From Legionella spiritensis (lineage in GTDB: Bacteria > Pseudomonadota > Gammaproteobacteria > Legionellales > Legionellaceae), in contig NZ_LT906457.1 of NCBI RefSeq assembly GCF_900186965.1, positions 186,001-250,000 of the forward strand: a stretch of DNA of 64,000 nt, written 5' to 3'. The notes below the pieces were generated by a model. That model had not been told where the DNA came from. It was given only the letters and a program-made list of their open reading frames with translations, and did no database searches. Position numbers and translations under genes: made by a program. This document shows, piece after piece, positions 1 to 64,000 of the stretch; positions within the stretch are counted from its first letter, which is position 1, and every line of letters starts with the position of its first letter.

Positions 1-1
1 T

Positions 2-469
2 CTTATCCCTCTGGCTTTAGCAATTTTATCCGAATGGTGTGCAAAAAAATCGAAAATAGGCAAAAGCTATCTTAATTTTACAGCACGGCTGCCTGTTCCA
101 ATGATGGGTGCCGTTTTATTTTTAGTTGCTCAATCAGAGATTAATAGAGCCTATAGCCATGGTTGGACAATCATCGGATTAATCCCGCTGTATTTTTTCT
201 ATATGATTGTCGCGGGAATGCTGGGATGGATGGCTGGACGAGTCTTTAAACTCCGCGTTAAACAAGCTCGAACAGTATGCTTTAGTGCGGCGACAAGAAA
301 TTCCTTGGTTGTCTTGCCGCTTGCTTTAAGTCTTGCTGATGAAACCAAAGCATCGATTGCCGCAGCTGTCATTGTTACTCAAACGATGACAGAGCTTTTA
401 GGAGAGCTTGTTTATATAAAGGCTATTCCTATTTTGATTTCTGGCTCGGCGAACCCTCATCACGACTAA
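2..469 (+). CDS. BASS-family permease, arsenic resistance-like (5' truncated by window)
   Basis: The frame is open from base 2, so the start lies outside the window; the first internal ATG is at 101. The visible ~155 residues contain about four hydrophobic segments and an SAATRNSLVVLPLAL stretch followed by a helix ending in an EL motif. This resembles the C-terminal half of bile acid:sodium symporter (BASS) superfamily permeases, including those annotated as arsenic resistance proteins. The inferred role is efflux of an arsenical or a related anion across the inner membrane. It stops about 100 bp before the helCBA operon and reads the same way. The substrate cannot be fixed from this fragment. 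Confidence 0.6.
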   Translation, partial: LIPLALAILSEWCAKKSKIGKSYLNFTARLPVPMMGAVLFLVAQSEINRAYSHGWTIIGLIPLYFFYMIVAGMLGWMAGRVFKLRVKQARTVCFSAATRNSLVVLPLALSLADETKASIAAAVIVTQTMTELLGELVYIKAIPILISGSANPHHD

Positions 470-573
470 AGCTATCTACATAGCTTATTATATTGCCAAT
501 GACATCACAACCTTAATCTGTTAGATTTAAAGTAATATCAAATAAAATCAAAAAACTAAGAGTAAAAAAACAA

Positions 574-1812
574 ATGGTGGCAAAGTATATACGCTTGATT
601 ATTTTTATCTGGATTGCCTTAATTGCAAGTCGGGTATTGGCACAAGGACTGTTTTCTTTTCAGGAGGCATTAAAGCTGACTTATCAAAACAATCCAGAAT
701 TACAAGCTCAGATTCAACAGGCAGAAAAAGCACGAGGACAATTTATCCAGGATGGCTTATGGCTAAATCCATCCTTAATGTTGGAGACTGAAAATATTGG
801 GGGATCTGGTTCTTTTAAAGGGTTTGAATCAGCTGAGACCACACTATCTTTAAATCAACCAATACCTTTGGGGGGTAAAAGAGATTGGCTGCAAAAGGCA
901 AGCGGTGCTCGCTATGAGTTCATGCGCACTGCCATCTTACGCAAAAAAGCCGAATTATATATGGCTGTAGGCGAGGCTTATGTCAATGCTTATTATGCAA
1001 GCCAATGGCATGAGGTTACCAAAAAGCTGGTACGTTTAAACGAAGATATCGTCAATGATATTAAACGCCGAAAAAAAGCAGGTGTGAGTGCAGAGCTTGA
1101 TTTACGTTTAGCTTTAGTCCAGTTGGGCGAGGCACGTATTCAACGAAGCCGAGCTCATCGTGATATCAAAAAACAATATGCCTTATTGGCCAGAATGACA
1201 GGTCAGGACACTTTGAGCATTAAAGCTCTGCAGGATAAAGGATTGCCACACAATGGTATCACACAACAGTCTATTAATAATACGCTTAATAAAAGCGTTT
1301 TTCTCAGAGAAAAAACAGCCGAACTTTCAGCCCAGCGCGTTGCCATCACTTCGGTTAAAAAGGACGTTTGGCCAACAATACAGCTCCAGCTGGGCGGACG
1401 ACATTTTTCTGATGATAATGAGAATGCATTGGTAGCCTCTGTTAACTCGGTCATGCCGGTATATGACCGCAATCAGGGTAAGATATTATCAGCAGAAGCT
1501 GCCTATACCGAGACGATGCAAAATTTAAGGGCGACAAAGTTGTGGCTGAAACAACAATTAACCGCTGCCTGGCTTGATTTACAGCAGAATAATGAAGAAT
1601 CAAACCAGGTGAAAAACGAGCTATTGCCGAATGCTCAAAAAGCATCATCGCTTGCCATACAGGGATATCAAAAAGGCTTATACTCTTATGTTGAGCTTTT
1701 TAATGCCATGCGTCTTTTGTTTAATGAAGAACGTCATTATCAACAGGCGCATGCCAAGCGTGATATTGCCATGATTAAAATTACAGGGCTTCTAAGCCAG
1801 GGAGTGTCTTAA
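574..1812 (+). CDS. helC: HelC-like outer membrane efflux protein (TolC/CzcC family)
   Basis: This 412-residue protein is the outer-membrane channel of a tripartite metal efflux pump. It begins with a signal peptide (hydrophobic stretch at residues ~7-22, cleavage near VLA-Q) followed by two long alpha-helical repeats with the typical NPELQAQ start of the OEP domain. Length fits the CzcC/CusC family. It is the first gene of a three-gene unit: its TAA overlaps the ATG of the adaptor by one base, and the RND pump follows. This C-B-A order and the sequence type match the Legionella hel locus. Family assignment is firm; the hel name rests on recognition of the operon. Confidence 0.88.
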   Translation: MVAKYIRLIIFIWIALIASRVLAQGLFSFQEALKLTYQNNPELQAQIQQAEKARGQFIQDGLWLNPSLMLETENIGGSGSFKGFESAETTLSLNQPIPLGGKRDWLQKASGARYEFMRTAILRKKAELYMAVGEAYVNAYYASQWHEVTKKLVRLNEDIVNDIKRRKKAGVSAELDLRLALVQLGEARIQRSRAHRDIKKQYALLARMTGQDTLSIKALQDKGLPHNGITQQSINNTLNKSVFLREKTAELSAQRVAITSVKKDVWPTIQLQLGGRHFSDDNENALVASVNSVMPVYDRNQGKILSAEAAYTETMQNLRATKLWLKQQLTAAWLDLQQNNEESNQVKNELLPNAQKASSLAIQGYQKGLYSYVELFNAMRLLFNEERHYQQAHAKRDIAMIKITGLLSQGVS

Positions 1813-2738
1813 TGTTAATGCGAACCATGATTAGTGTTTTGTTGCTTGCTTTCATTTCAACGGGGTATTGTTCTGAACAAGAACACGAAGAGCATAAAAG
1901 CCATCAAGATGAAGAAATAGTGAGCTTATCAAAAGAAGTCATAAAACAGTATCGTATCGAGATAGTCAAAGCAGGGCCACAGACGCTTGAGGTAACACGG
2001 GATATACTGGGGAAAATTGTCCCCAATGCCAATAAAACCATTTATATCTATCCTCGCTACGGTGGTATTATCAAGAAGATGACCAAGTTTTTGGGCGACA
2101 AAGCGCGCGAAGGCGAATTATTGGCAACTATTGAAAGCAATCAAACGTTACAAACCTACGAAGTGAGAGCCCCTTTTTCAGGTTATATTGTCAGAAAAAA
2201 TACGAACCCAGGTGAGTTTGTAAAAACTGGAAGCCCAATTTATCAACTGGCCGATTTATCAACCGTTTGGGTGCAGTTATTTGTCTATCGGGAGAATGCT
2301 GAATTGATTAAAAAGGGTCAGGCCGTTGTGATTTACGATAAAAGCAAACCTACTAAATCGGCAACCAGTCAAATTGATTATGTATCGCCTTTAGGCGTTG
2401 AGCATAGTCAAACCATGATGGCAAGAGTCGTGCTAGACAACAATGCAGAGACGTTAACCTGGTTACCGGGGTTATACGTTAATGCAAGGGTAGTGATTGA
2501 GAAAAAACAAGTGGCAGTAGCCGTTAAAAATGCTGCCATTCAGACTTTTGAAGGTAAAAACGTGGTGTTTATCAAGACCAAAGAAGGATTTGAACCCAGG
2601 GTTTGTCAATTTGGTTTAGAAGGGCACAACTATACTGAAGTCAAAAAAGGCCTTAAAGCAGGTGATGAGTATGTTTCGGAAAACAGCTTTATCTTAAAAG
2701 CCGAACTTGAAAAAGACAGCGCTTCACACAGCCATTAG
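1812..2738 (+). CDS. helB: HelB-like periplasmic adaptor (membrane fusion protein)
   Basis: This 308-residue protein bridges the inner-membrane RND pump and the outer-membrane channel. A signal peptide (residues 1-20) is followed by a His-rich segment (EQEHEEHKSHQDEE), which may bind metal. Then come barrel-sandwich and beta-barrel domains (RAPFSGYIV, then LADLSTVWVQ), the standard CzcB/CusB layout. The C-terminus ends SHSH, a second His-rich tail. It lacks a long coiled-coil hairpin, which is common in short heavy-metal adaptors. The start codon overlaps the helC stop, indicating translational coupling. The pump gene begins 9 bp downstream. Confidence 0.88.
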   Translation: MLMRTMISVLLLAFISTGYCSEQEHEEHKSHQDEEIVSLSKEVIKQYRIEIVKAGPQTLEVTRDILGKIVPNANKTIYIYPRYGGIIKKMTKFLGDKAREGELLATIESNQTLQTYEVRAPFSGYIVRKNTNPGEFVKTGSPIYQLADLSTVWVQLFVYRENAELIKKGQAVVIYDKSKPTKSATSQIDYVSPLGVEHSQTMMARVVLDNNAETLTWLPGLYVNARVVIEKKQVAVAVKNAAIQTFEGKNVVFIKTKEGFEPRVCQFGLEGHNYTEVKKGLKAGDEYVSENSFILKAELEKDSASHSH

Positions 2739-2747
2739 AGGAAGAGT

Positions 2748-5700
2748 ATGTTAAAAGGAATTTTACAGTTTTCTATTAAACAGCGGTGGTTAATTTTAGT
2801 TGCCGTTTTCATCGTCATGTGCTTAGGTATTTATAATTATACCAAACTTCCGATTGATGCAGTTCCTGATATCACCAACGTCCAGGTACAGATTAATACG
2901 GAAGCGCCAGGTTATACACCCTTAGAAGTGGAGCAGCGCATCACTTATCCCATTGAAATTATTATGAGTGGTTTGCCAAAGCTTGATTATACACGCTCGA
3001 TATCCCGCTATGGTTTGTCTCAAGTCACCGTTATTTTTAAAGAAGGAACCGATATTTATTTTGCCAGACAACTTATCTCCCAGCGTTTACAAGCGGTAAA
3101 AAATCAGCTCCCTGAAGGCATGAATCCCATGATGGGGCCTATTTCGACCGGTCTTGGTGAAATATACATGTATAAGCTCACCACAAATAAGCCTGATAAG
3201 TATACCCCAACGAAGCTTCGCACCATTCAGGACTGGGTTATCCGCCCGCAATTACGTAATGTGCCAGGCGTTGCTGAAGTGAATGCCATTGGCGGCTATA
3301 CCAAGCAGTATCAAGTATCGCCGGATTTAACAAAACTAATTCGTTATGGGTTGACATTGCAAGATATTGAGGCGGCACTTAAAAAAAACAACGACAATGT
3401 CGGTGCTGGGTACATCGAGAAAAAAGGTCAGCAATTTTTAATGCGTGCACCAGGGCAATTAAAGACGAATGAAGATATTGAGAGAGTCGTTGTTAAAACC
3501 TTTGATGGTGTGCCTGTTCATATCTCAGATATTGCTGATGTTAGGATTGGTCATGAATTACGCCAAGGTGCGGGGCTTGCTGATGGTAGAGAAACAGTTA
3601 TAGGTACGGTTTCCATGATTATCGGTGAGAACAGCCGCATTGTTGCACAAGACATTCACAAAGCCATACAAAAAGTCAATCAAACCTTGCCTAAAGGCGT
3701 TCAAATTGTCCCTGTTTATAACCGAACGAATTTGGTGAATGCCACAATTAAAACGGTCAGTAAAAATCTTGCAGAAGGCGCGCTATTAGTCATCGTAGTT
3801 CTCTTTTTGTTTTTAGGTAATTTTAGAGCTGCATTGATTACTGCTTTAGTCATTCCCATCACCATGCTGATAACCATTACTGGTATGGTGCAATATGAAA
3901 TTAGTGCCAATTTGATGAGTCTTGGTGCACTTGATTTTGGTTTGATTGTTGATGGTGCGGTTATTATTGTAGAAAATTGCATTAAAAAGCTCGCCTGGCA
4001 ACAGCATCATCTAAAAAGGACTCTTTCAGTCAAAGAGCGACTGGACACCGTACTAGATAGTGCCAATGAAGTGATTCGCCCAAGTCTTTTTGGGGTATTG
4101 ATTATCACCATTGTTTATTTTCCAATCTTAACGTTAACGGGCGTTGAAGGAAAAATGTTTAAGCCTATGGCGCAAACGGTTATCATTGCCTTGCTTGGCT
4201 CTATTGTTCTTTCCATGACCTTTGTTCCAGCGTCAATATCGATTGCTCTATCCGGAAACATCAGTGAAAAGAGCAACCGCATTGTTTTGTTTTTCAGAAA
4301 CCTATATAAACCATCTTTATTATTTTGTTTTAAATACCGCGCGTGGGTTATTTTCACATCTACTGCTCTTATCATAGCAAGTCTTTTTTTAGCTATGCGT
4401 ATGGGCGGGGAGTTTATTCCCAGTCTTGATGAGGGTGATATCGCTTTACAAGCTTTACGAACTCCCTCAACCAGTTTGTCGCAGTCCATTGATATGCAAG
4501 AACATGTTGAAAAGATTGTTGAGCGTTTTCCTGAAGTCAAACTGGTTTATTCTAAAATTGGAACCGCTGAGGTAGCAACCGACCCCATGCCTCCTAACGT
4601 TGCAGATACTTTTGTTATTTTAAAACCAAGGGAAAAATGGCCTAATCCCAATAAGTCCAAAACCGCACTGATTAAAGAGATTCAAGAAAGGCTTGAAAAA
4701 GAACCAGGTAATAAATATGAATTCACCCAACCCATACAGATGCGTTTTAATGAGCTCATTTCAGGTATTCGTGCCGATGTAGCGATTAAAATTTATGGGG
4801 ACGATCTTGAAAAGCTGCAATCTCTTGCCAAAGATGTCTTTAAGGTTGTTAATCCGGTGGAAGGGGCTGCTGATGCCCGAATCGAACAGGCAAGTGGTCT
4901 GCCTACCATTACTATTCGTATTGACCGTAAAAAATTAGCACTTTATGGCTTGAATATGCAGGATGTTCAGGATGCGGTAGAAACGGCTTTAAGTGGACGG
5001 GTAACCGGACTCGTTTATCTTGGCGATCAGCGTTTTGGTCTGGTGATTCGATTAAAGGATAAAGAACGTAAAGACAAAAATGTTTTGTCTAATATTTTTA
5101 TTAAACTCCCTCCCAAAGCTGATGGTATTAATCATTTTATTCCTCTAAGCGAGGTTGCCTCTCTCGATGAAAAATTAGGACCCAACCAAATCAGTCGAGA
5201 AAACGGTAAGCGACGTATTTTTGTTTCCACTAACGTTAGAGACAGGGACTTGCGCTCTTTTGTTGATGAAATCCAGGCCAAGATAAAAAATAATGTTACT
5301 CTACCCCCAGGATACTGGATTGAATATGGTGGTGAATTTGAGCAAATGACCTCAGCGGTTAACCGGTTAATGGTGGTGGTGCCAATGACGTTATTGTTAA
5401 TATTTGTATTATTGTTTATGGCTTTGCAGAGCAAACACGACACGATTGTGGTGTTTAGCGGCATTCCACTGGCTTTGACTGGTGGTGTTTTTGCCTTATG
5501 GATAAGGGGAATACCTCTGTCCATCTCCGCAGGTGTTGGTTTTATTGCCCTATCTGGGATTGCGGTATTAAATGGCCTTGTGATGATTACCTTTATTACC
5601 AATTTAAGAAAACATGGCCATCATCTGGTGTATTCAATCATTAGAGGAGCATTGGCTAGATTAAGACCCGTGTTAATGACAGCCCTTGTCGCATCGCTTG

Positions 5701-5879
5701 GGTTTGTGCCCATGGCTTTATCAACCAGCACAGGCGCTGAGGTGCAAAGGCCACTGGCAACTGTCGTTATTGGCGGTATCCTTTCATCAACATTTTTAAC
5801 TTTGCTGGTGTTGCCGGGACTATATTATTGGGCGCATAAGTCAATTGAAAAGAAGAAACAAGGTAAGTTTGACAAATAA
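2748..5879 (+). CDS. helA: HelA-like heavy-metal RND efflux pump (CzcA/CusA family)
   Basis: This 1043-residue protein is a proton-driven inner-membrane exporter of divalent or monovalent metal ions. It has the RND plan: an N-terminal transmembrane helix, a first porter loop, six helices, a second loop and six more helices. The TM4 signature DFGLIVDGA followed by an ENC segment matches the CzcA-type (HME1/2) pattern rather than the copper-type pattern of the second pump at 20434-23550, so Zn, Co, Cd or Ni is more likely than Cu (inference). An AGGAAGAG ribosome-binding site precedes the ATG. It is the last gene of the helCBA unit. Confidence 0.92.
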   Translation: MLKGILQFSIKQRWLILVAVFIVMCLGIYNYTKLPIDAVPDITNVQVQINTEAPGYTPLEVEQRITYPIEIIMSGLPKLDYTRSISRYGLSQVTVIFKEGTDIYFARQLISQRLQAVKNQLPEGMNPMMGPISTGLGEIYMYKLTTNKPDKYTPTKLRTIQDWVIRPQLRNVPGVAEVNAIGGYTKQYQVSPDLTKLIRYGLTLQDIEAALKKNNDNVGAGYIEKKGQQFLMRAPGQLKTNEDIERVVVKTFDGVPVHISDIADVRIGHELRQGAGLADGRETVIGTVSMIIGENSRIVAQDIHKAIQKVNQTLPKGVQIVPVYNRTNLVNATIKTVSKNLAEGALLVIVVLFLFLGNFRAALITALVIPITMLITITGMVQYEISANLMSLGALDFGLIVDGAVIIVENCIKKLAWQQHHLKRTLSVKERLDTVLDSANEVIRPSLFGVLIITIVYFPILTLTGVEGKMFKPMAQTVIIALLGSIVLSMTFVPASISIALSGNISEKSNRIVLFFRNLYKPSLLFCFKYRAWVIFTSTALIIASLFLAMRMGGEFIPSLDEGDIALQALRTPSTSLSQSIDMQEHVEKIVERFPEVKLVYSKIGTAEVATDPMPPNVADTFVILKPREKWPNPNKSKTALIKEIQERLEKEPGNKYEFTQPIQMRFNELISGIRADVAIKIYGDDLEKLQSLAKDVFKVVNPVEGAADARIEQASGLPTITIRIDRKKLALYGLNMQDVQDAVETALSGRVTGLVYLGDQRFGLVIRLKDKERKDKNVLSNIFIKLPPKADGINHFIPLSEVASLDEKLGPNQISRENGKRRIFVSTNVRDRDLRSFVDEIQAKIKNNVTLPPGYWIEYGGEFEQMTSAVNRLMVVVPMTLLLIFVLLFMALQSKHDTIVVFSGIPLALTGGVFALWIRGIPLSISAGVGFIALSGIAVLNGLVMITFITNLRKHGHHLVYSIIRGALARLRPVLMTALVASLGFVPMALSTSTGAEVQRPLATVVIGGILSSTFLTLLVLPGLYYWAHKSIEKKKQGKFDK

Positions 5880-5901
5880 TTAAAAAGAGGGATTTTAGAA
5901 A

Positions 5902-6078
5902 ATGCAGACATGGCTGATAATTATGCTGCTTATCTTAGGGTTAGTGGCAATGAGTATTAGTGTATTCATTATTTTTAAAAAAACAATGAATACAAAATCC
6001 GTGCTATTTACGGGTATTGTGTTGTTGATACTTATCATTGCGGCTGCCTTTTTCCATGGGTTCTCAACAAAATTTTAA
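5902..6078 (+). CDS. Small two-helix membrane protein
   Basis: A 58-residue reading frame with two strongly hydrophobic segments (residues ~3-25 and ~33-51) separated by a short basic loop (KKTMNTK). It lies 22 bp after helA in the same direction, with AAAGAGG upstream. This suggests it is co-transcribed with the efflux pump. No family is recognised. It could be a small accessory subunit of the pump or an unrelated membrane peptide. Confidence 0.5.
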   Translation: MQTWLIIMLLILGLVAMSISVFIIFKKTMNTKSVLFTGIVLLILIIAAAFFHGFSTKF

Positions 6079-6095
6079 ACTGGAAGGAAATATAT

Positions 6096-6269
6096 ATGAA
6101 TCATAATGTGTTAAAAAAAAGCATTATCTGTTTGGGGTTAGTTTTATTGGGATGTAGCCTTATATCCTGTACAAAAGCGAATTCTACAGAAAATCACTCA
6201 AAAAGTGGTTATGAAGATGGCGTTGGTGACTTTGGTGGCGATGGAAGGCATAAACATAAAAATAAATAA
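6096..6269 (+). CDS. Small lipoprotein with His/Lys/Gly-rich tail
   Basis: A 57-residue frame with a good AAGGAAA ribosome-binding site. The N-terminus is a lipoprotein signal peptide ending in a lipobox (LVLLGC, Cys20). The mature part is tiny and ends in a Gly/Asp/His/Lys-rich segment (GDFGGDGRHKHKNK), which could bind metal. It follows the preceding membrane peptide by 17 bp, so it probably belongs to the same transcription unit as helCBA. The function is unknown; a metal-related role is inferred only from composition and position. Confidence 0.5.
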   Translation: MNHNVLKKSIICLGLVLLGCSLISCTKANSTENHSKSGYEDGVGDFGGDGRHKHKNK

Positions 6270-6407
6270 TAAAATGTGGTTGGCAGGGTGAAAAATAGAA
6301 GCTTTAATCGTTCTAACAACAATTATCATTGACTAAGAGTTTATTTTCTTACTTTAGATAGAATAATTGGTATCCCAGATATGCTATTAAATAATAAGGT
6401 ATGTTTT

Positions 6408-7331
6408 ATGTATATGCGCATGCTACCATTGATTTTCATTGGAATATTTTTAGGTGTTGGCAGTTATTTAGGGCTATTTAATGGTTTTAAAGAACAGGTA
6501 TACAATTATATCCTTGTCTATAAAAAACCATCTGATTGGAATGATCGAGGTGTAGATTATATCACAGGCCATGGTGTTTCTCAAAATTACCAGCAGGCTG
6601 CAAAATGGTTTCGCAAATCTGCAAAACAAGGTGAAGCTTTTGCGCAGCGCAACCTTGGTATTTTGTATGCAACTGGAATAGGGGGCTCACAGGACTACAA
6701 CGAAGCTTTTAAATGGTTTCGAAAAGCTGCTGAAAAAAATGACCCTGTTGCTGAATTTAACCTAGGAGTCATGTATGAACTAGGCCTTGGTGTTTCATAC
6801 AATACGAGCGAGGCTTTCAAATGGATTAATAAATCAGCGAAACAAGGATTTCGAGATGCAGAGCGAGATCTTGGGCTCATGTATTTAATGGGTAAAGCCG
6901 TACCACAAAACCATAATGAGGCGGTTATATGGATTCGCAAGGCGGCTGAAAAAGGTGATCGAATAGCTCAGGTTACTCTTGGCACAATGTATGCTGCAGG
7001 TTATGGCAATGTTATTGTACAAAATTATATTGAAGCGATGAAGTGGTTTTCCCATGCTGCAAAACAGGGAGACGCTATGGCTCAATATAATATCGGGGTG
7101 TTATTTTATAAAGGCAAAGGAGTAACTAAAAATGTCAAAGAAGGGGTAAAATGGTTTCATTTGGCCGCTAAGCAAGGCTTGCCACAAGCCCAATTTGCAT
7201 TAGCTATGTGTTCTGAGTGTGATGAAGTTATCTCTCAAAACAATATGGAAGAGCGTAAGGCCTTGGAAGAAATGGCTAACTATGGTTATCCAAAAACTAT
7301 AGAAATCTTGCAGAATTTTAATTTACATTAA
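6408..7331 (+). CDS. Sel1-like repeat protein
   Basis: The protein has about 307 residues from this ATG, which has an AAGG ribosome-binding site 8 bases upstream; an in-frame ATG at 6381 would add nine residues. An N-terminal hydrophobic helix (signal peptide or anchor) is followed by about six Sel1/TPR-like repeats of ~36 residues, each with the pattern A..WF.KAA.QG.A.AQ..LG.MY..G.GV.QN. Sel1 proteins in Legionella (LpnE, EnhC and relatives) act in host-cell interaction or envelope maintenance, but these repeats are generic scaffolds. It sits between the hel operon and a cation diffusion facilitator, with no sign of co-function. Confidence 0.85.
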   Translation: MYMRMLPLIFIGIFLGVGSYLGLFNGFKEQVYNYILVYKKPSDWNDRGVDYITGHGVSQNYQQAAKWFRKSAKQGEAFAQRNLGILYATGIGGSQDYNEAFKWFRKAAEKNDPVAEFNLGVMYELGLGVSYNTSEAFKWINKSAKQGFRDAERDLGLMYLMGKAVPQNHNEAVIWIRKAAEKGDRIAQVTLGTMYAAGYGNVIVQNYIEAMKWFSHAAKQGDAMAQYNIGVLFYKGKGVTKNVKEGVKWFHLAAKQGLPQAQFALAMCSECDEVISQNNMEERKALEEMANYGYPKTIEILQNFNLH

Positions 7332-7406
7332 GAGGAAAAATTATTTTTTCGTCAATTGAGTCAGTCAGTTGCCATTATTTTTGCACAAAATATAATCGAG
7401 AAAGTC

Positions 7407-8267
7407 ATGAATAACAAATCCAACACAAAGGTTATAACCGCCTCAAAAGAGAAAAGATTGTTTATTGCAACATTTGTAAATATTTTGCTGACTGTCGCTC
7501 AAATTATTGGTGGCCTTATATCCGGTAGCTTATCACTAATTTCTGATGCGCTTCATAATTTCAGTGATGCTGCCTCACTGCTTCTAGCTCTGCTTGCTGT
7601 AAAAATCGGTCAAAAAAAGCCTGATTTATCAAAAACGTTTGGGTATCAACGAGCAGAGACAGTTGCTGCTTTAATTAATTTTACAACTTTAATTATTATT
7701 GGCTTGTTTTTAATGTATGAAGCGGTTATCAGATTGATTTATCCTAAGCCAATTTCAGGTTGGATGGTTGTCATTATTGCAATCATTGCATTGATAGTAG
7801 ATATAATAACCGCGATGCTCACTTATAAGGAATCTAAAAAAAGCATGAACATAAAGGCTGCTTTTTTGCATAATCTAACCGATGCATTAGCTTCCGTTGG
7901 GGTGGTTGTGGCGGGTACTTTAATACTGCTATACAATTGGTTATGGGTGGATGCTGTAGTCACTTTTCTCATCTCAGCTTATGTTTTATGGCAAGGACTT
8001 CGTGAAATTCCTAAAGCCATTCATTTGCTCATGGAAGGTGCGCCATACGATGTTGACATCGCTGAAATAATAGACGGCGTTGAGCGCTTAGGTGGTGTGA
8101 AAGAATTGCACCACGTTCATGTTTGGCAAATCAATGAACAATTAAACGCGCTTGAAGCGCATGTGGTTGTTGAAAATCACCTTGATAACGCTTCGTTAAA
8201 AAAGGAGATAAAGCAGTTATTAATACAAAGATATCATATCGGACATTCTACTTTGGAATTTGAATGA
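7407..8267 (+). CDS. Cation diffusion facilitator, CzcD/ZitB-like
   Basis: This 286-residue inner-membrane antiporter exports Zn2+ or a similar ion using the proton gradient. The ATG at 7407 is preferred over an upstream TTG at 7356 because of the GAGAAAG just before it. Six transmembrane helices are visible. TM2 carries DALHNFSD and TM5 carries LHNLTDAL, giving the His-Asp/His-Asp metal site typical of Zn/Cd-type CDF proteins. The cytoplasmic C-terminal domain follows with the LHHVHVWQ motif. Length matches full-size CzcD/ZitB proteins. It lies within a run of metal-handling genes and is probably transcribed separately. Confidence 0.9.
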   Translation: MNNKSNTKVITASKEKRLFIATFVNILLTVAQIIGGLISGSLSLISDALHNFSDAASLLLALLAVKIGQKKPDLSKTFGYQRAETVAALINFTTLIIIGLFLMYEAVIRLIYPKPISGWMVVIIAIIALIVDIITAMLTYKESKKSMNIKAAFLHNLTDALASVGVVVAGTLILLYNWLWVDAVVTFLISAYVLWQGLREIPKAIHLLMEGAPYDVDIAEIIDGVERLGGVKELHHVHVWQINEQLNALEAHVVVENHLDNASLKKEIKQLLIQRYHIGHSTLEFE

Positions 8268-8349
8268 AGGATTGTTGCTGCTTTCATATGTGGTGCTATT
8301 GCCGATACTCAGATGTATTTCTTGAAACTTCATGTGTCTATAAGTAGAT

Positions 8350-8940
8350 TTAAGGCTTTAAAGATTCTTTGAAAATTTCCAAAGCTTCTTTTATAACATA
8401 AAGGCCAATAGCAAAGCCCACAATCAAATCCGGATAGCGTGATTTTGTTAACAAAACCAAAATTCCAGAAAAAATAACGCCTATGTTGGCAACTACATCC
8501 GCTCTCGTAAATATCCAGGTAGCACGAAGATGCACTTCTCCATTACGAAATTTTTTAAGAAGTTTCAATACAATGGTGTTTACAATCAGTGACATACAGG
8601 CCACCACTACCATAAGGCTACTTTCAGGAGAGCTTCCATACCATGCGCGTCGTCCTACTTCAAATAAAACGCCTAGCCCTAAGAAGCATAACAATCCTCC
8701 GCTAGTGACTGCTATGGTTTTCTTTAATTTAGCTGTTCGGCCTACCGCTATTAGTCCAAGAGAGTATGCAAAAGAGTCGGCAAGCATGTCAAGTGAGTCA
8801 GCAATAAGCGCCGTAGATTGGGCAATAATCCCAGCAGTGAGTCCTACCACAAACATCAGTGCATTTAATACAAGAGCAATAGTTAGTGTCTTTCGTTCGG
8901 CTTTTGTCGTAGCAGTCTGTTGGCATCCACAATCAGTCAT
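8350..8940 (-). CDS. Short cation-efflux (CDF-type) transporter
   Basis: This 196-residue membrane protein has the CDF transmembrane core but no cytoplasmic C-terminal domain, so it is about 100 residues shorter than classical CDF proteins. The N-terminus has a CGCQQ motif that might bind a thiophilic metal. TM2 carries DSLDMLAD and TM5 carries TRADVVAN, i.e. acidic rather than His-containing sites, unlike the neighbouring full-length CDF at 7407-8267. A 100-residue membrane protein lies just upstream on the same strand (14 bp gap), so the two are probably co-transcribed. The substrate is unknown. Confidence 0.78.
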   Translation of the reverse strand: MTDCGCQQTATTKAERKTLTIALVLNALMFVVGLTAGIIAQSTALIADSLDMLADSFAYSLGLIAVGRTAKLKKTIAVTSGGLLCFLGLGVLFEVGRRAWYGSSPESSLMVVVACMSLIVNTIVLKLLKKFRNGEVHLRATWIFTRADVVANIGVIFSGILVLLTKSRYPDLIVGFAIGLYVIKEALEIFKESLKP

Positions 8941-8954
8941 TTACGAATATTAGC

Positions 8955-9257
8955 TCATTGGTCTTGATGTGTCTGTGGTGCTGTCATATCTGAATGTTTT
9001 TGGTGGTCCACCATCTTATGGTCCATCATAGTCATATGAGCAGCGGGGGTTTTGAAATAACCTTTTACCCAGTAATTGATACCGAAATAACTTGTGCACA
9101 ACAAGGCGAAAATTGCAAGTAAGGTTATAAGATACCCAAAGAATCTTGCAAGACCCACGCCACTTCCGTTATTACGACAAGCCCACACTAAAAATCCCAC
9201 CCCAAAAGCAAGTGCAATGAGCTCAGCTGCAAAAGCTAAATCAAGTAAAAACATCAT
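8955..9257 (-). CDS. Small membrane protein with His/Met-rich tail
   Basis: A 100-residue protein with two hydrophobic segments (residues ~5-25 and ~38-65) and a C-terminal tail rich in His and Met (AAHMTMMDHKMVDHQKH). Such tails bind copper or other soft metals in many metal-resistance accessory proteins. It is the first gene of a two-gene leftward unit with the short CDF transporter. AGGAGGAC just upstream is a strong ribosome-binding site supporting the start. No family is recognised; a metal-related role is inferred. Confidence 0.6.
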   Translation of the reverse strand: MMFLLDLAFAAELIALAFGVGFLVWACRNNGSGVGLARFFGYLITLLAIFALLCTSYFGINYWVKGYFKTPAAHMTMMDHKMVDHQKHSDMTAPQTHQDQ

Positions 9258-9742
9258 AGTGCTGTCCTCCTAACTGTTGTTGAATTCCATTTTCTAAGTA
9301 AAGTCATAAGCAATTGAATTGCATATGAAATTAATAGTAACATAGGTTATAAATTGCGCGACATATATTCTTAAATAAATTATTATCAGCTTTTTCAACA
9401 CCAGAGGAAAGAATATAGTTTGCAAAAGTTAGTTATAATGACTTTAATAGACACCGCACACTTATTTGATACATGCAATATGTGAAATCAAAGGAAGTGC
9501 TTTCCCTTAAGCAGGGTATTTCGGGGCATAGGTCGTTCCATTACCCCACACCTTTTAGCTGATTTAAGGATCAATTTATCCAAAACTCAGGTTTGTACGC
9601 AAATTATAATCTATTGAAAAATACAGGGAAAAATGTAATATATGTTGAGCTTGAGATCCAATGATCAAAAAGGATATCTAATATATCACACTGAAATAAA
9701 CACTGAATCCAATCTCTAATTCAGATTTAGAAACAAATACAT
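9258..9742. other. 485-bp intergenic region without a gene
   Basis: This stretch separates the leftward CDF/His-rich unit from the rightward nitric oxide reductase gene and must hold promoters for both. It is AT-rich, contains only short open frames, and shows no tRNA-like fold. No convincing FNR or NsrR box could be identified by eye near the reductase start. Confidence 0.5.
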
Positions 9743-12049
9743 GTGAAAAAGGAGTTTGAGCGGCAGATGGAAGAAATAAACCAATCTAATCACAGAGTCG
9801 AGCAACTCTCTCCCTGGTGGCGTCGCTCGGTATTGATAATTATGCTGTTAGGGTTTTCAGTTCTAATATCATTAACTTATAAAGTTCAACAGGATGCGCC
9901 GCCTATACCGCAAAAAGTTATTAATCCTCAAGGGGAACTTATTTTTGGTAAAACAGATATCTTATCAGGTCAGTCTATCTTTCTTAAATATGGTTTAATG
10001 AATAATGGAAGCATATGGGGACATGGTGCTTATCTTGGTCCAGATTTTTCAGCACAATATTTACATAATTTAACTTCAGGGGTTGCTGATTATATTGCAA
10101 AAGAGCAATATAACGTCCCATTTAAGGAGCTTCAAACAGAACAAAAGGAGGTTGTTAATGCTTTAACTCGAGAGTTATTGAAAAAAAATCGATTTGAACC
10201 GAGCAATAAAGTTCTACATTTTACAGAGGCTGAAACGAAGTCATATAACCAACAAATTAAATGGTGGTCAAATTATTTTACATCACCTTCTGGCAATGGT
10301 GGTTTACCTCATAATTTTATCAACTCAAACCAAGAGTTAAGGGATTTAGTCGCTTTTTTCTCATGGACTGCTTGGGCATCTGTTGCTAAGCGGCCTGGCG
10401 AGGTAACCACATACACGAATAACTTCCCTTATGACCCCCAAGCTGGCAACTATCCATCAAGTGCAGCTTTATTTTGGAGTGCAATGAGTCTAATTGCCTT
10501 GCTCGGAGGTACAGCACTTGTATTATTGGCATTTGGTAAATTTGATTATCTGGGTTGGAAACGTAATCCTGATAAAGCTGCTCCTATCTTCAAAGTTGGA
10601 AATCCAAGCCGCAGCCAACAGGCAACCCTCAAATTTTTTGTAGTGGTGGTATTTTTGTTTTTGTTGCAGGCATTGGTGGGTGGGCTAACAGCACACTATC
10701 GAGCGGAGCCAGAGAGCTTTTTTGGATTGGATTTATCTAATATTTTTCCGAGCAATGTGGTACGTACTTGGCATTTGCAACTGGCAATTTTCTGGATAGC
10801 AACCTCATATGTTGCAGGTGGATTGCTCTTAGCTCGCGAGATAGGTGGTCAAGAAAAAAAATATCAGGCAGCTTATATTCACATACTGTTTTTCGCTTTG
10901 GTTATCGTTGTAATCGGTAGTCTATTAGGGGAATGGGCCGGTACATTTCAATGGTTGTCAAAATATTGGTTTTGGTTTGGTCAGCAAGGATGGGAATATC
11001 TTGAGTTAGGTAGAGCCTGGCAAATAGGGCTAGCTGTAGCACTAGTATTTTGGTTTGTATTATTATTGCGGAATATTGCCCCAGTTATCAAAGATCCTGA
11101 ATTAGGAGAAATATCGCGTTTATTTCTTTTAGCTGCACTAGCCATTCCATTTTTTTATCTGCCGGCAATGTTTTTTGATAATAATACACATTTTTCAATT
11201 GTTGACACTTGGAGGTTTTGGATTATTCATCTGTGGGTAGAAGGTTTTTTCGAATTTTTTGTAACGGTATTAGTCGCTACAATTTTGTTAGGCTTGAACG
11301 TCGTCACTCGTACCACGGCAGTACGGGTCATCTACTTGGATGCAATTCTGTATTTCGGTGGTGGACTTATTGGAACAGGACATCATTGGTATTTCAATGG
11401 CCATAGTGAAATGAACATGGCATTTGCTGCCATTTTTTCTGCAATGGAAGTAATTCCTCTCACTTTATTAACGCTTGATGCATGGGATTTTGTGAAAGTT
11501 ACTGAAGCAGAGCGTTTACCCTCGGGAGAACCAATACGCATTCCACATCAATGGACGTTTTACTTTATCATGGCTGTAGGTGCTTGGAATTTTGTTGGGG
11601 CAGGGGTATTTGGATTTCTCATAAATTTGCCGATTGTCAGTTATTTCGAAATAGGAACCATGCTCACTCCCAATCATGGTCATGCAGCCATGATGGGTGT
11701 TTTTGGCATGTTGGCAGTTGCACTATTAGTATTTTCAATGCGGCATGTTTCTACTGATACGCAATGGGAATCTTTGGAAAAATACATCAAAATTTCGTTT
11801 TGGGGACTAAATATCGGTTTATTGATGATGGTTGTTTTCAGTTTATTCCCTGGTGGTGTATTACAACTCTATGATGTATTAAATAATGGTTATTGGCATG
11901 CGCGCAGTTTGGAGTACGGCGGACAGGAAACTGCGAGGCTGCTGGAATGGTTGCGTACTCCTGGCGATTTAGTATTTATAATTGTAGGAATTTTACCGCT
12001 ATTGTATGCGGTGACTAAATCTTACTTAAATCTTAAACGAAAGCCATAA
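9743..12049 (+). CDS. norB: Quinol-dependent nitric oxide reductase (qNOR)
   Basis: This 768-residue inner-membrane enzyme reduces 2 NO to N2O with electrons from quinol. It is long enough to be the single-subunit qNOR: an N-terminal helix (residues ~25-45), a periplasmic cytochrome c-like domain without a CXXCH haem site, then a 12-14 helix NorB core. The core shows a TWHLQLAIFW segment and the GTGHHWYFNGH and NHGHAAMMGVFG motifs that supply haem and non-haem iron ligands. The GTG at 9743 lacks a clear ribosome-binding site; an ATG at 9767 preceded by AAGGAG is an alternative. It stands alone and would protect against host- or denitrifier-derived NO. Confidence 0.92.
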   Translation: MKKEFERQMEEINQSNHRVEQLSPWWRRSVLIIMLLGFSVLISLTYKVQQDAPPIPQKVINPQGELIFGKTDILSGQSIFLKYGLMNNGSIWGHGAYLGPDFSAQYLHNLTSGVADYIAKEQYNVPFKELQTEQKEVVNALTRELLKKNRFEPSNKVLHFTEAETKSYNQQIKWWSNYFTSPSGNGGLPHNFINSNQELRDLVAFFSWTAWASVAKRPGEVTTYTNNFPYDPQAGNYPSSAALFWSAMSLIALLGGTALVLLAFGKFDYLGWKRNPDKAAPIFKVGNPSRSQQATLKFFVVVVFLFLLQALVGGLTAHYRAEPESFFGLDLSNIFPSNVVRTWHLQLAIFWIATSYVAGGLLLAREIGGQEKKYQAAYIHILFFALVIVVIGSLLGEWAGTFQWLSKYWFWFGQQGWEYLELGRAWQIGLAVALVFWFVLLLRNIAPVIKDPELGEISRLFLLAALAIPFFYLPAMFFDNNTHFSIVDTWRFWIIHLWVEGFFEFFVTVLVATILLGLNVVTRTTAVRVIYLDAILYFGGGLIGTGHHWYFNGHSEMNMAFAAIFSAMEVIPLTLLTLDAWDFVKVTEAERLPSGEPIRIPHQWTFYFIMAVGAWNFVGAGVFGFLINLPIVSYFEIGTMLTPNHGHAAMMGVFGMLAVALLVFSMRHVSTDTQWESLEKYIKISFWGLNIGLLMMVVFSLFPGGVLQLYDVLNNGYWHARSLEYGGQETARLLEWLRTPGDLVFIIVGILPLLYAVTKSYLNLKRKP

Positions 12050-12335
12050 TTTAGATTTTAATCTCACTCTATGTGCTACCCCCTATTTCCGGAAAATATC
12101 CTTGATATTTTTAAACAATTTAAAACAGGCTAAAGCTAGCCACTCAAAAAGGATAATGATATCAACAATGTGCTTACTTTAAAGGATTTGCTATTGAATA
12201 ATCGGTGTTTCTTGCATAGAATTAAAACATTCTACTGGGATACTATCAAAGTAAGTAAATTTGTATATTTTACCACAGGCATTGATAATGATTTCATACT
12301 TGATGATTAATGTAACATCAGTGCAAACTCATTAT

Positions 12336-12716
12336 TTATTTGGGATAGCAATTGATTAAAATTAGATTATCATTAATTGAGGATATTCCTCTGCACCGGA
12401 TTGTTTGATTTTCTTTTTTTATTGAGAGTATATGGACGACTAAATGCTTACCCATAGCGTTCTCAATAAAAAAGCGGCCATTTTTGTCGGTTTTCACACT
12501 AACTCGCCCTATAGAGTTTCCATGCTTATGTAATTGGATTAATAATTCTATATTTTTGAGAAGAGGTGCTTTTAATTTGGATTCTTTAGCGTATTTGACC
12601 TGATAGGACAGGGGCTCTGCATTAGCGACAGTTCCCCCAAAGGCTAATATGAAAACTCCAAATAGAATTAAAAGACACTGTTTGTTACTCGTCTTTGCTC
12701 TTGTCAACTTGTTCAT
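12336..12716 (-). CDS. Secreted protein with predicted Ig-like beta domain
   Basis: A 126-residue protein with an N-terminal basic segment and hydrophobic signal peptide (cleavage near ANA-E, residues ~33-34). The mature ~92 residues look beta-rich, with a segment GRVSVKTDKNGRFFIEN reminiscent of carboxypeptidase-regulatory or SdrD-B-like folds, and two cysteines near the C-terminus. Its start lies 32 bp inside the upstream HvfA-like gene, so the two overlap in different frames and are probably co-expressed. The function is unknown; copper-related context is suggested by CopA on the other side. Confidence 0.5.
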   Translation of the reverse strand: MNKLTRAKTSNKQCLLILFGVFILAFGGTVANAEPLSYQVKYAKESKLKAPLLKNIELLIQLHKHGNSIGRVSVKTDKNGRFFIENAMGKHLVVHILSIKKENQTIRCRGISSINDNLILINCYPK

Positions 12717-13008
12717 CTTTGACCTTATCTTCTTCTTTCATATGTTTTTTCATTTGCTGTTTTTTATCATCACTCATACCTATTGAGCCACCACACCTAC
12801 CATCATTCATTTTCATATGAGATGCACCACAAGAAGATTCTGGGTTTTTGTTGCCGTGCATAGAAGATGATACTAGCTGACTTGATTGGTTAGCATAGCC
12901 ATTTTCTAATTTTGTAATTTTAAAGGGGTTAGATTCAGCTGAAACAGGCGTATTAGCTAGAAAGGCCACAACGCTTGCGCTAAGCAACGCTATATTCTTA
13001 GTTTTCAT
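12685..13008 (-). CDS. HvfA-like small periplasmic Cys/Met protein
   Basis: A 107-residue protein with a signal peptide (cleavage near VSA-E) followed by NPFKITKLENGY, which fits the NPF....L..GY motif that opens mature HvfA-family low-complexity proteins as I recall them. Two Cys-Gly motifs follow (SSCGAS and GRCGGS), then a charged Lys/Glu/Met tail. HvfA-type precursors are modified at EGKCG motifs by HvfB/HvfC and bind copper. No HvfB (DUF692) or HvfC partner is encoded nearby, and only one motif resembles the modified site. It is divergent from copA across ~100 bp, supporting a copper role. Confidence 0.6.
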   Translation of the reverse strand: MKTKNIALLSASVVAFLANTPVSAESNPFKITKLENGYANQSSQLVSSSMHGNKNPESSCGASHMKMNDGRCGGSIGMSDDKKQQMKKHMKEEDKVKDEQVDKSKDE

Positions 13009-13109
13009 TTTTGGCTCATTGGTTAGTTAATTGTCAAAATTGGGCTATATTAGTACTTTTAGTTTAGTCTAGTTATACTTTAAATCAATAGGGTGAAAAA
13101 GGATTTGCC

Positions 13110-15344
13110 ATGCCAAAGATTATTAAGCTTTCCTTACAGAATGTAAGTTGTGCAAGTTGCGTTTCAAGTATAGAAAATTCTTTGGGAAGCTTGCCTAAAG
13201 TCGAAGCAGTTTCAGTTAACTTTTCCCAAAAAACAGTGGAAGTAACAGGTGATGCATCAATAGAGGTTATTCAGTCAGAGTTAGAAAAGCTTGGTTATGG
13301 TGCTAAAATTTTTGATGAAGAGAGCTTGTTTAATGGCAGTGAGCAAGAACAAGAGCGGGCTTATTATAAGACATTACTGAAAAAATTTTACACCGCTGGA
13401 ATCGCGGGTATGATTCTGCTTGTGGGAAGCTTGTTAGATTATTTTCCAGGGCTTGCAACTGCTCTAGGCCAGGTTGTATGGAGTGGTATAGGTTTAGTGT
13501 CACTACTTATTATGATTTATTCCGGTGGTCATCTATACCATAATGCCTATCGCGCCTTTTGGTCTAATCATGCCACTATGGATACATTAATTGGTTTAGG
13601 CACTGGTGCTGCGTGGTTTTTTTCTATGTTTGTTACTCTGTTTCCTGATGTTGTTCCAGAGCTTGCACGCCATGTCTACTTTGAGGCTGCACTTATTATT
13701 ATTGCCTTGGTTGATTTAGGTGCTGCACTTGAAATTAGGGCACGAGGCAAAACATCACTAGCTATAAAAAGACTCATTGGACTTCAAGCAAAAACAGCGC
13801 GAGTTGTTAAAGAGTCAGAAGAAGTTGATATTGCATTAGAAGATGTAGTAGTTGATGATGTGGTTCGTGTCAGACCTGGTGAAAAAATACCTGTGGATGG
13901 ATTAATTATAGAGGGCAGTACGAGTATTGATGAATCGATGTTAACCGGTGAACCATTACCTAAATCTAAACAGGTTGGTGATGAGGTGATTGGTGGAACC
14001 ATGAATGCTGCTGGTTCTTTTTTGTATAAAGCCACGCGAGTAGGTAAAGATACCGCCCTGGCTCAAATCATCAACCTTGTCCAACAAGCTCAAAACACCA
14101 AACCACCAATCGCGCGTTTAGCAGACATTGTTTCATCATTTTTTGTGCCTGCAGTCATGGTTATTTCAGTACTCACGGCACTAGTTTGGTTTAATTTTGG
14201 ACCGTTACCTGTGACGGGATTTATGTTGGTGACAGCTATGACAGTCTTAATCATTGCATGTCCCTGTGCTTTAGGGTTGGCAGCACCCATTTCAGTTATA
14301 GTCGGTATGGGAAAGGCTGCAGAATATGGCGCGCTGATTCGAAACGGGGAGGCATTGCAACAATCGTCTAACTTATCGGCCATTATTCTTGATAAAACAG
14401 GCACAATTACCCATGGAAAGCCTGAGTTGGTAAAAGTCATCTCTTTAGGAAATCTTAGTGAGGAGCGTCTTTTGCAGTTGTCAGCAAGTATTGAGAAAGG
14501 CTCTGAACATCCATTGGGAGCTGCGATTGTTAATGCTGCACGAGCACGGAATATTGGGACATTGCCAGTTAGTGAATTCGAAGCGATTGCTGGACATGGG
14601 ATTAGTGCTCAGATTGATAATCAAAAAGTTTGGTTTGGTAATGATAAACTCATGTTAAGAGAAAAGTTTGATTTATCAATTGCCGAATCAGAGGCGCGTG
14701 AGCTAGCAGGTCTTGGTCATACGCCGATGTATTTTGCGGTAGAAAATAAAATTGAAGGGATTATCAGCGTTGCTGATTTAATTAAAGAAGATTCAAAATC
14801 GGCAATAGAAAGACTTCAAGCGCAAGGAATTAAGGTTATTATGCTAACTGGTGATAATGCAATTACAGCAAATCATGTAGCAAGTCAGGTAGGTATTGAT
14901 GAGGTTATGGCGGAGGTTTTACCACAAGATAAATCTGCTAAAGTAAAAAGCCTTCAAGAACAGGGGCTATTAGTTGGCATGGTAGGTGATGGGATTAATG
15001 ATGCACCGGCTCTAGCTCAGGCTGATGTGGGATTTGCCATTGGCTCAGGTACGGATGTAGCCATTGAAAGTGCGGGTATTACTTTAATGCGCAGCTCCTT
15101 ACATGGGGGTGTTGATGCGATTTTAATTTCAAGTGCTACTATGGGGAATATTAAGCAAAACCTAGTAGGAGCGTTTGTTTATAATACGCTAGGCATTCCA
15201 ATTGCAGCCGGTATTCTCTATCCTTTCTTAGGTTTTTTCTTAAATCCAATGATTGCAGGGGCTGCAATGGCACTATCCTCGGTAACGGTCGTAAGTAATG
15301 CAAATCGACTGCGATTTTTCAAGCCTAAAGGAGGTGCATTATGA
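13110..15344 (+). CDS. copA: CopA copper-exporting P1B-type ATPase
   Basis: This 744-residue inner-membrane pump exports Cu(I) using ATP. It has one N-terminal HMA domain with a VSCASC site (Cys14, Cys17), then eight transmembrane helices. The CPC metal site lies in TM6 (near residue 384), the phosphorylation motif DKTGT near 428, then a SEHPLG His-Pro motif and [10 protein letters not shown]. The TM7 YNT segment and the TM8 MALSS segment are the Cu(I)-type P1B-1 signatures. AAAAGGA precedes the ATG. It overlaps the following cupredoxin gene by 4 bp (ATGA). Confidence 0.95.
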
Positions 15345-15700
15345 TTACATTGACTGTTAACTTGATTGGTTTTTGTTTGGTTGGGTTAATCATTTGGTGG
15401 TTTATACTTAAAAAACCAAAATCAACACGGCTAGTTAACAATGCCATTCAAGTGGTAGTGGATGAAGGAGTATATGAGCCTTCTATATTAAAAGCGCGCG
15501 AAGGAAAAATGATTACACTTGAGTTTATTCGAAAAGATAAATCTCCTTGCGCCCAGGTGGTTGTGTTTAATACACTGGATATAAGTCAAGAACTAAAAGT
15601 TAATAAACTAACTAAAATAACAATAAATTCACTTAAGTCAGGCACTTACCCATTTAGTTGCCAAATGGGTATGTATCAGGGTAGTTTGATAGTTGAGTAA
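15341..15700 (+). CDS. Membrane-anchored cupredoxin-like protein
   Basis: A 119-residue protein with one N-terminal transmembrane helix (residues ~5-25) followed by a cupredoxin-like domain. The copper-site pattern is visible as SPCAQVVVF in the middle and [12 protein letters not shown] near the C-terminus, supplying Cys and Met ligands. Such proteins are often encoded next to CopA and are thought to receive or chaperone copper in the periplasm. Translation is coupled to copA by a 4-bp overlap and the gene has AAAGGAGG upstream. The role is inferred from fold and context. Confidence 0.78.
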
Positions 15701-15709
15701 AAAATTAAT

Positions 15710-16928
15710 ATGAATAATATCTTTGTCATTTTTTCATCCGTAGCAGTTAGTCTATTGCTTTTTAGTAAATCTTTTCGAACCTCAAAAATTTGGCATGCTA
15801 CGGTGACACCTTTAGCACCAATTATTGGAAGTGGTTTTTTGGTATCAGCTCCTTTGTTAATTTTAACCACAGGGAAGCTTGCCCCATTGGCTATGGGGGG
15901 GGATAGTTATAATCGCTTATGCTCTTGGGAGTAGCATTAGAACAAATATCCTTTTTGTTGAGCCCCTGTTAGAAGGGAATAAAAATACATCTTATTTCAT
16001 TAGGGTGCTTGAAGATTTATCCCGACCTGTTTTGGGGCTTGCCTATGTTATTTCTATTGCCTTTTACTTAAAACTACTTTCTGCATTCGCTTTACGGGGT
16101 TTTGGAGTTTCGTCTGTAGTGTTAGAAAATAGTCTTACTACAGCGTTGTTGCTGTTTATTGGGATTACAGGAAAGTTAAAAGGCTTGTCTAAGCTTGAGC
16201 TTCTTGAGACGTATTCAGTCAATATAAAACTCTCTATTATAGTGGCTTTAATTTTTGGCCACATTTATTTTAACTTTTATTCATTGTTTAATGGGCAGTG
16301 GCAGTTGTTGGTTTTTCCGCATGAAGAAATGGCGACAACAATACAAAAATTACTGGGTATGCTTATTATAATTCAGGGATTTGAAACATCTCGCTATCTG
16401 GGGCGTGATTACAGTCGCGATGTACGTATCCAAACCATGAAAAACGCCCAAATTATTTCAGGGGTTATTTATGTGGTTTTTATTACATCCACACTGACTG
16501 CTTTTAACCATGTTCACGCTTTAGGGGAAACGACTGTTATTGATGTTTGTAGAACGATAGCTCCTATCTTGCCAGCATTAATAATTATAGCTGCTGTAAT
16601 GAGTCAATTCAGTGCAGCTGTTGCTGATACAATTGGCAGTGGAGGATTGTTAGCAGAAGGCATGCGTGACAAAATTACTACAAAAACGAGTTATCTATTG
16701 ATAACTTTAATAGGGGTAATTCTAACCTGGCTTACTAATATTTACACAATTATCACCTTTGCATCCAAAGCTTTTGCCATTTATTACGCCATGCAGTTAG
16801 TGCTTTCTACTCTTGTTTTGCTAAAACAAAAGAGCAATGGTGCTCGGTATATAAAAATCATATTATACCTCTTGCTCACTATTTTGATGGTGGCCGTTGT
16901 TTTATTTGGTATCCCAGTTAAAGAATAA
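15710..16928 (+). pseudogene. Multi-helix membrane transporter split by a frameshift
   Basis: Two overlapping frames (15710-15934 and 15879-16928) together encode one polytopic membrane protein of about 405 residues. The first frame ends shortly after LAPLAMGG and the second continues GGIVIIAYALGSS, so the break falls in a run of eight G at 15895-15902. Removing one G joins the frames seamlessly. The protein has 10-12 hydrophobic helices and a cytoplasmic SRYLGRDYSRDVR loop; it resembles APC-superfamily permeases, but I do not recognise a specific family. It follows copA and the cupredoxin with a 9-bp gap. It may be a pseudogene, a phase-variable gene or a sequencing error. Confidence 0.7.
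15895..15902 (+). repeat. Poly-G tract (8 G) at the frameshift point
   Basis: Eight consecutive G residues inside the transporter gene. With seven G the two halves are in frame; with eight the protein ends about ten codons later. Long G tracts are slippage hot spots for replication and for sequencing alike. Confidence 0.85.
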
Positions 16929-16985
16929 AGCTGATATAATTTTTAGAGTAAATATACAACATTTTCAATATACTAAGGTTAAGAA

Positions 16986-17627
16986 ATGAGTCGGTATAAG
17001 ACAGGGATAGGGGCATTAATACTTGTTGTTTTTCTTGGTTTTTTAATGAAAGCTGCATACGCTCAAGGAGGTAATGACGAGCATAAAAAGCATCACCCTG
17101 GAGGTGCAACAAGCAATACATCCGGGGTACCAGGACCTAATGATGTGTATTGTGGGTGTTCTGTTTGTGACTTGAAAGGATATCAAAAAATATCTAATCA
17201 GGAGCTTTTAGCATTAGATGTTGATATATTAGTGCCAGCGGCTCTTGAAAATGTGATTACAATGGACAATGTTGAGGATGTAAAAGCGCCTATTATTTTA
17301 GAGGTTGCAAATGGACCTGTATCTCATGAAGCAGAGAGTGCATTACTTGAAAAAGGTACCATTATTATTCCTGATGTTATAGCGAATTCTGGCGGTGTAA
17401 TAGTTAGCTATTTTGAGTGGGTGCAAAACTTATCTGGTGATGTTTGGAGTTTAGATAAAGTCAATAAAAAATTGTCAGAGCGCATTATTTTTAGCTTCGA
17501 GCAAATGCTTGCAAACACTCAGGATGATTCTCTTCGAGCTAGTGCTTATATATTAGCATTAAAGCGCATAGAGGAAGCTGTGTATGCTAAAGGAAGCGAA
17601 GAATATTTTAGTGGTGAGAGCGCTTGA
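16986..17627 (+). CDS. Secreted His-rich N-terminus fused to a glutamate dehydrogenase C-terminal fragment
   Basis: This 213-residue protein has two unrelated parts. Residues 1-65 hold a signal peptide (cleavage near AYA-Q), a His/Lys-rich segment (DEHKKHHPGG) and a CGCSVC cysteine cluster, as in small periplasmic metal-binding proteins. From about residue 68 onward the sequence is the NAD-binding half of a Glu/Leu/Phe/Val dehydrogenase (LDVDILVPAALENVIT, then ANSGGVIVSYFEW), but the catalytic half and the Rossmann glycine motif are missing. It cannot be an active dehydrogenase. It lies between the transporter pseudogene and cusC. It is probably a recombination product; whether it is functional is unknown. 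Confidence 0.65.
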   Translation: MSRYKTGIGALILVVFLGFLMKAAYAQGGNDEHKKHHPGGATSNTSGVPGPNDVYCGCSVCDLKGYQKISNQELLALDVDILVPAALENVITMDNVEDVKAPIILEVANGPVSHEAESALLEKGTIIIPDVIANSGGVIVSYFEWVQNLSGDVWSLDKVNKKLSERIIFSFEQMLANTQDDSLRASAYILALKRIEEAVYAKGSEEYFSGESA

Positions 17628-17664
17628 TTGTCACCAATTTTTTAAAAAAAGAGTTGATTGTTGA

Positions 17665-18915
17665 ATGTATAGAAGCTTAATGAAAAGTATTCTTAGAATT
17701 TGTTTGTTATGGTTATTAATTCAAGAAGGCTATGGGCTGACTTTAGGCGAGGCTGAATGTATTGCTATTAATAGAGCAGATGAAATTAGACAGTTTGAAG
17801 CAAAAGGCCAATCTTTGCAGGCGCAGGCTATTTCTGAAGGTCAACTACCCGACCCTAATATTCAAATTAGTCCGCTTAATTTCCCAGTGGATACATTTAA
17901 TTTTTCACAAGAACCAATGACACAATTCCAATTTGGAATAAACCAAGATATCCCAAAAGGAAAAACTTTGTTATATAGATATAGACGGACCCATAATAAA
18001 TCGATGTCTTCACTTCATCAAAAGGATAACCAAAGATTACTTATTTTAAAAGCTGTTCGGGAGCAATGGGATTTGCTCTATTTTTGGCAAAGAAGTGAAC
18101 AAATTTTGTTGGGGCAAAGAAAAACATTTAAGCATTTAAAAGACGTTGCCTCATCTTTATTTAGCAATAATAAAGTTCCTCAAAAGGATGTATTGAATGC
18201 ACAACTAGAGCTAACACAGATTGAAGAACGATTAATTCAAGTCCGTCAAGCAATCGATGATACCCGGGTAAATCTTGCTAGATGGATTGGCCAGAAGGCT
18301 GCTTACAGAGCAAGCGCTTCATTGGTTATGGATAACAAAAAGGTGGTTCTATCCAAAGTATCAAAGAAAATGCTGTTAGGTCATCCGGTTATTAAAGCAG
18401 ATAATTCAGATATAAATTCAGCGATAAGCAGCATTGCTATTAGCAAACAAGATTACTTACCAGGTTTTAGTCTAGGGGCAGCTTATGGTGTTCGTAGTGG
18501 TCGAAACATAAATGGCAATAAAAGGCCGGATTTTCTTACCGGCCAAGTGAAAATTTCTCTACCATTATTTCCCAAGGATAGGCAAGATAAAAAGTTGCTG
18601 GCCAATCAAAGGGAGTTATCGTCTTTAAAAGCAAAACGATATGCGGACTTAAAAGGTTTGAATAGAGTACTTGGTACGAATATTGTTGACTATAAAAGAA
18701 CTAGAGAAAAGCTGAGTTTATATTCAAGAAGACTACTTCCAGAAGCCAAACAATACGCAAATTCGACTTTAATTGCTTATCAAAATGATAAAACAGATTT
18801 TCTAACGGTTGCACTTGGTTATATCCGATGGCTCGATATTGAACTTGCAGAGGTAAAAGAGCAAGTCAATCATTCAAAAGCGGGCATTAACATATTGTAT
18901 CTTCAAGGTAGATAA
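17665..18915 (+). CDS. cusC: CusC-like outer membrane efflux protein
   Basis: This 416-residue TolC-family channel is the outer-membrane part of a second RND metal pump. A signal peptide (residues ~8-24) is followed by two OEP repeats with NRADEIRQ and PDPNIQISPLN in the first. An in-frame ATG at 17680 is an alternative start. The adaptor gene begins one base after its stop, and the pump follows, giving a C-B-A operon. The pump is of the Cu/Ag type, so this channel should export copper or silver. Confidence 0.85.
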   Translation: MYRSLMKSILRICLLWLLIQEGYGLTLGEAECIAINRADEIRQFEAKGQSLQAQAISEGQLPDPNIQISPLNFPVDTFNFSQEPMTQFQFGINQDIPKGKTLLYRYRRTHNKSMSSLHQKDNQRLLILKAVREQWDLLYFWQRSEQILLGQRKTFKHLKDVASSLFSNNKVPQKDVLNAQLELTQIEERLIQVRQAIDDTRVNLARWIGQKAAYRASASLVMDNKKVVLSKVSKKMLLGHPVIKADNSDINSAISSIAISKQDYLPGFSLGAAYGVRSGRNINGNKRPDFLTGQVKISLPLFPKDRQDKKLLANQRELSSLKAKRYADLKGLNRVLGTNIVDYKRTREKLSLYSRRLLPEAKQYANSTLIAYQNDKTDFLTVALGYIRWLDIELAEVKEQVNHSKAGINILYLQGR

Positions 18916-18916
18916 C

Positions 18917-20431
18917 ATGAAAAACAAATGGATTTTAATACTAATTATTCTCTTTGGCGTAATCTTGGGATTTCTAATAGGACGTTATTTGCCTGTCGCA
19001 AAGATGACTGAAACGAGCAAGTCAGCGACTAAAAAAGAAAAAAAGGTAAAGTATTGGGTTGCGCCAATGAATCCGACTTATAGGCGTGATAAACCGGGCA
19101 AATCCCCTATGGGGATGGACTTAGTTCCTGTCTATGAAGATGAAGGCAGTGGTTCAGATGACAGCTCCATAAAAATCTCACCTCGAGTAATTAATAATTT
19201 AGGCGTTATTACTGCTAGTGCGAAGTATGAACCCATATCAAAAGCAATCGACACAGTAGGCTATGTTGCAGCTAATGAAGATGATATTGAAAATGTTAAC
19301 TCTTTTATAGATGGCTGGGTGAGAAATTTGCGAATCACTGCCGTAGGTGACCCTGTTCGTAAAGGACAGGTTCTTTTTGAGCTGTATTCTCCAAGTCTTG
19401 TCAATGCCCAGCAAGAGCTTATTTTAGCATTACAAAATAACAACCAACAATTGGTCGAAGCAAGTAGGAAAAAATTAATAACACTTGGATTAACCCTAAA
19501 TCAAATAAACGAGCTTCAAAGGACACGCAAGGTTAAACAACAAATTGAAGTATATGCAAAATCAAGCGGCATCGTTTCTAAGCTTAATATTCGAGATGGC
19601 ATATATATTAAACCAGACAAAATATTAATGACCATCGAAGATTTAAGTAGTGTTTGGATAAGAGTAGAAGTTTATGAAGCGCAAGCTGACTGGGTGAAAT
19701 TGAATCAAATAGCCCAGGCAACCTTTCCAGGACTTCCAGGTAAGGTTTGGCAGGGAGAAGTCATATACATCTATCCAACGCTTGATAAGATTACCCATAC
19801 ATTGGCTGTTAGGCTTCATTTTCCAAATCCGAATTTAACATTAAAACCTGATATGTATGCGTCAGTAAAAATACTGATACCCACTTCTAAAAAATCGCTT
19901 GTTATTCCTACTTTCTCAGTTATTACAACCGGTAAAGGTTCGCATGTGATTTTATCACTTGGTAAAGGCCGTTTTAGACCACAAGAAGTAATCTTAGGGG
20001 ACGAATCAAATGGCAAAATTGAAGTGCTAAGAGGGCTTTCTAAAGGAGATGAAGTGGTTACATCAGGACAGTTTTTGATTGATTCTGAGTCGAATCTCAG
20101 TGCAGCTTTTGAGCGTTTAGCGCCACATAAAGACAAATCAAAGTCAGGCCACCATCATGGTAAGCATAAAATGGAAAAGCCTAAAAAGAGCAAAAATCAA
20201 GGCTATATACTCGCCATAAAAAAAGATAGTCATAAAATTACCCTCCGGCATTTACCTATAAAGCAATATGGTATGCCTGAGATGGTTATGGAACTTCCTG
20301 TAAGCAGTAAAATTGATTTATCCCCATTCATGGTTGGGCAAAAAATTACATTTAAACTAAAAGAAGTTAAACCTAACCACTATATTGTAACTGAGCTTAA
20401 TCCTATAAAAAAAGATAAAGGGACGGATTAA
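18917..20431 (+). CDS. cusB: CusB-like adaptor with metal-binding N-terminus and CusF-like C-terminus
   Basis: This 504-residue periplasmic adaptor joins CusA to CusC. After a transmembrane anchor (residues ~5-23) comes a short heavy-metal-binding domain (KYWVAPMNPTYRRDKPGKSPMGMDLVPVY). Then comes the adaptor core with lipoyl-like and beta-barrel domains, a His-rich linker (HHHGKHKMEKPKKSK), and a C-terminal ~75-residue CusF-like domain (MPEMVMEL). The fusion would present Cu(I)/Ag(I) directly to the pump, replacing a free CusF chaperone. It is tightly packed between cusC and cusA (1- and 2-bp gaps). Confidence 0.9.
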   Translation: MKNKWILILIILFGVILGFLIGRYLPVAKMTETSKSATKKEKKVKYWVAPMNPTYRRDKPGKSPMGMDLVPVYEDEGSGSDDSSIKISPRVINNLGVITASAKYEPISKAIDTVGYVAANEDDIENVNSFIDGWVRNLRITAVGDPVRKGQVLFELYSPSLVNAQQELILALQNNNQQLVEASRKKLITLGLTLNQINELQRTRKVKQQIEVYAKSSGIVSKLNIRDGIYIKPDKILMTIEDLSSVWIRVEVYEAQADWVKLNQIAQATFPGLPGKVWQGEVIYIYPTLDKITHTLAVRLHFPNPNLTLKPDMYASVKILIPTSKKSLVIPTFSVITTGKGSHVILSLGKGRFRPQEVILGDESNGKIEVLRGLSKGDEVVTSGQFLIDSESNLSAAFERLAPHKDKSKSGHHHGKHKMEKPKKSKNQGYILAIKKDSHKITLRHLPIKQYGMPEMVMELPVSSKIDLSPFMVGQKITFKLKEVKPNHYIVTELNPIKKDKGTD

Positions 20432-20433
20432 TC

Positions 20434-23400
20434 ATGATAGGGAAAATTATAGGCTGGTCCATTGATAATCGGTTTTTGGTCGTTATTTTAAGCGCATTAT
20501 TATTTGCAATAGGAATAATTACAATCAAAAATACCCCGGTTGATGCGATTCCAGATTTATCAGATGTTCAAGTCATTATTAAAACGCCTTATCCTGGACA
20601 GGCGCCTCAAGTTGTCGAGCTACAAGTCACCTACCCTTTAGCAACAGCCATGCTAGCAGTACCTGGTGCTACAACGGTACGAGGATACTCTTTTTTTGGT
20701 GATTCTTATATTTATGTGTTGTTTAAAGATGGTACGGATTTATATTGGGCTCGCTCACGAGTTTTAGAGTATTTAAATCAAGTTGCAGGACAACTTCCAC
20801 CGCAGGCAAAGCCGCAATTAGGTCCAGACGCGACAGGCGTTGGTTGGGTATATGAATATGCTTTAGTCGATAAGACGGGCAAGCATGACTTAGGTGCGTT
20901 AACCACCCTGCAAAACTGGTTTTTAAAATATGAATTACAAACAGTTCCGGGTGTTTCAGAAGTGGCCACAATAGGAGGAATGGTCAAGCAATATCAAGTA
21001 ATAGCAGATCCCAATAAACTTCGTTCTTATAACTTGACGTTATCCAAAGTTAAACAAGCCATACAAGATGCTAACCAAGAAGTGGGAGGGTCAGTTATTG
21101 AGATGGGTGAAGGCGAGTATATGGTACGTGCAATGGGGTATTTAGATGCAGTTAATAAATTCAAAAATATCCCGCTTGGTGTGACAAGCAAAGGTATACC
21201 AATATTGCTTCATAATGTTGCTAAAATTAGAACAGGACCACAGCTTAGAAGAGGCGTTGCTGAACTAAATGGTAAAGGCGAGGTAGTCGGTGGCATTGTT
21301 GTCATGAGAATGGGAGACAATGCCAGAGAAGTTATCCAAAATGTTAAAACCAAACTAAAACAACTTGCTAAAAGCCTACCCAAAGGCGTTGAAATTGTCA
21401 CAACATATGACAGAGCATCGTTAATTGAACGAGCAATTGACACGCTAAAACAGAAGTTAACAGAAGAAATCATTGCGGTGATTATTGTATGTTTTTTGTT
21501 CTTATATCATTTTCGCTCATCTCTTATTGTGGTAATTAGTCTTCCGCTTAGCATCTTAATAGCATTTATCACTATGAGCATGCAAGGGATAAATGCAAAC
21601 ATAATGTCGCTTGGGGGTATTGCCATTGCTATTGGTGTTATGGTTGATGCTGCTATTGTGATGATAGAAAATGCGCACAAGCACTTAGAAAAGATAAAGC
21701 CTACTGAAGAGACAAGATGGAATGTGATTAAAGAAGCCGCAATCGAAGTAGGCCCTGCTTTATTCTTCTCTTTGCTTATTATCACCTTAAGTTTTGTACC
21801 TGTATTTACACTGCAAGCTCAAGAAGGCAAATTATTTGCCCCTCTAGCATTTACAAAAACCTACGCTATGGCAGCATCTGCTTTCGTGTCAATTACGTTA
21901 GTACCTGTGTTAATGGGTTATTTTATCAGAGGCAAAATCACACCTGAGTCAAAAAACCCATTAAATCGATTATTAATTGTTCTTTATAGACCATTAATCA
22001 ACTTTACTCTGAAATTCCCCAAAACAATTTTGTTGATATTGTTAGCGGTACTCATTATTTCTTATTATCCATTACAAAAATTAGGGTCAGAATTTATGCC
22101 AGAGCTTGATGAAGGAGATTGGATGTATATGCCTTCAAGTTTACCTGGAATATCGATTGGTAAAGCAAGACAAGTTTTACAGCAAACAGATAAGCTCATT
22201 ATGCAAGTTCCAGAAGTTGAAACTGTTTTTGGAAAAGTTGGCCGCGCTCAAACGGCAACTGACCCCGCGCCACTTAACATGATAGAAACCATTATCCAAT
22301 TTAAACCTAAGTCTGAGTGGCGAAAAGGCATGACAAGGGAAAAGTTAAAACAAGAGATGAATGAAGTTGTCAAATTGCCTGGGATAACCAATGCCTGGGT
22401 TATGCCTATTAAAGGGCGGATTGATATGTTGGCAACTGGAATTAAAACCCCTGTAGGGATAAAAATATTAGGACCTAAGCTTGGCGAAATTCAAAAAATA
22501 GGCAAGCAGTTAGAAGAGATTATTAAACAAATTCCTGGAACTGCTTCAGTTTATGCAGATAGAGTAGTAGGTGGTCGTTATATCAATGTTGATATAGATA
22601 GAAGGGCTGCTGCTCGATATGGACTGAATATAAAAGATGTGCATCAGATTATAACGAGTGCTATTGGTGGGATGGATATATCTGAATCAATTGAGGGGAG
22701 AGAGCGCTACCCGATTAATTTGCGCTACCCTCAACTTTGGAGAGATTCTGCTAATAAGCTTAAAACTTTACCTATTGTGACAGTCAATGGCCCGCAAATT
22801 ACACTAGGTGATATTGCTAAAGTGACAGTTGATGATGGCCCACCTATTATTAAAAGTGAAAATGCCCAGCTTAACGGTTGGGTGTTAGTAGATTTAAACA
22901 CCACGGATATTGGCGATTATGTTTCTCGGGCGCAAAAAATAATAGATAAAAAGTTAAAAATGCCGCCGGGTTACAGCTTATATTGGTCTGGTCAATATGA
23001 GTATATGGAAAGAGCTAAGGAGCGGTTAAAATTTGTAGGCCCTCTAACACTATTTATTATTATGTTGCTGTTATACATTCACTTTAGACGATTACCCGAA
23101 GTATTCTTAGTGATGGGTACTTTGCCGCTTGCATTGGTTGGTAGCGTGTGGCTTTTATATTTATTAAATTATAACTTATCGATTGCTGTTGCTGTGGGAA
23201 TGATAGGTCTTGCAGGCATTGCTGTAGAAATTGGCGTAGTGATGCTAGTGTATCTAAATCATGCGCTAAGAGATATTGTAAAAGAGCATAAAAAGCTCAA
23301 CGAAGCGCATGTTAAGCAAGCAGTAATTAACGGTGCACTTCTCCGTGTTAGGCCGATTATTATGACTGTATCATCAACGGTTATTGGTTTGTTGCCAATT

Positions 23401-23550
23401 ATGGTGGGAACTGGTACAGGTTCAGAAGTAATGAGACGAATCGCAGCTCCTATGGTTGGTGGAATGATAAGTGCAACATTGTTAACGCTATTTGTAATAC
23501 CTGCGGTATTTTACTTATGGAAAAAACACGCCTTAATCAAGGGAAACTAA
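20434..23550 (+). CDS. cusA: CusA-like Cu(I)/Ag(I) RND efflux pump
   Basis: This 1038-residue inner-membrane RND pump carries the TM4 signature AIAIGVMVDAAIVMIENAHK, diagnostic of the copper/silver (HME4) class. The three methionines that bind Cu/Ag in E. coli CusA are all conserved in context: DWMYMPSSLPG, APLNMIET and GRIDMLATG. It differs clearly from the CzcA-type HelA at 2748-5879, so the two pumps have complementary substrates. It is the third gene of cusCBA and is followed at once by a small lipoprotein gene. Confidence 0.95.
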   Translation: MIGKIIGWSIDNRFLVVILSALLFAIGIITIKNTPVDAIPDLSDVQVIIKTPYPGQAPQVVELQVTYPLATAMLAVPGATTVRGYSFFGDSYIYVLFKDGTDLYWARSRVLEYLNQVAGQLPPQAKPQLGPDATGVGWVYEYALVDKTGKHDLGALTTLQNWFLKYELQTVPGVSEVATIGGMVKQYQVIADPNKLRSYNLTLSKVKQAIQDANQEVGGSVIEMGEGEYMVRAMGYLDAVNKFKNIPLGVTSKGIPILLHNVAKIRTGPQLRRGVAELNGKGEVVGGIVVMRMGDNAREVIQNVKTKLKQLAKSLPKGVEIVTTYDRASLIERAIDTLKQKLTEEIIAVIIVCFLFLYHFRSSLIVVISLPLSILIAFITMSMQGINANIMSLGGIAIAIGVMVDAAIVMIENAHKHLEKIKPTEETRWNVIKEAAIEVGPALFFSLLIITLSFVPVFTLQAQEGKLFAPLAFTKTYAMAASAFVSITLVPVLMGYFIRGKITPESKNPLNRLLIVLYRPLINFTLKFPKTILLILLAVLIISYYPLQKLGSEFMPELDEGDWMYMPSSLPGISIGKARQVLQQTDKLIMQVPEVETVFGKVGRAQTATDPAPLNMIETIIQFKPKSEWRKGMTREKLKQEMNEVVKLPGITNAWVMPIKGRIDMLATGIKTPVGIKILGPKLGEIQKIGKQLEEIIKQIPGTASVYADRVVGGRYINVDIDRRAAARYGLNIKDVHQIITSAIGGMDISESIEGRERYPINLRYPQLWRDSANKLKTLPIVTVNGPQITLGDIAKVTVDDGPPIIKSENAQLNGWVLVDLNTTDIGDYVSRAQKIIDKKLKMPPGYSLYWSGQYEYMERAKERLKFVGPLTLFIIMLLLYIHFRRLPEVFLVMGTLPLALVGSVWLLYLLNYNLSIAVAVGMIGLAGIAVEIGVVMLVYLNHALRDIVKEHKKLNEAHVKQAVINGALLRVRPIIMTVSSTVIGLLPIMVGTGTGSEVMRRIAAPMVGGMISATLLTLFVIPAVFYLWKKHALIKGN

Positions 23551-23551
23551 G

Positions 23552-23905
23552 ATGTTTGTATTAAATAAAAAGCGCATTATGGGTTTATCATTTTCGTTAG
23601 TATTTACTTTGCTAGTCGGATGTAGTGTGGCATCTTTAATGCCAGGAGCAGAGGCTGTTGTAATATATAATAAAAAACCTTCTAATTGCAAAATAGTTGG
23701 GCCAGTCTGGTCTATTGAAAGAAATGGGGTATCTCAAAGCTACAATACGAAAGAGCACTTACACAAAGATGCTTTGAACCGTTTAAAAAATAAAGCAGTA
23801 AAAGCAGGTGGAAATACAGTTGAAATTACAAAAACAAATGTTACCTATGATGGAGAAAGAATAGATGTTTATGAAATCAGAGGGATTGCTTACCAATGTA
23901 AATAA
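23552..23905 (+). CDS. DUF4156-like lipoprotein
   Basis: A 117-residue protein with a lipoprotein signal peptide and lipobox (LLVGC, Cys23). The mature part has the pattern of the DUF4156 family: a CKIVGPVWS segment, then a helix with DALNRLKNKAVKAGGNTVEI and a strand ending AYQC. Two cysteines (about residues 54 and 116) may form a disulfide. It starts one base after the cusA stop and is probably part of the cusCBA transcription unit. The function of the family is unknown; an envelope-stress role is possible. Confidence 0.7.
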   Translation: MFVLNKKRIMGLSFSLVFTLLVGCSVASLMPGAEAVVIYNKKPSNCKIVGPVWSIERNGVSQSYNTKEHLHKDALNRLKNKAVKAGGNTVEITKTNVTYDGERIDVYEIRGIAYQCK

Positions 23906-23919
23906 TAGTAGAGATATTA

Positions 23920-24396
23920 ATGAGTCATTATTTTGAAGCGTTAGGAATTAGCCTGGTTATAGCTTTTGTTACCACAATATTTTTCTACGAAGTACTTTGT
24001 GTGGTAATGAAAGTGATTACTCGAAGAGAGATGACCCCTAGAAAGCTATTGATAGTATTAGTTCTTGGTATATTGTTTGCTCATTCAATAAGCGTTTTAT
24101 TATATGGTTTTGCCTGTTGGGCTTTGGTCAAATTTTTGAATTATCCGCCCTTAGAAGGTATAGATTCTCAAACTTTTAGTTCATATTTATATTATTCAGC
24201 AACAAGCTATTCTTCGTTGGGCGTAGGAGATGTCTATGCACGAGGGAGTCTTCGATTAATTTCGAGCTTTGAAGTGATTAATGGCCTGACATTAATAGCA
24301 TGGTCTGCGACATTTACCTATTTTGCAGTACAAAAAATGTGGGAAGCCAGTGGCTTGCCTTTGCATATCAATTGTGAGTGTTGTAGTAAGGAATAG
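23920..24396 (+). CDS. Two-helix ion-channel-like membrane protein
   Basis: A 158-residue protein with hydrophobic helices at ~8-30, ~45-72 and ~115-138. Between the last two lies a re-entrant-looking loop SATSYSSLGVGDVYARG, which resembles the K+ channel pore pattern (T.VGYGD) with S-L-G-V-G-D in place of V-G-Y-G-D. This suggests the Ion_trans_2 (two-TM channel) fold. The C-terminus has an HINCECC motif that may bind metal. It lies 14 bp after the lipoprotein gene, so it may belong to the cus unit. Selectivity cannot be predicted. Confidence 0.6.
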   Translation: MSHYFEALGISLVIAFVTTIFFYEVLCVVMKVITRREMTPRKLLIVLVLGILFAHSISVLLYGFACWALVKFLNYPPLEGIDSQTFSSYLYYSATSYSSLGVGDVYARGSLRLISSFEVINGLTLIAWSATFTYFAVQKMWEASGLPLHINCECCSKE

Positions 24397-24457
24397 CTTT
24401 TACCAATACAATGGTTTTGCCTCGCTTTTATGGACAACATTAGCTCCCTTCTTCGTT

Positions 24458-25006
24458 TTAATGCGCATGGGAGGAATGATTTAGGGCAGGCTTACTGTAC
24501 TCCTTTTCCTGTTTGGTTTTATGAGAATGTGAATGATTTATTTGTTCTGTTTTAGGTAATGATAAGACACCTAATCCATAGCGATAGACAAGTTCTGCTC
24601 CATGCCAGGCAGTTATTAGAACCAATATAGACGTTAATATCATCCCAAAACAAAACCAAAGCCTAACGACCGTGTTTTTCAGGTAACTTATGAGTGACCA
24701 AATGAATACAGCGCCTATTACGCCAAATGTGGTTAATGCCCAGTTGCGGTGGACCACCATTGCATTATGAGAAGGCGTATCATGGGCAACCGTATAATAG
24801 GCAATAAATCCGGCTGCGATTGTTGCAATAGCTGCTAACGTTCCTGTCCATAAACACCAGCGTCCAGTAATGAGCATTTCATTACCTAATCTTTTGTTAT
24901 GCAAAAAAAATCCTGCACAATAAAAAAAGGTAGCGACACTAATGAGCGCAACGGTAAAATGTACAAAGACAGGGTGCCAATTGGGTATAATTTCTATCAT
25001 TTGCAT
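24458..25006 (-). CDS. DUF2231-type membrane protein with His-rich tail
   Basis: A 182-residue protein with four transmembrane helices and an N-terminal WHPVFVHFTVAL motif, typical of the DUF2231 family of putative haem- or metal-related membrane proteins. Histidines in TM1, in the HDTPSHN loop and in AWHGAEL could ligate haem, as in cytochrome b561-like bundles. The C-terminal tail is His-rich (INHSHSHKTKQ and LNHSSHAH). It is transcribed towards the cus unit, next to a decayed copB. The function is inferred only from family and context. Confidence 0.7.
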   Translation of the reverse strand: MQMIEIIPNWHPVFVHFTVALISVATFFYCAGFFLHNKRLGNEMLITGRWCLWTGTLAAIATIAAGFIAYYTVAHDTPSHNAMVVHRNWALTTFGVIGAVFIWSLISYLKNTVVRLWFCFGMILTSILVLITAWHGAELVYRYGLGVLSLPKTEQINHSHSHKTKQEKEYSKPALNHSSHAH

Positions 25007-25041
25007 TCCTTGCGTTATTATTTTTTCTTTACCATTAAACT

Positions 25042-25610
25042 ATGATGCTTAATCCAAAAAAGAGCGACTTTTCGGTCCCCGACTCTCCCATTCTTCTGCG
25101 GATATTTTTTAAAGAACCATAATATGTGACATACTCATATTCCATAAAAGCAGCGACACCTGGCATTAAACGATAATTAGGACGCACTGTTAACCAGGTC
25201 TGGTTAAGACCACTACCTATGCTATCGGCTGCTATGGTTTTTGTTGCAGCCGTCGCCCGTGCGCTTAATCCTAAAAATCAATTATTAGTGAACTGAGTAT
25301 TGCGACCAAATTCAATGTCAGCCTTAATACTACCTTTATGGTAGTAGAAGCGCGAATTATTGGAGATAAAATAATACATCAAGCCTTCAAAACCAATACC
25401 CGGTTGCCAGTAAGGTGTTTGTGATGGTCTATAGAAATAGTTTGTCCCGCCTTTTACAACCCAAAATTGATTTAGCAAATGCCAATAAAACACATCAATA
25501 TCGGCATTTTCAATTGAACCCTTATTCATTTCAGCGTCGTTTATAAATAATTGCAGTTTATGAAAATCTCCGCCAACTTCTAAAAAGGAGGCTGCCCAAG
25601 CCTGCTGTGC
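25042..25610 (-). pseudogene. copB: copB fragment (outer-membrane copper resistance protein B)
   Basis: Reading leftward from about 25610, the frame encodes FLEVGGDFHKLQLFINDAE, then GIGFEGLMYYF, then an in-frame TGA at 25278-25280. After the stop it continues GLSARATAATKTIAADS and NYRLMPGVAAFMEYEYV to a natural TAA near 25042. This is the C-terminal beta-barrel of CopB. The N-terminal His/Met-rich region is missing, cut off where a MauE-like fragment begins on the other strand. The gene is therefore both truncated and interrupted by a stop. It is a relic of a fuller copper operon. Confidence 0.75.
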
Positions 25611-25840
25611 ATGGGCTTTTGTATCTTTCCTTTATCCTACCTATTTTGACTTATGTGCTGACTATAGTGATTTTAACTTTTGGTAGTATTGGTGTGATTA
25701 AAGCCTTACGGCATGGATTAGATATTAATTGTCCTTGTATGGGCTCTATACTTGATGTGCCATTATCTACCGTGACCTTAACCGAAGATATTGGCAGGGC
25801 CTTAATGGCTTTGATGTTATTGCTGATGAGTGTTTTTTAA
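25607..25840 (+). pseudogene. MauE/DoxX-like membrane protein fragment
   Basis: A 77-residue frame starting with GTG. It has two hydrophobic helices around a GLDINCPCMGSILDVPLSTVTL loop, which matches the C-terminal half of MauE-like proteins (CXCXG in a loop, then a helix). Full-length family members have four helices and ~130 residues or more, so the first half is missing. It abuts the truncated copB head-on at about 25607, which suggests a deletion or recombination joint. No ribosome-binding site is evident. Confidence 0.45.
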
Positions 25841-25914
25841 TAAACAACAACAGGCTGGGCCACGGCTGATTGGTTTTTGTGGCATAAGCTTTTTCTTTAC
25901 CACAGAAGTTTTCA

Positions 25915-26229
25915 TTAACAGCATTTTCGGCAGGCTGCTGCACACTCTCGACAGGCTTTGGCGCAAGCTTTACATAATTCTTCATCATGTTTTTCACACT
26001 CAGCAGCGCAGGCATCGCAAATTTTGGCACAAAGCTCGCAAATCTCTTTGCAAAATGCTAAATCGCCGCGCATGCACATCCTGGCGCATAAGCTGCAAAT
26101 ATCAGCGCAGGTTGTACAGAGCTTAAAGCACTCAAGGTGTTTGTCGTTTTCTAGACAGCACTGATAAGCACAGGCCTCACAGGCCTTAAGGCAATCTAAA
26201 CAAGATTGCACGCATTCTTTATGATGCAT
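25915..26229 (-). CDS. csp3: Csp3-like cytosolic copper storage protein
   Basis: A 104-residue Cys-rich protein without a signal peptide. It has about 20 cysteines, mostly spaced as CXXXC or CXXC along four predicted helices (QSCLDCLKACEACAYQCC, then KEICELCAKICDACAAEC), ending CRKCC. This is the four-helix-bundle DUF326/Csp family, in which Cys residues line the bundle core and hold many Cu(I) ions. Absence of a leader points to the cytosolic Csp3 type. It lies between copper genes and the mer operon. TAACAAAGGAG upstream gives a clear ribosome-binding site. Confidence 0.88.
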   Translation of the reverse strand: MHHKECVQSCLDCLKACEACAYQCCLENDKHLECFKLCTTCADICSLCARMCMRGDLAFCKEICELCAKICDACAAECEKHDEELCKACAKACRECAAACRKCC

Positions 26230-26321
26230 CGTTACACTCCTTTGTTATTTTGAAAACTATTACCCGTAAAAGATAGTCAAAAAATTATGATATATCAATC
26301 TTCCATGCTTTTTCTCCTAAT

Positions 26322-27716
26322 TTATCCCGCACAGCAGGATAGTTTTTTAATATCTTTGCTAAAGGTTTGCGCACATAATTTGATTCCCTCAGCCATTGTT
26401 AAATAAGGAAATAATTGATTTGCAATATCTTTGGCTGTCATGCGGTTACGAATAGCAAAGGTGGCTGTTTGAATAAATTCGCCGCCTTCATGTGCAAGGA
26501 TTTGAGCACCAATTAAACGCTCCGTCCCCGCTTCAACAACCAACTTGATAAATCCATGCGTATCAAAATTGACAAGGGCTCTGGGCACATTATCCAGTGT
26601 TAACACACGACTGTCTGTTTCAATGCCGTTAACATGTGCTTCTTGCTCAGACAAACCAACAGTGGCAACTTGGGGATCAGTAAAAATGACATTAGGCACA
26701 ATAATGAGATCCAGTGCTTCATCGCCGCCCATCATATTAGTGGCAGCTCGTGCACCTGCTGCTGCTGCCACATAGACTAATTGTGGCATGTTGCTACAAT
26801 CACCCGCAGCAAAAATATGAGGGATATTGGTTTGCATATGATCGTTAACTTGAGCAGCGCCATTTTTTTCTGTTGTTACACCGATACTATCAAGATTAAG
26901 ACCTTTCGTATTAGGAGTGCGACCCGTTGCAATTAGCAAGCGATCTGCTGTAATTGTTTCGTCATCATTGATTTCTAATATGAATTTTTTGCTTCGAAAA
27001 GAAATAGATTTTGCTTGTGTCTGATTTAGCACACGCACCCCTTCTTGCTCAAAAACAGTGGTTAATTGTTCTCCCAACAGAGGGTCTTCTCTAAATAAAA
27101 GTGAGCTTCTTGCTAAGATCGTCACCTTTGCACCAAGTCGGCGATAGGCTTGTGCGATTTCAACAGCCACTATTGAAGAGCCAATAATCGCTAAGTGTTC
27201 AGGCAGTTCTTCTGCGAAAAGTGCTTCCGTTGATGTCCAATAAGGCGTATCAGATAAGCCTTCAATGGGTGGAATGGATGGTTTCGACCCTGTTGCAATG
27301 AGTATTTTATCTGCTGTTACTTTATGCTCATTCCCATCGGTATCACTTACTATTAATGTATGAGTATCAATAAATTTTGCCTGTCCCTTAATAAGATTTA
27401 ACGCAGCGTTTTGCTCTAAAATATTCTCATATTTATCATGGCGTAACTCTTCAATACGATGCTGTCGTTGCTTCAATAATAATTGCCAATCCAAACTAGG
27501 TTCTAGATCTTTTATACCATCAAATGGATTGCTGCGTTGTTGGTGGGCTAACTGTCCTGCGCGAATAAGAATCTTTGAAGGGACGCAGCCCACATTAACA
27601 CAGCAACCACCAACAACACTAGCTGATTCAATGAGCGTGATTTCTCCACCTTTTTCTGCTGCGTTTATGGCACAAGCAAATGCAGCAGAGCCGCTGCCAA
27701 TAATTGCTATCTTCAT
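26322..27716 (-). CDS. merA: MerA mercuric reductase without HMA domain
   Basis: This 464-residue flavoenzyme reduces Hg(II) to volatile Hg(0) with NADPH. An N-terminal FAD-binding GSGSAA motif is followed by the redox-active pair in CVNVGC (Cys39, Cys44), an NAD(P) domain, and the dimerisation domain. The C-terminal Cys-Cys pair that delivers Hg(II) is present (Cys461-Cys462, SCCAG). Unlike Tn501/Tn21 MerA it lacks the N-terminal NmerA metal-binding domain. Its start lies 2 bp after merP, so it is the last gene of merRTPA. Confidence 0.95.
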   Translation of the reverse strand: MKIAIIGSGSAAFACAINAAEKGGEITLIESASVVGGCCVNVGCVPSKILIRAGQLAHQQRSNPFDGIKDLEPSLDWQLLLKQRQHRIEELRHDKYENILEQNAALNLIKGQAKFIDTHTLIVSDTDGNEHKVTADKILIATGSKPSIPPIEGLSDTPYWTSTEALFAEELPEHLAIIGSSIVAVEIAQAYRRLGAKVTILARSSLLFREDPLLGEQLTTVFEQEGVRVLNQTQAKSISFRSKKFILEINDDETITADRLLIATGRTPNTKGLNLDSIGVTTEKNGAAQVNDHMQTNIPHIFAAGDCSNMPQLVYVAAAAGARAATNMMGGDEALDLIIVPNVIFTDPQVATVGLSEQEAHVNGIETDSRVLTLDNVPRALVNFDTHGFIKLVVEAGTERLIGAQILAHEGGEFIQTATFAIRNRMTAKDIANQLFPYLTMAEGIKLCAQTFSKDIKKLSCCAG

Positions 27717-27718
27717 AT

Positions 27719-28060
27719 TTACTTAGCTCCTACGTTCGCAGGAGATGGATCGTTTTTAACTGTTGATGGATAACCTGCATTTTTAGTTGCTTTGGTCAAA
27801 TCCTTGATGGTTACTTTTTGCTTATCATATGTCACTACTGCGGTTTGGGATCGAAAATCCACTGCTACATGTTTAACCCCATTAAGCTTATTTAACGCTT
27901 TCTTTATTATGATGGGACAGCTACCGCAAGTCATACTTGGGACAGAAAGGGTTATCGTCTCATTATTCTTCAAAACAGGGCTAGCAAAAGAGTTAATAGA
28001 ACAACAAAATAGGAACAAAGCTCCAAACAAAGCAAATATAGTGATTCCAAATTTTTCCAT
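27719..28060 (-). CDS. merP: MerP periplasmic mercury-binding protein
   Basis: A 113-residue protein with a signal peptide (cleavage near SFA-S) and one HMA domain carrying SMTCGSCP, the two-Cys Hg(II) site. MerP captures Hg(II) in the periplasm and hands it to MerT. A C-terminal extension (PSPANVGAK) follows the domain. It lies between merT (12-bp gap) and merA (2-bp gap) in one transcription unit. Confidence 0.93.
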   Translation of the reverse strand: MEKFGITIFALFGALFLFCCSINSFASPVLKNNETITLSVPSMTCGSCPIIIKKALNKLNGVKHVAVDFRSQTAVVTYDKQKVTIKDLTKATKNAGYPSTVKNDPSPANVGAK

Positions 28061-28072
28061 GATGTTTCTCCA

Positions 28073-28426
28073 TTAATAAAATAAAAAAGCGTACCAAGGA
28101 AACGCCAGCAATGCTAAAAGCAACACCGTCACTACCCAAAAAATAATTCGATATGAGCGTAACCCTGTTGGTTTTCCGCAAAGTTGGTCGACTGAACAAC
28201 GCCTAGGCGTTATATAAAGCTTCCAAAATACAAGCACTAAAAAAAACAGTGTGATTGCAATGCCAAAGGGTCGCAAGAACTCCAAATGAGTCAGCGTGCT
28301 TATCCAGGCACTGCTAACCCCTAACGCCAACAACACTAATGGACCAACGCAACATAATGAAGCGGCAATACCAGCAATGATTGCGCCGATTAAAGAGCCA
28401 TTTGCTAATTTTGAATCTTTCATCAT
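28073..28426 (-). CDS. merT: MerT mercuric ion transport protein
   Basis: A 117-residue inner-membrane protein with three predicted transmembrane helices. TM1 carries the essential vicinal pair in SLCCVGPLVLLALG (Cys25, Cys26), and the cytoplasmic loop has two more Cys (RRCSVDQLC). It takes Hg(II) from MerP and passes it to MerA in the cytoplasm. Its start overlaps the merR stop by 4 bp, so translation is coupled to the regulator. Confidence 0.93.
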   Translation of the reverse strand: MMKDSKLANGSLIGAIIAGIAASLCCVGPLVLLALGVSSAWISTLTHLEFLRPFGIAITLFFLVLVFWKLYITPRRCSVDQLCGKPTGLRSYRIIFWVVTVLLLALLAFPWYAFLFY

Positions 28427-28833
28427 TTGAGCACCTCTTTATTGATTAATGTGAAAATAGGGCATAAATCATCAGGGTGATTTTTATCGCAGTCTTGCAC
28501 TAGCTTTTTTAGAGCAAACTCCAGTTTTTTTAATTCATTAATTTTATCGGCCACTTGCTGTAATTTTTCCTGAGTGCGTCGCTTGATTTTGCCACAAGAT
28601 TTTTGAGAGGTTTGGTGTACAACTAATAATTCTTGTATTTCTTTGAGCGTAAAGCCCATCTGTTTTGTTCGGAGGATAAAAGCTAGGCGATCAACGACAC
28701 TTGCCGGGTATTGACGATAACCATTAGCGGCACGTGATGGCTCCTCTATAAGGCCATACCTCTCATAAAGACGAATGGTGTCATGAGAAATTCCTGTTTG
28801 CTTGGCTACTTGTCCTATCGTTAACGAAGTCAT
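28423..28833 (-). CDS. merR: MerR mercury-responsive regulator
   Basis: A MerR-family activator/repressor with an N-terminal winged helix (TIGQVAKQTGISHDTIRLYERYGLI) and a long dimerisation helix. Counting from an upstream ATG at 28839, the Hg(II)-binding cysteines fall at 82, 117 and 126, the same numbers as in Tn501 MerR. The ATG at 28833 is preferred because AAAGG lies 8 bases before it; this shifts the numbering by two. Unlike in Tn21/Tn501, merR is not divergent: it is the first gene of a merRTPA operon and would be autoregulated from the promoter just upstream. Confidence 0.93.
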   Translation of the reverse strand: MTSLTIGQVAKQTGISHDTIRLYERYGLIEEPSRAANGYRQYPASVVDRLAFILRTKQMGFTLKEIQELLVVHQTSQKSCGKIKRRTQEKLQQVADKINELKKLEFALKKLVQDCDKNHPDDLCPIFTLINKEVLK

Positions 28834-28871
28834 TATCATAACCTTTAATAAATACCAATGAATACTAACTC

Positions 28872-28903
28872 AGTATAAACCATGGACTATAGTCTATGGT
28901 CAA
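28872..28903 (-). promoter_or_regulatory. MerR-type operator-promoter of merRTPA
   Basis: On the minus strand, TTGACC (-35, 28903-28898) and TTATAC (-10, 28878-28873) are separated by 19 bp, the overlong spacer characteristic of MerR-controlled promoters. The spacer region contains the near-perfect dyad ACCATAGACTA/TAGTCCATGGT (28900-28879, one mismatch). It lies about 40 bp before merR. MerR would bind the dyad, repress without Hg(II), and untwist the DNA to activate with Hg(II). Confidence 0.85.
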
Positions 28904-29034
28904 GAAATAAGTAAGAGATGAGCAGAAGGCACCTTGATTGTGATCATCAGCACGGCAGTCGCCGCTTCATTATGCTTTATCAGTCAAATAATACGCATGA
29001 CAATGGGCAGGTGATTTGTGGATTGAAGTCATGG

Positions 29035-29223
29035 TCAATGCCATAATTTTGGTTTGCCAGGGATAAAAATTAATTGCTTTTGCTTTGGCGAAGTGGTACC
29101 AAGGAGATCATAAATATCATCTATAGTTATCAGGACACCAGTCTGAGTCATATTAATTGATGACCCAGCTGAAGAAAAATTTACATGAATGAGAATGAAA
29201 TGAATTATTGGTATTATTTTCAT
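29035..29223 (-). CDS. Hypothetical protein downstream of the PrpA-like repressor
   Basis: From an ATG at 29223 the frame gives 62 residues: a hydrophobic N-terminus (MKIIPIIHFILIHV) and then a polar part with DDIYDLLGT and a basic C-terminus. The open frame extends upstream to 29325, overlapping the repressor gene by 41 bp. It is transcribed leftward after the repressor. There is no clear ribosome-binding site and no recognised family, so it may not be a gene. Confidence 0.25.
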   Translation of the reverse strand: MKIIPIIHFILIHVNFSSAGSSINMTQTGVLITIDDIYDLLGTTSPKQKQLIFIPGKPKLWH

Positions 29224-29284
29224 CGTAAAGACTATGTAATCATAGGAATTAAATTCTGATGCGTGTGGAGCTCTGGGTTTAAAT

Positions 29285-29962
29285 TTATTGATATCCTCTG
29301 ATAACTTGTACAACCCTCCCAACAATATCTAGTTTAATATTTTCTTTCGTATTAAAATTTGGCCAATTATCATTTAATGTCAGCAGCTCAAATTCAGGCG
29401 AGGCATATGATAATTTCTTATACTGTGATATGACAAATTCTGGCCTACCCTCCACTTTAACCGCAACGTAACTTCCTGGTTTAGGTGACAGTGAAGGATC
29501 GATGACCAACACATCATTCATCCGAATCTCAGGAATCATGCTTTCATCTCTCATTTTCAGTGCGAATGCTCCTCCACTTAATTCTGGTAATAGTGCAGCA
29601 CTCACAGAAATATAGACCACTTCATTAGCTAAATCTTTAGTACGAATTAATTCAATATGTAACTCAGCATCACAAGCCTGATGATTATCCAGTAGTGGAA
29701 TTAAATAGCCGGAATTTCTTGTTTTCTTTACCTGCTGTTCATCTGATAAGCACATTAAAAAAGCAGGAGATACGTCCAACGCCTGTGCCAGTTGCTTAAT
29801 TTCTTCTGGTCCAGGTGTACGTGTGCCTTGTTCCCAATTGGTTAAACGTGTTTGTTTAAGATCACCAGCAAGCTCCCCAAGTGCTTTTAGCGTTAAGCCC
29901 TTAGCTTTCCTGGCTTCGAGAATTCGTTTGCCAATTTCTTTTTTAATGTTTAGTTCAGCCAA
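29285..29962 (-). CDS. prpA: PrpA/CI-like repressor with HTH and S24 (LexA-like) domains
   Basis: A 225-residue phage-type repressor. The N-terminus is an HTH_3 domain (GKRILEARKAKGLTLKALGELAG, then LTNWEQG). The C-terminus is a LexA/UmuD-like S24 domain with a MRDESMIPEI segment that supplies the catalytic Ser and a later PGSYVAVKVEG segment with the Lys. Such repressors self-cleave after DNA damage. It is divergent from lvrA over a 153-bp region with three operator-like dyads. Position and type match prpA, the regulator before lvrABC on Legionella pneumophila trb/tra islands. It should hold the transfer operon off until an SOS-like signal. Confidence 0.85.
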   Translation of the reverse strand: MAELNIKKEIGKRILEARKAKGLTLKALGELAGDLKQTRLTNWEQGTRTPGPEEIKQLAQALDVSPAFLMCLSDEQQVKKTRNSGYLIPLLDNHQACDAELHIELIRTKDLANEVVYISVSAALLPELSGGAFALKMRDESMIPEIRMNDVLVIDPSLSPKPGSYVAVKVEGRPEFVISQYKKLSYASPEFELLTLNDNWPNFNTKENIKLDIVGRVVQVIRGYQ

Positions 29963-29996
29963 ATTTGCTCCAAAAAGTCAGGTTTACCTATTGTAA

Positions 29997-30086
29997 TATC
30001 ACAATACGTGATATATATTGAAATCTATTATTCACGTTCCGTGATATTTATATAGCGTTTATATAAAGATATCACAGTATGAAAAT
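29997..30086. promoter_or_regulatory. Operator array between prpA and lvrA
   Basis: Three related 17-bp sites lie in the divergent region: 29997-30013 (TATCAC-AATAC-GTGATA, perfect dyad), 30030-30046 (ATTCAC-GTTCC-GTGATA) and 30070-30086 (TATCAC-AGTAT, second half degenerate). Spacing between left ends is 33 and 40 bp. The layout is that of a CI-type operator region controlling both prpA and the lvrA-trb-tra operon. Confidence 0.8.
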
Positions 30087-30115
30087 AAAAACGAGTTTTT
30101 ACAGGGATAGGTACG

Positions 30116-30976
30116 ATGATGGATTTTGTCATTAATGGTGAGGAGCTGGCGGTGATGTGTGGTTTGCCTCATATCCAGCAATTGGCTTATCTAAGAGGAA
30201 TTAGACCATATATGGATGTTAAAACAGGAATAACAGGTAATAAGCGGCGTATCAGTTATCAGTCGATATCTGAGCAGCTGTATATTGAGCCCCATCAAGG
30301 GGTTAAAAGCCAAAGTTTCTCTCGTGATCAAGTTCGTCGTGCGGTTTCTGGTCTAGCTCGTGCTGGAATAATTGACATTCAATCTGAAGGCAAGCAGCTT
30401 ATTTTAAAATGTCTTTTAGCTTCCCGGGATTTTTCTGTCCAAAATAAAGCCGCCATAAACCCGCCACAGAAAGCCGACACAAACCCACCCGTTTCAAGCC
30501 CTTTAAATACGGGCTGTTCAGAGGATTGGGCCTCAAAAGCCGACACAGTGGAACCCCAAAAAGCCGCCACACCTCTTAAAGAAAATAATTATATATATCT
30601 TCTTAGGGGATTCGAGCATTTTTGGCGGATGTATCCAGAAAAAAAATCCCGTGAGAAAGCATTCGAGGCTTTTAAGCTGATTAACCCCAATGACACCCTT
30701 CTTCGAACCATGCTGCAGGCACTTGATAATCAAATCAAAGCTTATCAGGCCAAGCAGGCACATGGTGATTGGGTACCAGCTTGGAAATATCCAGCAAACT
30801 GGTTGGCTCAAAAATGCTGGGAAGATGAAATCAATACTGAAGTCACAAAGGAGAGAACCAATGCAAAGCGTAGGACAAATACTGGCAAACAAACAACAAC
30901 CAGCGGACTTTATATCCCCGATGAAGACGAAGAACTTCCAGAGCGAGGAACAGTCGTCGAATTCAGAAAGCGTTAA
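30116..30976 (+). CDS. lvrA: LvrA-like regulatory/replication-type protein
   Basis: This 286-residue protein is the first gene after the PrpA-type operator array. The N-terminal ~110 residues look like a winged-helix DNA-binding domain (GVKSQSFSRDQVRRAVSGLARAGII). A Pro/Ala/Lys-rich linker follows, then a helical C-terminal domain (FEHFWRMYPEKKSREKAFEAF, then WLAQKCWED) seen at the end of many phage replication proteins. In Legionella, lvrA heads the lvrABC cluster before type IV secretion loci. The start has AGG upstream. lvrB begins 116 bp inside its 3' end. Confidence 0.82.
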   Translation: MMDFVINGEELAVMCGLPHIQQLAYLRGIRPYMDVKTGITGNKRRISYQSISEQLYIEPHQGVKSQSFSRDQVRRAVSGLARAGIIDIQSEGKQLILKCLLASRDFSVQNKAAINPPQKADTNPPVSSPLNTGCSEDWASKADTVEPQKAATPLKENNYIYLLRGFEHFWRMYPEKKSREKAFEAFKLINPNDTLLRTMLQALDNQIKAYQAKQAHGDWVPAWKYPANWLAQKCWEDEINTEVTKERTNAKRRTNTGKQTTTSGLYIPDEDEELPERGTVVEFRKR

Positions 30977-31313
30977 AAATCGCAAGGTGATTGAAATGAT
31001 GTTCACTAAGTTTGCTGTGGCATTTCGTCATTTCTGGCTGAGAGATTTACAGGATGACCGCTTTAATGATTTTGCCAAAAAGGAATGGGGGAAAAATCTA
31101 AAGCAGTTTTCAGACTCTGTTATAGCAAGAGTGACTGATATTTGCGAACAGCAGTTTGAATTTCCACCGACCATGGCGCAGTTCATTGGGCTCTGTAAGA
31201 ACGAAGTCAACCGTCAATACGTTAAGAAAATTGAGCCTAGTAGCCCATCAAGCCCGGAAACAGCGGCGTACCACCTTAACAAAATGAAAGAAATTTTAAA
31301 CAGAAGGAGATAA
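30861..31313 (+). CDS. lvrB: LvrB-like protein
   Basis: From the ATG at 30861 the protein has 150 residues. This start is chosen because AAAGGAG lies 7 bases upstream, although an open frame extends back to 30690. The gene overlaps lvrA by 116 bp in another frame. The N-terminus is polar; the C-terminal ~100 residues (KFAVAFRHFWLRDLQDDRF, FPPTMAQFIGLC) are helical and resemble DnaT/primosome-like replisome-organiser domains. The function of LvrB is not established. It sits between lvrA and the CsrA paralogue (3-bp gap). Confidence 0.78.
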   Translation: MQSVGQILANKQQPADFISPMKTKNFQSEEQSSNSESVKNRKVIEMMFTKFAVAFRHFWLRDLQDDRFNDFAKKEWGKNLKQFSDSVIARVTDICEQQFEFPPTMAQFIGLCKNEVNRQYVKKIEPSSPSSPETAAYHLNKMKEILNRRR

Positions 31314-31316
31314 CTC

Positions 31317-31613
31317 ATGTTGGTATTAACTAGAAGAATTGGCGAGTCAGTGGTTATTGGTGAAGATGTGTATTGCACTATTGTTGGTTATCGTGATGGC
31401 GAGATTCGTCTTGCTTTTGATGCACCTAAGTCATTGCCTATTCACCGTGATGAAATTCAACGTCGTATCTATCGCGAGCGTCAGAACGATAATTGGTTTT
31501 ATGACAGAGGCGCTGAGAAAGAAAGCATTGTCGACCGGCTGATTAATAAATTTAAGCAAGGTCATTGGTCAACTGAGCCTAAACTTCATTCTCAGGAGCA
31601 GCCCTATGCTTGA
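31317..31613 (+). CDS. lvrC: LvrC/CsrT, CsrA-family RNA-binding regulator of the ICE
   Basis: A 98-residue CsrA paralogue. Residues 1-55 follow the CsrA fold, with the RNA-contact residues Leu4, Arg6, Arg7 and Arg44 conserved (MLVLTRRIGE, PIHRDEIQRRI). The C-terminal 40 residues are an extension not found in housekeeping CsrA. CsrA-like proteins of this class (CsrT) are known on Legionella ICEs and act on mRNA, probably of the element itself. GAAGGAGATAA gives a strong ribosome-binding site. The 3' end overlaps trbB by 8 bp, placing it in the transfer operon. Confidence 0.92.
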   Translation: MLVLTRRIGESVVIGEDVYCTIVGYRDGEIRLAFDAPKSLPIHRDEIQRRIYRERQNDNWFYDRGAEKESIVDRLINKFKQGHWSTEPKLHSQEQPYA

Positions 31614-32571
31614 GTATGATGAACAGAGTTTAACGGTAAAAGATCGCGCTAAGTTAAAACTAAAGCGCGATCTGGGGAGCTTGATTGAAAATGCTTTAAA
31701 CGATCCTAAAACCGTTGAAGTCATGAGAAATGCTGATGGCAGACTCTGGCAGGAGCGACTCGGTGAAAAGATGGCATACATCGGTCATGTTTCTGATAGT
31801 CGTGCTGAATCGATTATCAAAACGGTTGCCGGATTTCATGGCAAAGAAGTTACCCGAGCTATGCCGGTATTAGAAGGTGAGCTGCCTCTTGATGGTTCCC
31901 GTTTTAGTGGCCAGTTACCCCCTGTTGTTTCAAGCCCAACTTTTGCAATCCGTAAAAAAGCCATAGCTGTCTTTACCTTGGATGACTATGTTCGAACACA
32001 CATTATGACTGAAAAGCAATGCAATGCGATTAAATATGCGATTGCCACGCATAAAAATATCTTAGTCATTGGCGGTACGGGTTCGGGTAAGACCACTTTG
32101 GTGAATGGCATCATTCAGGAAATGGTTTTTCAATCACCACAAGAGCGTATTTTCATTATTGAAGATACCGGCGAGATTCAATGCGCTGCTCAAAACTGTG
32201 TTCAATATCACACAACCCTTGATATTTCGATGACGCAACTTTTAAAAACCACACTCAGAATGCGGCCTGACCGTATCCTGGTTGGTGAGGTGCGTGGGAG
32301 TGAGGCACTTGATTTATTGGATGCCTGGAATACAGGGCATGAGGGCGGTGTGGCAACGTTACACGCCAACAACTGTCTTGCAGGACTTCAGCGCCTTCAA
32401 TCATTAATAACCCGAAATCCGGCAGCCCCTGCTGATATTGAGCCTTTAATTGGAGAAGCCGTTCATTGTGTTGTGCATATTGCAAGAACCCCACATGGCC
32501 GAAAGGTTGAAGAGATCATATCCGTGAATGGCTTTAAAGACGGCCAATATCAAATTAAACAATTTTCTTAA
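31606..32571 (+). CDS. trbB: TrbB, VirB11-type traffic ATPase
   Basis: This 321-residue hexameric ATPase sits at the cytoplasmic base of the conjugative type IV secretion system and powers pilus assembly and DNA transfer. The Walker A motif GGTGSGKTT is at residues 156-164, followed by an Asp box (IEDTGEIQC), a Walker B region (RILVGEVRGSEALDLL) and a His box (GGVATLHANN). Length matches RP4 TrbB (320). It is the first structural gene of the trb unit, with an 8-bp overlap with lvrC. Confidence 0.95.
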   Translation: MLEYDEQSLTVKDRAKLKLKRDLGSLIENALNDPKTVEVMRNADGRLWQERLGEKMAYIGHVSDSRAESIIKTVAGFHGKEVTRAMPVLEGELPLDGSRFSGQLPPVVSSPTFAIRKKAIAVFTLDDYVRTHIMTEKQCNAIKYAIATHKNILVIGGTGSGKTTLVNGIIQEMVFQSPQERIFIIEDTGEIQCAAQNCVQYHTTLDISMTQLLKTTLRMRPDRILVGEVRGSEALDLLDAWNTGHEGGVATLHANNCLAGLQRLQSLITRNPAAPADIEPLIGEAVHCVVHIARTPHGRKVEEIISVNGFKDGQYQIKQFS

Positions 32572-32582
32572 GGAGAATATGA

Positions 32583-32960
32583 ATGAACCAGATAAATTCA
32601 ATTGATTATAAAAAAATATTGCTGATGGGGTTTGTCGTCTTATTTTTACTTTTTATCACTCAGCCGGCATTAGCTTCATCAACCGGTGGCGGCCTACCAT
32701 TTGATTCCTGGCTGACGAAAATTCAGAAATCTATTACAGGTCCTTTTGCTTTTAGTGCTGCCATCATCGGATTAGTTGCTGCTGGTGCAACTTTGATTTT
32801 TGGTGGGGATATGAATGGTTTTATGAGAACCCTCATTTTCTTCGTGCTGGTCCTTTCATTTTTAGTAGCTGCTCAAAACACCATGACCGCCATCACCGGC
32901 AAGGGTGCTGAAATCTCAAAGCCCGAGATTGAAAAGGCGAATGCGGAGGGTAGGTCATGA
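32583..32960 (+). CDS. trbC: TrbC, VirB2-type (probably cyclic) prepilin
   Basis: A 125-residue pilin precursor. A long leader ends near ALA-S (residue 31/32), then comes STGGGLPFDSWLTKI, a first hydrophobic helix, GGDMNGFMRTL, a second helix and GKG-AEIS at 106-112. In RP4 TrbC, TraF removes an AEIA tetrapeptide after Gly114 and joins that Gly to Ser37, giving a 78-residue circular pilin. Here the equivalent product would run Ser32 to Gly108 (77 residues). A TraF homologue is encoded at 43318. The last 17 residues would be discarded. The gene overlaps trbD by 4 bp. Confidence 0.93.
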   Translation: MNQINSIDYKKILLMGFVVLFLLFITQPALASSTGGGLPFDSWLTKIQKSITGPFAFSAAIIGLVAAGATLIFGGDMNGFMRTLIFFVLVLSFLVAAQNTMTAITGKGAEISKPEIEKANAEGRS

Positions 32961-33256
32961 GCCTTCGTACGATTCCGATTCGTCAATGTGGAAACCGTCC
33001 TGGCCTTTTTATGGGTGGGGATCGTGAGCTTGTTATGTTTTCGGGATTGTTGTCAGCCATTTTGGTTTTTGCGGCTCAGGATTGGTTAGCAGCCATCGTT
33101 GGTATTGCAATGTGGTTTTTATCACTGAAAGCACTGCGTTTAATGGCAAAAGCCGATCCTTACATGAGGCCAATCTATCTGAAACAAAGACGCTATCAGA
33201 ATTATTATGCGCCCCGCTCAACCCCTTTCAGGGATAACAAAAGAGGTTATCAATGA
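32957..33256 (+). CDS. trbD: TrbD, VirB3-type membrane protein
   Basis: A 99-residue inner-membrane component with a VirB3-type start (LRTIPIRQCGNRPGLFMGGDREL) and two adjacent hydrophobic segments (~residues 28-60), then a basic tail (RPIYLKQRRYQNYYAPRS). VirB3 proteins associate with the VirB4 ATPase and are needed for pilus biogenesis. It overlaps trbC and trbE by 4 bp each, as in RP4 Tra2. Confidence 0.92.
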   Translation: MSLRTIPIRQCGNRPGLFMGGDRELVMFSGLLSAILVFAAQDWLAAIVGIAMWFLSLKALRLMAKADPYMRPIYLKQRRYQNYYAPRSTPFRDNKRGYQ

Positions 33257-35790
33257 TTGTATTTATTACCTTCTTACTGTCGATAACAGGGCTTATTTTT
33301 TTAAGTTTCCTGTTTTATCAGACAAGACTTAAAAGCCAGCAAAACCATTTAAAACTGCATCGAAGCTCAAAAGCAGGGTTGGTTGATTTACTGAATTATG
33401 CCTCGGTGGTGGATGATGGTGTGATTGTCGGTAAAAATGGCTCACTCATGGCAGCCTGGCTTTATCGGGGTGAAGATAATGCCAATACTACGGATGAAGC
33501 GCGTGAAATGGTGTCCTTTCGAATCAATCAGGCATTGTCAGCAATGGGCAGTGGCTGGATGGTCCATGTGGATGCTATCAGACGGGCGGCCCCCGGATAT
33601 AGTGAGCGTGACCATTCTTATTTTCCTGATGACATTTCAAAAGCCGTTGATGAAGAAAGAAGGCAGCTTTTTGAAGAAATCGGCGCTTTATATGAAGGCT
33701 ATTTCGTCATTACCTTAACCTGGTATCCACCTGTTCTGGCGCAAAAACGCTTTGTAGAATTAATGTTTGATGATAGCAACGAGCGATTAAGCCAGAAAGC
33801 AAAGACAGCTCAATTAATTGAAGAGTTTGAGCAGTCTTGCCGCAATTTTGAATCACGATTAGGTTCGGCCCTTCACCTAGAAAGACTTGAATCTGAAAAG
33901 GTTGTTGATGATCAAGGTCATGTTGTTACTCAGGATAATTTTCTAAGACATATTCAGTATTGTGTGACAGGCCTTAATCATCCAGTCAATCTACCTAAAA
34001 ACCCAATTTACCTTGATGCCCTGATAGGTGCTCAGGAGCTTGCTTCAGGTATCACGCCAAAAATAGGCCGCAAGTTCATTCAATGTGTGGCGATTGAAGG
34101 TTTTCCATTGGAGTCTTATCCGGGCATTTTAACAGCGTTGACCCAACTACCGGTTGAATATCGCTGGAACTCCCGTTTTATATTCATGGATAACCATGAA
34201 GCCGTGGCGCATTTCACCAAGTTTCGTAAAAAATGGAAACAGAAAGTCCGAGGATTTTTCGACCAGATATTTAATACCAGTTCGGGTGTCGTCGATGAAG
34301 ATGCATTGAGCATGGTCAATGATGCTCAGTCAGCCATTGCCGAAACGAATTCCGGCATGGTCGGACAAGGTTATTATACATCAGTCGTTGTGTTGATGGA
34401 TGAGGATCGCGCTTTAGTTGAAAAAGCAGCTCTCTATATTGAGAAAAACATTAACGCGCTTGGATTTACCGCCAGAACAGAAACGATTAATACCATGGAT
34501 GCCTTTATGGGCAGCTTACCTGGTCATGGTGTTGAAAATATCAGACGGCCTTTAATCAACACCATGAATCTTGCTGATTTACTACCGACTTCTAGCATCT
34601 GGACCGGTGAAAACAAAGCACCCTGTCCATTGTTTCCACCCAGCTCCCCTCCATTGATGCATTGTGTTACCAGTGGTAATGCGCCTTTTCGTTTAAACCT
34701 TCATGTCAGAGATTTAGGTCATGGCATCATGTTTGGTCCTACTCGTTCTGGTAAATCCACTCACCTTGGTTTAATCGCTTTATCCTGGCGCCGTTATAAA
34801 GATGCTCGGATTTATTCTTTTGACAAAGGTATGTCAATGTATCCAACCTGCAAGGCAACGGGTGGGGAGCACTATACCATTGCGGATAAAGATTCCCGAC
34901 TGTCTTTTGCCCCTTTACAGTTTTTATCAACCAAAGCAGACCGTGCCTGGGCGATGGAATGGATTGATACCATTCTTGCTTTGAATGGCTTAAATACCAC
35001 GCCAGCCCAACGCAATGAGATCGGCCATGCCATTATCAGCATGCATAAAAGCGGTTCCAAAACCTTATCTGACTTTGTCATGACCATTCAGGATGAAGAA
35101 ATCCGGGAAACCCTAAAACAATACACCATTGATGGGTTAATGGGGCACCTACTGGATGCGGAAAGCGATGGTCTTGGCCTGTCTTCATTCATGACCTTTG
35201 AAATTGAGCACTTAATGGGGTTGGGTGAAAAGTTTGCTCTGCCTGTTTTGCTATATCTGTTTCGACGTATTGAAACTTCACTTGATGACAGACCAACTTT
35301 AATCCTGCTGGATGAAGCCTGGCTAATGCTCGCCCATCCTGTCTTTAAAAACAAAATCGCGGAATGGCTCGATTCAATGGCCAAGAAAAACTGTGTGGTA
35401 TTTATGGCAACGCAACATTTATCCCATGCGGCGGGCTCAGGCATTTTAGATATCATCGTTGAATCAACTGCCAGCAAAATCTTTTTACCAAATCTCTACG
35501 CAAGAGATCCAGAAACACGGGGCATTTACGAGCGCATGGGTTTAAACCCACGTCAAATTGACATTATCGCCTCAGCTCAACCTAAACGGGATTACTACTA
35601 TGTCAGTGAAAAAGGCCAACGCCTATATCAATTGGCATTAGGCCCACTGGCACTGGCCTTTGTCGGTGCCACTGATCCTGATTCCATTGAACACATGAAA
35701 CAGCTTGAGCAGAAATATGGTGTGCAATGGGTGTCTTATTGGCTTAAAGAAAAAGGAATTGATTTCAAACAATATGGAGAAGCAGCATGA
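33253..35790 (+). CDS. trbE: TrbE, VirB4-type ATPase
   Basis: This 845-residue ATPase is the largest energy component of the secretion channel. An N-terminal transmembrane helix (residues ~1-22) is followed by the CagE/TrbE/VirB N-terminal domain and a C-terminal RecA-like domain. Walker A GPTRSGKST lies near residue 495 and Walker B LILLDEAWL near 690. A conserved FMATQHLSHA segment follows. Length matches RP4 TrbE (852). It overlaps both neighbours by 4 bp. Confidence 0.95.
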   Translation: MIVFITFLLSITGLIFLSFLFYQTRLKSQQNHLKLHRSSKAGLVDLLNYASVVDDGVIVGKNGSLMAAWLYRGEDNANTTDEAREMVSFRINQALSAMGSGWMVHVDAIRRAAPGYSERDHSYFPDDISKAVDEERRQLFEEIGALYEGYFVITLTWYPPVLAQKRFVELMFDDSNERLSQKAKTAQLIEEFEQSCRNFESRLGSALHLERLESEKVVDDQGHVVTQDNFLRHIQYCVTGLNHPVNLPKNPIYLDALIGAQELASGITPKIGRKFIQCVAIEGFPLESYPGILTALTQLPVEYRWNSRFIFMDNHEAVAHFTKFRKKWKQKVRGFFDQIFNTSSGVVDEDALSMVNDAQSAIAETNSGMVGQGYYTSVVVLMDEDRALVEKAALYIEKNINALGFTARTETINTMDAFMGSLPGHGVENIRRPLINTMNLADLLPTSSIWTGENKAPCPLFPPSSPPLMHCVTSGNAPFRLNLHVRDLGHGIMFGPTRSGKSTHLGLIALSWRRYKDARIYSFDKGMSMYPTCKATGGEHYTIADKDSRLSFAPLQFLSTKADRAWAMEWIDTILALNGLNTTPAQRNEIGHAIISMHKSGSKTLSDFVMTIQDEEIRETLKQYTIDGLMGHLLDAESDGLGLSSFMTFEIEHLMGLGEKFALPVLLYLFRRIETSLDDRPTLILLDEAWLMLAHPVFKNKIAEWLDSMAKKNCVVFMATQHLSHAAGSGILDIIVESTASKIFLPNLYARDPETRGIYERMGLNPRQIDIIASAQPKRDYYYVSEKGQRLYQLALGPLALAFVGATDPDSIEHMKQLEQKYGVQWVSYWLKEKGIDFKQYGEAA

Positions 35791-36530
35791 ATAAGCTCAA
35801 AGAATGGTTTAATAAAACAAATCCAGATAGGCAAAAGATTCCTCTAACCGATAACCCTTATCTCAATGCCAAACGTGCCTGGAATGTCCATACTGCAGGT
35901 CTAATGAAGTCCTTACAAATATGGCAGTTCGTGGGATTAAGCAGTCTGTTAATTACCCTTGCTTGTGTTGGTGGGTTGATATCGATTGGCGCGCAAAGCA
36001 AATTTATTCCTTTGGTGTTTCAACAGGATGCGAACGGCAACACCTTATCAGTGACCCGTGCTGATAAAGTAGGCGAAGCAAGTATTGATGATTATCGCGC
36101 CGCAGCCGCACATTTTATTGAAAATATCCGCATGGTCAGTGCTGATGTTGAGTTACAAAAGAAAGCCGTCTTTCAGGTGTATTCCTACCTAAATCAAAAC
36201 GATGCGGCATTATCAAAAGTCCAAGAATTTTATAATGATAAGCAACACGCCAACCCTTTTGAAAGAGCAACCCATGAAATTGTGAATATTGAAATCCGCT
36301 CTGTGCTTCAAGAGTCGGAAAACACCTGGCAGGTTGACTGGATTGAAACAGTCCGCAATCACGATGGCACTATTAAAGACAAACCAGCGGTGATGAAAGC
36401 CATGGTTACGCTCTATCAGGATAATGCGCTGAATGATGCATCGAGCGATACGATTCTGAAAAATCCTCACTTGATATATGTCCGCGACTTTAACTGGTCT
36501 TATGACTTAAAGCATGGAGAAACCGCATGA
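35787..36530 (+). CDS. trbF: TrbF, VirB8-type channel protein
   Basis: A 247-residue bitopic inner-membrane protein: cytoplasmic N-terminus with NPYLNAKRAWNVHTAGLM, a transmembrane helix at ~47-70, and a periplasmic NTF2-like VirB8 domain (ENTWQVDWIETVRNHDG). VirB8 nucleates assembly of the secretion complex. It overlaps trbE and trbG by 4 bp. Confidence 0.93.
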   Translation: MNKLKEWFNKTNPDRQKIPLTDNPYLNAKRAWNVHTAGLMKSLQIWQFVGLSSLLITLACVGGLISIGAQSKFIPLVFQQDANGNTLSVTRADKVGEASIDDYRAAAAHFIENIRMVSADVELQKKAVFQVYSYLNQNDAALSKVQEFYNDKQHANPFERATHEIVNIEIRSVLQESENTWQVDWIETVRNHDGTIKDKPAVMKAMVTLYQDNALNDASSDTILKNPHLIYVRDFNWSYDLKHGETA

Positions 36531-37402
36531 AAAAAATAATCCTCACCATTAGTCTACTGCTGCCATTATCTGTTTTTGCTTTTGATAAAAGCGACATAGA
36601 CCAGCGCTACTTTTCCAAAAGCTTGCCCAGACTATCAACTCAAGAACGACAAGCATTAAATATTGCCAGAAAATGGCAGAAAGGCGACCAAACAAGCAAG
36701 CCCTTTCATTCATCAGATGGTTCGGTTCAGTTTGTTTATGGCTCTGGTCAAATCAGTATCGTCTGTGCCCCATTGCAGGTATGTGATATTGCATTACAGC
36801 CAGGTGAACAGTTTAACGGGATGAATGTCGGTGACCCACGTTTTATGGTTGAACCATCAATAACAGGTGCAGGAGCAAGCCAGCAAATACATATGATTGT
36901 CAAGCCTCGGGATGTTGGTCTTGATTCATCTTTAGTCGTGACTACCGACAGACGGACCTATCATTTTCGCTTAAAGTCAGACCGATATGATTTTATGCCT
37001 TATGTCTCTTTTATTTATCCTGATGAAGCTAAAGCAAAATGGCGCAGGATACAGCACATTCAGGCAGAAAGACGTAAAGCCAATACATTCCCTGAAACCA
37101 ATGAATACTTAGGCAATCTCAACTTCAATTACCGGATTCAGGGCAATGCTCGTTTTAAACCGGTTCGAGTCTATAACAACGGCATCAAAACGATTATCGA
37201 AATGCCGCGTGAAATGTCACATAACGAAGCACCTGCGCTTTTAGTTTTTAGAAAACGAGGTTTATTTCAAAAATCAGAAAAAGTCATGGTCAATTATCGT
37301 CTGCAAGGCTGTCGTTACATTGTCGACAACGTCTTTGACAAAGCAGTTTTGGTTATAGGCAGCGGCTCTACCCAAGAACAAATTACCATTACGAGGTGCT
37401 AA
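36527..37402 (+). CDS. trbG: TrbG, VirB9-type outer-membrane complex protein
   Basis: A 291-residue periplasmic protein with a signal peptide (cleavage near VFA-F). The N-terminal VirB9 domain includes FVYGSGQISIVCAPLQVCDIAL, and the C-terminal domain includes LNFNYRIQGNARFKPVRVYNN, the segment that packs with VirB7/VirB10 in the core complex. It has Cys pairs that may form disulfides with the following lipoprotein. The stop is 2 bp before the lipoprotein gene start. Confidence 0.93.
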   Translation: MKKIILTISLLLPLSVFAFDKSDIDQRYFSKSLPRLSTQERQALNIARKWQKGDQTSKPFHSSDGSVQFVYGSGQISIVCAPLQVCDIALQPGEQFNGMNVGDPRFMVEPSITGAGASQQIHMIVKPRDVGLDSSLVVTTDRRTYHFRLKSDRYDFMPYVSFIYPDEAKAKWRRIQHIQAERRKANTFPETNEYLGNLNFNYRIQGNARFKPVRVYNNGIKTIIEMPREMSHNEAPALLVFRKRGLFQKSEKVMVNYRLQGCRYIVDNVFDKAVLVIGSGSTQEQITITRC

Positions 37403-37404
37403 GC

Positions 37405-37815
37405 ATGAAAAGAATAAGCGTTTTAATACTGGCAATGTTTTTGTCGAGCTGTACCACCATGCGTTATGGCAATTTTACACAAGCCTCACCATCGAAGGAT
37501 AGTTATCTGGCTAAAGACGCCGTATCTCAATTAACAAGAGTTTATCCACCAGCCAGAAATACCTTTTGTATCTCTCAAAAAATCTGTGACCGCTTCGGCA
37601 TTAACTTGATTCATGAGATGCGCAAAAAAGGTTACGGCATTGTTGAAAACGTCTGTCCAAGAAACAGGGCCAACTTTTTCTATGTGGTTGATGAGACAAG
37701 GCCCAATAGCCTTTATCGCGTCAGTATCTTTGTTGGCGCTCAGGTCTTAAGCCGAGCCTATGCCAAAACCAAGGGCAAACTTGCACCTGTCAGTCCATGG
37801 TCACATAAGGAATAA
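37405..37815 (+). CDS. trbH: TrbH-like lipoprotein (VirB7 position)
   Basis: A 136-residue lipoprotein in the TrbH position. The ATG at 37405 is chosen over an in-frame GTG at 37396 because GAGG lies 8 bases before it and it gives a clean signal peptide with lipobox (FLSSC, Cys18). The mature part contains CISQKICDRFG and ENVCPRNRANF, so several Cys are available for disulfides. TrbH-type lipoproteins support the outer-membrane core complex together with TrbG and TrbI. TrbI starts 4 bp downstream. Confidence 0.85.
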   Translation: MKRISVLILAMFLSSCTTMRYGNFTQASPSKDSYLAKDAVSQLTRVYPPARNTFCISQKICDRFGINLIHEMRKKGYGIVENVCPRNRANFFYVVDETRPNSLYRVSIFVGAQVLSRAYAKTKGKLAPVSPWSHKE

Positions 37816-37819
37816 GCAT

Positions 37820-39061
37820 ATGAATAAAAATTATGATTACTTATCACCGGATACCTCACCACAAAAACTTCAGACATCGGGTGTCAAACGGGTCAATAAT
37901 ATGCCCTTATTTATTGCGATTGGTATTTTAACCATTTTTGTCGTGCTGATTGCTTTGGTTGCCCAAAAACGAGCACATGCGCAGAACCAAGTTTCTGAGC
38001 CGGTAAAGCTGAAATCATCGAAAAAAAATACCATGAGTCTGGCTAATGACGTTGTGAGTCATTATCAGTCAGGAATGATAAGGCCTCCAACACAATCTAC
38101 GGTGAAAGAAGAATCACCTTCAATGCCACTGCCCAAAGAACAAAATCAGGCTTCAAAACCGGACATGCCAATTCAGGATGTACCCGATAGTGAAATTGAA
38201 CGTATCCGTCAGGACAAAACTCAGGCTTTTGAAGAAGCTGTGAAAGCCAAAACCACCGTGATGGTTGATGGTACGCAATTGCACCCTAATGAGAATCAAA
38301 AAAATCATAATGCTTCTGTTAACATTGATGTGGCCAATACCTTCAAAGCACATCTTCAACGGCTTCAAAGCATACAAAATGCCAGACCCGCACTACAAAC
38401 ATTAGGTGGTGAGGAAAATGAAAACCGCTGGCATTTAAACTCAAGATTAGAAAGCCCGAATAGCCGGTATGAACTGAGAGCTGGTGGTGTGATTCCGGGC
38501 GTCATGGTCAGCGGTATTTCATCAGAGCTACCTGGCCAGATTATCGGGCAAGTGTCTCAGAATGTTTATGATACGGCTACTGGTCGACATCTGTTAATAC
38601 CTCAAGGTACCAAGCTTATTGGTGTTTATTCTAATGAAGTTGGTTTTGGCCAGAACTCAGTTTTAGTGGCGTGGCAACGTCTTGTTTATCCTGATGGCAA
38701 AGCACTTGATATCGGTTCGATGCCCGGAGCTGATAGTGCAGGTATGGCTGGGTTCAGAGATCAAGTTGATCATCACTATGCCAAGATTTATGGCTCAGCC
38801 CTTTTAATGTCGGCCATCGTTGGTGGGATCACTTATAGCCAGAGCCTCAATCAGAACAGTCAAGTTGGCTATAACCAGCCAACGGCCGGCAATGTATTGA
38901 GTCAGGCATTGGGACAACAATTGGGTGAAGTGACCTCTCAACTGGTGTCTAAAAATCTCAATGTATCACCCACGGTTAATGTCAGACCCGGCTATCGTTT
39001 CAATGTCATTGTCGTCAAAGACTTAACCTTTAAAAAACCTTTTCGGCAATTTGCTTATTAA
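37820..39061 (+). CDS. trbI: TrbI, VirB10-type scaffold protein
   Basis: This 413-residue protein spans both membranes of the secretion channel. The ATG at 37820 has TAAGGAATAAG upstream and is preferred over a frame extending to 37760. A cytoplasmic N-terminus is followed by a transmembrane helix (~32-50), a Pro/Gln-rich periplasmic linker, and the VirB10 beta-barrel domain (LRAGGVIPGVMVSGISSELPGQIIG; TGRHLLIPQGTKLIG), with a helical antenna region near residues 325-345. Length is usual for TrbI. Confidence 0.94.
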   Translation: MNKNYDYLSPDTSPQKLQTSGVKRVNNMPLFIAIGILTIFVVLIALVAQKRAHAQNQVSEPVKLKSSKKNTMSLANDVVSHYQSGMIRPPTQSTVKEESPSMPLPKEQNQASKPDMPIQDVPDSEIERIRQDKTQAFEEAVKAKTTVMVDGTQLHPNENQKNHNASVNIDVANTFKAHLQRLQSIQNARPALQTLGGEENENRWHLNSRLESPNSRYELRAGGVIPGVMVSGISSELPGQIIGQVSQNVYDTATGRHLLIPQGTKLIGVYSNEVGFGQNSVLVAWQRLVYPDGKALDIGSMPGADSAGMAGFRDQVDHHYAKIYGSALLMSAIVGGITYSQSLNQNSQVGYNQPTAGNVLSQALGQQLGEVTSQLVSKNLNVSPTVNVRPGYRFNVIVVKDLTFKKPFRQFAY

Positions 39062-39075
39062 ACGGAGGAAAGCCA

Positions 39076-39816
39076 ATGAAATTAAGATTGATTTTTTTAT
39101 TGTTGTGGTCAACCAATGTTCTATCCAGTGGTGCGCCTGTGTTTGACTTTGCCAACTGGCTGGAAAACGGCAAGGTTATTATAAACCAAGTCAGTCAGTA
39201 TAAGACCCAATTGGATCAATACCGGAATCAATTGAGCCAATACAACACCATGTTACAAAACACCAAATCGCTGACGTCATTTCAATGGGATAATGCCGAC
39301 AGCATCATTAATAACCTGCTCGACACCACCAATACCATTGATTATTACAAACAAGAAGCCGGTAGCATGCAAGCTTATCTGGACCGCTTCCAAAGCCAGG
39401 AATATTACCAGAAAATCCCCTGCTTCAATGGTCATGGTAAATGCTCAGCCGAAGAACTTAAGAAAATAAGCCAGAATAAAATGGCCGCATCCGTTGCCCA
39501 GAAACGGGCAAATGATGCCATGCTCAAAGGCATTGATAAGCAACAGCAAAACCTGAAAAAAGATTCTGAAAAACTACGAAACCTGCAAGCCCATGCGCAA
39601 ACTGCTGGTGGACAGAAACAGGCCCTTCAGGCTGCATCTCAACTTGCCAGCAATCAGGCCCATCAATTGCTGCAGATTCGTGGCTTATTGGTCGCACAGC
39701 AAAATGCCCAGGCCGTTAAAGATGCCGCCGAAACAAATAAACAAGCCATACAGGATGCCGGAGATGAACGATTTCGCTCTGGGTCATTCCATAAAAGTTC
39801 CGGTACAAAATGGTAA
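39076..39816 (+). CDS. trbJ: TrbJ, VirB5-type pilus-associated protein
   Basis: A 246-residue secreted protein with a signal peptide (cleavage near SSG-A). It is mostly helical with two long coiled-coil stretches (QVSQYKTQLDQYRNQLSQYN near residues 36-56, and ~135-215). VirB5/TrbJ proteins sit at the pilus tip and help mating contact. The C-terminus ends HKSSGTKW, nearly the same as the SKSSGIKW end of the next gene product. AACGGAGGAAAGCC is a strong ribosome-binding site. Confidence 0.92.
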   Translation: MKLRLIFLLLWSTNVLSSGAPVFDFANWLENGKVIINQVSQYKTQLDQYRNQLSQYNTMLQNTKSLTSFQWDNADSIINNLLDTTNTIDYYKQEAGSMQAYLDRFQSQEYYQKIPCFNGHGKCSAEELKKISQNKMAASVAQKRANDAMLKGIDKQQQNLKKDSEKLRNLQAHAQTAGGQKQALQAASQLASNQAHQLLQIRGLLVAQQNAQAVKDAAETNKQAIQDAGDERFRSGSFHKSSGTKW

Positions 39817-39832
39817 TACAAGGAGAATAACC

Positions 39833-40045
39833 ATGAGAATTTTAAGCTTATTAATCGCATTTTCAGTCTGTTTCCTGTCAGGTTGTGACAACGCAGAAAC
39901 AAAAGCACGCAAGAAAGCTCAACATCTTGCCTCACTTACCTGTGATAGCTCTAAAAAAGATCGCTCAAAAGAAGAACTTCAGGTCATAGCAGACGCTTGT
40001 TTCAAACAAGGCGGTTATTCCAAAAGCTCCGGTATCAAATGGTAA
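39833..40045 (+). CDS. trbK: TrbK-like entry-exclusion lipoprotein
   Basis: A 70-residue lipoprotein with AAGGAGAATAACC before its ATG; a longer overlapping frame upstream is not coding. The signal peptide ends in a lipobox (FLSGC, Cys18). The mature part is charged, with two Cys (LTCDSS and DACFKQ). In RP4 the equivalent position is TrbK, the lipoprotein that blocks redundant mating. It ends SKSSGIKW, matching the tail of TrbJ. Exclusion function is inferred from position and type. Confidence 0.85.
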   Translation: MRILSLLIAFSVCFLSGCDNAETKARKKAQHLASLTCDSSKKDRSKEELQVIADACFKQGGYSKSSGIKW

Positions 40046-40049
40046 TATT

Positions 40050-41444
40050 ATGAAAAAACAGACATTCACTTTTTTATTCGTATTCTTGTTAATTGGCTTT
40101 TCAGTCAATGCTCATGCCGATGGGGCTGGCATCGACAGCCGGGATTTGCTCGATAATATCCTCTATCGATTTTCCAATAATGCCTCGATGTGGAGTCATA
40201 CTATTCTGAGCTATGCTCGATACCTTTTCTGGTCTTTAGCCATGATCAGTATGGTATGGACTTATGGCATGATGGCCTTAAGACGGGCTGATATTCAGGA
40301 GTTTCTCGCTGAAACCGTGCGTTTTTTGGTGGTCGTCGGCTTTTTCTATTGGCTTTTAGATAATGGACCTGCGATAGCCACCTCTATTATGGACTCCATG
40401 CGCAGGCTTGCGGCCAATGCATCTGGCATTGATGCAAAAGTATCCCCTTCCGATATTGTTGATGTGGGTTTTGATATCGTTTCAAAAGCCATTGATAACT
40501 CATCGGTCTGGTCACCAGCGGCAACGACGGTTGGGCTGATTGTTGCTGGAATCATTCTGATTGTTTTGGCCATGGTCAGTATCAATATGCTGATTATTTT
40601 AATTACCGGCTGGATATTAACTTATGGCGGCATCATTTTATTAGGCTTTGGCGGTGGTCGTTGGACTCAGGATATTGCCATCCAATATTACAAAACAGTG
40701 CTAGGTATTGCGCTTCAGGCTTTTGCCATGATTCTGATTATCGGTATCGGTAAGTCTTTTGTCGATCAGTACTATGCCGCTATGTCCAAAGACATTCTGT
40801 TAAAAGAAATGTTTGTCATGCTCGTGGTTGCTGTCGTCCTACTGGTCCTGATTAATAAAATTCCACCCATTCTGGCAAGTATTGTCTCGGGTGGCTCAGG
40901 CGGTGGTGGCGGTGGCCTTGGGTTAGGTGGTGCTTTGGGTGCAGCTGGCATTGCTGGCACTGCTCTGGCAGGAGCTGCCGGCGCTGCAAGTGCTCATAGT
41001 GCTGGGGGCCTTTCAGCCTTGAATGCTGCATTTAAAGCGGCTTCTCAAAGTATGGGGGTAGGTGATATTGGCGCTATGTCAGGCAATAGCTCAGGCCCTA
41101 AATCCGGTGGTCTAGCACAAGCCATGGGGCAGGCTTCTAAGTTTGCCGGTTCATTTGGTTCTCATCTTGCTTCTGGGGCGTTTGACGTTGCGCGTGAAAA
41201 AGCCGGCAGCATGAAAGCCTCATTTTCTGCCAAAACTTCCGATACAACGGGCGGTAAGATTGCCGAGGCCATCAATCAACGTGTTTCTTCAAGCTCGGAT
41301 TCTGCTACTTCCAATCAATCATCTGACTCTCAAAATGTCACCTCGATGGGCGCACCAGAAGGCAGTTTTAGCTCTGGTAGTGAGGAAACCACAGACGAAG
41401 TCAGCCAGTTTGTGAATCAAAAAGCATCGGGAGATAACCAATGA
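40050..41444 (+). CDS. trbL: TrbL, VirB6-type polytopic channel protein
   Basis: A 464-residue protein with a signal-like first helix (cleavage near AHA-D) and five or six transmembrane helices between ~45 and 275. A Gly-rich stretch follows (GGSGGGGGGLGLGG), then a long Ala/Ser/Gly-rich polar C-terminal tail of ~180 residues. VirB6/TrbL forms part of the inner-membrane channel for DNA. It overlaps traG by 4 bp. Confidence 0.93.
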   Translation: MKKQTFTFLFVFLLIGFSVNAHADGAGIDSRDLLDNILYRFSNNASMWSHTILSYARYLFWSLAMISMVWTYGMMALRRADIQEFLAETVRFLVVVGFFYWLLDNGPAIATSIMDSMRRLAANASGIDAKVSPSDIVDVGFDIVSKAIDNSSVWSPAATTVGLIVAGIILIVLAMVSINMLIILITGWILTYGGIILLGFGGGRWTQDIAIQYYKTVLGIALQAFAMILIIGIGKSFVDQYYAAMSKDILLKEMFVMLVVAVVLLVLINKIPPILASIVSGGSGGGGGGLGLGGALGAAGIAGTALAGAAGAASAHSAGGLSALNAAFKAASQSMGVGDIGAMSGNSSGPKSGGLAQAMGQASKFAGSFGSHLASGAFDVAREKAGSMKASFSAKTSDTTGGKIAEAINQRVSSSSDSATSNQSSDSQNVTSMGAPEGSFSSGSEETTDEVSQFVNQKASGDNQ

Positions 41445-43321
41445 AACCAAACCGCTCCATTGGTCCACAGGTAAGGCAAAAGCATGTTAATAAAGCCAGT
41501 AAGTATCTCATTATGTTAGTCATGCTTGCATTTTTAATCAGCATGCAAATTGGCACTCAATACGCGGCTTTTAAACTGTATCATGCTGATACCTTAAACT
41601 TTTCATTTACTCAATTCTATTGGCCATGGCAGGCGATTCTCTGGAATCTGCAATATCATCAATATTTTCCTGATATTTTTAATGCCGCCTTTGGTTTATC
41701 AGTTATGAGCGGTTGCCTTTTTTTAATGGGCATAATATTTCTCAACAAGCAGTTAAAACAAGAAAACGTCAGTGAATATCTCCATGGTTCTGCCCGATGG
41801 GCCAATATGACTGATTTAAAAGACGCCGGCATTATTGATAACGAAGAAGGCGTTTATGTCGGTGCCATTGAAGACGAAAAAGGTAATGTTCACTATTTAC
41901 GCCATAACGGACCCGAACATATATTAACCTATGCCCCAACCCGCTCGGGTAAAGGGGTCGGTTTGGTAATTCCTACCCTATTATCCTGGAAAAAATCTTG
42001 TGTGATTACCGATCTAAAAGGTGAGCTATGGGCCTTGACCGCAGGCTGGCGGCAAAAACACGGCCATAACAAAGTCATTCGCTTTGAGCCGGCAACCCTT
42101 AAAGGCTCTGCTCGCTGGAATCCATTGGATGAAATCAGGGTTGGTACTGAGTATGAAGTTGGCGATGTACAAAACCTGGCAACACTCGTTGTTGATCCTG
42201 ATGGCAAAGGACTCGAAACCCACTGGCAAAAAACCTCTCAAGCCTTGTTAGTTGGTTTTATTCTGCATGCCATTTATAAACTTCAAAATCAGGGTGAGCC
42301 GGCTACATTTCCCAATATCGATAGAATGCTGGTTGACCCCAATACCAATATCGCAGATTTACTCATTGAAATGACTCAATTCCCCCATGTGGATGGCAAA
42401 ACCCATTCCGTTATTAGTGCTTCAGCCCGAGATATGATTGACCGGCCTGAAGAAGAAGCCGGCTCTGTGTTATCAACCTTAAAGTCTTATCTGGCGTTAT
42501 ATCGTGATCCTGTCGTTGCCCATAATGTTTCAGCATCTGATTTCTGTATCAAAGATTTAATGCATCACACCAACCCTGTCAGCCTCTATATCGTCACCCA
42601 ACCCAATGACAAAGCAAGGCTGCAACCATTGGTTCGAGTCATGCTAAATATGGTCGTCAGACTATTAGCCGATAAAATGGATTTTGAACGCGTAGATGAT
42701 GGACAAGGACATTATTCTGTCAAAACTAAAAAGACATACAAGCATCGTTTATTATGCATGATTGATGAGTTTCCTAGCCTTGGGAAACTCGATATCTTAC
42801 AGGAGTCATTAGCTTTTGTTGCTGGTTACGGCCTGAAGTTTTACTTAATTTGTCAAGATATCAATCAGCTTAAAAGCCGAGAGCGAGGCTATGGACCTGA
42901 TGAAACCATTACCTCCAATTGCCACATTCAAAACGCCTACCCACCCAACCGAATTGAAACCGCCGAACATCTGTCAAAACTCACAGGACAAACTACGATC
43001 GTTAAAGAGCACATCACCACCAGCGGCAAGCGTGTATCCACTTTTTTAAATCAGATTTCTAAAACCAAACAGGAAGTCTCAAGACCGTTATTAACCATTG
43101 ACGAATGTCAGCGCATGCCCGGACCTAAAAAAGATGCCAATGGATTAATTACCGAGGCTGGTGACATGGTTATTTATGTTGCCGGTTTTCCTGCTATTTA
43201 CGGCAAGCAGCCTCTCTATTTTAAAGATTCAGTGTTTATTGCCAGAGCATCAGTTGAAGCGCCAACACAATCAGATATTTTACGTGCCCGTTTAACTAAA
43301 GATGAGGAAATCAGGTTATGA
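41441..43321 (+). CDS. traG: TraG, VirD4-type coupling protein
   Basis: This 626-residue inner-membrane ATPase brings the relaxosome to the secretion channel. Two N-terminal transmembrane helices (~24-46 and ~82-102) precede the nucleotide-binding domain, with Walker A APTRSGKGVG near residue 165 and Walker B CMIDEFPSLGKLD near 440. Length is close to RP4 TraG (635). It follows trbL directly with a 4-bp overlap and overlaps traF by 4 bp, so secretion and coupling functions are in one operon. Confidence 0.95.
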   Translation: MKPNRSIGPQVRQKHVNKASKYLIMLVMLAFLISMQIGTQYAAFKLYHADTLNFSFTQFYWPWQAILWNLQYHQYFPDIFNAAFGLSVMSGCLFLMGIIFLNKQLKQENVSEYLHGSARWANMTDLKDAGIIDNEEGVYVGAIEDEKGNVHYLRHNGPEHILTYAPTRSGKGVGLVIPTLLSWKKSCVITDLKGELWALTAGWRQKHGHNKVIRFEPATLKGSARWNPLDEIRVGTEYEVGDVQNLATLVVDPDGKGLETHWQKTSQALLVGFILHAIYKLQNQGEPATFPNIDRMLVDPNTNIADLLIEMTQFPHVDGKTHSVISASARDMIDRPEEEAGSVLSTLKSYLALYRDPVVAHNVSASDFCIKDLMHHTNPVSLYIVTQPNDKARLQPLVRVMLNMVVRLLADKMDFERVDDGQGHYSVKTKKTYKHRLLCMIDEFPSLGKLDILQESLAFVAGYGLKFYLICQDINQLKSRERGYGPDETITSNCHIQNAYPPNRIETAEHLSKLTGQTTIVKEHITTSGKRVSTFLNQISKTKQEVSRPLLTIDECQRMPGPKKDANGLITEAGDMVIYVAGFPAIYGKQPLYFKDSVFIARASVEAPTQSDILRARLTKDEEIRL

Positions 43322-43869
43322 AACAACTAACCATCTGGGCAGCGGTTTTTATGTTAAGCATCTTTGTCTTGAGCGTTCTTCTGGTTTTTCTAGGATTTCG
43401 GATTAACACGACTGATTCTATACCAATAGGTGTCTATCGAATGACAGCATATAAAAACCTCAAAAATGCTTATGTTATTTTTTGTCCTGATGATCGACCT
43501 GTTTTCCAGCAAGCCTTAGTTCGAGGATATATTAACAGTGGTTTTTGCCCTGATAGCTATGGATATTTAATGAAAAAAGTCGTAGCAACAACAGGTGATA
43601 ACATAGCGGTCAACAGTAAGGGCGTCTTTGTCAATGACAGGCTTATTCCCTATTCAAAACCTCAGCTTAAAGATGCTCTCAATCGCTCATTACCTCAATG
43701 GCAAGCAAAAAATTATCAATTAAATGACGATGAAGTTATGGCCATGACCGATCAAAGCCAGTGGTCTTTTGATGGTCGTTATTATGGCCCTATTAAATCA
43801 GGACAAATAAAAGGAATGCTCACACCCATATGGGTCTACCCAAAACAGGAGAAAATACATGAATCATAA
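43318..43869 (+). CDS. traF: TraF-like S26 signal peptidase (pilin cyclase)
   Basis: A 183-residue membrane-anchored serine peptidase of the S26/LepB family. One N-terminal transmembrane helix (~7-29) is followed by TTDSIPIGVYRM, with the nucleophile Ser in the S-I-P-I-G context, and later LMKKVVATTGDNIAV with the catalytic Lys. RP4 TraF processes and circularises the TrbC pilin, and TrbC here keeps the matching GKG-AEIS site. It overlaps traG (4 bp) and the next small gene (11 bp). Confidence 0.9.
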   Translation: MKQLTIWAAVFMLSIFVLSVLLVFLGFRINTTDSIPIGVYRMTAYKNLKNAYVIFCPDDRPVFQQALVRGYINSGFCPDSYGYLMKKVVATTGDNIAVNSKGVFVNDRLIPYSKPQLKDALNRSLPQWQAKNYQLNDDEVMAMTDQSQWSFDGRYYGPIKSGQIKGMLTPIWVYPKQEKIHES

Positions 43870-44023
43870 ACCCGATTTAAATGAAGTCATTGCTGAAAAA
43901 CTGGAAGATTTAACCGTCCCTGGCTTTATTGCTGAAGTCACACCACTTGAAGCTGAAATCATGGGTGCATTTTATGAAGATGCCATCAGTGAAGAAGAAG
44001 CACAGGAGGCCGCCTATGACTAA
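43859..44023 (+). CDS. Small acidic protein in the TraD/TraE position
   Basis: A 54-residue, strongly acidic protein. Its ATG lies 10 bases after CAGGAG, inside the end of traF, and its stop overlaps the start of traC by 8 bp. This tight packing supports a real gene. No family is recognised. RP4 has the small genes traE and traD between traF and traC, so this may be a functional counterpart; that is inference from position only. Confidence 0.6.
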   Translation: MNHKPDLNEVIAEKLEDLTVPGFIAEVTPLEAEIMGAFYEDAISEEEAQEAAYD

Positions 44024-46202
44024 GATGTCTCACCACCAAATCGTTGCTAACCAGATCATCGAAAGCCTAAAACAAGGAACAGCACCTTGGCTAAAGCCTT
44101 GGGAACCTGGCATTGGCGATGGCCATATTCCCTTTAATCCCGTTACCGGAAAACGATACCGTGGTATCAATGCCCTGTACTTAATGCTGAATCAAGATGG
44201 CGATAACCGCTGGCTAACCTATAAACAGGCCCAAAGCATTGATGCACAGGTCCGCAAAGGCGAGAAAGGAACAACAGTACAATACTGGAAATTTAGTGAA
44301 GAAAAAATCAAAAAAGATGATTCAGGTAATTCGGTTCTTGATGAACAAGGCAATCCAGTAAAAGTGCAGGTTAATCTTGAAAGACCAAAAGTATTTTATG
44401 CCAGAGTTTTTCATGCTTCACAAATTGATAATATGCCTGAGCTCATACAAAAAGAGCAAGACTGGTCTTTAGTTGAGAAAGCGGAAACGCTGCTAACAAA
44501 TTCTGGTGCATCTATTTTCCACTCAGAAGCAGACCGAGCTTTTTACAGATTATCGACAGACAGTATTCACCTGCCACCTAAAGACCAATTTAAATCAGCG
44601 GCTCATTATTATGCCACAGCGCTTCACGAGCTAGGACACTGGAGTGGTCACCCCTCCAGACTCAACCGCGACTTAGGCCACCCGTTTGGCAGTGAGGCCT
44701 ATGCCAAAGAAGAGTTGAGAGCTGAAATCGCCAGCATGATATTAGGTGCGGAGCTTGGCATTGGCCATGATCCTTCTCAACATACTGCTTACATCAAATC
44801 ATGGATTCGTGTTTTAGAGGATGATCCATTAGAAATATTCAGAGCATCCGCAGATGCTGAAAAAATTGTCAATCATATTTGTTCTTTGGAACAGGTCCAA
44901 GAGTTAAATCAAGAGCAAACCATTGAAATCAGGGATGAACAACCAAAAGAGGAAATCCTCATGGAATCAAAACAATACATCTCCGAGAAAACCTGGCTCA
45001 GCATCCCCTACAAAGAAAAAGACAAAGCAAAATCAATAGTAGGTAAACTTGCTGATGGGACAACTGGGATTGCCTGGGACAAAGAACAAAAATGCTGGTA
45101 TGCAAAGCCAGGTATTGATATTGAAAAAATCAAACCCTGGCTTCCAGAAAACCAGATTTCACCAGAAGATAAAGCCCTTTCACCTGCTGATGAATTCAAA
45201 GAAGCCTTAATCAGCTTAGGCGCCAGAGTAACAGGAGAGCATCCCATTATCGATGGCCAACCCCATCGCATACAAATGGACGATGATAAACACGGTGAAA
45301 AGGCAGGGTTTTATGTGGTTCATTTAGATGGTATTCCCGCTGGTTATATTAAAAACAACCGCACAGGTGCTGAACTAAAATGGAAATGCAAAGGCTATGT
45401 ATTAACCGACGAGCAAAAATCAGCCCTTAAAGCTCAGGCACTTGAAAATCAGAAAAACCGTGAGCTTGAACTTGATGAAAAGCACAAAAATACTGCGCTT
45501 AAACTGACGCAAAGGCTATCTAAAATGAAAGAGGCAACCGAACAAACCCCCTATATGAAATCAAAAGGTATTCAAGTTCACTCCGGTGTTTATACTAGCC
45601 CTTCATACAAAATAACCTGCATTCCAGCAATGGATATTGATGGCAAAATCTGGAGCATTCAATATATCGGTGATGATGGCTCTAAAAATTTTGCCAAAGA
45701 CTCCAGAAAGGAAGGCTGTTTTCATGTATTAGGTGGCTTAGAAAAACTTGCTGACTCACCTGTCATTATCATTGCTGAGGGGTATGCAACTGCGGCAACT
45801 ATAAAAGAAGCCACTGCTCTGCCGGCTGTTGTTTCTGCCTTTGATGCAGGCAATCTTAAATCGGTGGCAAAGGCAATGCATGAAGAGTATCCCCATACCC
45901 CAATTATGCTGGCCGCTGATGATGATAAGCACCTTGAGCAGTCAAAAGGGATTAACCCAGGCAAAGAAAAAGCTGGTGAAGCTGCTGATGCTGTCAATGG
46001 TTTTATCGTTATACCCACTTTTGCGCTAGGTGAGCAGTCATTAAATCCTAAGCAATTTAGTGATTTTAATGACTTGGCCAACCATAGCAAGCTAGGAATT
46101 GAGGGAGTTAAACGGCAGATCAAACCCAAGGTCGATAAAATTGCTAAGAAATATAGATACTTACGTCAGCCGCGAAAAGGAAATGTTGTTCATATCACAT
46201 AA
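44016..46202 (+). CDS. traC: TraC-like DNA primase with ArdC N-terminal domain
   Basis: This 728-residue protein has a start at 44016 chosen because AGGAGG lies just upstream (44003-44008) inside the previous gene. Residues ~1-290 form an ArdC-type domain: an ssDNA-binding part (IVANQIIESLKQGTAPWLKPW) and a zincin-like part with HELGHWSGH (His204, Glu205, His208). The middle holds a region with DERK-rich helices. The C-terminal third is a TraC/Toprim domain with IAEGYATAATIKEA (~587) and a DDDKH acidic cluster. It primes the transferred strand and may also give anti-restriction activity in the recipient. It closes the transfer operon. Confidence 0.88.
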   Translation: MTKMSHHQIVANQIIESLKQGTAPWLKPWEPGIGDGHIPFNPVTGKRYRGINALYLMLNQDGDNRWLTYKQAQSIDAQVRKGEKGTTVQYWKFSEEKIKKDDSGNSVLDEQGNPVKVQVNLERPKVFYARVFHASQIDNMPELIQKEQDWSLVEKAETLLTNSGASIFHSEADRAFYRLSTDSIHLPPKDQFKSAAHYYATALHELGHWSGHPSRLNRDLGHPFGSEAYAKEELRAEIASMILGAELGIGHDPSQHTAYIKSWIRVLEDDPLEIFRASADAEKIVNHICSLEQVQELNQEQTIEIRDEQPKEEILMESKQYISEKTWLSIPYKEKDKAKSIVGKLADGTTGIAWDKEQKCWYAKPGIDIEKIKPWLPENQISPEDKALSPADEFKEALISLGARVTGEHPIIDGQPHRIQMDDDKHGEKAGFYVVHLDGIPAGYIKNNRTGAELKWKCKGYVLTDEQKSALKAQALENQKNRELELDEKHKNTALKLTQRLSKMKEATEQTPYMKSKGIQVHSGVYTSPSYKITCIPAMDIDGKIWSIQYIGDDGSKNFAKDSRKEGCFHVLGGLEKLADSPVIIIAEGYATAATIKEATALPAVVSAFDAGNLKSVAKAMHEEYPHTPIMLAADDDKHLEQSKGINPGKEKAGEAADAVNGFIVIPTFALGEQSLNPKQFSDFNDLANHSKLGIEGVKRQIKPKVDKIAKKYRYLRQPRKGNVVHIT

Positions 46203-46390
46203 TCTATAAAATAGTTGGCACCTTGATTAACTTCGAATGTGTTGTCTCAAATATAAATGTAACCAAAAATAAGAAATATTTTGAGGCAACTCATCATACA
46301 CTCGCAAACATTAAGTGAGATGGTATTCCACTTTTTTTTGTCAATTTGTTATTCTGATATTTATGTACAGAGATTTTAACGAGAAAGTAA

Positions 46391-47161
46391 GTGCAATCAA
46401 ATAAGCCAAACAGTATACAAATACAATCAGTCCAATCTCTATTCTTGAGAATGTATTTTAACGATACATTGTTGGCTACAGGAACTGGCTTTACTATAGA
46501 AACGCCAAATGGACATGTATTGATCACTAATAGACATAATTTCACAGGCAGAAATCCTTATACTGGCGAAGTACTTTCGTCTCATGGAGGCGTACCAAAT
46601 ATTGTGGAAATTTTTCACAATGTTAGAGGAAAGTTGGGCAGTTGGTTGCCTATTAAGCAAAATCTTTACAATGACCCAGAAATAATGCAAGAACCCCTTT
46701 GGCATGAACATCCAAAATTAGGCGAGCAGGCAGATGTGGTTGCCTTAACTCTTCAGCTAAATAACAGTATTATTTGCTACCCATATTCCCTTGATGAAAA
46801 AAATAAAATAGCCATTAGTCCTGCTGATATTGTAAGCGTCATTGGCTTCCCATTTGGTAAAACTGCTGGTGGTTTCCTTGCCATATGGGCAACAGGTTTT
46901 ATGGCAAGCGAACCAAATTTACAATATGAAGGTATGCCAAAATTTTTGATTGATTGTCGTTCTAGGCAAGGACAATCAGGATCACCCGTAGTAGCACATA
47001 GAAGCGGAGGCGCTGTAGCCATGGAAGGAGGTGATACAGCTATTTTCACCAATTCAATAACTAATTTACTAGGCGTTTATAGCGGACGCATAAATTCAGA
47101 ATCTGATTTGGGTGTTGTGTGGAAAACTAATGTAATCAAGGAGATATTAGCCAGTATCTAA
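46391..47161 (+). CDS. Trypsin-like serine protease
   Basis: A 256-residue protein with a GTG start. The chymotrypsin-fold triad is visible: His49 in ITNRHN, Asp115 in EQADVVAL, and Ser196 in GQSGSPV. No signal peptide is present, so it probably acts in the cytoplasm. Such leaderless trypsin-like proteases are found as stand-alone domains in bacterial accessory regions and some defence systems. It stands alone between traC and the resistance-type cargo and has its own promoter region (~190 bp). The substrate is unknown. Confidence 0.75.
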   Translation: MQSNKPNSIQIQSVQSLFLRMYFNDTLLATGTGFTIETPNGHVLITNRHNFTGRNPYTGEVLSSHGGVPNIVEIFHNVRGKLGSWLPIKQNLYNDPEIMQEPLWHEHPKLGEQADVVALTLQLNNSIICYPYSLDEKNKIAISPADIVSVIGFPFGKTAGGFLAIWATGFMASEPNLQYEGMPKFLIDCRSRQGQSGSPVVAHRSGGAVAMEGGDTAIFTNSITNLLGVYSGRINSESDLGVVWKTNVIKEILASI

Positions 47162-47266
47162 CAACCTCACAGGATTATGATTCTTGTGTAAATGAACTGA
47201 ACTGTATCGAGTTGAACAGGTTCTGAGATCCTCTTGGAGCTTCAACTAACAGGTATGATCCGTATT

Positions 47267-48187
47267 TCATATAAAATCATTTAATACCTCAGCGCATTTC
47301 AAAAAAATATCCCAATCATCTGATTTCATATCAAGACACCAAACACCGGCTAAAATAGCTTGCGAGTATCCCCAGCCAATAATAATTTGTCGATCAAAAC
47401 TAAGTATTTCAGCAAAGATATCAATGCGATCAGCCATAATTTTTTTCAGATTAGGTTTGGTAGCAATTTGAGGAATAGGGTTCCTGAGAAAAGCGCCACA
47501 TTCATATTCTGGTGGTCCTACGACACCTTTTGGATCAATTGCTAACCATGGCTTCCTTTGGGCAGACAAAATATTGAAATGGTGAAGATCACCATGAAGT
47601 AAGACAGTTTTTTTTGCTTGATTGTGTAACTCACCAGCAATTCGCTTTGCTTTATCAATGTTCTTACTATCGAACCCTGCTGGGCATTTAATGTCTGACT
47701 CAAGTCGTCTAAACCAATCAGATGTCGAAGGAAACTTTAATTCATCAGGTATCGACTTTTGGATGTTAATAATGACGTTAGCTGCAATACGCGTCGCTTC
47801 ACGCTCACTAACAACATTTGCTAATGTTTTTCCTGGGCAACATTCTTCAAGTAATAAAATACCTTGATTCCTATCATAATTAATAAGTTTAACAATGCCT
47901 TCGCCACGCATAAAATTAAGTGCTTCTATTTCACTGTCAGTCTCAGGCCCAGGTATACAAAATTTAACAATAATGGTCTTTCCATCATGTTGCCTTGCGG
48001 AAGTTGTATAGTTGAAAGATAGATGTGATAGAGGCTGGATGTTTGATAGCTTGTAGGCTTTTTCAGCATACCTTATTAAATGACTTAAATTTCCAAGCCA
48101 GGTGGAACCTTTTGTACCATGAGTATTGATAATTCGCTCTGCGAAGCCATTTGGAAAATTTATATCATTTGCTTTTTCACCAGTCAT
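47267..48187 (-). CDS. APH(6)-like aminoglycoside/hydroxyurea phosphotransferase
   Basis: A 306-residue kinase of the APH(6)/hydroxyurea-resistance type. The catalytic loop LLHGDLHHFNILS and the metal-binding segment AIDPKGVVGPPEYECGAFLRNP are intact, as in streptomycin phosphotransferases. The ATG at 48187 is preferred over 48199 because GGAAGA lies 5 bases before it. It is the last gene of a leftward cargo operon, right after another APH-fold gene. Streptomycin inactivation is plausible but untested. Confidence 0.8.
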   Translation of the reverse strand: MTGEKANDINFPNGFAERIINTHGTKGSTWLGNLSHLIRYAEKAYKLSNIQPLSHLSFNYTTSARQHDGKTIIVKFCIPGPETDSEIEALNFMRGEGIVKLINYDRNQGILLLEECCPGKTLANVVSEREATRIAANVIINIQKSIPDELKFPSTSDWFRRLESDIKCPAGFDSKNIDKAKRIAGELHNQAKKTVLLHGDLHHFNILSAQRKPWLAIDPKGVVGPPEYECGAFLRNPIPQIATKPNLKKIMADRIDIFAEILSFDRQIIIGWGYSQAILAGVWCLDMKSDDWDIFLKCAEVLNDFI

Positions 48188-48188
48188 A

Positions 48189-49172
48189 TTATCTTCCATT
48201 AGCCATAAAGCCTCTAAATAAACTGCTAAGTTTTCCTTGCTGCCAGGACATTATATTTTCCTTACCACATGCAAGCATCAACCGATAATGGGCTAAGATT
48301 CCATAAACAAACCATAGTTCTTGTGCTATTAAAAAAGCATCTGATATATTTTCTTCGGACTCGAACATCATATAAGGCTTAAGACCGGCGCTCTTTATCT
48401 CTACATAAGTCTTATCCTCTTCTTTTAAGGCATGATGTTTTTTAATTATGTGCAAAAAATTAAGCAACGAAAAAAATGGATGGGAAATAACCAGTTCACC
48501 TAAATCAATGATGGTGATTGTTTGTGATGAACCATCAATAAGCACATTATTGTCATTGAAGTCAGGCTGTACAATGGTTTGCTTTATTGAATATGAAGAT
48601 AATTTTTCACATAAAGTGGAAATCTTTGGAACCAAAGCCCCTACTTCATCGATTTTTATTTCTGACAATCCATCATCCTTTAACAACTTCTTATCTAGAA
48701 TTATCTTTCTATACAAGGCAGGAAAATTTTCCAGCCGCCAATCTGGCACGCCAACATCTAGAAGAGCATCAACGCGCTCTGAAACTGCAAGCTGAAGTGA
48801 TGTAAATTGGTCAATAGCCCTACAAACCAATTCTTTATCAAATTTCTTCTTTAAAATTACTCTTAATGAAAGGCCTGCATCTTTCATCAAAAAACAATTC
48901 AATTCGACGTTTGAAGCTATTATTATTGGTGTAGAGGCATCAAATTGTTCATGTAAAACTTGAGATATTTTGGCTTCCAAGGCAATGGCTGGTGGCGTTT
49001 GTTTTAGATAGACATATCCCTCAGATGTTTTAAACCTGATGACATAAGACCAATGGGTGTGTTGCACCTTTTCTGGTAAGTCGGATTTTAACGTATACCC
49101 AAGAGATTTCAAGCATTTGTGCGCCCATTGAGTAGCCTCTTTATGTATATTATTAGCCTTTTCATCGGTCAT
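48189..49172 (-). CDS. APH-fold phosphotransferase
   Basis: A 327-residue protein of the aminoglycoside phosphotransferase/choline kinase fold. The catalytic loop reads IVQPDFNDNNVLID (Asp and Asn in the usual places, but PDF in place of GDL/GDF), and the DFG-like segment is IIDLGELVISHPFF. The N-lobe shows YVIRFKTSEGYVYLKQT with the Lys. The substrate is unknown. Its start region strongly resembles that of the next gene (MTDEKANNI versus MTGEKANDI). It overlaps the ATPase gene upstream by 4 bp. Confidence 0.75.
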   Translation of the reverse strand: MTDEKANNIHKEATQWAHKCLKSLGYTLKSDLPEKVQHTHWSYVIRFKTSEGYVYLKQTPPAIALEAKISQVLHEQFDASTPIIIASNVELNCFLMKDAGLSLRVILKKKFDKELVCRAIDQFTSLQLAVSERVDALLDVGVPDWRLENFPALYRKIILDKKLLKDDGLSEIKIDEVGALVPKISTLCEKLSSYSIKQTIVQPDFNDNNVLIDGSSQTITIIDLGELVISHPFFSLLNFLHIIKKHHALKEEDKTYVEIKSAGLKPYMMFESEENISDAFLIAQELWFVYGILAHYRLMLACGKENIMSWQQGKLSSLFRGFMANGR

Positions 49173-50131
49173 AATGTATCTTCCACCACAGTACCTTGAT
49201 GATATGCAATTTTCCAGGAATCATTTTCAAGCCGCCATATCGTTGACCGCCTTGTAATTCTCGTTCCCTGTGTAAGGGTATAAGTTAACAAGTAGTTATG
49301 ATCAGCTATTTTCTGGCAACAAAAATCTGTTGCTCCCCACTGCTCAGTTTCCCAATCATCAATAGGTTGCTGTTGATATCTTTCAAGCAATGTTTTGATG
49401 ACATATTCTCGACAATATCTTCTCCCTGAAGCACCAATTTCCCAAAAGGATGCAGTAGTCATATTTTCCAATGCTTCACGGGATGTACCAAACTCTCGCC
49501 TGTGAAAAATTGGCTCTCGTTGTTTAAGCTCTTGTAATATATTTTGACAATCAGGCGCTGTTTCAAGAGGCATCGCTGATTGAGCAGCCATTTTTTTTAC
49601 AATGGTATTAACAATGAACTCCGCTCGTTCATACGGAGGTAGCAATGGAACTTCAATGATGTTGTAACTCAAGTCTTCATAAATTTTTCTGACATCGTCC
49701 CCAAATAATTTTGCCTGACTGTATGTCATTTTACGCTCATCATCATTTTCATAAATTTCTTCCCAAGCAGGGAGGAATAAAACTTGTTTGTTGTATTGAT
49801 ATTGATGAGCAGCTTTGGTTTGGGAATGACAATCTAAATCAAATAGTTTAGCGTAGCCAATGTTATCAGGAATGCCACGATCGTAGATAACAGGGCCCTG
49901 ACGATTTTCCATTTGCTTGAATTGATAGATTGAGCGAGATAATAGAAGGTCGGCAAATAATTTTGGATCATGTTCAGGGACACCACTACCTTCGATTGCT
50001 CTTTGTTCCGCTAAAATTTGTCTGGCCGGTTCATCAATGCAGAGAAATCCAAGCTTTCTCAATTCTTTGAGGATTGTTGACTTACCTGCCCCCATAGCAC
50101 CAGTTAGAATAAAATAATTATGCTTATTCAT
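49169..50131 (-). CDS. AAA-type P-loop kinase fused to an NTF2/SnoaL-like domain
   Basis: About 320 residues from the ATG at 50131 (an upstream in-frame start at 50155 is possible). The N-terminal ~180 residues are an AAA_28-type P-loop domain with GAMGAGKST and a YDRGIPDNIGYA motif, as in small nucleotide or antibiotic kinases. The C-terminal ~120 residues are a DUF4440/SnoaL-like domain (LERYQQQPIDDW, ITRRSTIWRLENDSWKI). The pairing is unusual. It overlaps the truncated GNAT gene by 8 bp and the APH-fold gene by 4 bp, so it belongs to the leftward cargo operon. Confidence 0.75.
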   Translation of the reverse strand: MNKHNYFILTGAMGAGKSTILKELRKLGFLCIDEPARQILAEQRAIEGSGVPEHDPKLFADLLLSRSIYQFKQMENRQGPVIYDRGIPDNIGYAKLFDLDCHSQTKAAHQYQYNKQVLFLPAWEEIYENDDERKMTYSQAKLFGDDVRKIYEDLSYNIIEVPLLPPYERAEFIVNTIVKKMAAQSAMPLETAPDCQNILQELKQREPIFHRREFGTSREALENMTTASFWEIGASGRRYCREYVIKTLLERYQQQPIDDWETEQWGATDFCCQKIADHNYLLTYTLTQGTRITRRSTIWRLENDSWKIAYHQGTVVEDTL

Positions 50132-50417
50132 TAAATTTATTTTCCACTCGCTCATTCTTTTTAAAATGTAGTTTCATGCCAATATGACTCGGCACAAATC
50201 CAAGGCTTTCATAAAACTTTAAAGCCTCCGGTCTGGATTTATCTGTTGTCAGTTGAACAAGCTGACATCCACGTTGTTTGGCTTTGTCGAGTAGAAAGTT
50301 AAATAGTCTTTTGCCTATCCCTTTGTTTCGATATTTTTTTTGGATTCTGACACCTTCTATCTGGGCTCTAACTCCGCCTTTATAAGTGAGATATTGTAAA
50401 TAATCTATTTGGGCCAC
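50124..50417 (-). pseudogene. GNAT acetyltransferase, N-terminally truncated
   Basis: The visible 97 residues (from a GTG) contain the acetyl-CoA site (VRIQKKYRNKGIGKRLF) and the C-terminal FYESLGF motif. The frame remains open upstream to ~50500 and encodes further GNAT-like sequence (FKAWDEISKNNSADIFVVED), but no start codon exists before an in-frame stop inside the fosA 3' end. About 25 N-terminal residues of a normal GNAT domain are therefore missing. It may be a remnant, or may be translated from a non-standard start coupled to fosA. Confidence 0.6.
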
Positions 50418-50512
50418 TCCAACAATTTGATTATCATCTTCTACAACAAAAATGTCAGCGCTGTTGTTTTTTGAAATCTCATCCCATGCCTTAAAATTTA
50501 GTGTATTTTTCT

Positions 50513-50944
50513 TTACAACTCCATTTGATCATCTGGCAGATAAATTTCCATTTCTTCATAGGGTTGCTGCATAATATACTTAAGTCTTGTTTTTAAATTG
50601 CCGCAGTGAATTTCAAGCTTATTGTAATTAGGGTCTAGTATATATAATGAAGCGCCTTCACTAGTGTTTTCTTTCCACTGAGGAATATTTTCTTTTACTA
50701 CTGTTTCACGAATATCTTTTATCGACTGAGAATCAACTGAAAAAGCAATATGTGTATACTCTTCCAATGCTTGTGTTTTTGTATTTGTGTTGCAACTTAG
50801 GCAGAGCCATATATCTTTCGCAGAAAGGTAGGCACCATTTTTCCATTTCACAATTAGCTTAAACTTTAGAATGTTACAGTAAAACTCTATTGATCTTGTA
50901 ATATTTATTGTGGCGAATGTGATATGATTAATCCCTGTTATCAT
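50513..50944 (-). CDS. fosA: FosA-type fosfomycin glutathione transferase
   Basis: A 143-residue vicinal-oxygen-chelate metalloenzyme that opens the fosfomycin epoxide with glutathione. The metal ligands are in place: His7 (INHITF), His65 (YTHIAF) and Glu111 (KLEIHCG). Active-site residues known from FosA of Pseudomonas are also matched: Thr9, Trp-Lys91, Ser95, Tyr101 and Arg120. Legionella species carry chromosomal fosA-like genes (FosLL). The start overlaps the HAD gene stop by 4 bp, so it is in the leftward cargo operon. Confidence 0.9.
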   Translation of the reverse strand: MITGINHITFATINITRSIEFYCNILKFKLIVKWKNGAYLSAKDIWLCLSCNTNTKTQALEEYTHIAFSVDSQSIKDIRETVVKENIPQWKENTSEGASLYILDPNYNKLEIHCGNLKTRLKYIMQQPYEEMEIYLPDDQMEL

Positions 50945-51618
50945 GATTCCTTTCCGAAACAGTTTATGAAACCGAAAAATTTTTTCTTATCTGATAAGTC
51001 AATTACTTTTTTATCATAACGCTGGTTACAAAACTCTTTTCCAACACCAATGAAATTGAGGCCTAATTGCTGAGCGGCAATATAGTCCCACTGACGATCC
51101 CCTACATAAGTAATACTACTAAAGTTCTCTTGATGCTTACTTTTGGACTGCTCAATGGCATGCAAAATAATATCAGTACGTTCAAAGTGCTTGTCGGAAT
51201 AAGATTTTGGGATATTGGAATGATTTATTTTTGCTGAATCTAACTTTAATTGAGCAGAAACAGACCAGCCACCAGTCGCAATTGCCAATGCATAACTTTT
51301 TTCAGTGCGAATAATATCGATTAATTCCTTGGCTCCCTTGATTGGGGAGCATGGATGATTTTTTTTAAACTCGTTATTTAGCAAATAAATGAAACGATTT
51401 TGAATGATTGTTATATCTGATTGAGATGGCGCATCATTGATATGCTTCTGATATATCTCTGACAATATACCGGAGTCGGTTGAGTACTTATATTCATGCC
51501 AGTTCGTGTTTAGATTATTAATTCCTAAGTGCTCAGAGATGGCTTGAGCAAAACAAACTGAATCGACTTCATTTGTGTAAGTTAATGTGCCATCAATATC
51601 AAATATAATCAATTTCAT
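50941..51618 (-). CDS. HAD-superfamily phosphatase
   Basis: A 225-residue haloacid-dehalogenase-type hydrolase. Motif I FDIDGTLT (Asp7, Asp9) is at the N-terminus, motif II is in AIATGGWS, and motif III/IV is TYVGDRQWDYIAAQQ. A helical cap lies between ~20 and 90. Such enzymes remove phosphate from small metabolites. It is between the DJ-1-like gene and fosA with 4-bp overlaps on both sides. A link to drug resistance is inferred only from operon context. Confidence 0.82.
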   Translation of the reverse strand: MKLIIFDIDGTLTYTNEVDSVCFAQAISEHLGINNLNTNWHEYKYSTDSGILSEIYQKHINDAPSQSDITIIQNRFIYLLNNEFKKNHPCSPIKGAKELIDIIRTEKSYALAIATGGWSVSAQLKLDSAKINHSNIPKSYSDKHFERTDIILHAIEQSKSKHQENFSSITYVGDRQWDYIAAQQLGLNFIGVGKEFCNQRYDKKVIDLSDKKKFFGFINCFGKES

Positions 51619-52253
51619 TCTGCTTCAAACCTATCACTTAAACGTGCTTGTAGATTTTTTAAAATCTGTGGGGATGCTTTATCGGGGGAACCTGAATTAA
51701 ACGGCGGCTGCGGATCATACTCTAAACCAAGTTGTAAAGTTTGAGCGATATCCTCCCCAGAAATTTTTGCTGCAAGAGTTAATGCCATATCAATTCCGGC
51801 AGAGACACCAGCAGCTGTCATGATTTTTCCACTTTCAACAACTCGTTGAAACGTTGGAATAGCATTCCATTTTTTTAATCGCTCCATCACGGCCCAATGT
51901 GTCGTCGCCTTAACGCCAGATAGTAGCCCTGCTGCACCTAATATTAAACTACCTGTACAAACTGAAGTAGTCCAAATAGTCGAGGCATGTATGTCTTTTA
52001 CCCACTCAAGAATATCTGGATATTCTCTTAGCGCAGTTGCATTTCCAGCACCAGGAATCACTAAAATATCAGTTTGTGAGACATCAGATAGGGTATAGTC
52101 AGCTGTTAAAATAAGGTCTGAACACGTGCATATATTTCCAGAGTTCAAGGCCACTCTTTTAACTGAAGCATTTGGTAATCTACTAAGTATTTCATGAGGT
52201 CCAATAGCATCGAGTGCTGTCATACCTTCATAGAATAAAAATGTAATATGCAA
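51615..52253 (-). CDS. DJ-1/PfpI-family protein
   Basis: A 212-residue protein of the class I glutamine amidotransferase-like DJ-1/PfpI family, closest in pattern to isonitrile hydratase and GlxA-N-terminal-type proteins. The nucleophile elbow TTSVCTGSLILGAAG (Cys99) and the TTHWAVMERL motif are present; no AraC domain follows. It is the first gene of the leftward cargo operon and overlaps the HAD gene by 4 bp. The reaction is not known; detoxification or amidase-like chemistry is typical of the family. Confidence 0.82.
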   Translation of the reverse strand: MHITFLFYEGMTALDAIGPHEILSRLPNASVKRVALNSGNICTCSDLILTADYTLSDVSQTDILVIPGAGNATALREYPDILEWVKDIHASTIWTTSVCTGSLILGAAGLLSGVKATTHWAVMERLKKWNAIPTFQRVVESGKIMTAAGVSAGIDMALTLAAKISGEDIAQTLQLGLEYDPQPPFNSGSPDKASPQILKNLQARLSDRFEAE

Positions 52254-52548
52254 TTATGTACTCTCCTTTATTTCTCAACCAGTTAAGACTAAATTACAAT
52301 ACGCTAGATGACCCGATAATAAGCAGTATGCGCAATTTAAATAAAATATTTTTTATACTCTTTACTTCTGGATTCTTCTTATCATAACAGAGAATAGCCA
52401 CTGTCTAAATAAGGTTAGCAAAGGCAAATAGCTGTTAAAGTGTTAACATTTGTTATGTTGGTAGGATAAAATTATAATAGCGGGCGGGCAATTGATGGCG
52501 GATTGGATTAACAACAAAAATACAACAACTTAAAAGATAATTACTATT

Positions 52549-53025
52549 ATGCATCTTGAAAAGAAAAGACTAAAATTAGTTGATAAAAACTTGATTATAG
52601 AACTTCTAAATAATCCTATTGTACAGCGCCATATGCCTTTATCATCTCAAGGCTTCGATGAAAAACAATATAATACTTTTATCGCATCAAAAGAGGACAT
52701 ATGGGAAAAACATGGATTTGGTCCATGGGCTTATTTTATAGATGGCAATTTTGCTGGATGGGGAGGTATTCAACCCGACGAAGAAAACTTTGAATTAGCT
52801 CTCGTCCTTTCCCCTGCTTACTGGGGCTATGGAAAAAAAATCTATAAGGATATGATTGAAGAAGCTTTTCATAAACTAAACCTTGATTCGGTTACGATTC
52901 TCTTTCCACCTTCTCGTACAAGAATTAAAGGCATTCTTAAGGCTGGGTTTGTTGAGGAAGATAAAGTTAATATCAATGGTGAAAATTTTATTCGGTTTCG
53001 ACATATGAATCCCAATTTAAGCTAA
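52549..53025 (+). CDS. GNAT-family acetyltransferase
   Basis: A 158-residue protein with a RimJ/RimL-type GNAT fold: LEKKRLKLVDKNLIIELLNNP at the start, a central FAGWGGIQPDEENFELALVLSPAYWGYG with the acetyl-CoA region, and a C-terminal ILKAGFVEED. The glycine loop (YWGYGKK) is degenerate relative to Q/R-x-x-G-x-G/A. The acyl acceptor is unknown. It is alone and opposite to the flanking operons. Its 3' end forms one arm of a 13-bp hairpin. Confidence 0.75.
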   Translation: MHLEKKRLKLVDKNLIIELLNNPIVQRHMPLSSQGFDEKQYNTFIASKEDIWEKHGFGPWAYFIDGNFAGWGGIQPDEENFELALVLSPAYWGYGKKIYKDMIEEAFHKLNLDSVTILFPPSRTRIKGILKAGFVEEDKVNINGENFIRFRHMNPNLS

Positions 53026-53044
53026 GATGAGTTGGGATTCATAT
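53003..53044. terminator. Hairpin at the end of the GNAT gene
   Basis: A perfect 13-bp inverted repeat: ATATGAATCCCAA (53003-53015) and TTGGGATTCATAT (53032-53044), with a 16-base loop that contains the GNAT stop codon. It lies between convergent genes (GNAT and traI). There is no strong T-run on the plus side; TTTAATT follows. A terminator role is likely but not certain. Confidence 0.55.
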
Positions 53045-53073
53045 TTAATTGACTAAACCAATCAATTCATTTA

Positions 53074-54954
53074 TTAAAAATAAATTTTATTGTTACGATT
53101 TTTTCTCCCTTTCTTTAATCCAGAAATTTTCCGTCGCACATGGTTATCAAGTTGGAATCTTTGCCGCTCCAGCTGATCATGTGCATCAGTCGGCAATAGC
53201 ACTTTACTTCTTCCGGTGAACTGAACCATATCGAGTTGGGACAGACTTCGCAGGCTGTTTTGACCTTCGGCTGGCGGGCCTTGTCTAAAGCTGATAGCGT
53301 TGGACTTCGGTCTGCAAGGGTTTCCTTTTCCATGGGCTGTTCCAGCAACTTCATTGCTTCTTGCAGTTCTTCTTCCATCATCAGATCCGTATCGTCTTGA
53401 TTGCTCATTTTGTTCCTTCTGTTGTGAAGTTATTTTTTGGCGCTGAGATTCCATCTCAGAATCAGCGAAAGTGATTGGGATTTTGCTCTGAACGGTTAAT
53501 TGAATAATGATCTTTTTGAATAGTGGTGAACCACTTACCTTAATGCAGTTGCCGTATCTTTGGAGGGCCATCTCAAGGGCTTTTTTCAATACGGCGATTG
53601 AAGCACCTTTGGAAATTTTAATTTCTTTGCCGGTATTCCTAATGACAGCCTTACCTGTCTTATAAATCTCTGTTCCTTCTTTGGTAATGGAATCAACCTG
53701 ACCTATATTGGCGGAGGAGATATCCGGTGATGGGCCTGATAAAGTGTAATTGGTTTTATTTTTCCGATTGCGATATCGCATGGCGGTTAAAGCGTCTTTA
53801 TCTCCTTGTTGTGCTTTGTACCGCAACCAGTCAGCCCAGGTATTTTTTTTATGTAAATCAATCAAAATGCTTCGCTCTTTGGAGTAATTTTGGCGGATTT
53901 GTTCAATATCACTTAACAGAGTTTTACTGATTTGCTTGTAGAGATATTTCTTTTGAATCCTTGGGGCTTTTAGTAGTTTTAGCGCAGTTCGTTTCATTCT
54001 GCCGCGCTTCTTGGCCTTATCAATTAATATGGTCTTAGCTTCACGAAGCCTCTTAAGTTTTTCGGAAAGAATTGTTTTGCCGTGTTCTCTTTCGTGGAGG
54101 TAACGTGCATAAATTTCTTTGCTGAGCACTTGCTTATTAAGTGGTTCATATCGATAGATATTTTGCCCAGCTATGTGAGCAGAGTATGGCGATGGTATAA
54201 ATGCCCCTAACTGATACTCAAGGTTCTTTTTAGAAAATCCTCGTGAAACAGAACTGGCTTTAATAGTAAGACCATCCTTATTACAAAAAACAAATCCATT
54301 AGCTTTGACTCGAATTTCAAGATCATGCACTGCGAGAACTTTATGAAACTCGTCCCAGTTTTCTGCTGACTCCAAGTTCTCCCAGCAATAGCGTTTCATC
54401 CAGTTAATCAAACTCTCAATACCTGAATGATGCTCCATATCATCGGCAAGATTCTCTGAACGAGATTTACGTGTTTGATGGTTTATGAGCTCAAGACCAT
54501 ACTCAGCTTCCAATGTCGATGCCACTTCAGAAAAAGCTCTATAGGCTCTATATGGCTCAATCATGTTAAAAGATTTTGGATGAATCTTATTAACCGCAAC
54601 ATGAATATGTAAATTGTCGGTATCGTGATGAATGGCACTGATTCTTTGATGATCTCTGAATCCTATACTTGATACAACTCGTTCTTCGATAGCCTTCAAT
54701 ATGTCTTCAGGTGGGTTCTCACCTGGTGCAAACGATATGAGTAAGTGGTAGGTTTTATCTCCTTTTGCTCTTTGATTTATCGCTTGTGTTGCCAATACCT
54801 CCTGAATGGCCCATGTGGGGTCGATACTGTTACAGTTTGATATCCTGATTTTGCCTACTCGTTCCTGCTTGTTTTGTTCATCAACTATATATTTCACCAA
54901 GCTTGAAAAGCTGCTAAGTCTTGCTGATTTCATGGGTATATGGCGAATAATCAT
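53074..54954 (-). CDS. traI: TraI, MOBP-type relaxase
   Basis: This 626-residue protein nicks oriT and stays bound to the 5' end. The three relaxase motifs align with RP4 TraI at the same positions: Tyr22 (LVKYIVDEQ), Ser74 (YHLLISFAPGE), and the His triad region HHDTDNLHIHV with His116 and His118. A middle region with SENLADDMEHHSGIESL also matches RP4. The C-terminal ~120 residues are low-complexity and basic, and overlap a second gene in another frame. It overlaps traJ by 4 bp. It has no primase or helicase domain. Confidence 0.94.
   Translation of the reverse strand: MIIRHIPMKSARLSSFSSLVKYIVDEQNKQERVGKIRISNCNSIDPTWAIQEVLATQAINQRAKGDKTYHLLISFAPGENPPEDILKAIEERVVSSIGFRDHQRISAIHHDTDNLHIHVAVNKIHPKSFNMIEPYRAYRAFSEVASTLEAEYGLELINHQTRKSRSENLADDMEHHSGIESLINWMKRYCWENLESAENWDEFHKVLAVHDLEIRVKANGFVFCNKDGLTIKASSVSRGFSKKNLEYQLGAFIPSPYSAHIAGQNIYRYEPLNKQVLSKEIYARYLHEREHGKTILSEKLKRLREAKTILIDKAKKRGRMKRTALKLLKAPRIQKKYLYKQISKTLLSDIEQIRQNYSKERSILIDLHKKNTWADWLRYKAQQGDKDALTAMRYRNRKNKTNYTLSGPSPDISSANIGQVDSITKEGTEIYKTGKAVIRNTGKEIKISKGASIAVLKKALEMALQRYGNCIKVSGSPLFKKIIIQLTVQSKIPITFADSEMESQRQKITSQQKEQNEQSRRYGSDDGRRTARSNEVAGTAHGKGNPCRPKSNAISFRQGPPAEGQNSLRSLSQLDMVQFTGRSKVLLPTDAHDQLERQRFQLDNHVRRKISGLKKGRKNRNNKIYF
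53115..53408 (-). CDS. TraH-like acidic protein nested inside traI
   Basis: A 97-residue frame wholly inside the 3' end of traI, on the same strand but in another frame. AGAAGGA lies 6 bases before its ATG. The N-terminus is acidic (DDTDLMMEEELQEAMKLLEQ) and the C-terminal half has a Cys-rich part (KTACEVCPNSIWF, VKCYCRLMH) that looks like a real folded domain, whereas the overlapping TraI tail is low-complexity. In RP4 the acidic relaxosome protein TraH is also encoded entirely within traI. I infer the same arrangement here; sequence similarity to RP4 TraH could not be checked. Confidence 0.7.
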   Translation of the reverse strand: MSNQDDTDLMMEEELQEAMKLLEQPMEKETLADRSPTLSALDKARQPKVKTACEVCPNSIWFSSPEEVKCYCRLMHMISWSGKDSNLITMCDGKFLD

Positions 54955-55304
54955 AATTTTTTCACCACCTCAAACATGGCTTCCTGCGTTGTTTGAATTC
55001 GACCCAGTAATGCTTTTACCATACGGTGATCAAAATGTGCGACGCGCCTATCCTGGGTAAGCCAAAGTTTAAACAGTCCTCCTAGCCTTCCCATATCAGC
55101 ATTTATTTTGGATAGCTGAAGAATATATTCCTTATCAATGGCACTTTGTATTGGGTGGCCCTGGCCGACTCGACGCAGGTATTCCGCAATAGAAAGCCCA
55201 GCCTGAGCTGCATTCGATTTAATTGAGATTTCTTCATCTGGAAGAACGGGAACACGAAGGTGGCGACCGTGTTTTCTGGTAGGTTTTTTATTCTGATTGT
55301 CCAT
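54951..55304 (-). CDS. traJ: TraJ-like oriT recognition protein
   Basis: A 117-residue basic protein with a ribbon-helix-helix-type N-terminus (HGRHLRVPVLPDEEISIKSNAAQAGLSIAEYLRRVGQG) and a helical C-terminus. RP4 TraJ binds the inverted repeat next to nic and loads TraI. Here the oriT lies 120-190 bp upstream of its start, and the gene overlaps traI by 4 bp. AGGT-rich DNA before the start includes AAGAGGTCAGC as ribosome-binding site. Confidence 0.9.
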   Translation of the reverse strand: MDNQNKKPTRKHGRHLRVPVLPDEEISIKSNAAQAGLSIAEYLRRVGQGHPIQSAIDKEYILQLSKINADMGRLGGLFKLWLTQDRRVAHFDHRMVKALLGRIQTTQEAMFEVVKKL

Positions 55305-55390
55305 AAGGATGCTGACCTCTTAATAAGTGGTTATGCAATCCTTTAGGTTCTAATTTGTTGTTTTCTTTTTGACCTCAAAAAGCAAGATAT

Positions 55391-55475
55391 GCGTTGAGCA
55401 CCGAAGGTGCGAATAAGGCTTGTGAAGTTTGGTGGCCAGCTTGCTGGTTAGCTAACTTCACCTATCTTGCCCAGA
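55391..55475 (+). other. oriT: oriT, RP4/IncP type, with nic site
   Basis: Three landmarks follow the order seen in RP4. First, GTTGAGCACCG-AAGGTGCGAATAAGG, a small hairpin matching the RP4 segment GTTGAGCACCGCCAGGTGCG. Second, an 8-bp perfect inverted repeat GTGAAGTT (55422-55429) / AACTTCAC (55454-55461), the TraJ-site counterpart. Third, CTTCACCTATCTTG-CCC, against RP4 CTTCACCTATCCTG-CCC. The predicted cut is between G55469 and C55470 on the plus strand. It lies between the divergent traJ and traK genes. The rest of the 422-bp gap (55305-55726) is AT-rich and must hold both promoters. Confidence 0.92.
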
Positions 55476-55726
55476 GTTCTAACGTTTCTTAAAGATATCA
55501 TAACAGGTTCTTTTTCTTCCCATCAAGGGTTTTCTGATGATATAGGTAGATAATGAACCAAAATAAATGTATAAAAACATAAATAGGAAATTGAAGAACA
55601 TCTGAAGGTAATAAAAGAGAACTAAAAGGACCACAAAGAACGCGAAAAAGAACATTTTGTTGTTAATAAGGAAAATTTCTAATAAGATGTATTAAGAGCG
55701 ATAAATCAAAAAATATATGGGATGAG

Positions 55727-56071
55727 ATGAATAGTTCACTCAGTGAGAGAATTGCAAAAAGACAAGCTAAAAAAAATGGCGCTAACAACTCCAAAAATAA
55801 AGTGGCTTTTCTTGCTCAAAAGAAAGACATCATTGGAGCGCTATCTGATGGCTGGTCAATGAAAGCAATTTGGGAGACATTAACTGAGGAAGGAAAAATT
55901 TCATTCACATACAAAACATTTCGCTTATATGTAGCACAGTTCATTCGTAATGATAAAAAGAATGAGCCGCAGGAGAAAACCAAGGAAGATACGAAGAAGA
56001 AAAGTAACGCCACAAATGAAATCAAGGGCTTTACTTATAATCCCATTCCTAACTTGGAGGAACTCTTGTAA
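55727..56071 (+). CDS. traK: TraK-like oriT-binding protein
   Basis: A 114-residue basic protein. The pattern KVAFLAQKKDIIGALSDGWS, then TYKTFRLYVAQFI, a Lys-rich linker and the end GFTYNPIPNLEELL match RP4 TraK, whose end is GFTFNPTPDKKDLL. TraK wraps oriT DNA and assists relaxosome assembly. It is transcribed away from oriT and its stop overlaps the traL start by one base. Confidence 0.9.
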   Translation: MNSSLSERIAKRQAKKNGANNSKNKVAFLAQKKDIIGALSDGWSMKAIWETLTEEGKISFTYKTFRLYVAQFIRNDKKNEPQEKTKEDTKKKSNATNEIKGFTYNPIPNLEELL

Positions 56072-56796
56072 TGGCCAAAATACATATTACGATGCAAGGC
56101 AAAGGCGGTGTCGGCAAATCCTTTGTGTCAGCAACAACCGCACAATATAAACACCATAAAGAACAAACACCACTTTGTATAGACACCGATCCCATTAACG
56201 CCACATTTCATGGTTTTAAAGCACTTAATGTTGAACGTCTTGATATTATGGAGGGAGATGAGATTAACCCTCGTCATTTTGACACATTGATTGAAAAAAT
56301 TGCTACATCAGATCAAGATATCATCATTGATAACGGAGCAAGCTCTTTTGTACCACTGTCACACTACATCATCAGCAACCAAGTACCGGCATTATTACAA
56401 GGCATGGGGCATGAACTGATTGTCCATTCAGTTATCACCGGCGGCCAGGCTTTATTCGATACCATTACTGGCTTTATTCACTTGGTGAATCAACTACCTG
56501 AAGATATCCGCTTCGTTGTATGGCTAAATCCGTATTGGGGAAGGATTGAACATGAGGGGAAGCCTTTTGAGCAATTGAAAGTCTATAAGGAGAATAAGGA
56601 TCGTGTGGCCGCACTCATTAATATCCCCGACTTAAAGGAAGAAACCTTTGGACGGGATCTCACAGATATGCTGCAACAAAAAATGACGTTTAATGAAGCC
56701 ATCAACTCCCCTGAGCGAAATATTATGACCAGGCAACGATTGAAGCTGATTCGAGATCAATTATTTGGCCAAATTGATAACGCCATGGTGATCTAA
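56071..56796 (+). CDS. traL: TraL, ParA-like ATPase of the transfer region
   Basis: A 241-residue protein, the same length as RP4 TraL. The N-terminal deviant Walker A motif MQGKGGVGKS (residues 8-17) marks the ParA/MinD class. A second signature is DQDIIIDNGASSF. RP4 TraL is encoded between traK and traM, as here; it is not essential in all hosts. The gene overlaps both neighbours by one base. Confidence 0.9.
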   Translation: MAKIHITMQGKGGVGKSFVSATTAQYKHHKEQTPLCIDTDPINATFHGFKALNVERLDIMEGDEINPRHFDTLIEKIATSDQDIIIDNGASSFVPLSHYIISNQVPALLQGMGHELIVHSVITGGQALFDTITGFIHLVNQLPEDIRFVVWLNPYWGRIEHEGKPFEQLKVYKENKDRVAALINIPDLKEETFGRDLTDMLQQKMTFNEAINSPERNIMTRQRLKLIRDQLFGQIDNAMVI

Positions 56797-57245
56797 TGAC
56801 AGATAAAATGAATGAAGCAATTAAAGATATTGCTTTCAGGCATGGTGTTGTTCTGGGTAAAGATGATCCAGTCCTCATACTTCAAACAATGAATGAAAAA
56901 TTGCTTGCAGAAAATCGAAAAGAACAAGAAGCAATGCTGGCTCAATTTAAAGAGGAAATGGAAAACATTTCCTCTCAGTGGAAGGATGATGCTAAGGATA
57001 AAGCTGAGCGAGTGCTTAATGCTGCTTTGGCTAGTAGTAAAGAGACTATGGATAAAATACTAAGACAGGCGACTCATGAATCTGCATTAGTAATGCAAAA
57101 AATGATATCTGATTCGCTGAAAGAAGCTCGGGTTTTGAACCAACAGACGCAGAAAACAAGCCAATTTAAATTGTTATCATCGGCTGTGTTACTTACCGTT
57201 TCATGCACATTTATATTGTTCTTTCTGAGTAAAATTGTAAGTTAA
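56796..57245 (+). CDS. traM: TraM-like transfer protein
   Basis: A 149-residue protein with an N-terminal HGVVLGKDDPVLILQTMNE motif, a long helical/coiled-coil middle (residues ~35-115) and one C-terminal transmembrane helix (~125-147). RP4 TraM has the same opening (KHGI.VGRDDPILILQT) and a similar length. It completes the traKLM leading operon. Confidence 0.88.
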   Translation: MTDKMNEAIKDIAFRHGVVLGKDDPVLILQTMNEKLLAENRKEQEAMLAQFKEEMENISSQWKDDAKDKAERVLNAALASSKETMDKILRQATHESALVMQKMISDSLKEARVLNQQTQKTSQFKLLSSAVLLTVSCTFILFFLSKIVS

Positions 57246-57248
57246 CTC

Positions 57249-57308
57249 ATGCATCCAATTGATATATTAATACAGTGGCTTGACGAGGATAAGCTAACAG
57301 GTGCGTAA
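57249..57308 (+). other. Short leader-like frame, possible gene remnant
   Basis: A 19-residue frame (MHPIDILIQWLDEDKLTGA) just after traM whose TAA overlaps the ATG of the next gene. The sequence resembles the first residues of pyridoxamine-phosphate-oxidase-type flavoproteins, so it may be a 5' remnant kept at an insertion boundary or a coupling leader. Evidence is weak. Confidence 0.25.
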
Positions 57309-57853
57309 TGACTGAGAGCAGCAAATTACATACAAAGATCATGATTATCGGAAGACCTGGTAGTGGCAAATCCACATTTGCTATATGTCTGGCTAACATA
57401 TTGAATATCAAAGTTTTTCACTTAGATAAGTATTTTTTCGAAAAAAACTGGATCGAGCGTGATTACCAAAAATTTTTATCATCACAAGAGGACATGATTT
57501 CCAGAGCAAGCTGGATCATTGATGGAAATTCGACCAAGTCCTATGAAATGCGCTATGCATGTTCAGATCTCTGCCTATATTTTAATTTTCCCAGGTGGTT
57601 ATGTTACTGGCGGGTTTTTAAAAGATTATTTCATAAACATCCAAGCATTGATGATAGAGCACCAAACTGCCCTGAAACAGTACGATGGTCGCTATTGAAA
57701 TATATGTGGAATTTTGAGGGTAGAGTCGATCCCATTTTGAAACAGCTACAGCTGAAATATCCTAACGTTAGACTTATAGAATTTCGTTCCGATGCCGAGG
57801 TAAATAAATTTATAAATCAGTGTGCTATAGAGGCAGAGACATATAAGCTATGA
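57308..57853 (+). CDS. FlaR-like P-loop kinase (adenylate-kinase fold)
   Basis: A 181-residue protein with an N-terminal Walker A IGRPGSGKST, then HLDKYFF and an Arg-rich lid region. The overall pattern fits the DNA topology modulation protein/FlaR-like adenylate-kinase family. Members are common in resistance-type gene clusters, but the substrate is unknown. It is the first gene of a rightward cargo operon and overlaps the acetyltransferase gene by 4 bp. Confidence 0.78.
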   Translation: MTESSKLHTKIMIIGRPGSGKSTFAICLANILNIKVFHLDKYFFEKNWIERDYQKFLSSQEDMISRASWIIDGNSTKSYEMRYACSDLCLYFNFPRWLCYWRVFKRLFHKHPSIDDRAPNCPETVRWSLLKYMWNFEGRVDPILKQLQLKYPNVRLIEFRSDAEVNKFINQCAIEAETYKL

Positions 57854-58374
57854 ACCATTTTAAATTTAAACCACTTAGACAAGACGATTTAAACTTACTC
57901 CATCAATGGTTCTATGAGCCAACCATCAAGCATTGGTATGCCAGAGATAAAAACTGGTCATTTGATGAAATAGAGAAAAAATACAAACCCCGAATTCTAG
58001 GCGAGGAACATGTACCGAGTTTTATCGTGTACCAAAATAATACAGCTCTAGGGTTTATTCAATTCTATGTGCTTTCTAACTCTTTGCCGGATGGCATTGA
58101 TGATTATAAACATCCGATTTTTGAACAATCGCTGCCGAAAGACTTGGCGGGAATCGACCTTTTTATTGCATCCGATAATTTTAGAGGCAAGGGGTTAGGC
58201 GAGTTAGTGATTAATCAATTTATTTCAAAGTTTCTTAATCAGTTTAACGCCGTAATCGTCGATCCAAATGTCAATAACCTCCAAGCTATTAGCTGTTATG
58301 AAAAGGCTGGCTTTACGAAGACAACATTTAGTCATGAACCAAATCACCTTATCATGATAAAATCATTGGCCTAA
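57850..58374 (+). CDS. AAC(6')-like GNAT acetyltransferase
   Basis: A 174-residue GNAT protein of the Acetyltransf_8/AAC(6')-I pattern: LRQDDLNLLHQWFYEPTIKHWY at the start, GIDLFIASDNFRGKGLG at the acetyl-CoA site, and VDPNVNNLQAISCYEKAGF near the end. These match aminoglycoside 6'-N-acetyltransferases. The gene follows a P-loop kinase with a 4-bp overlap. Aminoglycoside modification is likely but substrate range is unknown. Confidence 0.8.
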   Translation: MNHFKFKPLRQDDLNLLHQWFYEPTIKHWYARDKNWSFDEIEKKYKPRILGEEHVPSFIVYQNNTALGFIQFYVLSNSLPDGIDDYKHPIFEQSLPKDLAGIDLFIASDNFRGKGLGELVINQFISKFLNQFNAVIVDPNVNNLQAISCYEKAGFTKTTFSHEPNHLIMIKSLA

Positions 58375-58394
58375 GCCCTCCGAGGTACAAGAAA

Positions 58395-59174
58395 ATGAAG
58401 AAAGAAGATGAGCTTGGTCTTCCTATCGAATACCAACAACTACCACAGTTTTTTGATGCTCATAATATAAATGAAGAAACTGAGAATAAAAATGCACTTA
58501 TTGAAAAACTATTAAAAGAACAAGAAATCAAGACTGTCCTGGATATGACCTGTGGTACGGGTTCACAAGTATTATATTTGGCCCAGCGTGGCTATGAAAT
58601 TACAGGCAGTGATTTATGTCCTGATTTGATTAAAATTGCGCAAAACAAAGCTATGGAAATGAAACTTGATGTACAATTTCGTGAAGGAGATATGCGTAAC
58701 ATTAATTTGGGACAGTTCGACGCAGTCATTACCATATTCAGCGCTATCGGGCATGTCAGCAGGTCCGATTTTGAAAAAACGCTGCAAAATATACGTCACA
58801 ACTTAAACCCCGGCGGCATATATATTTTTGATATCTTTAACTTACAGGCTCTGACAGAAGACGTTGTAAAAAACTTCAAGATGGATATACAAACAGAAGT
58901 CGATGGTGTGAAATTTCGTAATCAGCAATATTCAGAGATTGATAGAGAAAAAGGTCTACTTATTTCTCATGATAAATATACAATCATTAAGGACGATGCC
59001 GAGCCGGATTACAAGACAAATACATTTAGCCTTCAACTATACACAGCTCAAGAATTGCATACCATCTTGGAAAGAAATGGGTTCGAAGTTATTAACCAAT
59101 ATGATATGGAAGGTCAAAAATTGAAGCCTGCTCAGAGTCTCAATATTTTGACTGTAGCAATAGTTAAATCGTGA
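58395..59174 (+). CDS. Class I SAM-dependent methyltransferase
   Basis: A 259-residue protein with motif I VLDMTCGTGSQVLYLAQRG, motif II DLCPDLI and motif IV FDAVITIFSAIGHV, the layout of small-molecule methyltransferases such as glycine/sarcosine N-methyltransferase. The C-terminal half shows a beta-rich FDIFNLQAL region. The acceptor is unknown. CCGAGGTACAAG serves as ribosome-binding site. It overlaps the nucleotidyltransferase gene by 4 bp (GTGA). Confidence 0.82.
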   Translation: MKKEDELGLPIEYQQLPQFFDAHNINEETENKNALIEKLLKEQEIKTVLDMTCGTGSQVLYLAQRGYEITGSDLCPDLIKIAQNKAMEMKLDVQFREGDMRNINLGQFDAVITIFSAIGHVSRSDFEKTLQNIRHNLNPGGIYIFDIFNLQALTEDVVKNFKMDIQTEVDGVKFRNQQYSEIDREKGLLISHDKYTIIKDDAEPDYKTNTFSLQLYTAQELHTILERNGFEVINQYDMEGQKLKPAQSLNILTVAIVKS

Positions 59175-59992
59175 TAAGCACTAATGAAATACAACAGCAA
59201 TTGAGTGATTGCCTCGGGCTGTTAAAAAATGTCTTTGGAAGAGATTTACTTGGTGCTTACCTCTATGGTTCTTATCTTGTAGGTGGTTTGCAAAAATATA
59301 GTGATATTGACTTATTCGTAGTAACAAACCGGTCCTCAACAACGGAAGAAAAAATAGAACTTACAACCCAACTTCTTCATATATCTGGTATTTATATGAA
59401 AGGTATCAAGCCACCCATTGAAATGACAGTGGTAGAAAAAGCGGCTGTAAACCCTTGGCAATATCCCCCTCTTTTCGATTTCCAATATGGTGAGTGGTTA
59501 CGCCAATCTTATGAGATGGGAAATTTCGAATCTTGGCAAAGTCAAGAAATGCCAGACCTTGCTTTAATTATCACTCAAATATTATTGAAAAGTCATACTT
59601 TGGCTGGAGAAAACCCTGAACAGTTATTAGCGCCTGTCCCATACTATGACTTTATGAAAGCAATGCTCAACGACCTGGATAGGTTAACAGATGATCTTGA
59701 AGATGATACTCGGAATGTATTGCTAACCTTGGCGCGTATTTGGAGCACCTTAGAAACGAATATGATTAGATCTAAGCCAGATGCAGCGGACTGGGTGATT
59801 AGACGTTTAACTTCAAAACACCAGCCAGTCATGGATAGAGCAAAATCAATCTGTATCGGTCATGAAGAAGAGTATTGGGATGATCTCAATGAATCCATAA
59901 AGTCCTGTGTACAGTATATGATACGCAGAATTAATGAACAAAAATTATCAATAAACCTGAAAGACCCCTCGAATAAAATTACGCTTGCTTAG
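59171..59992 (+). CDS. AadA-like aminoglycoside nucleotidyltransferase
   Basis: A 273-residue protein with a GTG start inside the methyltransferase stop region. The nucleotidyltransferase motif LYGSYLVGGLQKYSDIDLFVV supplies the GS and DxD residues. The C-terminal helical domain shows LLTLARIWSTLETN and AADWVIRRL, closely matching AadA/ANT(3'')(9) enzymes (which have VVLTLSRIWYS and AADWAMERL). AMP transfer to streptomycin/spectinomycin is the expected activity. It ends the rightward cargo operon and converges on the deaminase gene. Confidence 0.85.
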   Translation: MISTNEIQQQLSDCLGLLKNVFGRDLLGAYLYGSYLVGGLQKYSDIDLFVVTNRSSTTEEKIELTTQLLHISGIYMKGIKPPIEMTVVEKAAVNPWQYPPLFDFQYGEWLRQSYEMGNFESWQSQEMPDLALIITQILLKSHTLAGENPEQLLAPVPYYDFMKAMLNDLDRLTDDLEDDTRNVLLTLARIWSTLETNMIRSKPDAADWVIRRLTSKHQPVMDRAKSICIGHEEEYWDDLNESIKSCVQYMIRRINEQKLSINLKDPSNKITLA

Positions 59993-59995
59993 CTA

Positions 59996-60460
59996 TTACT
60001 TTCGACCTCGTAGTTTCTTTGCTTCAGAGAATAACTTGTTACACTCGTCTTCCAATACCCCACCAATCAATTGGCAGCTATAAAAATTCGGTGTTTTTGA
60101 TAATACTTCTTCAGCCCCAACTTGAATCTGTCGGCCAAACAACTCATGCAAAAATGCGATAGAAGACCCATAAACCACTTTCGGAATCATAGCCCAATAA
60201 ATAGCAGCAGCACACATGGGGCATGGCTCTGCCGTTGTATAAAGACTTAATTTGCTGGCATCACCATCAAAACCGTTATCAAAAAGCGTATGTATCACCG
60301 ACAGCTCACCATGCATTAATGGATGATGATGTGCACTGTTGACGGATTTTAATAGTATTTCTTTATCATCATAAACAATAATGGCGCCAAAAGGAGCTAT
60401 AGGGTTTTCTGATGCGACCTCTATTGTTGCTGTCATAAAATCATATATATGCTTATCCAT
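59996..60460 (-). CDS. Nucleoside/guanine deaminase-like protein (CDA fold)
   Basis: A 154-residue zinc deaminase. The catalytic motifs are HGE (His50, Glu52) and PCPMC (Cys80, Cys83), as in the guanine deaminase/tRNA adenosine deaminase branch. Its start overlaps the preceding membrane protein gene by 8 bp, so it is the last gene of a leftward unit under the second S24 repressor. The substrate is unknown; the link to a VUT-type transporter hints at purine or deazapurine metabolism (inference). Confidence 0.82.
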   Translation of the reverse strand: MDKHIYDFMTATIEVASENPIAPFGAIIVYDDKEILLKSVNSAHHHPLMHGELSVIHTLFDNGFDGDASKLSLYTTAEPCPMCAAAIYWAMIPKVVYGSSIAFLHELFGRQIQVGAEEVLSKTPNFYSCQLIGGVLEDECNKLFSEAKKLRGRK

Positions 60461-61886
60461 CGTTACTTCTCTTCGGATTTATATAATTTTCATTAAACTT
60501 ATTAGCACTGAATTTATAGTTTGTATCGATTCTAAATGGATTCAGATTCGATAGCTCATCATAAATATCAACCTTCTCTTTCACCTTCAGGAAATAGATC
60601 AACAGAATTGATATCGGTGCCAATACAATTTCATAAGATATTTTGTAAGCATCCTCAAATAGGATAACGCTTGCCAGCTTATCATTTGGCACAATGCCAT
60701 AAAATGCCACAAGGGAAAACAAACTGACATCTATTATAATCCCAAATGCTGAAGATGTCGCAATTCTTGTCCAAACTGTGGTGATAAATTCCTTTTTAAG
60801 GGAAATGCCTCGCTTGCGCTGCCTGGATTTTATAATTGAAATCACCGTCGAATTAATCGTCATTCCAAGAAAAAATGCCGTTGCTGAAGCAATAAACATC
60901 CGTGCTTGATTATGAAGAATTAATTTAAATGAGCCATTTCCACCAATTGCCAGCAGATTGGTTAGCCAAACGTCAAACACAAACAGTAAATTACAAAAAA
61001 TGACAAACAAGACCATTTGCTTAGTGCGTTCAATGCCATACACATCTGTCATCATATCAGCAGCAAGATAAGCCAATGAAAATACTATTCCGCCAACATT
61101 AATCGTTAAAAATCCAATTGAAATAAACTTGGCGGCCATAGTTTTGGAGGCAATGAAAAATACAATGCTGGAGCAAAATAGCATGTGATGATATTTAAAA
61201 AGCTTGTTGTTTTGGTTGCCCGTGCTATTTGGCAACTGAAATTTAAACAGCTGCTTACTATTATCTTCCCTAGGCTCTGACTGTTCAATATTGACAACAA
61301 TCCTTAACAATTGGCGAGCAAAAATACTGAGAAAACAATAAATCATTGGAGGAATGATCAGTTGCGAGATAGTGACTGTATATTTTGGAATAAGCCAATA
61401 CATATTAAGTAAAGAAAAGACCATCAAAGAAGCAAATAATATATAGCGAGTTTCCTTTTCATTTGAAATCTTAACGTATCTGACTGGTAATAAAGTCGTT
61501 CCCCATATCAGTACTGAACTCTTTATGAGGTAAAATAAATCCCTACCAAGTACTTGAGTGTAAGTTTCTTGAAGTTGCCAAAATGAAGATGATGGCAACC
61601 AGATGGCTAGTTTTAAAAACAAAATATACAAAGCGTGGAAAAGCATAACCAAGTATACGGTATGACGCAGATATGAGTATCCATAAGCATTTTGTATTAA
61701 CTGAAGTATAAAAAATACGATAGGCCACCATAGAAATTCTGAAGCAGTGGATATGCCAAATATATTGATAACTTGAGCTTCAGCAGGAACTGTAATTAAG
61801 GAAAAGAAAACAGTAAATCCAATCAACGTATGAAGTAGCTTGAAGTGAAGTGGGGTTTTAGATTTCCCCGAAAGCTGGCTACTCAT
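60453..61886 (-). CDS. Fused membrane protein with C-terminal VUT/YhhQ-like transporter domain
   Basis: About 477 residues with 12-14 transmembrane helices. The N-terminal half (~15-200) is a membrane domain I do not recognise. The C-terminal half (~235-460) resembles VUT/YhhQ family transporters (KTMAAKFISIGFLTINVGGIVFSLAYLAADMMTDVYG), which import queuosine precursors in E. coli at ~220 residues. The ATG at 61886 is chosen over a TTG at 61892; it overlaps the upstream gene by 8 bp. The double length is unusual. Confidence 0.68.
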   Translation of the reverse strand: MSSQLSGKSKTPLHFKLLHTLIGFTVFFSLITVPAEAQVINIFGISTASEFLWWPIVFFILQLIQNAYGYSYLRHTVYLVMLFHALYILFLKLAIWLPSSSFWQLQETYTQVLGRDLFYLIKSSVLIWGTTLLPVRYVKISNEKETRYILFASLMVFSLLNMYWLIPKYTVTISQLIIPPMIYCFLSIFARQLLRIVVNIEQSEPREDNSKQLFKFQLPNSTGNQNNKLFKYHHMLFCSSIVFFIASKTMAAKFISIGFLTINVGGIVFSLAYLAADMMTDVYGIERTKQMVLFVIFCNLLFVFDVWLTNLLAIGGNGSFKLILHNQARMFIASATAFFLGMTINSTVISIIKSRQRKRGISLKKEFITTVWTRIATSSAFGIIIDVSLFSLVAFYGIVPNDKLASVILFEDAYKISYEIVLAPISILLIYFLKVKEKVDIYDELSNLNPFRIDTNYKFSANKFNENYINPKRSNDG

Positions 61887-62238
61887 CAACAAACACTCGC
61901 TTTAAACCAGTAAAACACTTTGCTTTCAAGCTGGGCGATTTCTTTTCAAGGACAGTAAGCTGTTCGGAATGAGCACCAAACTGCTGACCAATATCAAAAA
62001 CAACCCTTGGATCGATAAGATAGATCATATCCGACTTTACAAAATCAGCTACTGACGTCTCTTGATTGACTCGTTTATTGGCGATATGAAACGCGATTGT
62101 TAATTCATTGGTATCGGGATGAGTAAATATTCGATCAATGCGAATTAGATATGGTTCTCTCACCTGACCGGTGAATCTTACAACAGTTTGCTGATATACA
62201 AAGCGAAGAAATTTGCTTTTTGGGGTCCATTTTCCCAT
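61879..62238 (-). CDS. Hypothetical protein between repressor and VUT-like gene
   Basis: A 119-residue soluble, basic protein with no recognised family. It appears beta-rich (VRFTGQVREPYLIRIDRIF, ELTIAFHIANKR) with a helical C-terminus. AAGGATGTAACC precedes its ATG. It overlaps the membrane protein gene by 8 bp and follows the repressor gene by 24 bp, so all are probably co-transcribed. Confidence 0.55.
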   Translation of the reverse strand: MGKWTPKSKFLRFVYQQTVVRFTGQVREPYLIRIDRIFTHPDTNELTIAFHIANKRVNQETSVADFVKSDMIYLIDPRVVFDIGQQFGAHSEQLTVLEKKSPSLKAKCFTGLKRVFVDE

Positions 62239-62262
62239 GGTTACATCCTTACAACTTACTAA

Positions 62263-62916
62263 CTATTTTGAACGCAATTTTTGGTGCACCTCAAGGATTA
62301 CACCTACAACAGTGTATAAATTATCATCATAAATTTCTACAGGCAATTTCGGGTTGATGGGATATAAATATTGTTCATTCCCTTCAACAACAAATTTTTT
62401 AATTGAATAGTGTGTTGAGTCACCTTTCTTCTTTACGATTACATACGATCGATCATCTGGGGTAATATCTTGATTTATAATCAGAAGCGAATTTTGTGGG
62501 AATGTCGGCTCATATAAATCCGTATCTATTACCAGAGCACTATATTCCCCATCAACATCATTTTCGGCCCATCGATACCATTCTTGTGGAGATTTCGAGT
62601 CTACTCCCTGACTAAATTCAAATACAGGCAGTGGACGACTTGTGCTCTCTGCCTGATGAGCCTCACCTTGCCTTGTAATAGGCTCCAAGCCAAGCAATTG
62701 CTCAATAGTTATATCAAAATAATTTGCTATCTGGACCAGTGTGCTTGCTTTAGGATCGGTGACATCACCATTCAAAATTCTGGTGATTTTATTGGTAGGG
62801 ATACCTAATTTACGCGCGAGCGCAGCGGGAGTAAGTTTTTCATCTCGCCCTAGCAATTCATTTAGTGTCTTTGCCAGTTGCAGTTGGCTAGTCTCATTTA
62901 AAAAAGTTGTCGTCAT
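62263..62916 (-). CDS. Second CI/LexA-like repressor (HTH plus S24)
   Basis: A 217-residue repressor. The N-terminal HTH (LTPAALARKLGIPTNKITRILNGDVTDPKASTLVQIANYF) is followed by an S24 domain (FPQNSLLIINQD with the Ser position; YVIVKKKGDS with the Lys). It differs clearly from the PrpA-like repressor at 29285-29962. It is divergent from the small gene/xis/int unit, with three evenly spaced operators in between, so it probably controls excision as well as its own leftward operon. Confidence 0.88.
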   Translation of the reverse strand: MTTTFLNETSQLQLAKTLNELLGRDEKLTPAALARKLGIPTNKITRILNGDVTDPKASTLVQIANYFDITIEQLLGLEPITRQGEAHQAESTSRPLPVFEFSQGVDSKSPQEWYRWAENDVDGEYSALVIDTDLYEPTFPQNSLLIINQDITPDDRSYVIVKKKGDSTHYSIKKFVVEGNEQYLYPINPKLPVEIYDDNLYTVVGVILEVHQKLRSK

Positions 62917-62928
62917 ACCTTGACACCG

Positions 62929-62978
62929 TTACATTCATGTAATAAATTACATCTATGTAACGAATTACACTGATGTAA
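62929..62978. promoter_or_regulatory. Three operators at exact 18-bp pitch
   Basis: Sites TTACATTCATGTAA (62929-62942), TTACATCTATGTAA (62947-62960) and TTACACTGATGTAA (62965-62978) share the dyad TTACAT-N2-ATGTAA and start exactly 18 bp apart. They lie just upstream of the second S24 repressor. Such an array suits cooperative repressor binding along the DNA. Confidence 0.9.
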
Positions 62979-63103
62979 AAGTTGATAGTAACATAATTTA
63001 CGCAAATTTCATGTAGATTATGTGTAATTGATGGGAAATATTACCCAGTTAGCTCAAGAAGCAGCATCGAGGACTTACTTTGCTGTAAGGAGGAGGACAA
63101 TCC

Positions 63104-63343
63104 ATGGAACATCATTCAAGGCTGATCATATACAAAGGAATGATTCAGTATATCTTAGATTCAACCCATTACACTTTGAAACACATAGCCCAATTGTCGC
63201 ATTCATCACTGGATAATATTCGGATGATATATTGCCATGATTCTGTGCCAAGTAGTTTCAAATCTGAAGTTGAATTGATGAAGCTATATCAGATTATTCT
63301 TGAAATCAATTTGAACAAGGAAGACTGCTCGCTTGCTGGGTAG
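63104..63343 (+). CDS. Small helical protein before xis
   Basis: A 79-residue protein with a strong AAGGAGGAGGAC ribosome-binding site. The middle region (YTLKHIAQLSHSSLDNIRMIYC) looks like a helix-turn-helix. It is the first gene right of the operator array and reads toward xis and int. A Cro-like or recombination-control role is possible but not shown. Family not recognised. Confidence 0.6.
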   Translation: MEHHSRLIIYKGMIQYILDSTHYTLKHIAQLSHSSLDNIRMIYCHDSVPSSFKSEVELMKLYQIILEINLNKEDCSLAG

Positions 63344-63376
63344 TTAGTTTACAAAATATAGAAGGAAATATTGATT

Positions 63377-63583
63377 ATGAACTGGGTAAAATTAAAAAAA
63401 TATTGCGAGATATCTGGTGACACGTCTAATGCTGTTCACGCCAAACGAAAGCGCGGCATGTGGTTAGATGGTGTACAATGTAAAGTAGGACCAGATGGTA
63501 ATATATGGATCAATTTAGTTGAGGTTGAGCGATGGGTGGAAAACGGCAACAAAGCAACGAATATCCGGTTGCGCGCGGGATAA
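63377..63583 (+). CDS. xis: Excisionase-like protein
   Basis: A 68-residue protein from the ATG at 63377 (GAAGGA ten bases upstream; an in-frame TTG at 63371 is less likely). It has a winged-helix MerR-like pattern (WVKLKKYCEISG, then KRKRGMWLDGVQCKVGPDG and ERWVENG), as in small phage and ICE excisionases that bend attachment-site DNA. It overlaps the integrase start by 52 bp. Confidence 0.78.
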   Translation: MNWVKLKKYCEISGDTSNAVHAKRKRGMWLDGVQCKVGPDGNIWINLVEVERWVENGNKATNIRLRAG

Positions 63584-64000
63584 GTGTTCGGGAACTTGAT
63601 TCCAGTAAATGTATTAGAATCGATTTTACTTATCGTGGCGTAAGATGTCGTGAGACGTTGAAGATTGAACCAACCAAGGCAAATATAAAATATGCCGAAA
63701 GGTTAAGGGGTGAAATTCTAAACGCCATAAGTGTGGGTACGTTTAATTACCAGGATTATTTCCCAAACTCCCAAAGGTCAAAAATGTTTGGCTATTCAGT
63801 GGTGAAATCTACTGTTGGTGAATTGCTCAAAGAATATATGGAAATTGCTGAAAAAACACTTGAGCCCAGTACCTTTAACGGCTATAGGAAAGCGTGTGAA
63901 GCCCATTTATACCCGGCATTTGGCGATATTCCTGTAAAAGATTTGTCATCTATGATGATTCGTAATTATGTGACAAAGCTTGAATTGACGCTTAAAACCA
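63532..64000 (+). CDS. int: Tyrosine recombinase/integrase (3' truncated by window)
   Basis: The frame opens with ATG at 63532 and runs off the window, giving ~156 residues. The N-terminus is a DUF3596-type arm-binding domain (GISVRELDSSKCIRIDFTYRGVRCRETL, then FNYQDYFPNSQRS). A SAM-like core-binding domain then begins (STVGELLKEYMEIAEKTLEPSTFNGY). The catalytic domain is outside. It marks this side as an end of the ICE, with the attachment site expected a short way downstream of the gene. Confidence 0.9.
   Translation, partial: MGGKRQQSNEYPVARGISVRELDSSKCIRIDFTYRGVRCRETLKIEPTKANIKYAERLRGEILNAISVGTFNYQDYFPNSQRSKMFGYSVVKSTVGELLKEYMEIAEKTLEPSTFNGYRKACEAHLYPAFGDIPVKDLSSMMIRNYVTKLELTLKT

What the first reader, a model, noticed from the sequence alone, without database searches (positions are those of the whole stretch)
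53115..53408. Overprinted traH-like gene inside the relaxase gene
A 97-residue frame with a strong ribosome-binding site lies wholly within the 3' end of traI in another frame. Its product looks structured (acidic N-terminus, four-Cys C-terminal part), while the overlapping TraI tail is low-complexity. RP4 also nests traH in traI. The Cys cluster suggests a metal-binding fold, which I do not know from RP4 TraH.
Basis: partly seen in the sequence, partly recalled or inferred. Interest (0 to 1): 0.7.

Follow-up and report, generated by a model that had tools for sequence, protein, structure and literature searches.

The report
Nested traH gene inside relaxase gene
A small gene hidden in another reading frame of a conjugation enzyme's gene is a true relative of the RP4 plasmid gene traH, and the same hidden gene turns up inside several quite different conjugation-enzyme genes.

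Summary
The 97-codon frame at 53115-53408(-) lies wholly inside traI (53074-54954, -) of an IncP-type conjugative island in a Legionella genome. It is a full-length homologue of RP4 TraH (43.6% identity over residues 1-96, E 2e-23). The Cys cluster is not a departure from RP4: RP4 TraH has the same five Cys, and four are kept in all 98 distinct TraH proteins compared. In the window's clade TraH is the constrained frame; TraI there is no more conserved than the unread third frame, yet almost free of stops. All 13 TraI genes found with a TraI query lacking this segment carry TraH.

The wider result: TraH profiles hit nested frames, in one phase wherever the host frame is intact, in other MOBP relaxase genes at other positions, in a MobQ relaxase and in two MobF relaxases. 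In two contexts, relatives without TraH at that place lack the stretch. traH may be an insertable nested gene. Likely role: acidic, probably zinc-binding relaxosome stabiliser.

The parts
53115..53408 (-). traH: 97 aa, acidic N-terminal half, C-terminal Cys cluster (C53, C56, C70, C72, C91)
53409..53426 (-). stretch with the Shine-Dalgarno-like site of traH (AGAAGGA, 5 nt before ATG), inside the traI reading frame
53074..54954 (-). traI: MOBP relaxase, 626 aa (Relaxase, TraI_middle, LPD7); no TraI-like_C match, which RP4 TraI has
54951..55304 (-). traJ (NikA-like; conjugal transfer regulator TraJ)
55305..55726 (.). traJ-traK intergenic region with an RP4-like nic stretch (CTTCACCTATCTTGCCC; RP4 has CTTCACCTATCCTGCCC), probable oriT
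   Evidence: the exact RP4 hexamer search found no window match; the one-base variant was read by eye
55727..56071 (+). traK-like (DUF5338)
   Evidence: gene order as
56071..56796 (+). traL-like P-loop ATPase
   Evidence: gene order as
41441..43321 (+). traG coupling protein, in the trb cluster and not downstream of traI as in RP4
43318..43869 (+). traF pilin peptidase
31606..41444 (+). trb mating-pair genes (TrbB, TrbE, TrbG, TrbL above their cut-offs; a TrbI-like protein below its cut-off)

Best explanation
The frame is traH, a genuine gene nested inside the relaxase gene of an IncP-type integrated conjugative element. Its product is an acidic protein of about 11 kDa that, by homology to RP4 TraH, joins TraI and TraJ at oriT and stabilises the relaxosome. 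Translation probably starts at an internal ribosome-binding site on the traJ-traI message, so TraH is made beside TraI from the same RNA (inferred). The C-terminal half probably folds around a metal, most likely zinc held by C53, C56, C72 and C91, and the acidic N-terminal half may dock on the basic TraI tail encoded by the same DNA (both inferred). Across the family traH looks like a ready-made gene inserted into linkers of relaxase genes (inferred). The relaxase reads through it in the one frame that can always be kept free of stops by synonymous choice; in the window's clade the relaxase peptide there looks like tolerated filler, while TraH is the selected product. Shown: homology, nesting, shared Cys, selection on the TraH frame, few stops in the TraI frame, recurrence at different places in different relaxase genes. 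Inferred: expression, metal, binding, function in this island, insertion as the route.
For: Full-length homology to annotated TraH of IncP plasmids. Same neighbours traK-oriT-traJ-traI. In 36 sequences of the window's clade, mean pairwise difference by TraI codon position 1, 2, 3 is 0.23, 0.16, 0.44 upstream, while in the overlap TraH positions 1, 2, 3 (TraI 2, 3, 1) show 0.13, 0.11, 0.35. 3 stops in the TraI frame in 33 distinct sequences, where shuffling each sequence's own synonymous codons gives 3.28 per sequence; median chance per sequence 0.007. 106 of 112 TraH places (duplicates included) wholly nested in the +2 frame. Four Cys kept in 98 of 98 distinct proteins. In the window's clade TraI stops 5-50 nt after traH in most members, in L053 and L054 inside it and in L057 4 nt before its end, while TraH stays intact. 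A paper passage says that RP4 TraH is acidic, encoded in a different frame within traI, and stabilises TraJ-TraI at oriT (PMC7314908, passages). Similar codon-position pattern in two pairs from other relaxase types.
Against: No expression data for this genome. No solved relative (only PDB match E 0.019, FAM166B), structure prediction off: the metal fold is unproven. In 35 IncP-like sequences the TraI frame is slightly more conserved than the third frame (0.48 against 0.45), and stop avoidance is weak per sequence (median chance 0.185), so TraI there is not plain filler. Stop avoidance is not independent across related sequences. Acid/base complementarity is largely imposed by the code: random stop-free encodings of the window TraH give a +2-frame pI of 9.8, sd 1.5, and both MobF cases break it. 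The MobF evidence is one Moraxella bovis plasmid type and one Acinetobacter frame with a composition-biased match. The TraH tree is too short (63 columns) and long-branched to count transfers.
Confidence: 0.86

Rival explanations
1. The frame is a chance open frame inside the TraI tail and is not a gene.
For: Length alone is unremarkable: P(open) = 0.10 under TraI codon usage. No Pfam, NCBIfam or PHROG family reached its cut-off or a strong E-value.
Against: Matches in 1474 plasmid records, annotated as traH in several; the TraH frame is the conserved one; invariant Cys; SD before the start.
Confidence: 0.01
2. De novo overprinting: traH arose once inside an ancestral relaxase gene, and its different positions come from later rearrangement of relaxase domains around it.
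For: Same relative phase wherever the host frame is intact, and many cases lie in MOBP relaxases that share LPD7. The phase is also what code constraints favour: 73 of 96 distinct TraH proteins contain a Met-[IMTNK] pair, which makes a stop unavoidable in the +1 frame.
Against: In L012 the TraH codons coincide with an extra stretch between Relaxase and TraI_middle that RP4, window and Yersinia TraI lack, and no TraH was found at the usual place. The MobF and MobQ hosts are other relaxase families. pIE321 TrwC lacks the stretch and has no TraH hit.
Confidence: 0.25
3. Reverse order: traH was a free gene downstream of traI, and TraI was extended into it by loss of its stop, with later capture of the TraI-like_C domain.
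For: In the window's clade and in Campylobacter the relaxase frame ends near the traH stop.
Against: In the IncP-like places the relaxase continues about 100 codons beyond traH, with a TraI-like_C domain where scanned, and in the NikB-like ones several hundred codons with LPD7. No free-standing traH was seen among the 112 places; one (L015) has a broken relaxase frame.
Confidence: 0.15
4. TraH acts as a redox or iron-sulphur sensor and not as a structural zinc protein.
For: Five Cys in 93 of 98 by pattern; C70 is absent in the IncI2 type.
Against: The invariant set is CxxC + C + C, typical of structural zinc sites (general knowledge); no direct test.
Confidence: 0.15

Closest known systems
TraH of RP4/RK2 and other IncP plasmids
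   Same: Homologous over the full length, nested in traI in the same phase, acidic, same five Cys, same neighbours
   Different: 97 aa against 119 aa (shorter N-terminal linker); the host TraI has no TraI-like_C match and ends 41 nt after traH; traG lies elsewhere in the island
Other relaxosome genes nested in relaxase genes (MobB in RSF1010 mobA, MbeB/MbeD in ColE1 mbeA; recalled, no call)
   Same: Accessory mobilisation gene read in another frame of the relaxase gene
   Different: Not compared by sequence here
Trb-1/Trb-2 (DT2/DT1) islands of Legionella pneumophila (PMC2859405, passages)
   Same: Islands with tra and trb operons; the window's genome also has two traI-traH copies
   Different: Identity with those islands was not tested
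F-type TraH, pIP501 TraH, Agrobacterium TraH (recalled families of the same name)
   Same: Name only
   Different: No Pfam or NCBIfam model of such a family matched the window protein at E <= 1

Membership tests
RP4-type TraH | sequence homology to annotated IncP TraH | tested here: met
   43.6% identity over residues 1-96, E 2e-23; alignment
RP4-type TraH | encoded in a different frame inside traI | tested here: met
RP4-type TraH | host gene is a TraI/MobA(P) relaxase next to traJ, oriT and traK | tested here: met
   NF041893 505 bits (cut-off 250), TraJ NF010451 178.5 bits (cut-off 134); DUF5338 TraK-like; nic-like stretch with one base different from RP4
RP4-type TraH | acidic protein | tested here: met
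   pI 4.64; RP4 TraH 4.38
RP4-type TraH | stabilises TraI-TraJ at oriT | not testable with these tools
   stated for RP4 in PMC7314908 (passage)
Zinc-binding (Cys4) protein | four conserved metal-ligand Cys | tested here: met
   C53, C56, C72, C91 invariant in the 28 rows of A3; pattern in 96 of 98, and the other 2 also keep the Cys, with CS in place of CD
Zinc-binding (Cys4) protein | bound metal or known zinc fold | tested here: inconclusive
   no significant PDB relative; structure prediction off
RSF1010 MobB / ColE1 MbeB type nested genes | sequence relation | not tested
   recalled only

The most novel reading that the evidence does not exclude
traH is an insertable nested gene: a small metal-binding relaxosome factor that has been inserted, ready-made and in one phase, into inter-domain linkers of different conjugative relaxase genes (MOBP at several positions, MobQ, MobF). 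The relaxase tolerates it because a +2 reading of any coding sequence can be kept open by synonymous choice, and an acidic nested protein pushes the host frame towards an Arg/Gly-rich basic peptide (each Asp/Glu codon reads NGA there: Arg, Gly or stop), giving the host a docking tail for its own guest. This would be a general way to build nested genes, distinct from de novo overprinting.
Probability: 0.5. Interest if true: 0.78.

Novelty: new member of a known kind. Interest (0 to 1): 0.55.

Why it matters
It shows a protein-coding nested gene in an island where one-gene-per-locus annotation would drop it. TraH-type nested frames lie in relaxase genes of IncP, IncI2, Campylobacter, Neisseria and Pseudomonas plasmids and of small MobQ plasmids, yet none of the 14 members scanned reached a Pfam or NCBIfam cut-off or a strong PHROG match (MobF and IncI2 members were not in that set). 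In L016 the gene table lists the nested gene and an LPD7 protein but no relaxase N-terminal part, and the plasmid is typed non-mobilizable (that table is known to be incomplete). If insertion is right, it gives a route to nested genes other than overprinting, and a conserved, little-tested relaxosome factor in many plasmids.

Tried and rejected
Rejected: chance ORF; F-type or other TraH families; ORF length as evidence by itself (P 0.10). Treated as chance: DUF6862 (window E 0.026; 3 of 14 members, best E 0.0057, window score below cut-off), other scattered Pfam, NCBIfam and PHROG matches of single members, PDB FAM166B (E 0.019). The TraH tree was not used to count transfers: 63 columns, long branches, 11 of 27 inner branches open. 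SD counts (112 of 112) are biased, because the start was chosen partly by its SD.

Rows dropped: L001 (same place as the window), L090 (the TraH frame runs on from a long upstream frame), L015 (broken relaxase frame) and L079 (start unclear) were left out of the 96- and 98-protein counts. The 36 window-clade and 35 IncP-like rows were picked by hand from the 112 places, which hold duplicates. The 44 rows of A2 and 28 of A3 are hand-picked. One search kept the best 80 of 216 confirmed stretches; two searches listed 60 of 1474 records each. Genome searches show TraH is sparse: 8 of 53 relatives, 4 of 274 and 4 of 369 in the class, 5 of 398 in the phylum.

Literature: ten searches, listings seen; passages seen in PMC7690428, PMC3614916, PMC7314908, PMC4981023, PMC8716806, PMC4175270, PMC2859405 and PMC3864950. 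In these I saw no report of TraH in MobQ or MobF relaxases or of a TraH Cys cluster; most subscription papers are not in the library. The primary RP4 papers were not seen. TraH of PMC8716806 and PMC7690428 is another protein (gonococcal island, F pilus).

Full report
What is there. The frame at 53115-53408(-) starts with ATG, ends with TAA, and lies wholly inside traI (53074-54954, -), its stop 41 nt before the end of traI. traI is a TraI/MobA(P) relaxase (NF041893, 505 bits, cut-off 250) with Relaxase, TraI_middle and LPD7 domains. Upstream are traJ, an intergenic stretch with a nic-like sequence one base from RP4's, and traK-like and traL-like genes. The window also holds trbB, trbE, trbG, trbL, traG, traF, a trbI-like gene below its cut-off and a mercury reductase: an IncP-type integrated conjugative element. 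The closest named loci (L030-L032, 91-93%) are Legionellaceae. The genome carries a second copy of traI-traH.

It is TraH. tblastn against 72,556 plasmid records finds 1474 with a match at E <= 0.01. RP4 itself (CP152305) matches over residues 1-96 at 43.6%, E 2e-23; its record does not annotate traH, but that of the IncP plasmid PB5 does at the same match. In 14 TraH proteins the invariant residues include C53, C56, P57, W61, C70, C72, C91, D92 and G93 (window numbering). With IncI2-, MobF- and NikB-like members added (28 rows), C53, C56, C72 and C91 remain invariant and C70 does not. Of 98 distinct proteins, 96 fit a four-Cys pattern ending CD/CE, and the other two (second Aeromonas copies) have the Cys with CS. 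Median pI is 4.47, range 4.05-6.57.

Which frame is selected. In 36 sequences of the window's clade, upstream traI varies mostly at TraI third positions (0.435). In the overlap, TraI third positions (TraH second) fall to 0.110 and TraH third positions (TraI first) carry the change (0.347). Pairwise aa identity is 0.80 for TraH, 0.59 for TraI and 0.60 for the unread third frame. In 35 IncP-like sequences the figures are 0.60, 0.48 and 0.45, so TraI may keep some constraint there. The TraI frame has few stops: 3 in 33 distinct clade sequences against 3.28 expected per sequence from shuffled own codons (median chance 0.007 per sequence), and 0 in 35 IncP-like against 1.90 per sequence (median chance 0.185). 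The sequences are related, so this is not an overall probability. In this clade TraI stops 5-50 nt after traH in most members, inside it in L053 and L054 and 4 nt before its end in L057; L028 from another Legionellaceae TraI also stops inside it. Other Legionella TraI genes (for example L017, L060, L061, L071) run about 295 nt beyond traH. The window TraI has no TraI-like_C match, RP4 TraI has; for the rest of the clade its loss is inferred from length.

The refuting case. Searching with the first 481 residues of TraI (TraH stretch excluded) found 12 TraI genes in 8 of 53 relatives and one further gene among 274 genomes of the class; all 13 carry a TraH-profile hit (14 of 14 loci, two being one gene).

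Beyond traI. Of 112 TraH places in the loci held (duplicates included), 106 are wholly nested in the +2 frame, in 3 the relaxase frame stops inside TraH, in 2 after its matched core, and 1 (L015) has a broken relaxase frame; in L090, counted as nested, the TraH frame is continuous with a long upstream frame. The places differ. In RP4 the TraH codons (514-633) lie between LPD7 and TraI-like_C. In E. coli pNORD58_7 (L012) they are codons 188-297, an extra stretch between Relaxase and TraI_middle that RP4, window and Yersinia TraI lack. In IncI2 (L014), L118, L115, L116 and the Pseudomonas type (L016) they precede LPD7. In Campylobacter they end a MobP1 relaxase. In two small plasmids (L009, L113, same relaxase) they follow the MobA_MobL domain of a MobQ relaxase (TraH E 3e-34). 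In Moraxella bovis (L112; 15 near-identical records) they are codons 313-395 of a MobF relaxase, between TrwC and helicase domains (E 7e-18). An Acinetobacter frame (L120, record typed MOBF, 40.8% identical to the Moraxella relaxase; not scanned for domains) has one too, with a weaker, composition-biased match (E 1e-10 and 2e-9) but the Cys in place. pIE321 TrwC, a MobF relaxase with no TraH hit, lacks about 150 residues at that place. The MobF TraH alone finds TraI-nested TraH at E 3e-10. Codon-position patterns in two further pairs (L014/L118, L016/L133) agree with selection on TraH; the MobQ and MobF cases could not be tested for selection.

Why one phase. In the +2 frame every stop needs a codon ending in T, which synonymous choice can avoid. 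In the +1 frame Met followed by I, M, T, N or K forces TGA, and 73 of 96 distinct TraH proteins contain such a pair. So the common phase need not mean one origin. Each Asp/Glu codon in TraH reads as NGA in the host frame (Arg, Gly or stop), so an acidic guest tends to give a basic host peptide: 96 of 98 host stretches have pI above 9. The exceptions are the two MobF cases, and random encodings show that much of this is imposed by the code. Whether TraH docks on this tail is a guess.

Mechanism. For RP4 a paper states that TraH stabilises TraJ-TraI at oriT (PMC7314908, passages). I infer the same for the window gene, with internal initiation on the traJ-traI message and a zinc-held C-terminal half. 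Neither is tested here.

Limits. No structure model, no expression data, an unresolved TraH tree, hand-picked alignment rows, and a literature library without most subscription papers.

Noticed in passing
L005:2896-3960 and L065:3881-4951: Aeromonas traI genes with two TraH frames in tandem, both nested; in L005 a 645-nt repeat (88.7% identical) carries the unit. The second copies have CS in place of CD.
   Followed up: partly
L016:1944-5774: Pseudomonas plasmid whose gene table lists the nested traH and an LPD7 protein from 3744 but nothing for the relaxase N-terminal part of the 1276-codon frame; typed non-mobilizable.
   Followed up: no
L117:3731-4000 (approx.): Yersinia massiliensis TraI shows repeats of the TraH-core-coding stretch after traH, seen in the TraI frame.
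   Followed up: no
L015:2830-3402: Pseudomonas syringae plasmid where the TraH-like frame continues from upstream and the relaxase frame is broken.
   Followed up: no
window 41441-43869: traG and traF sit in the trb cluster, away from traI, unlike RP4.
   Followed up: partly
window 26322-27716: Mercury(II) reductase gene in the same window.
   Followed up: no
window 47267-53025 and 57308-60460: Blocks of cargo-like genes on either side of the traI-traL cluster that look by eye like transferases, acetyltransferases and kinases; no family search was made on them.
   Followed up: no
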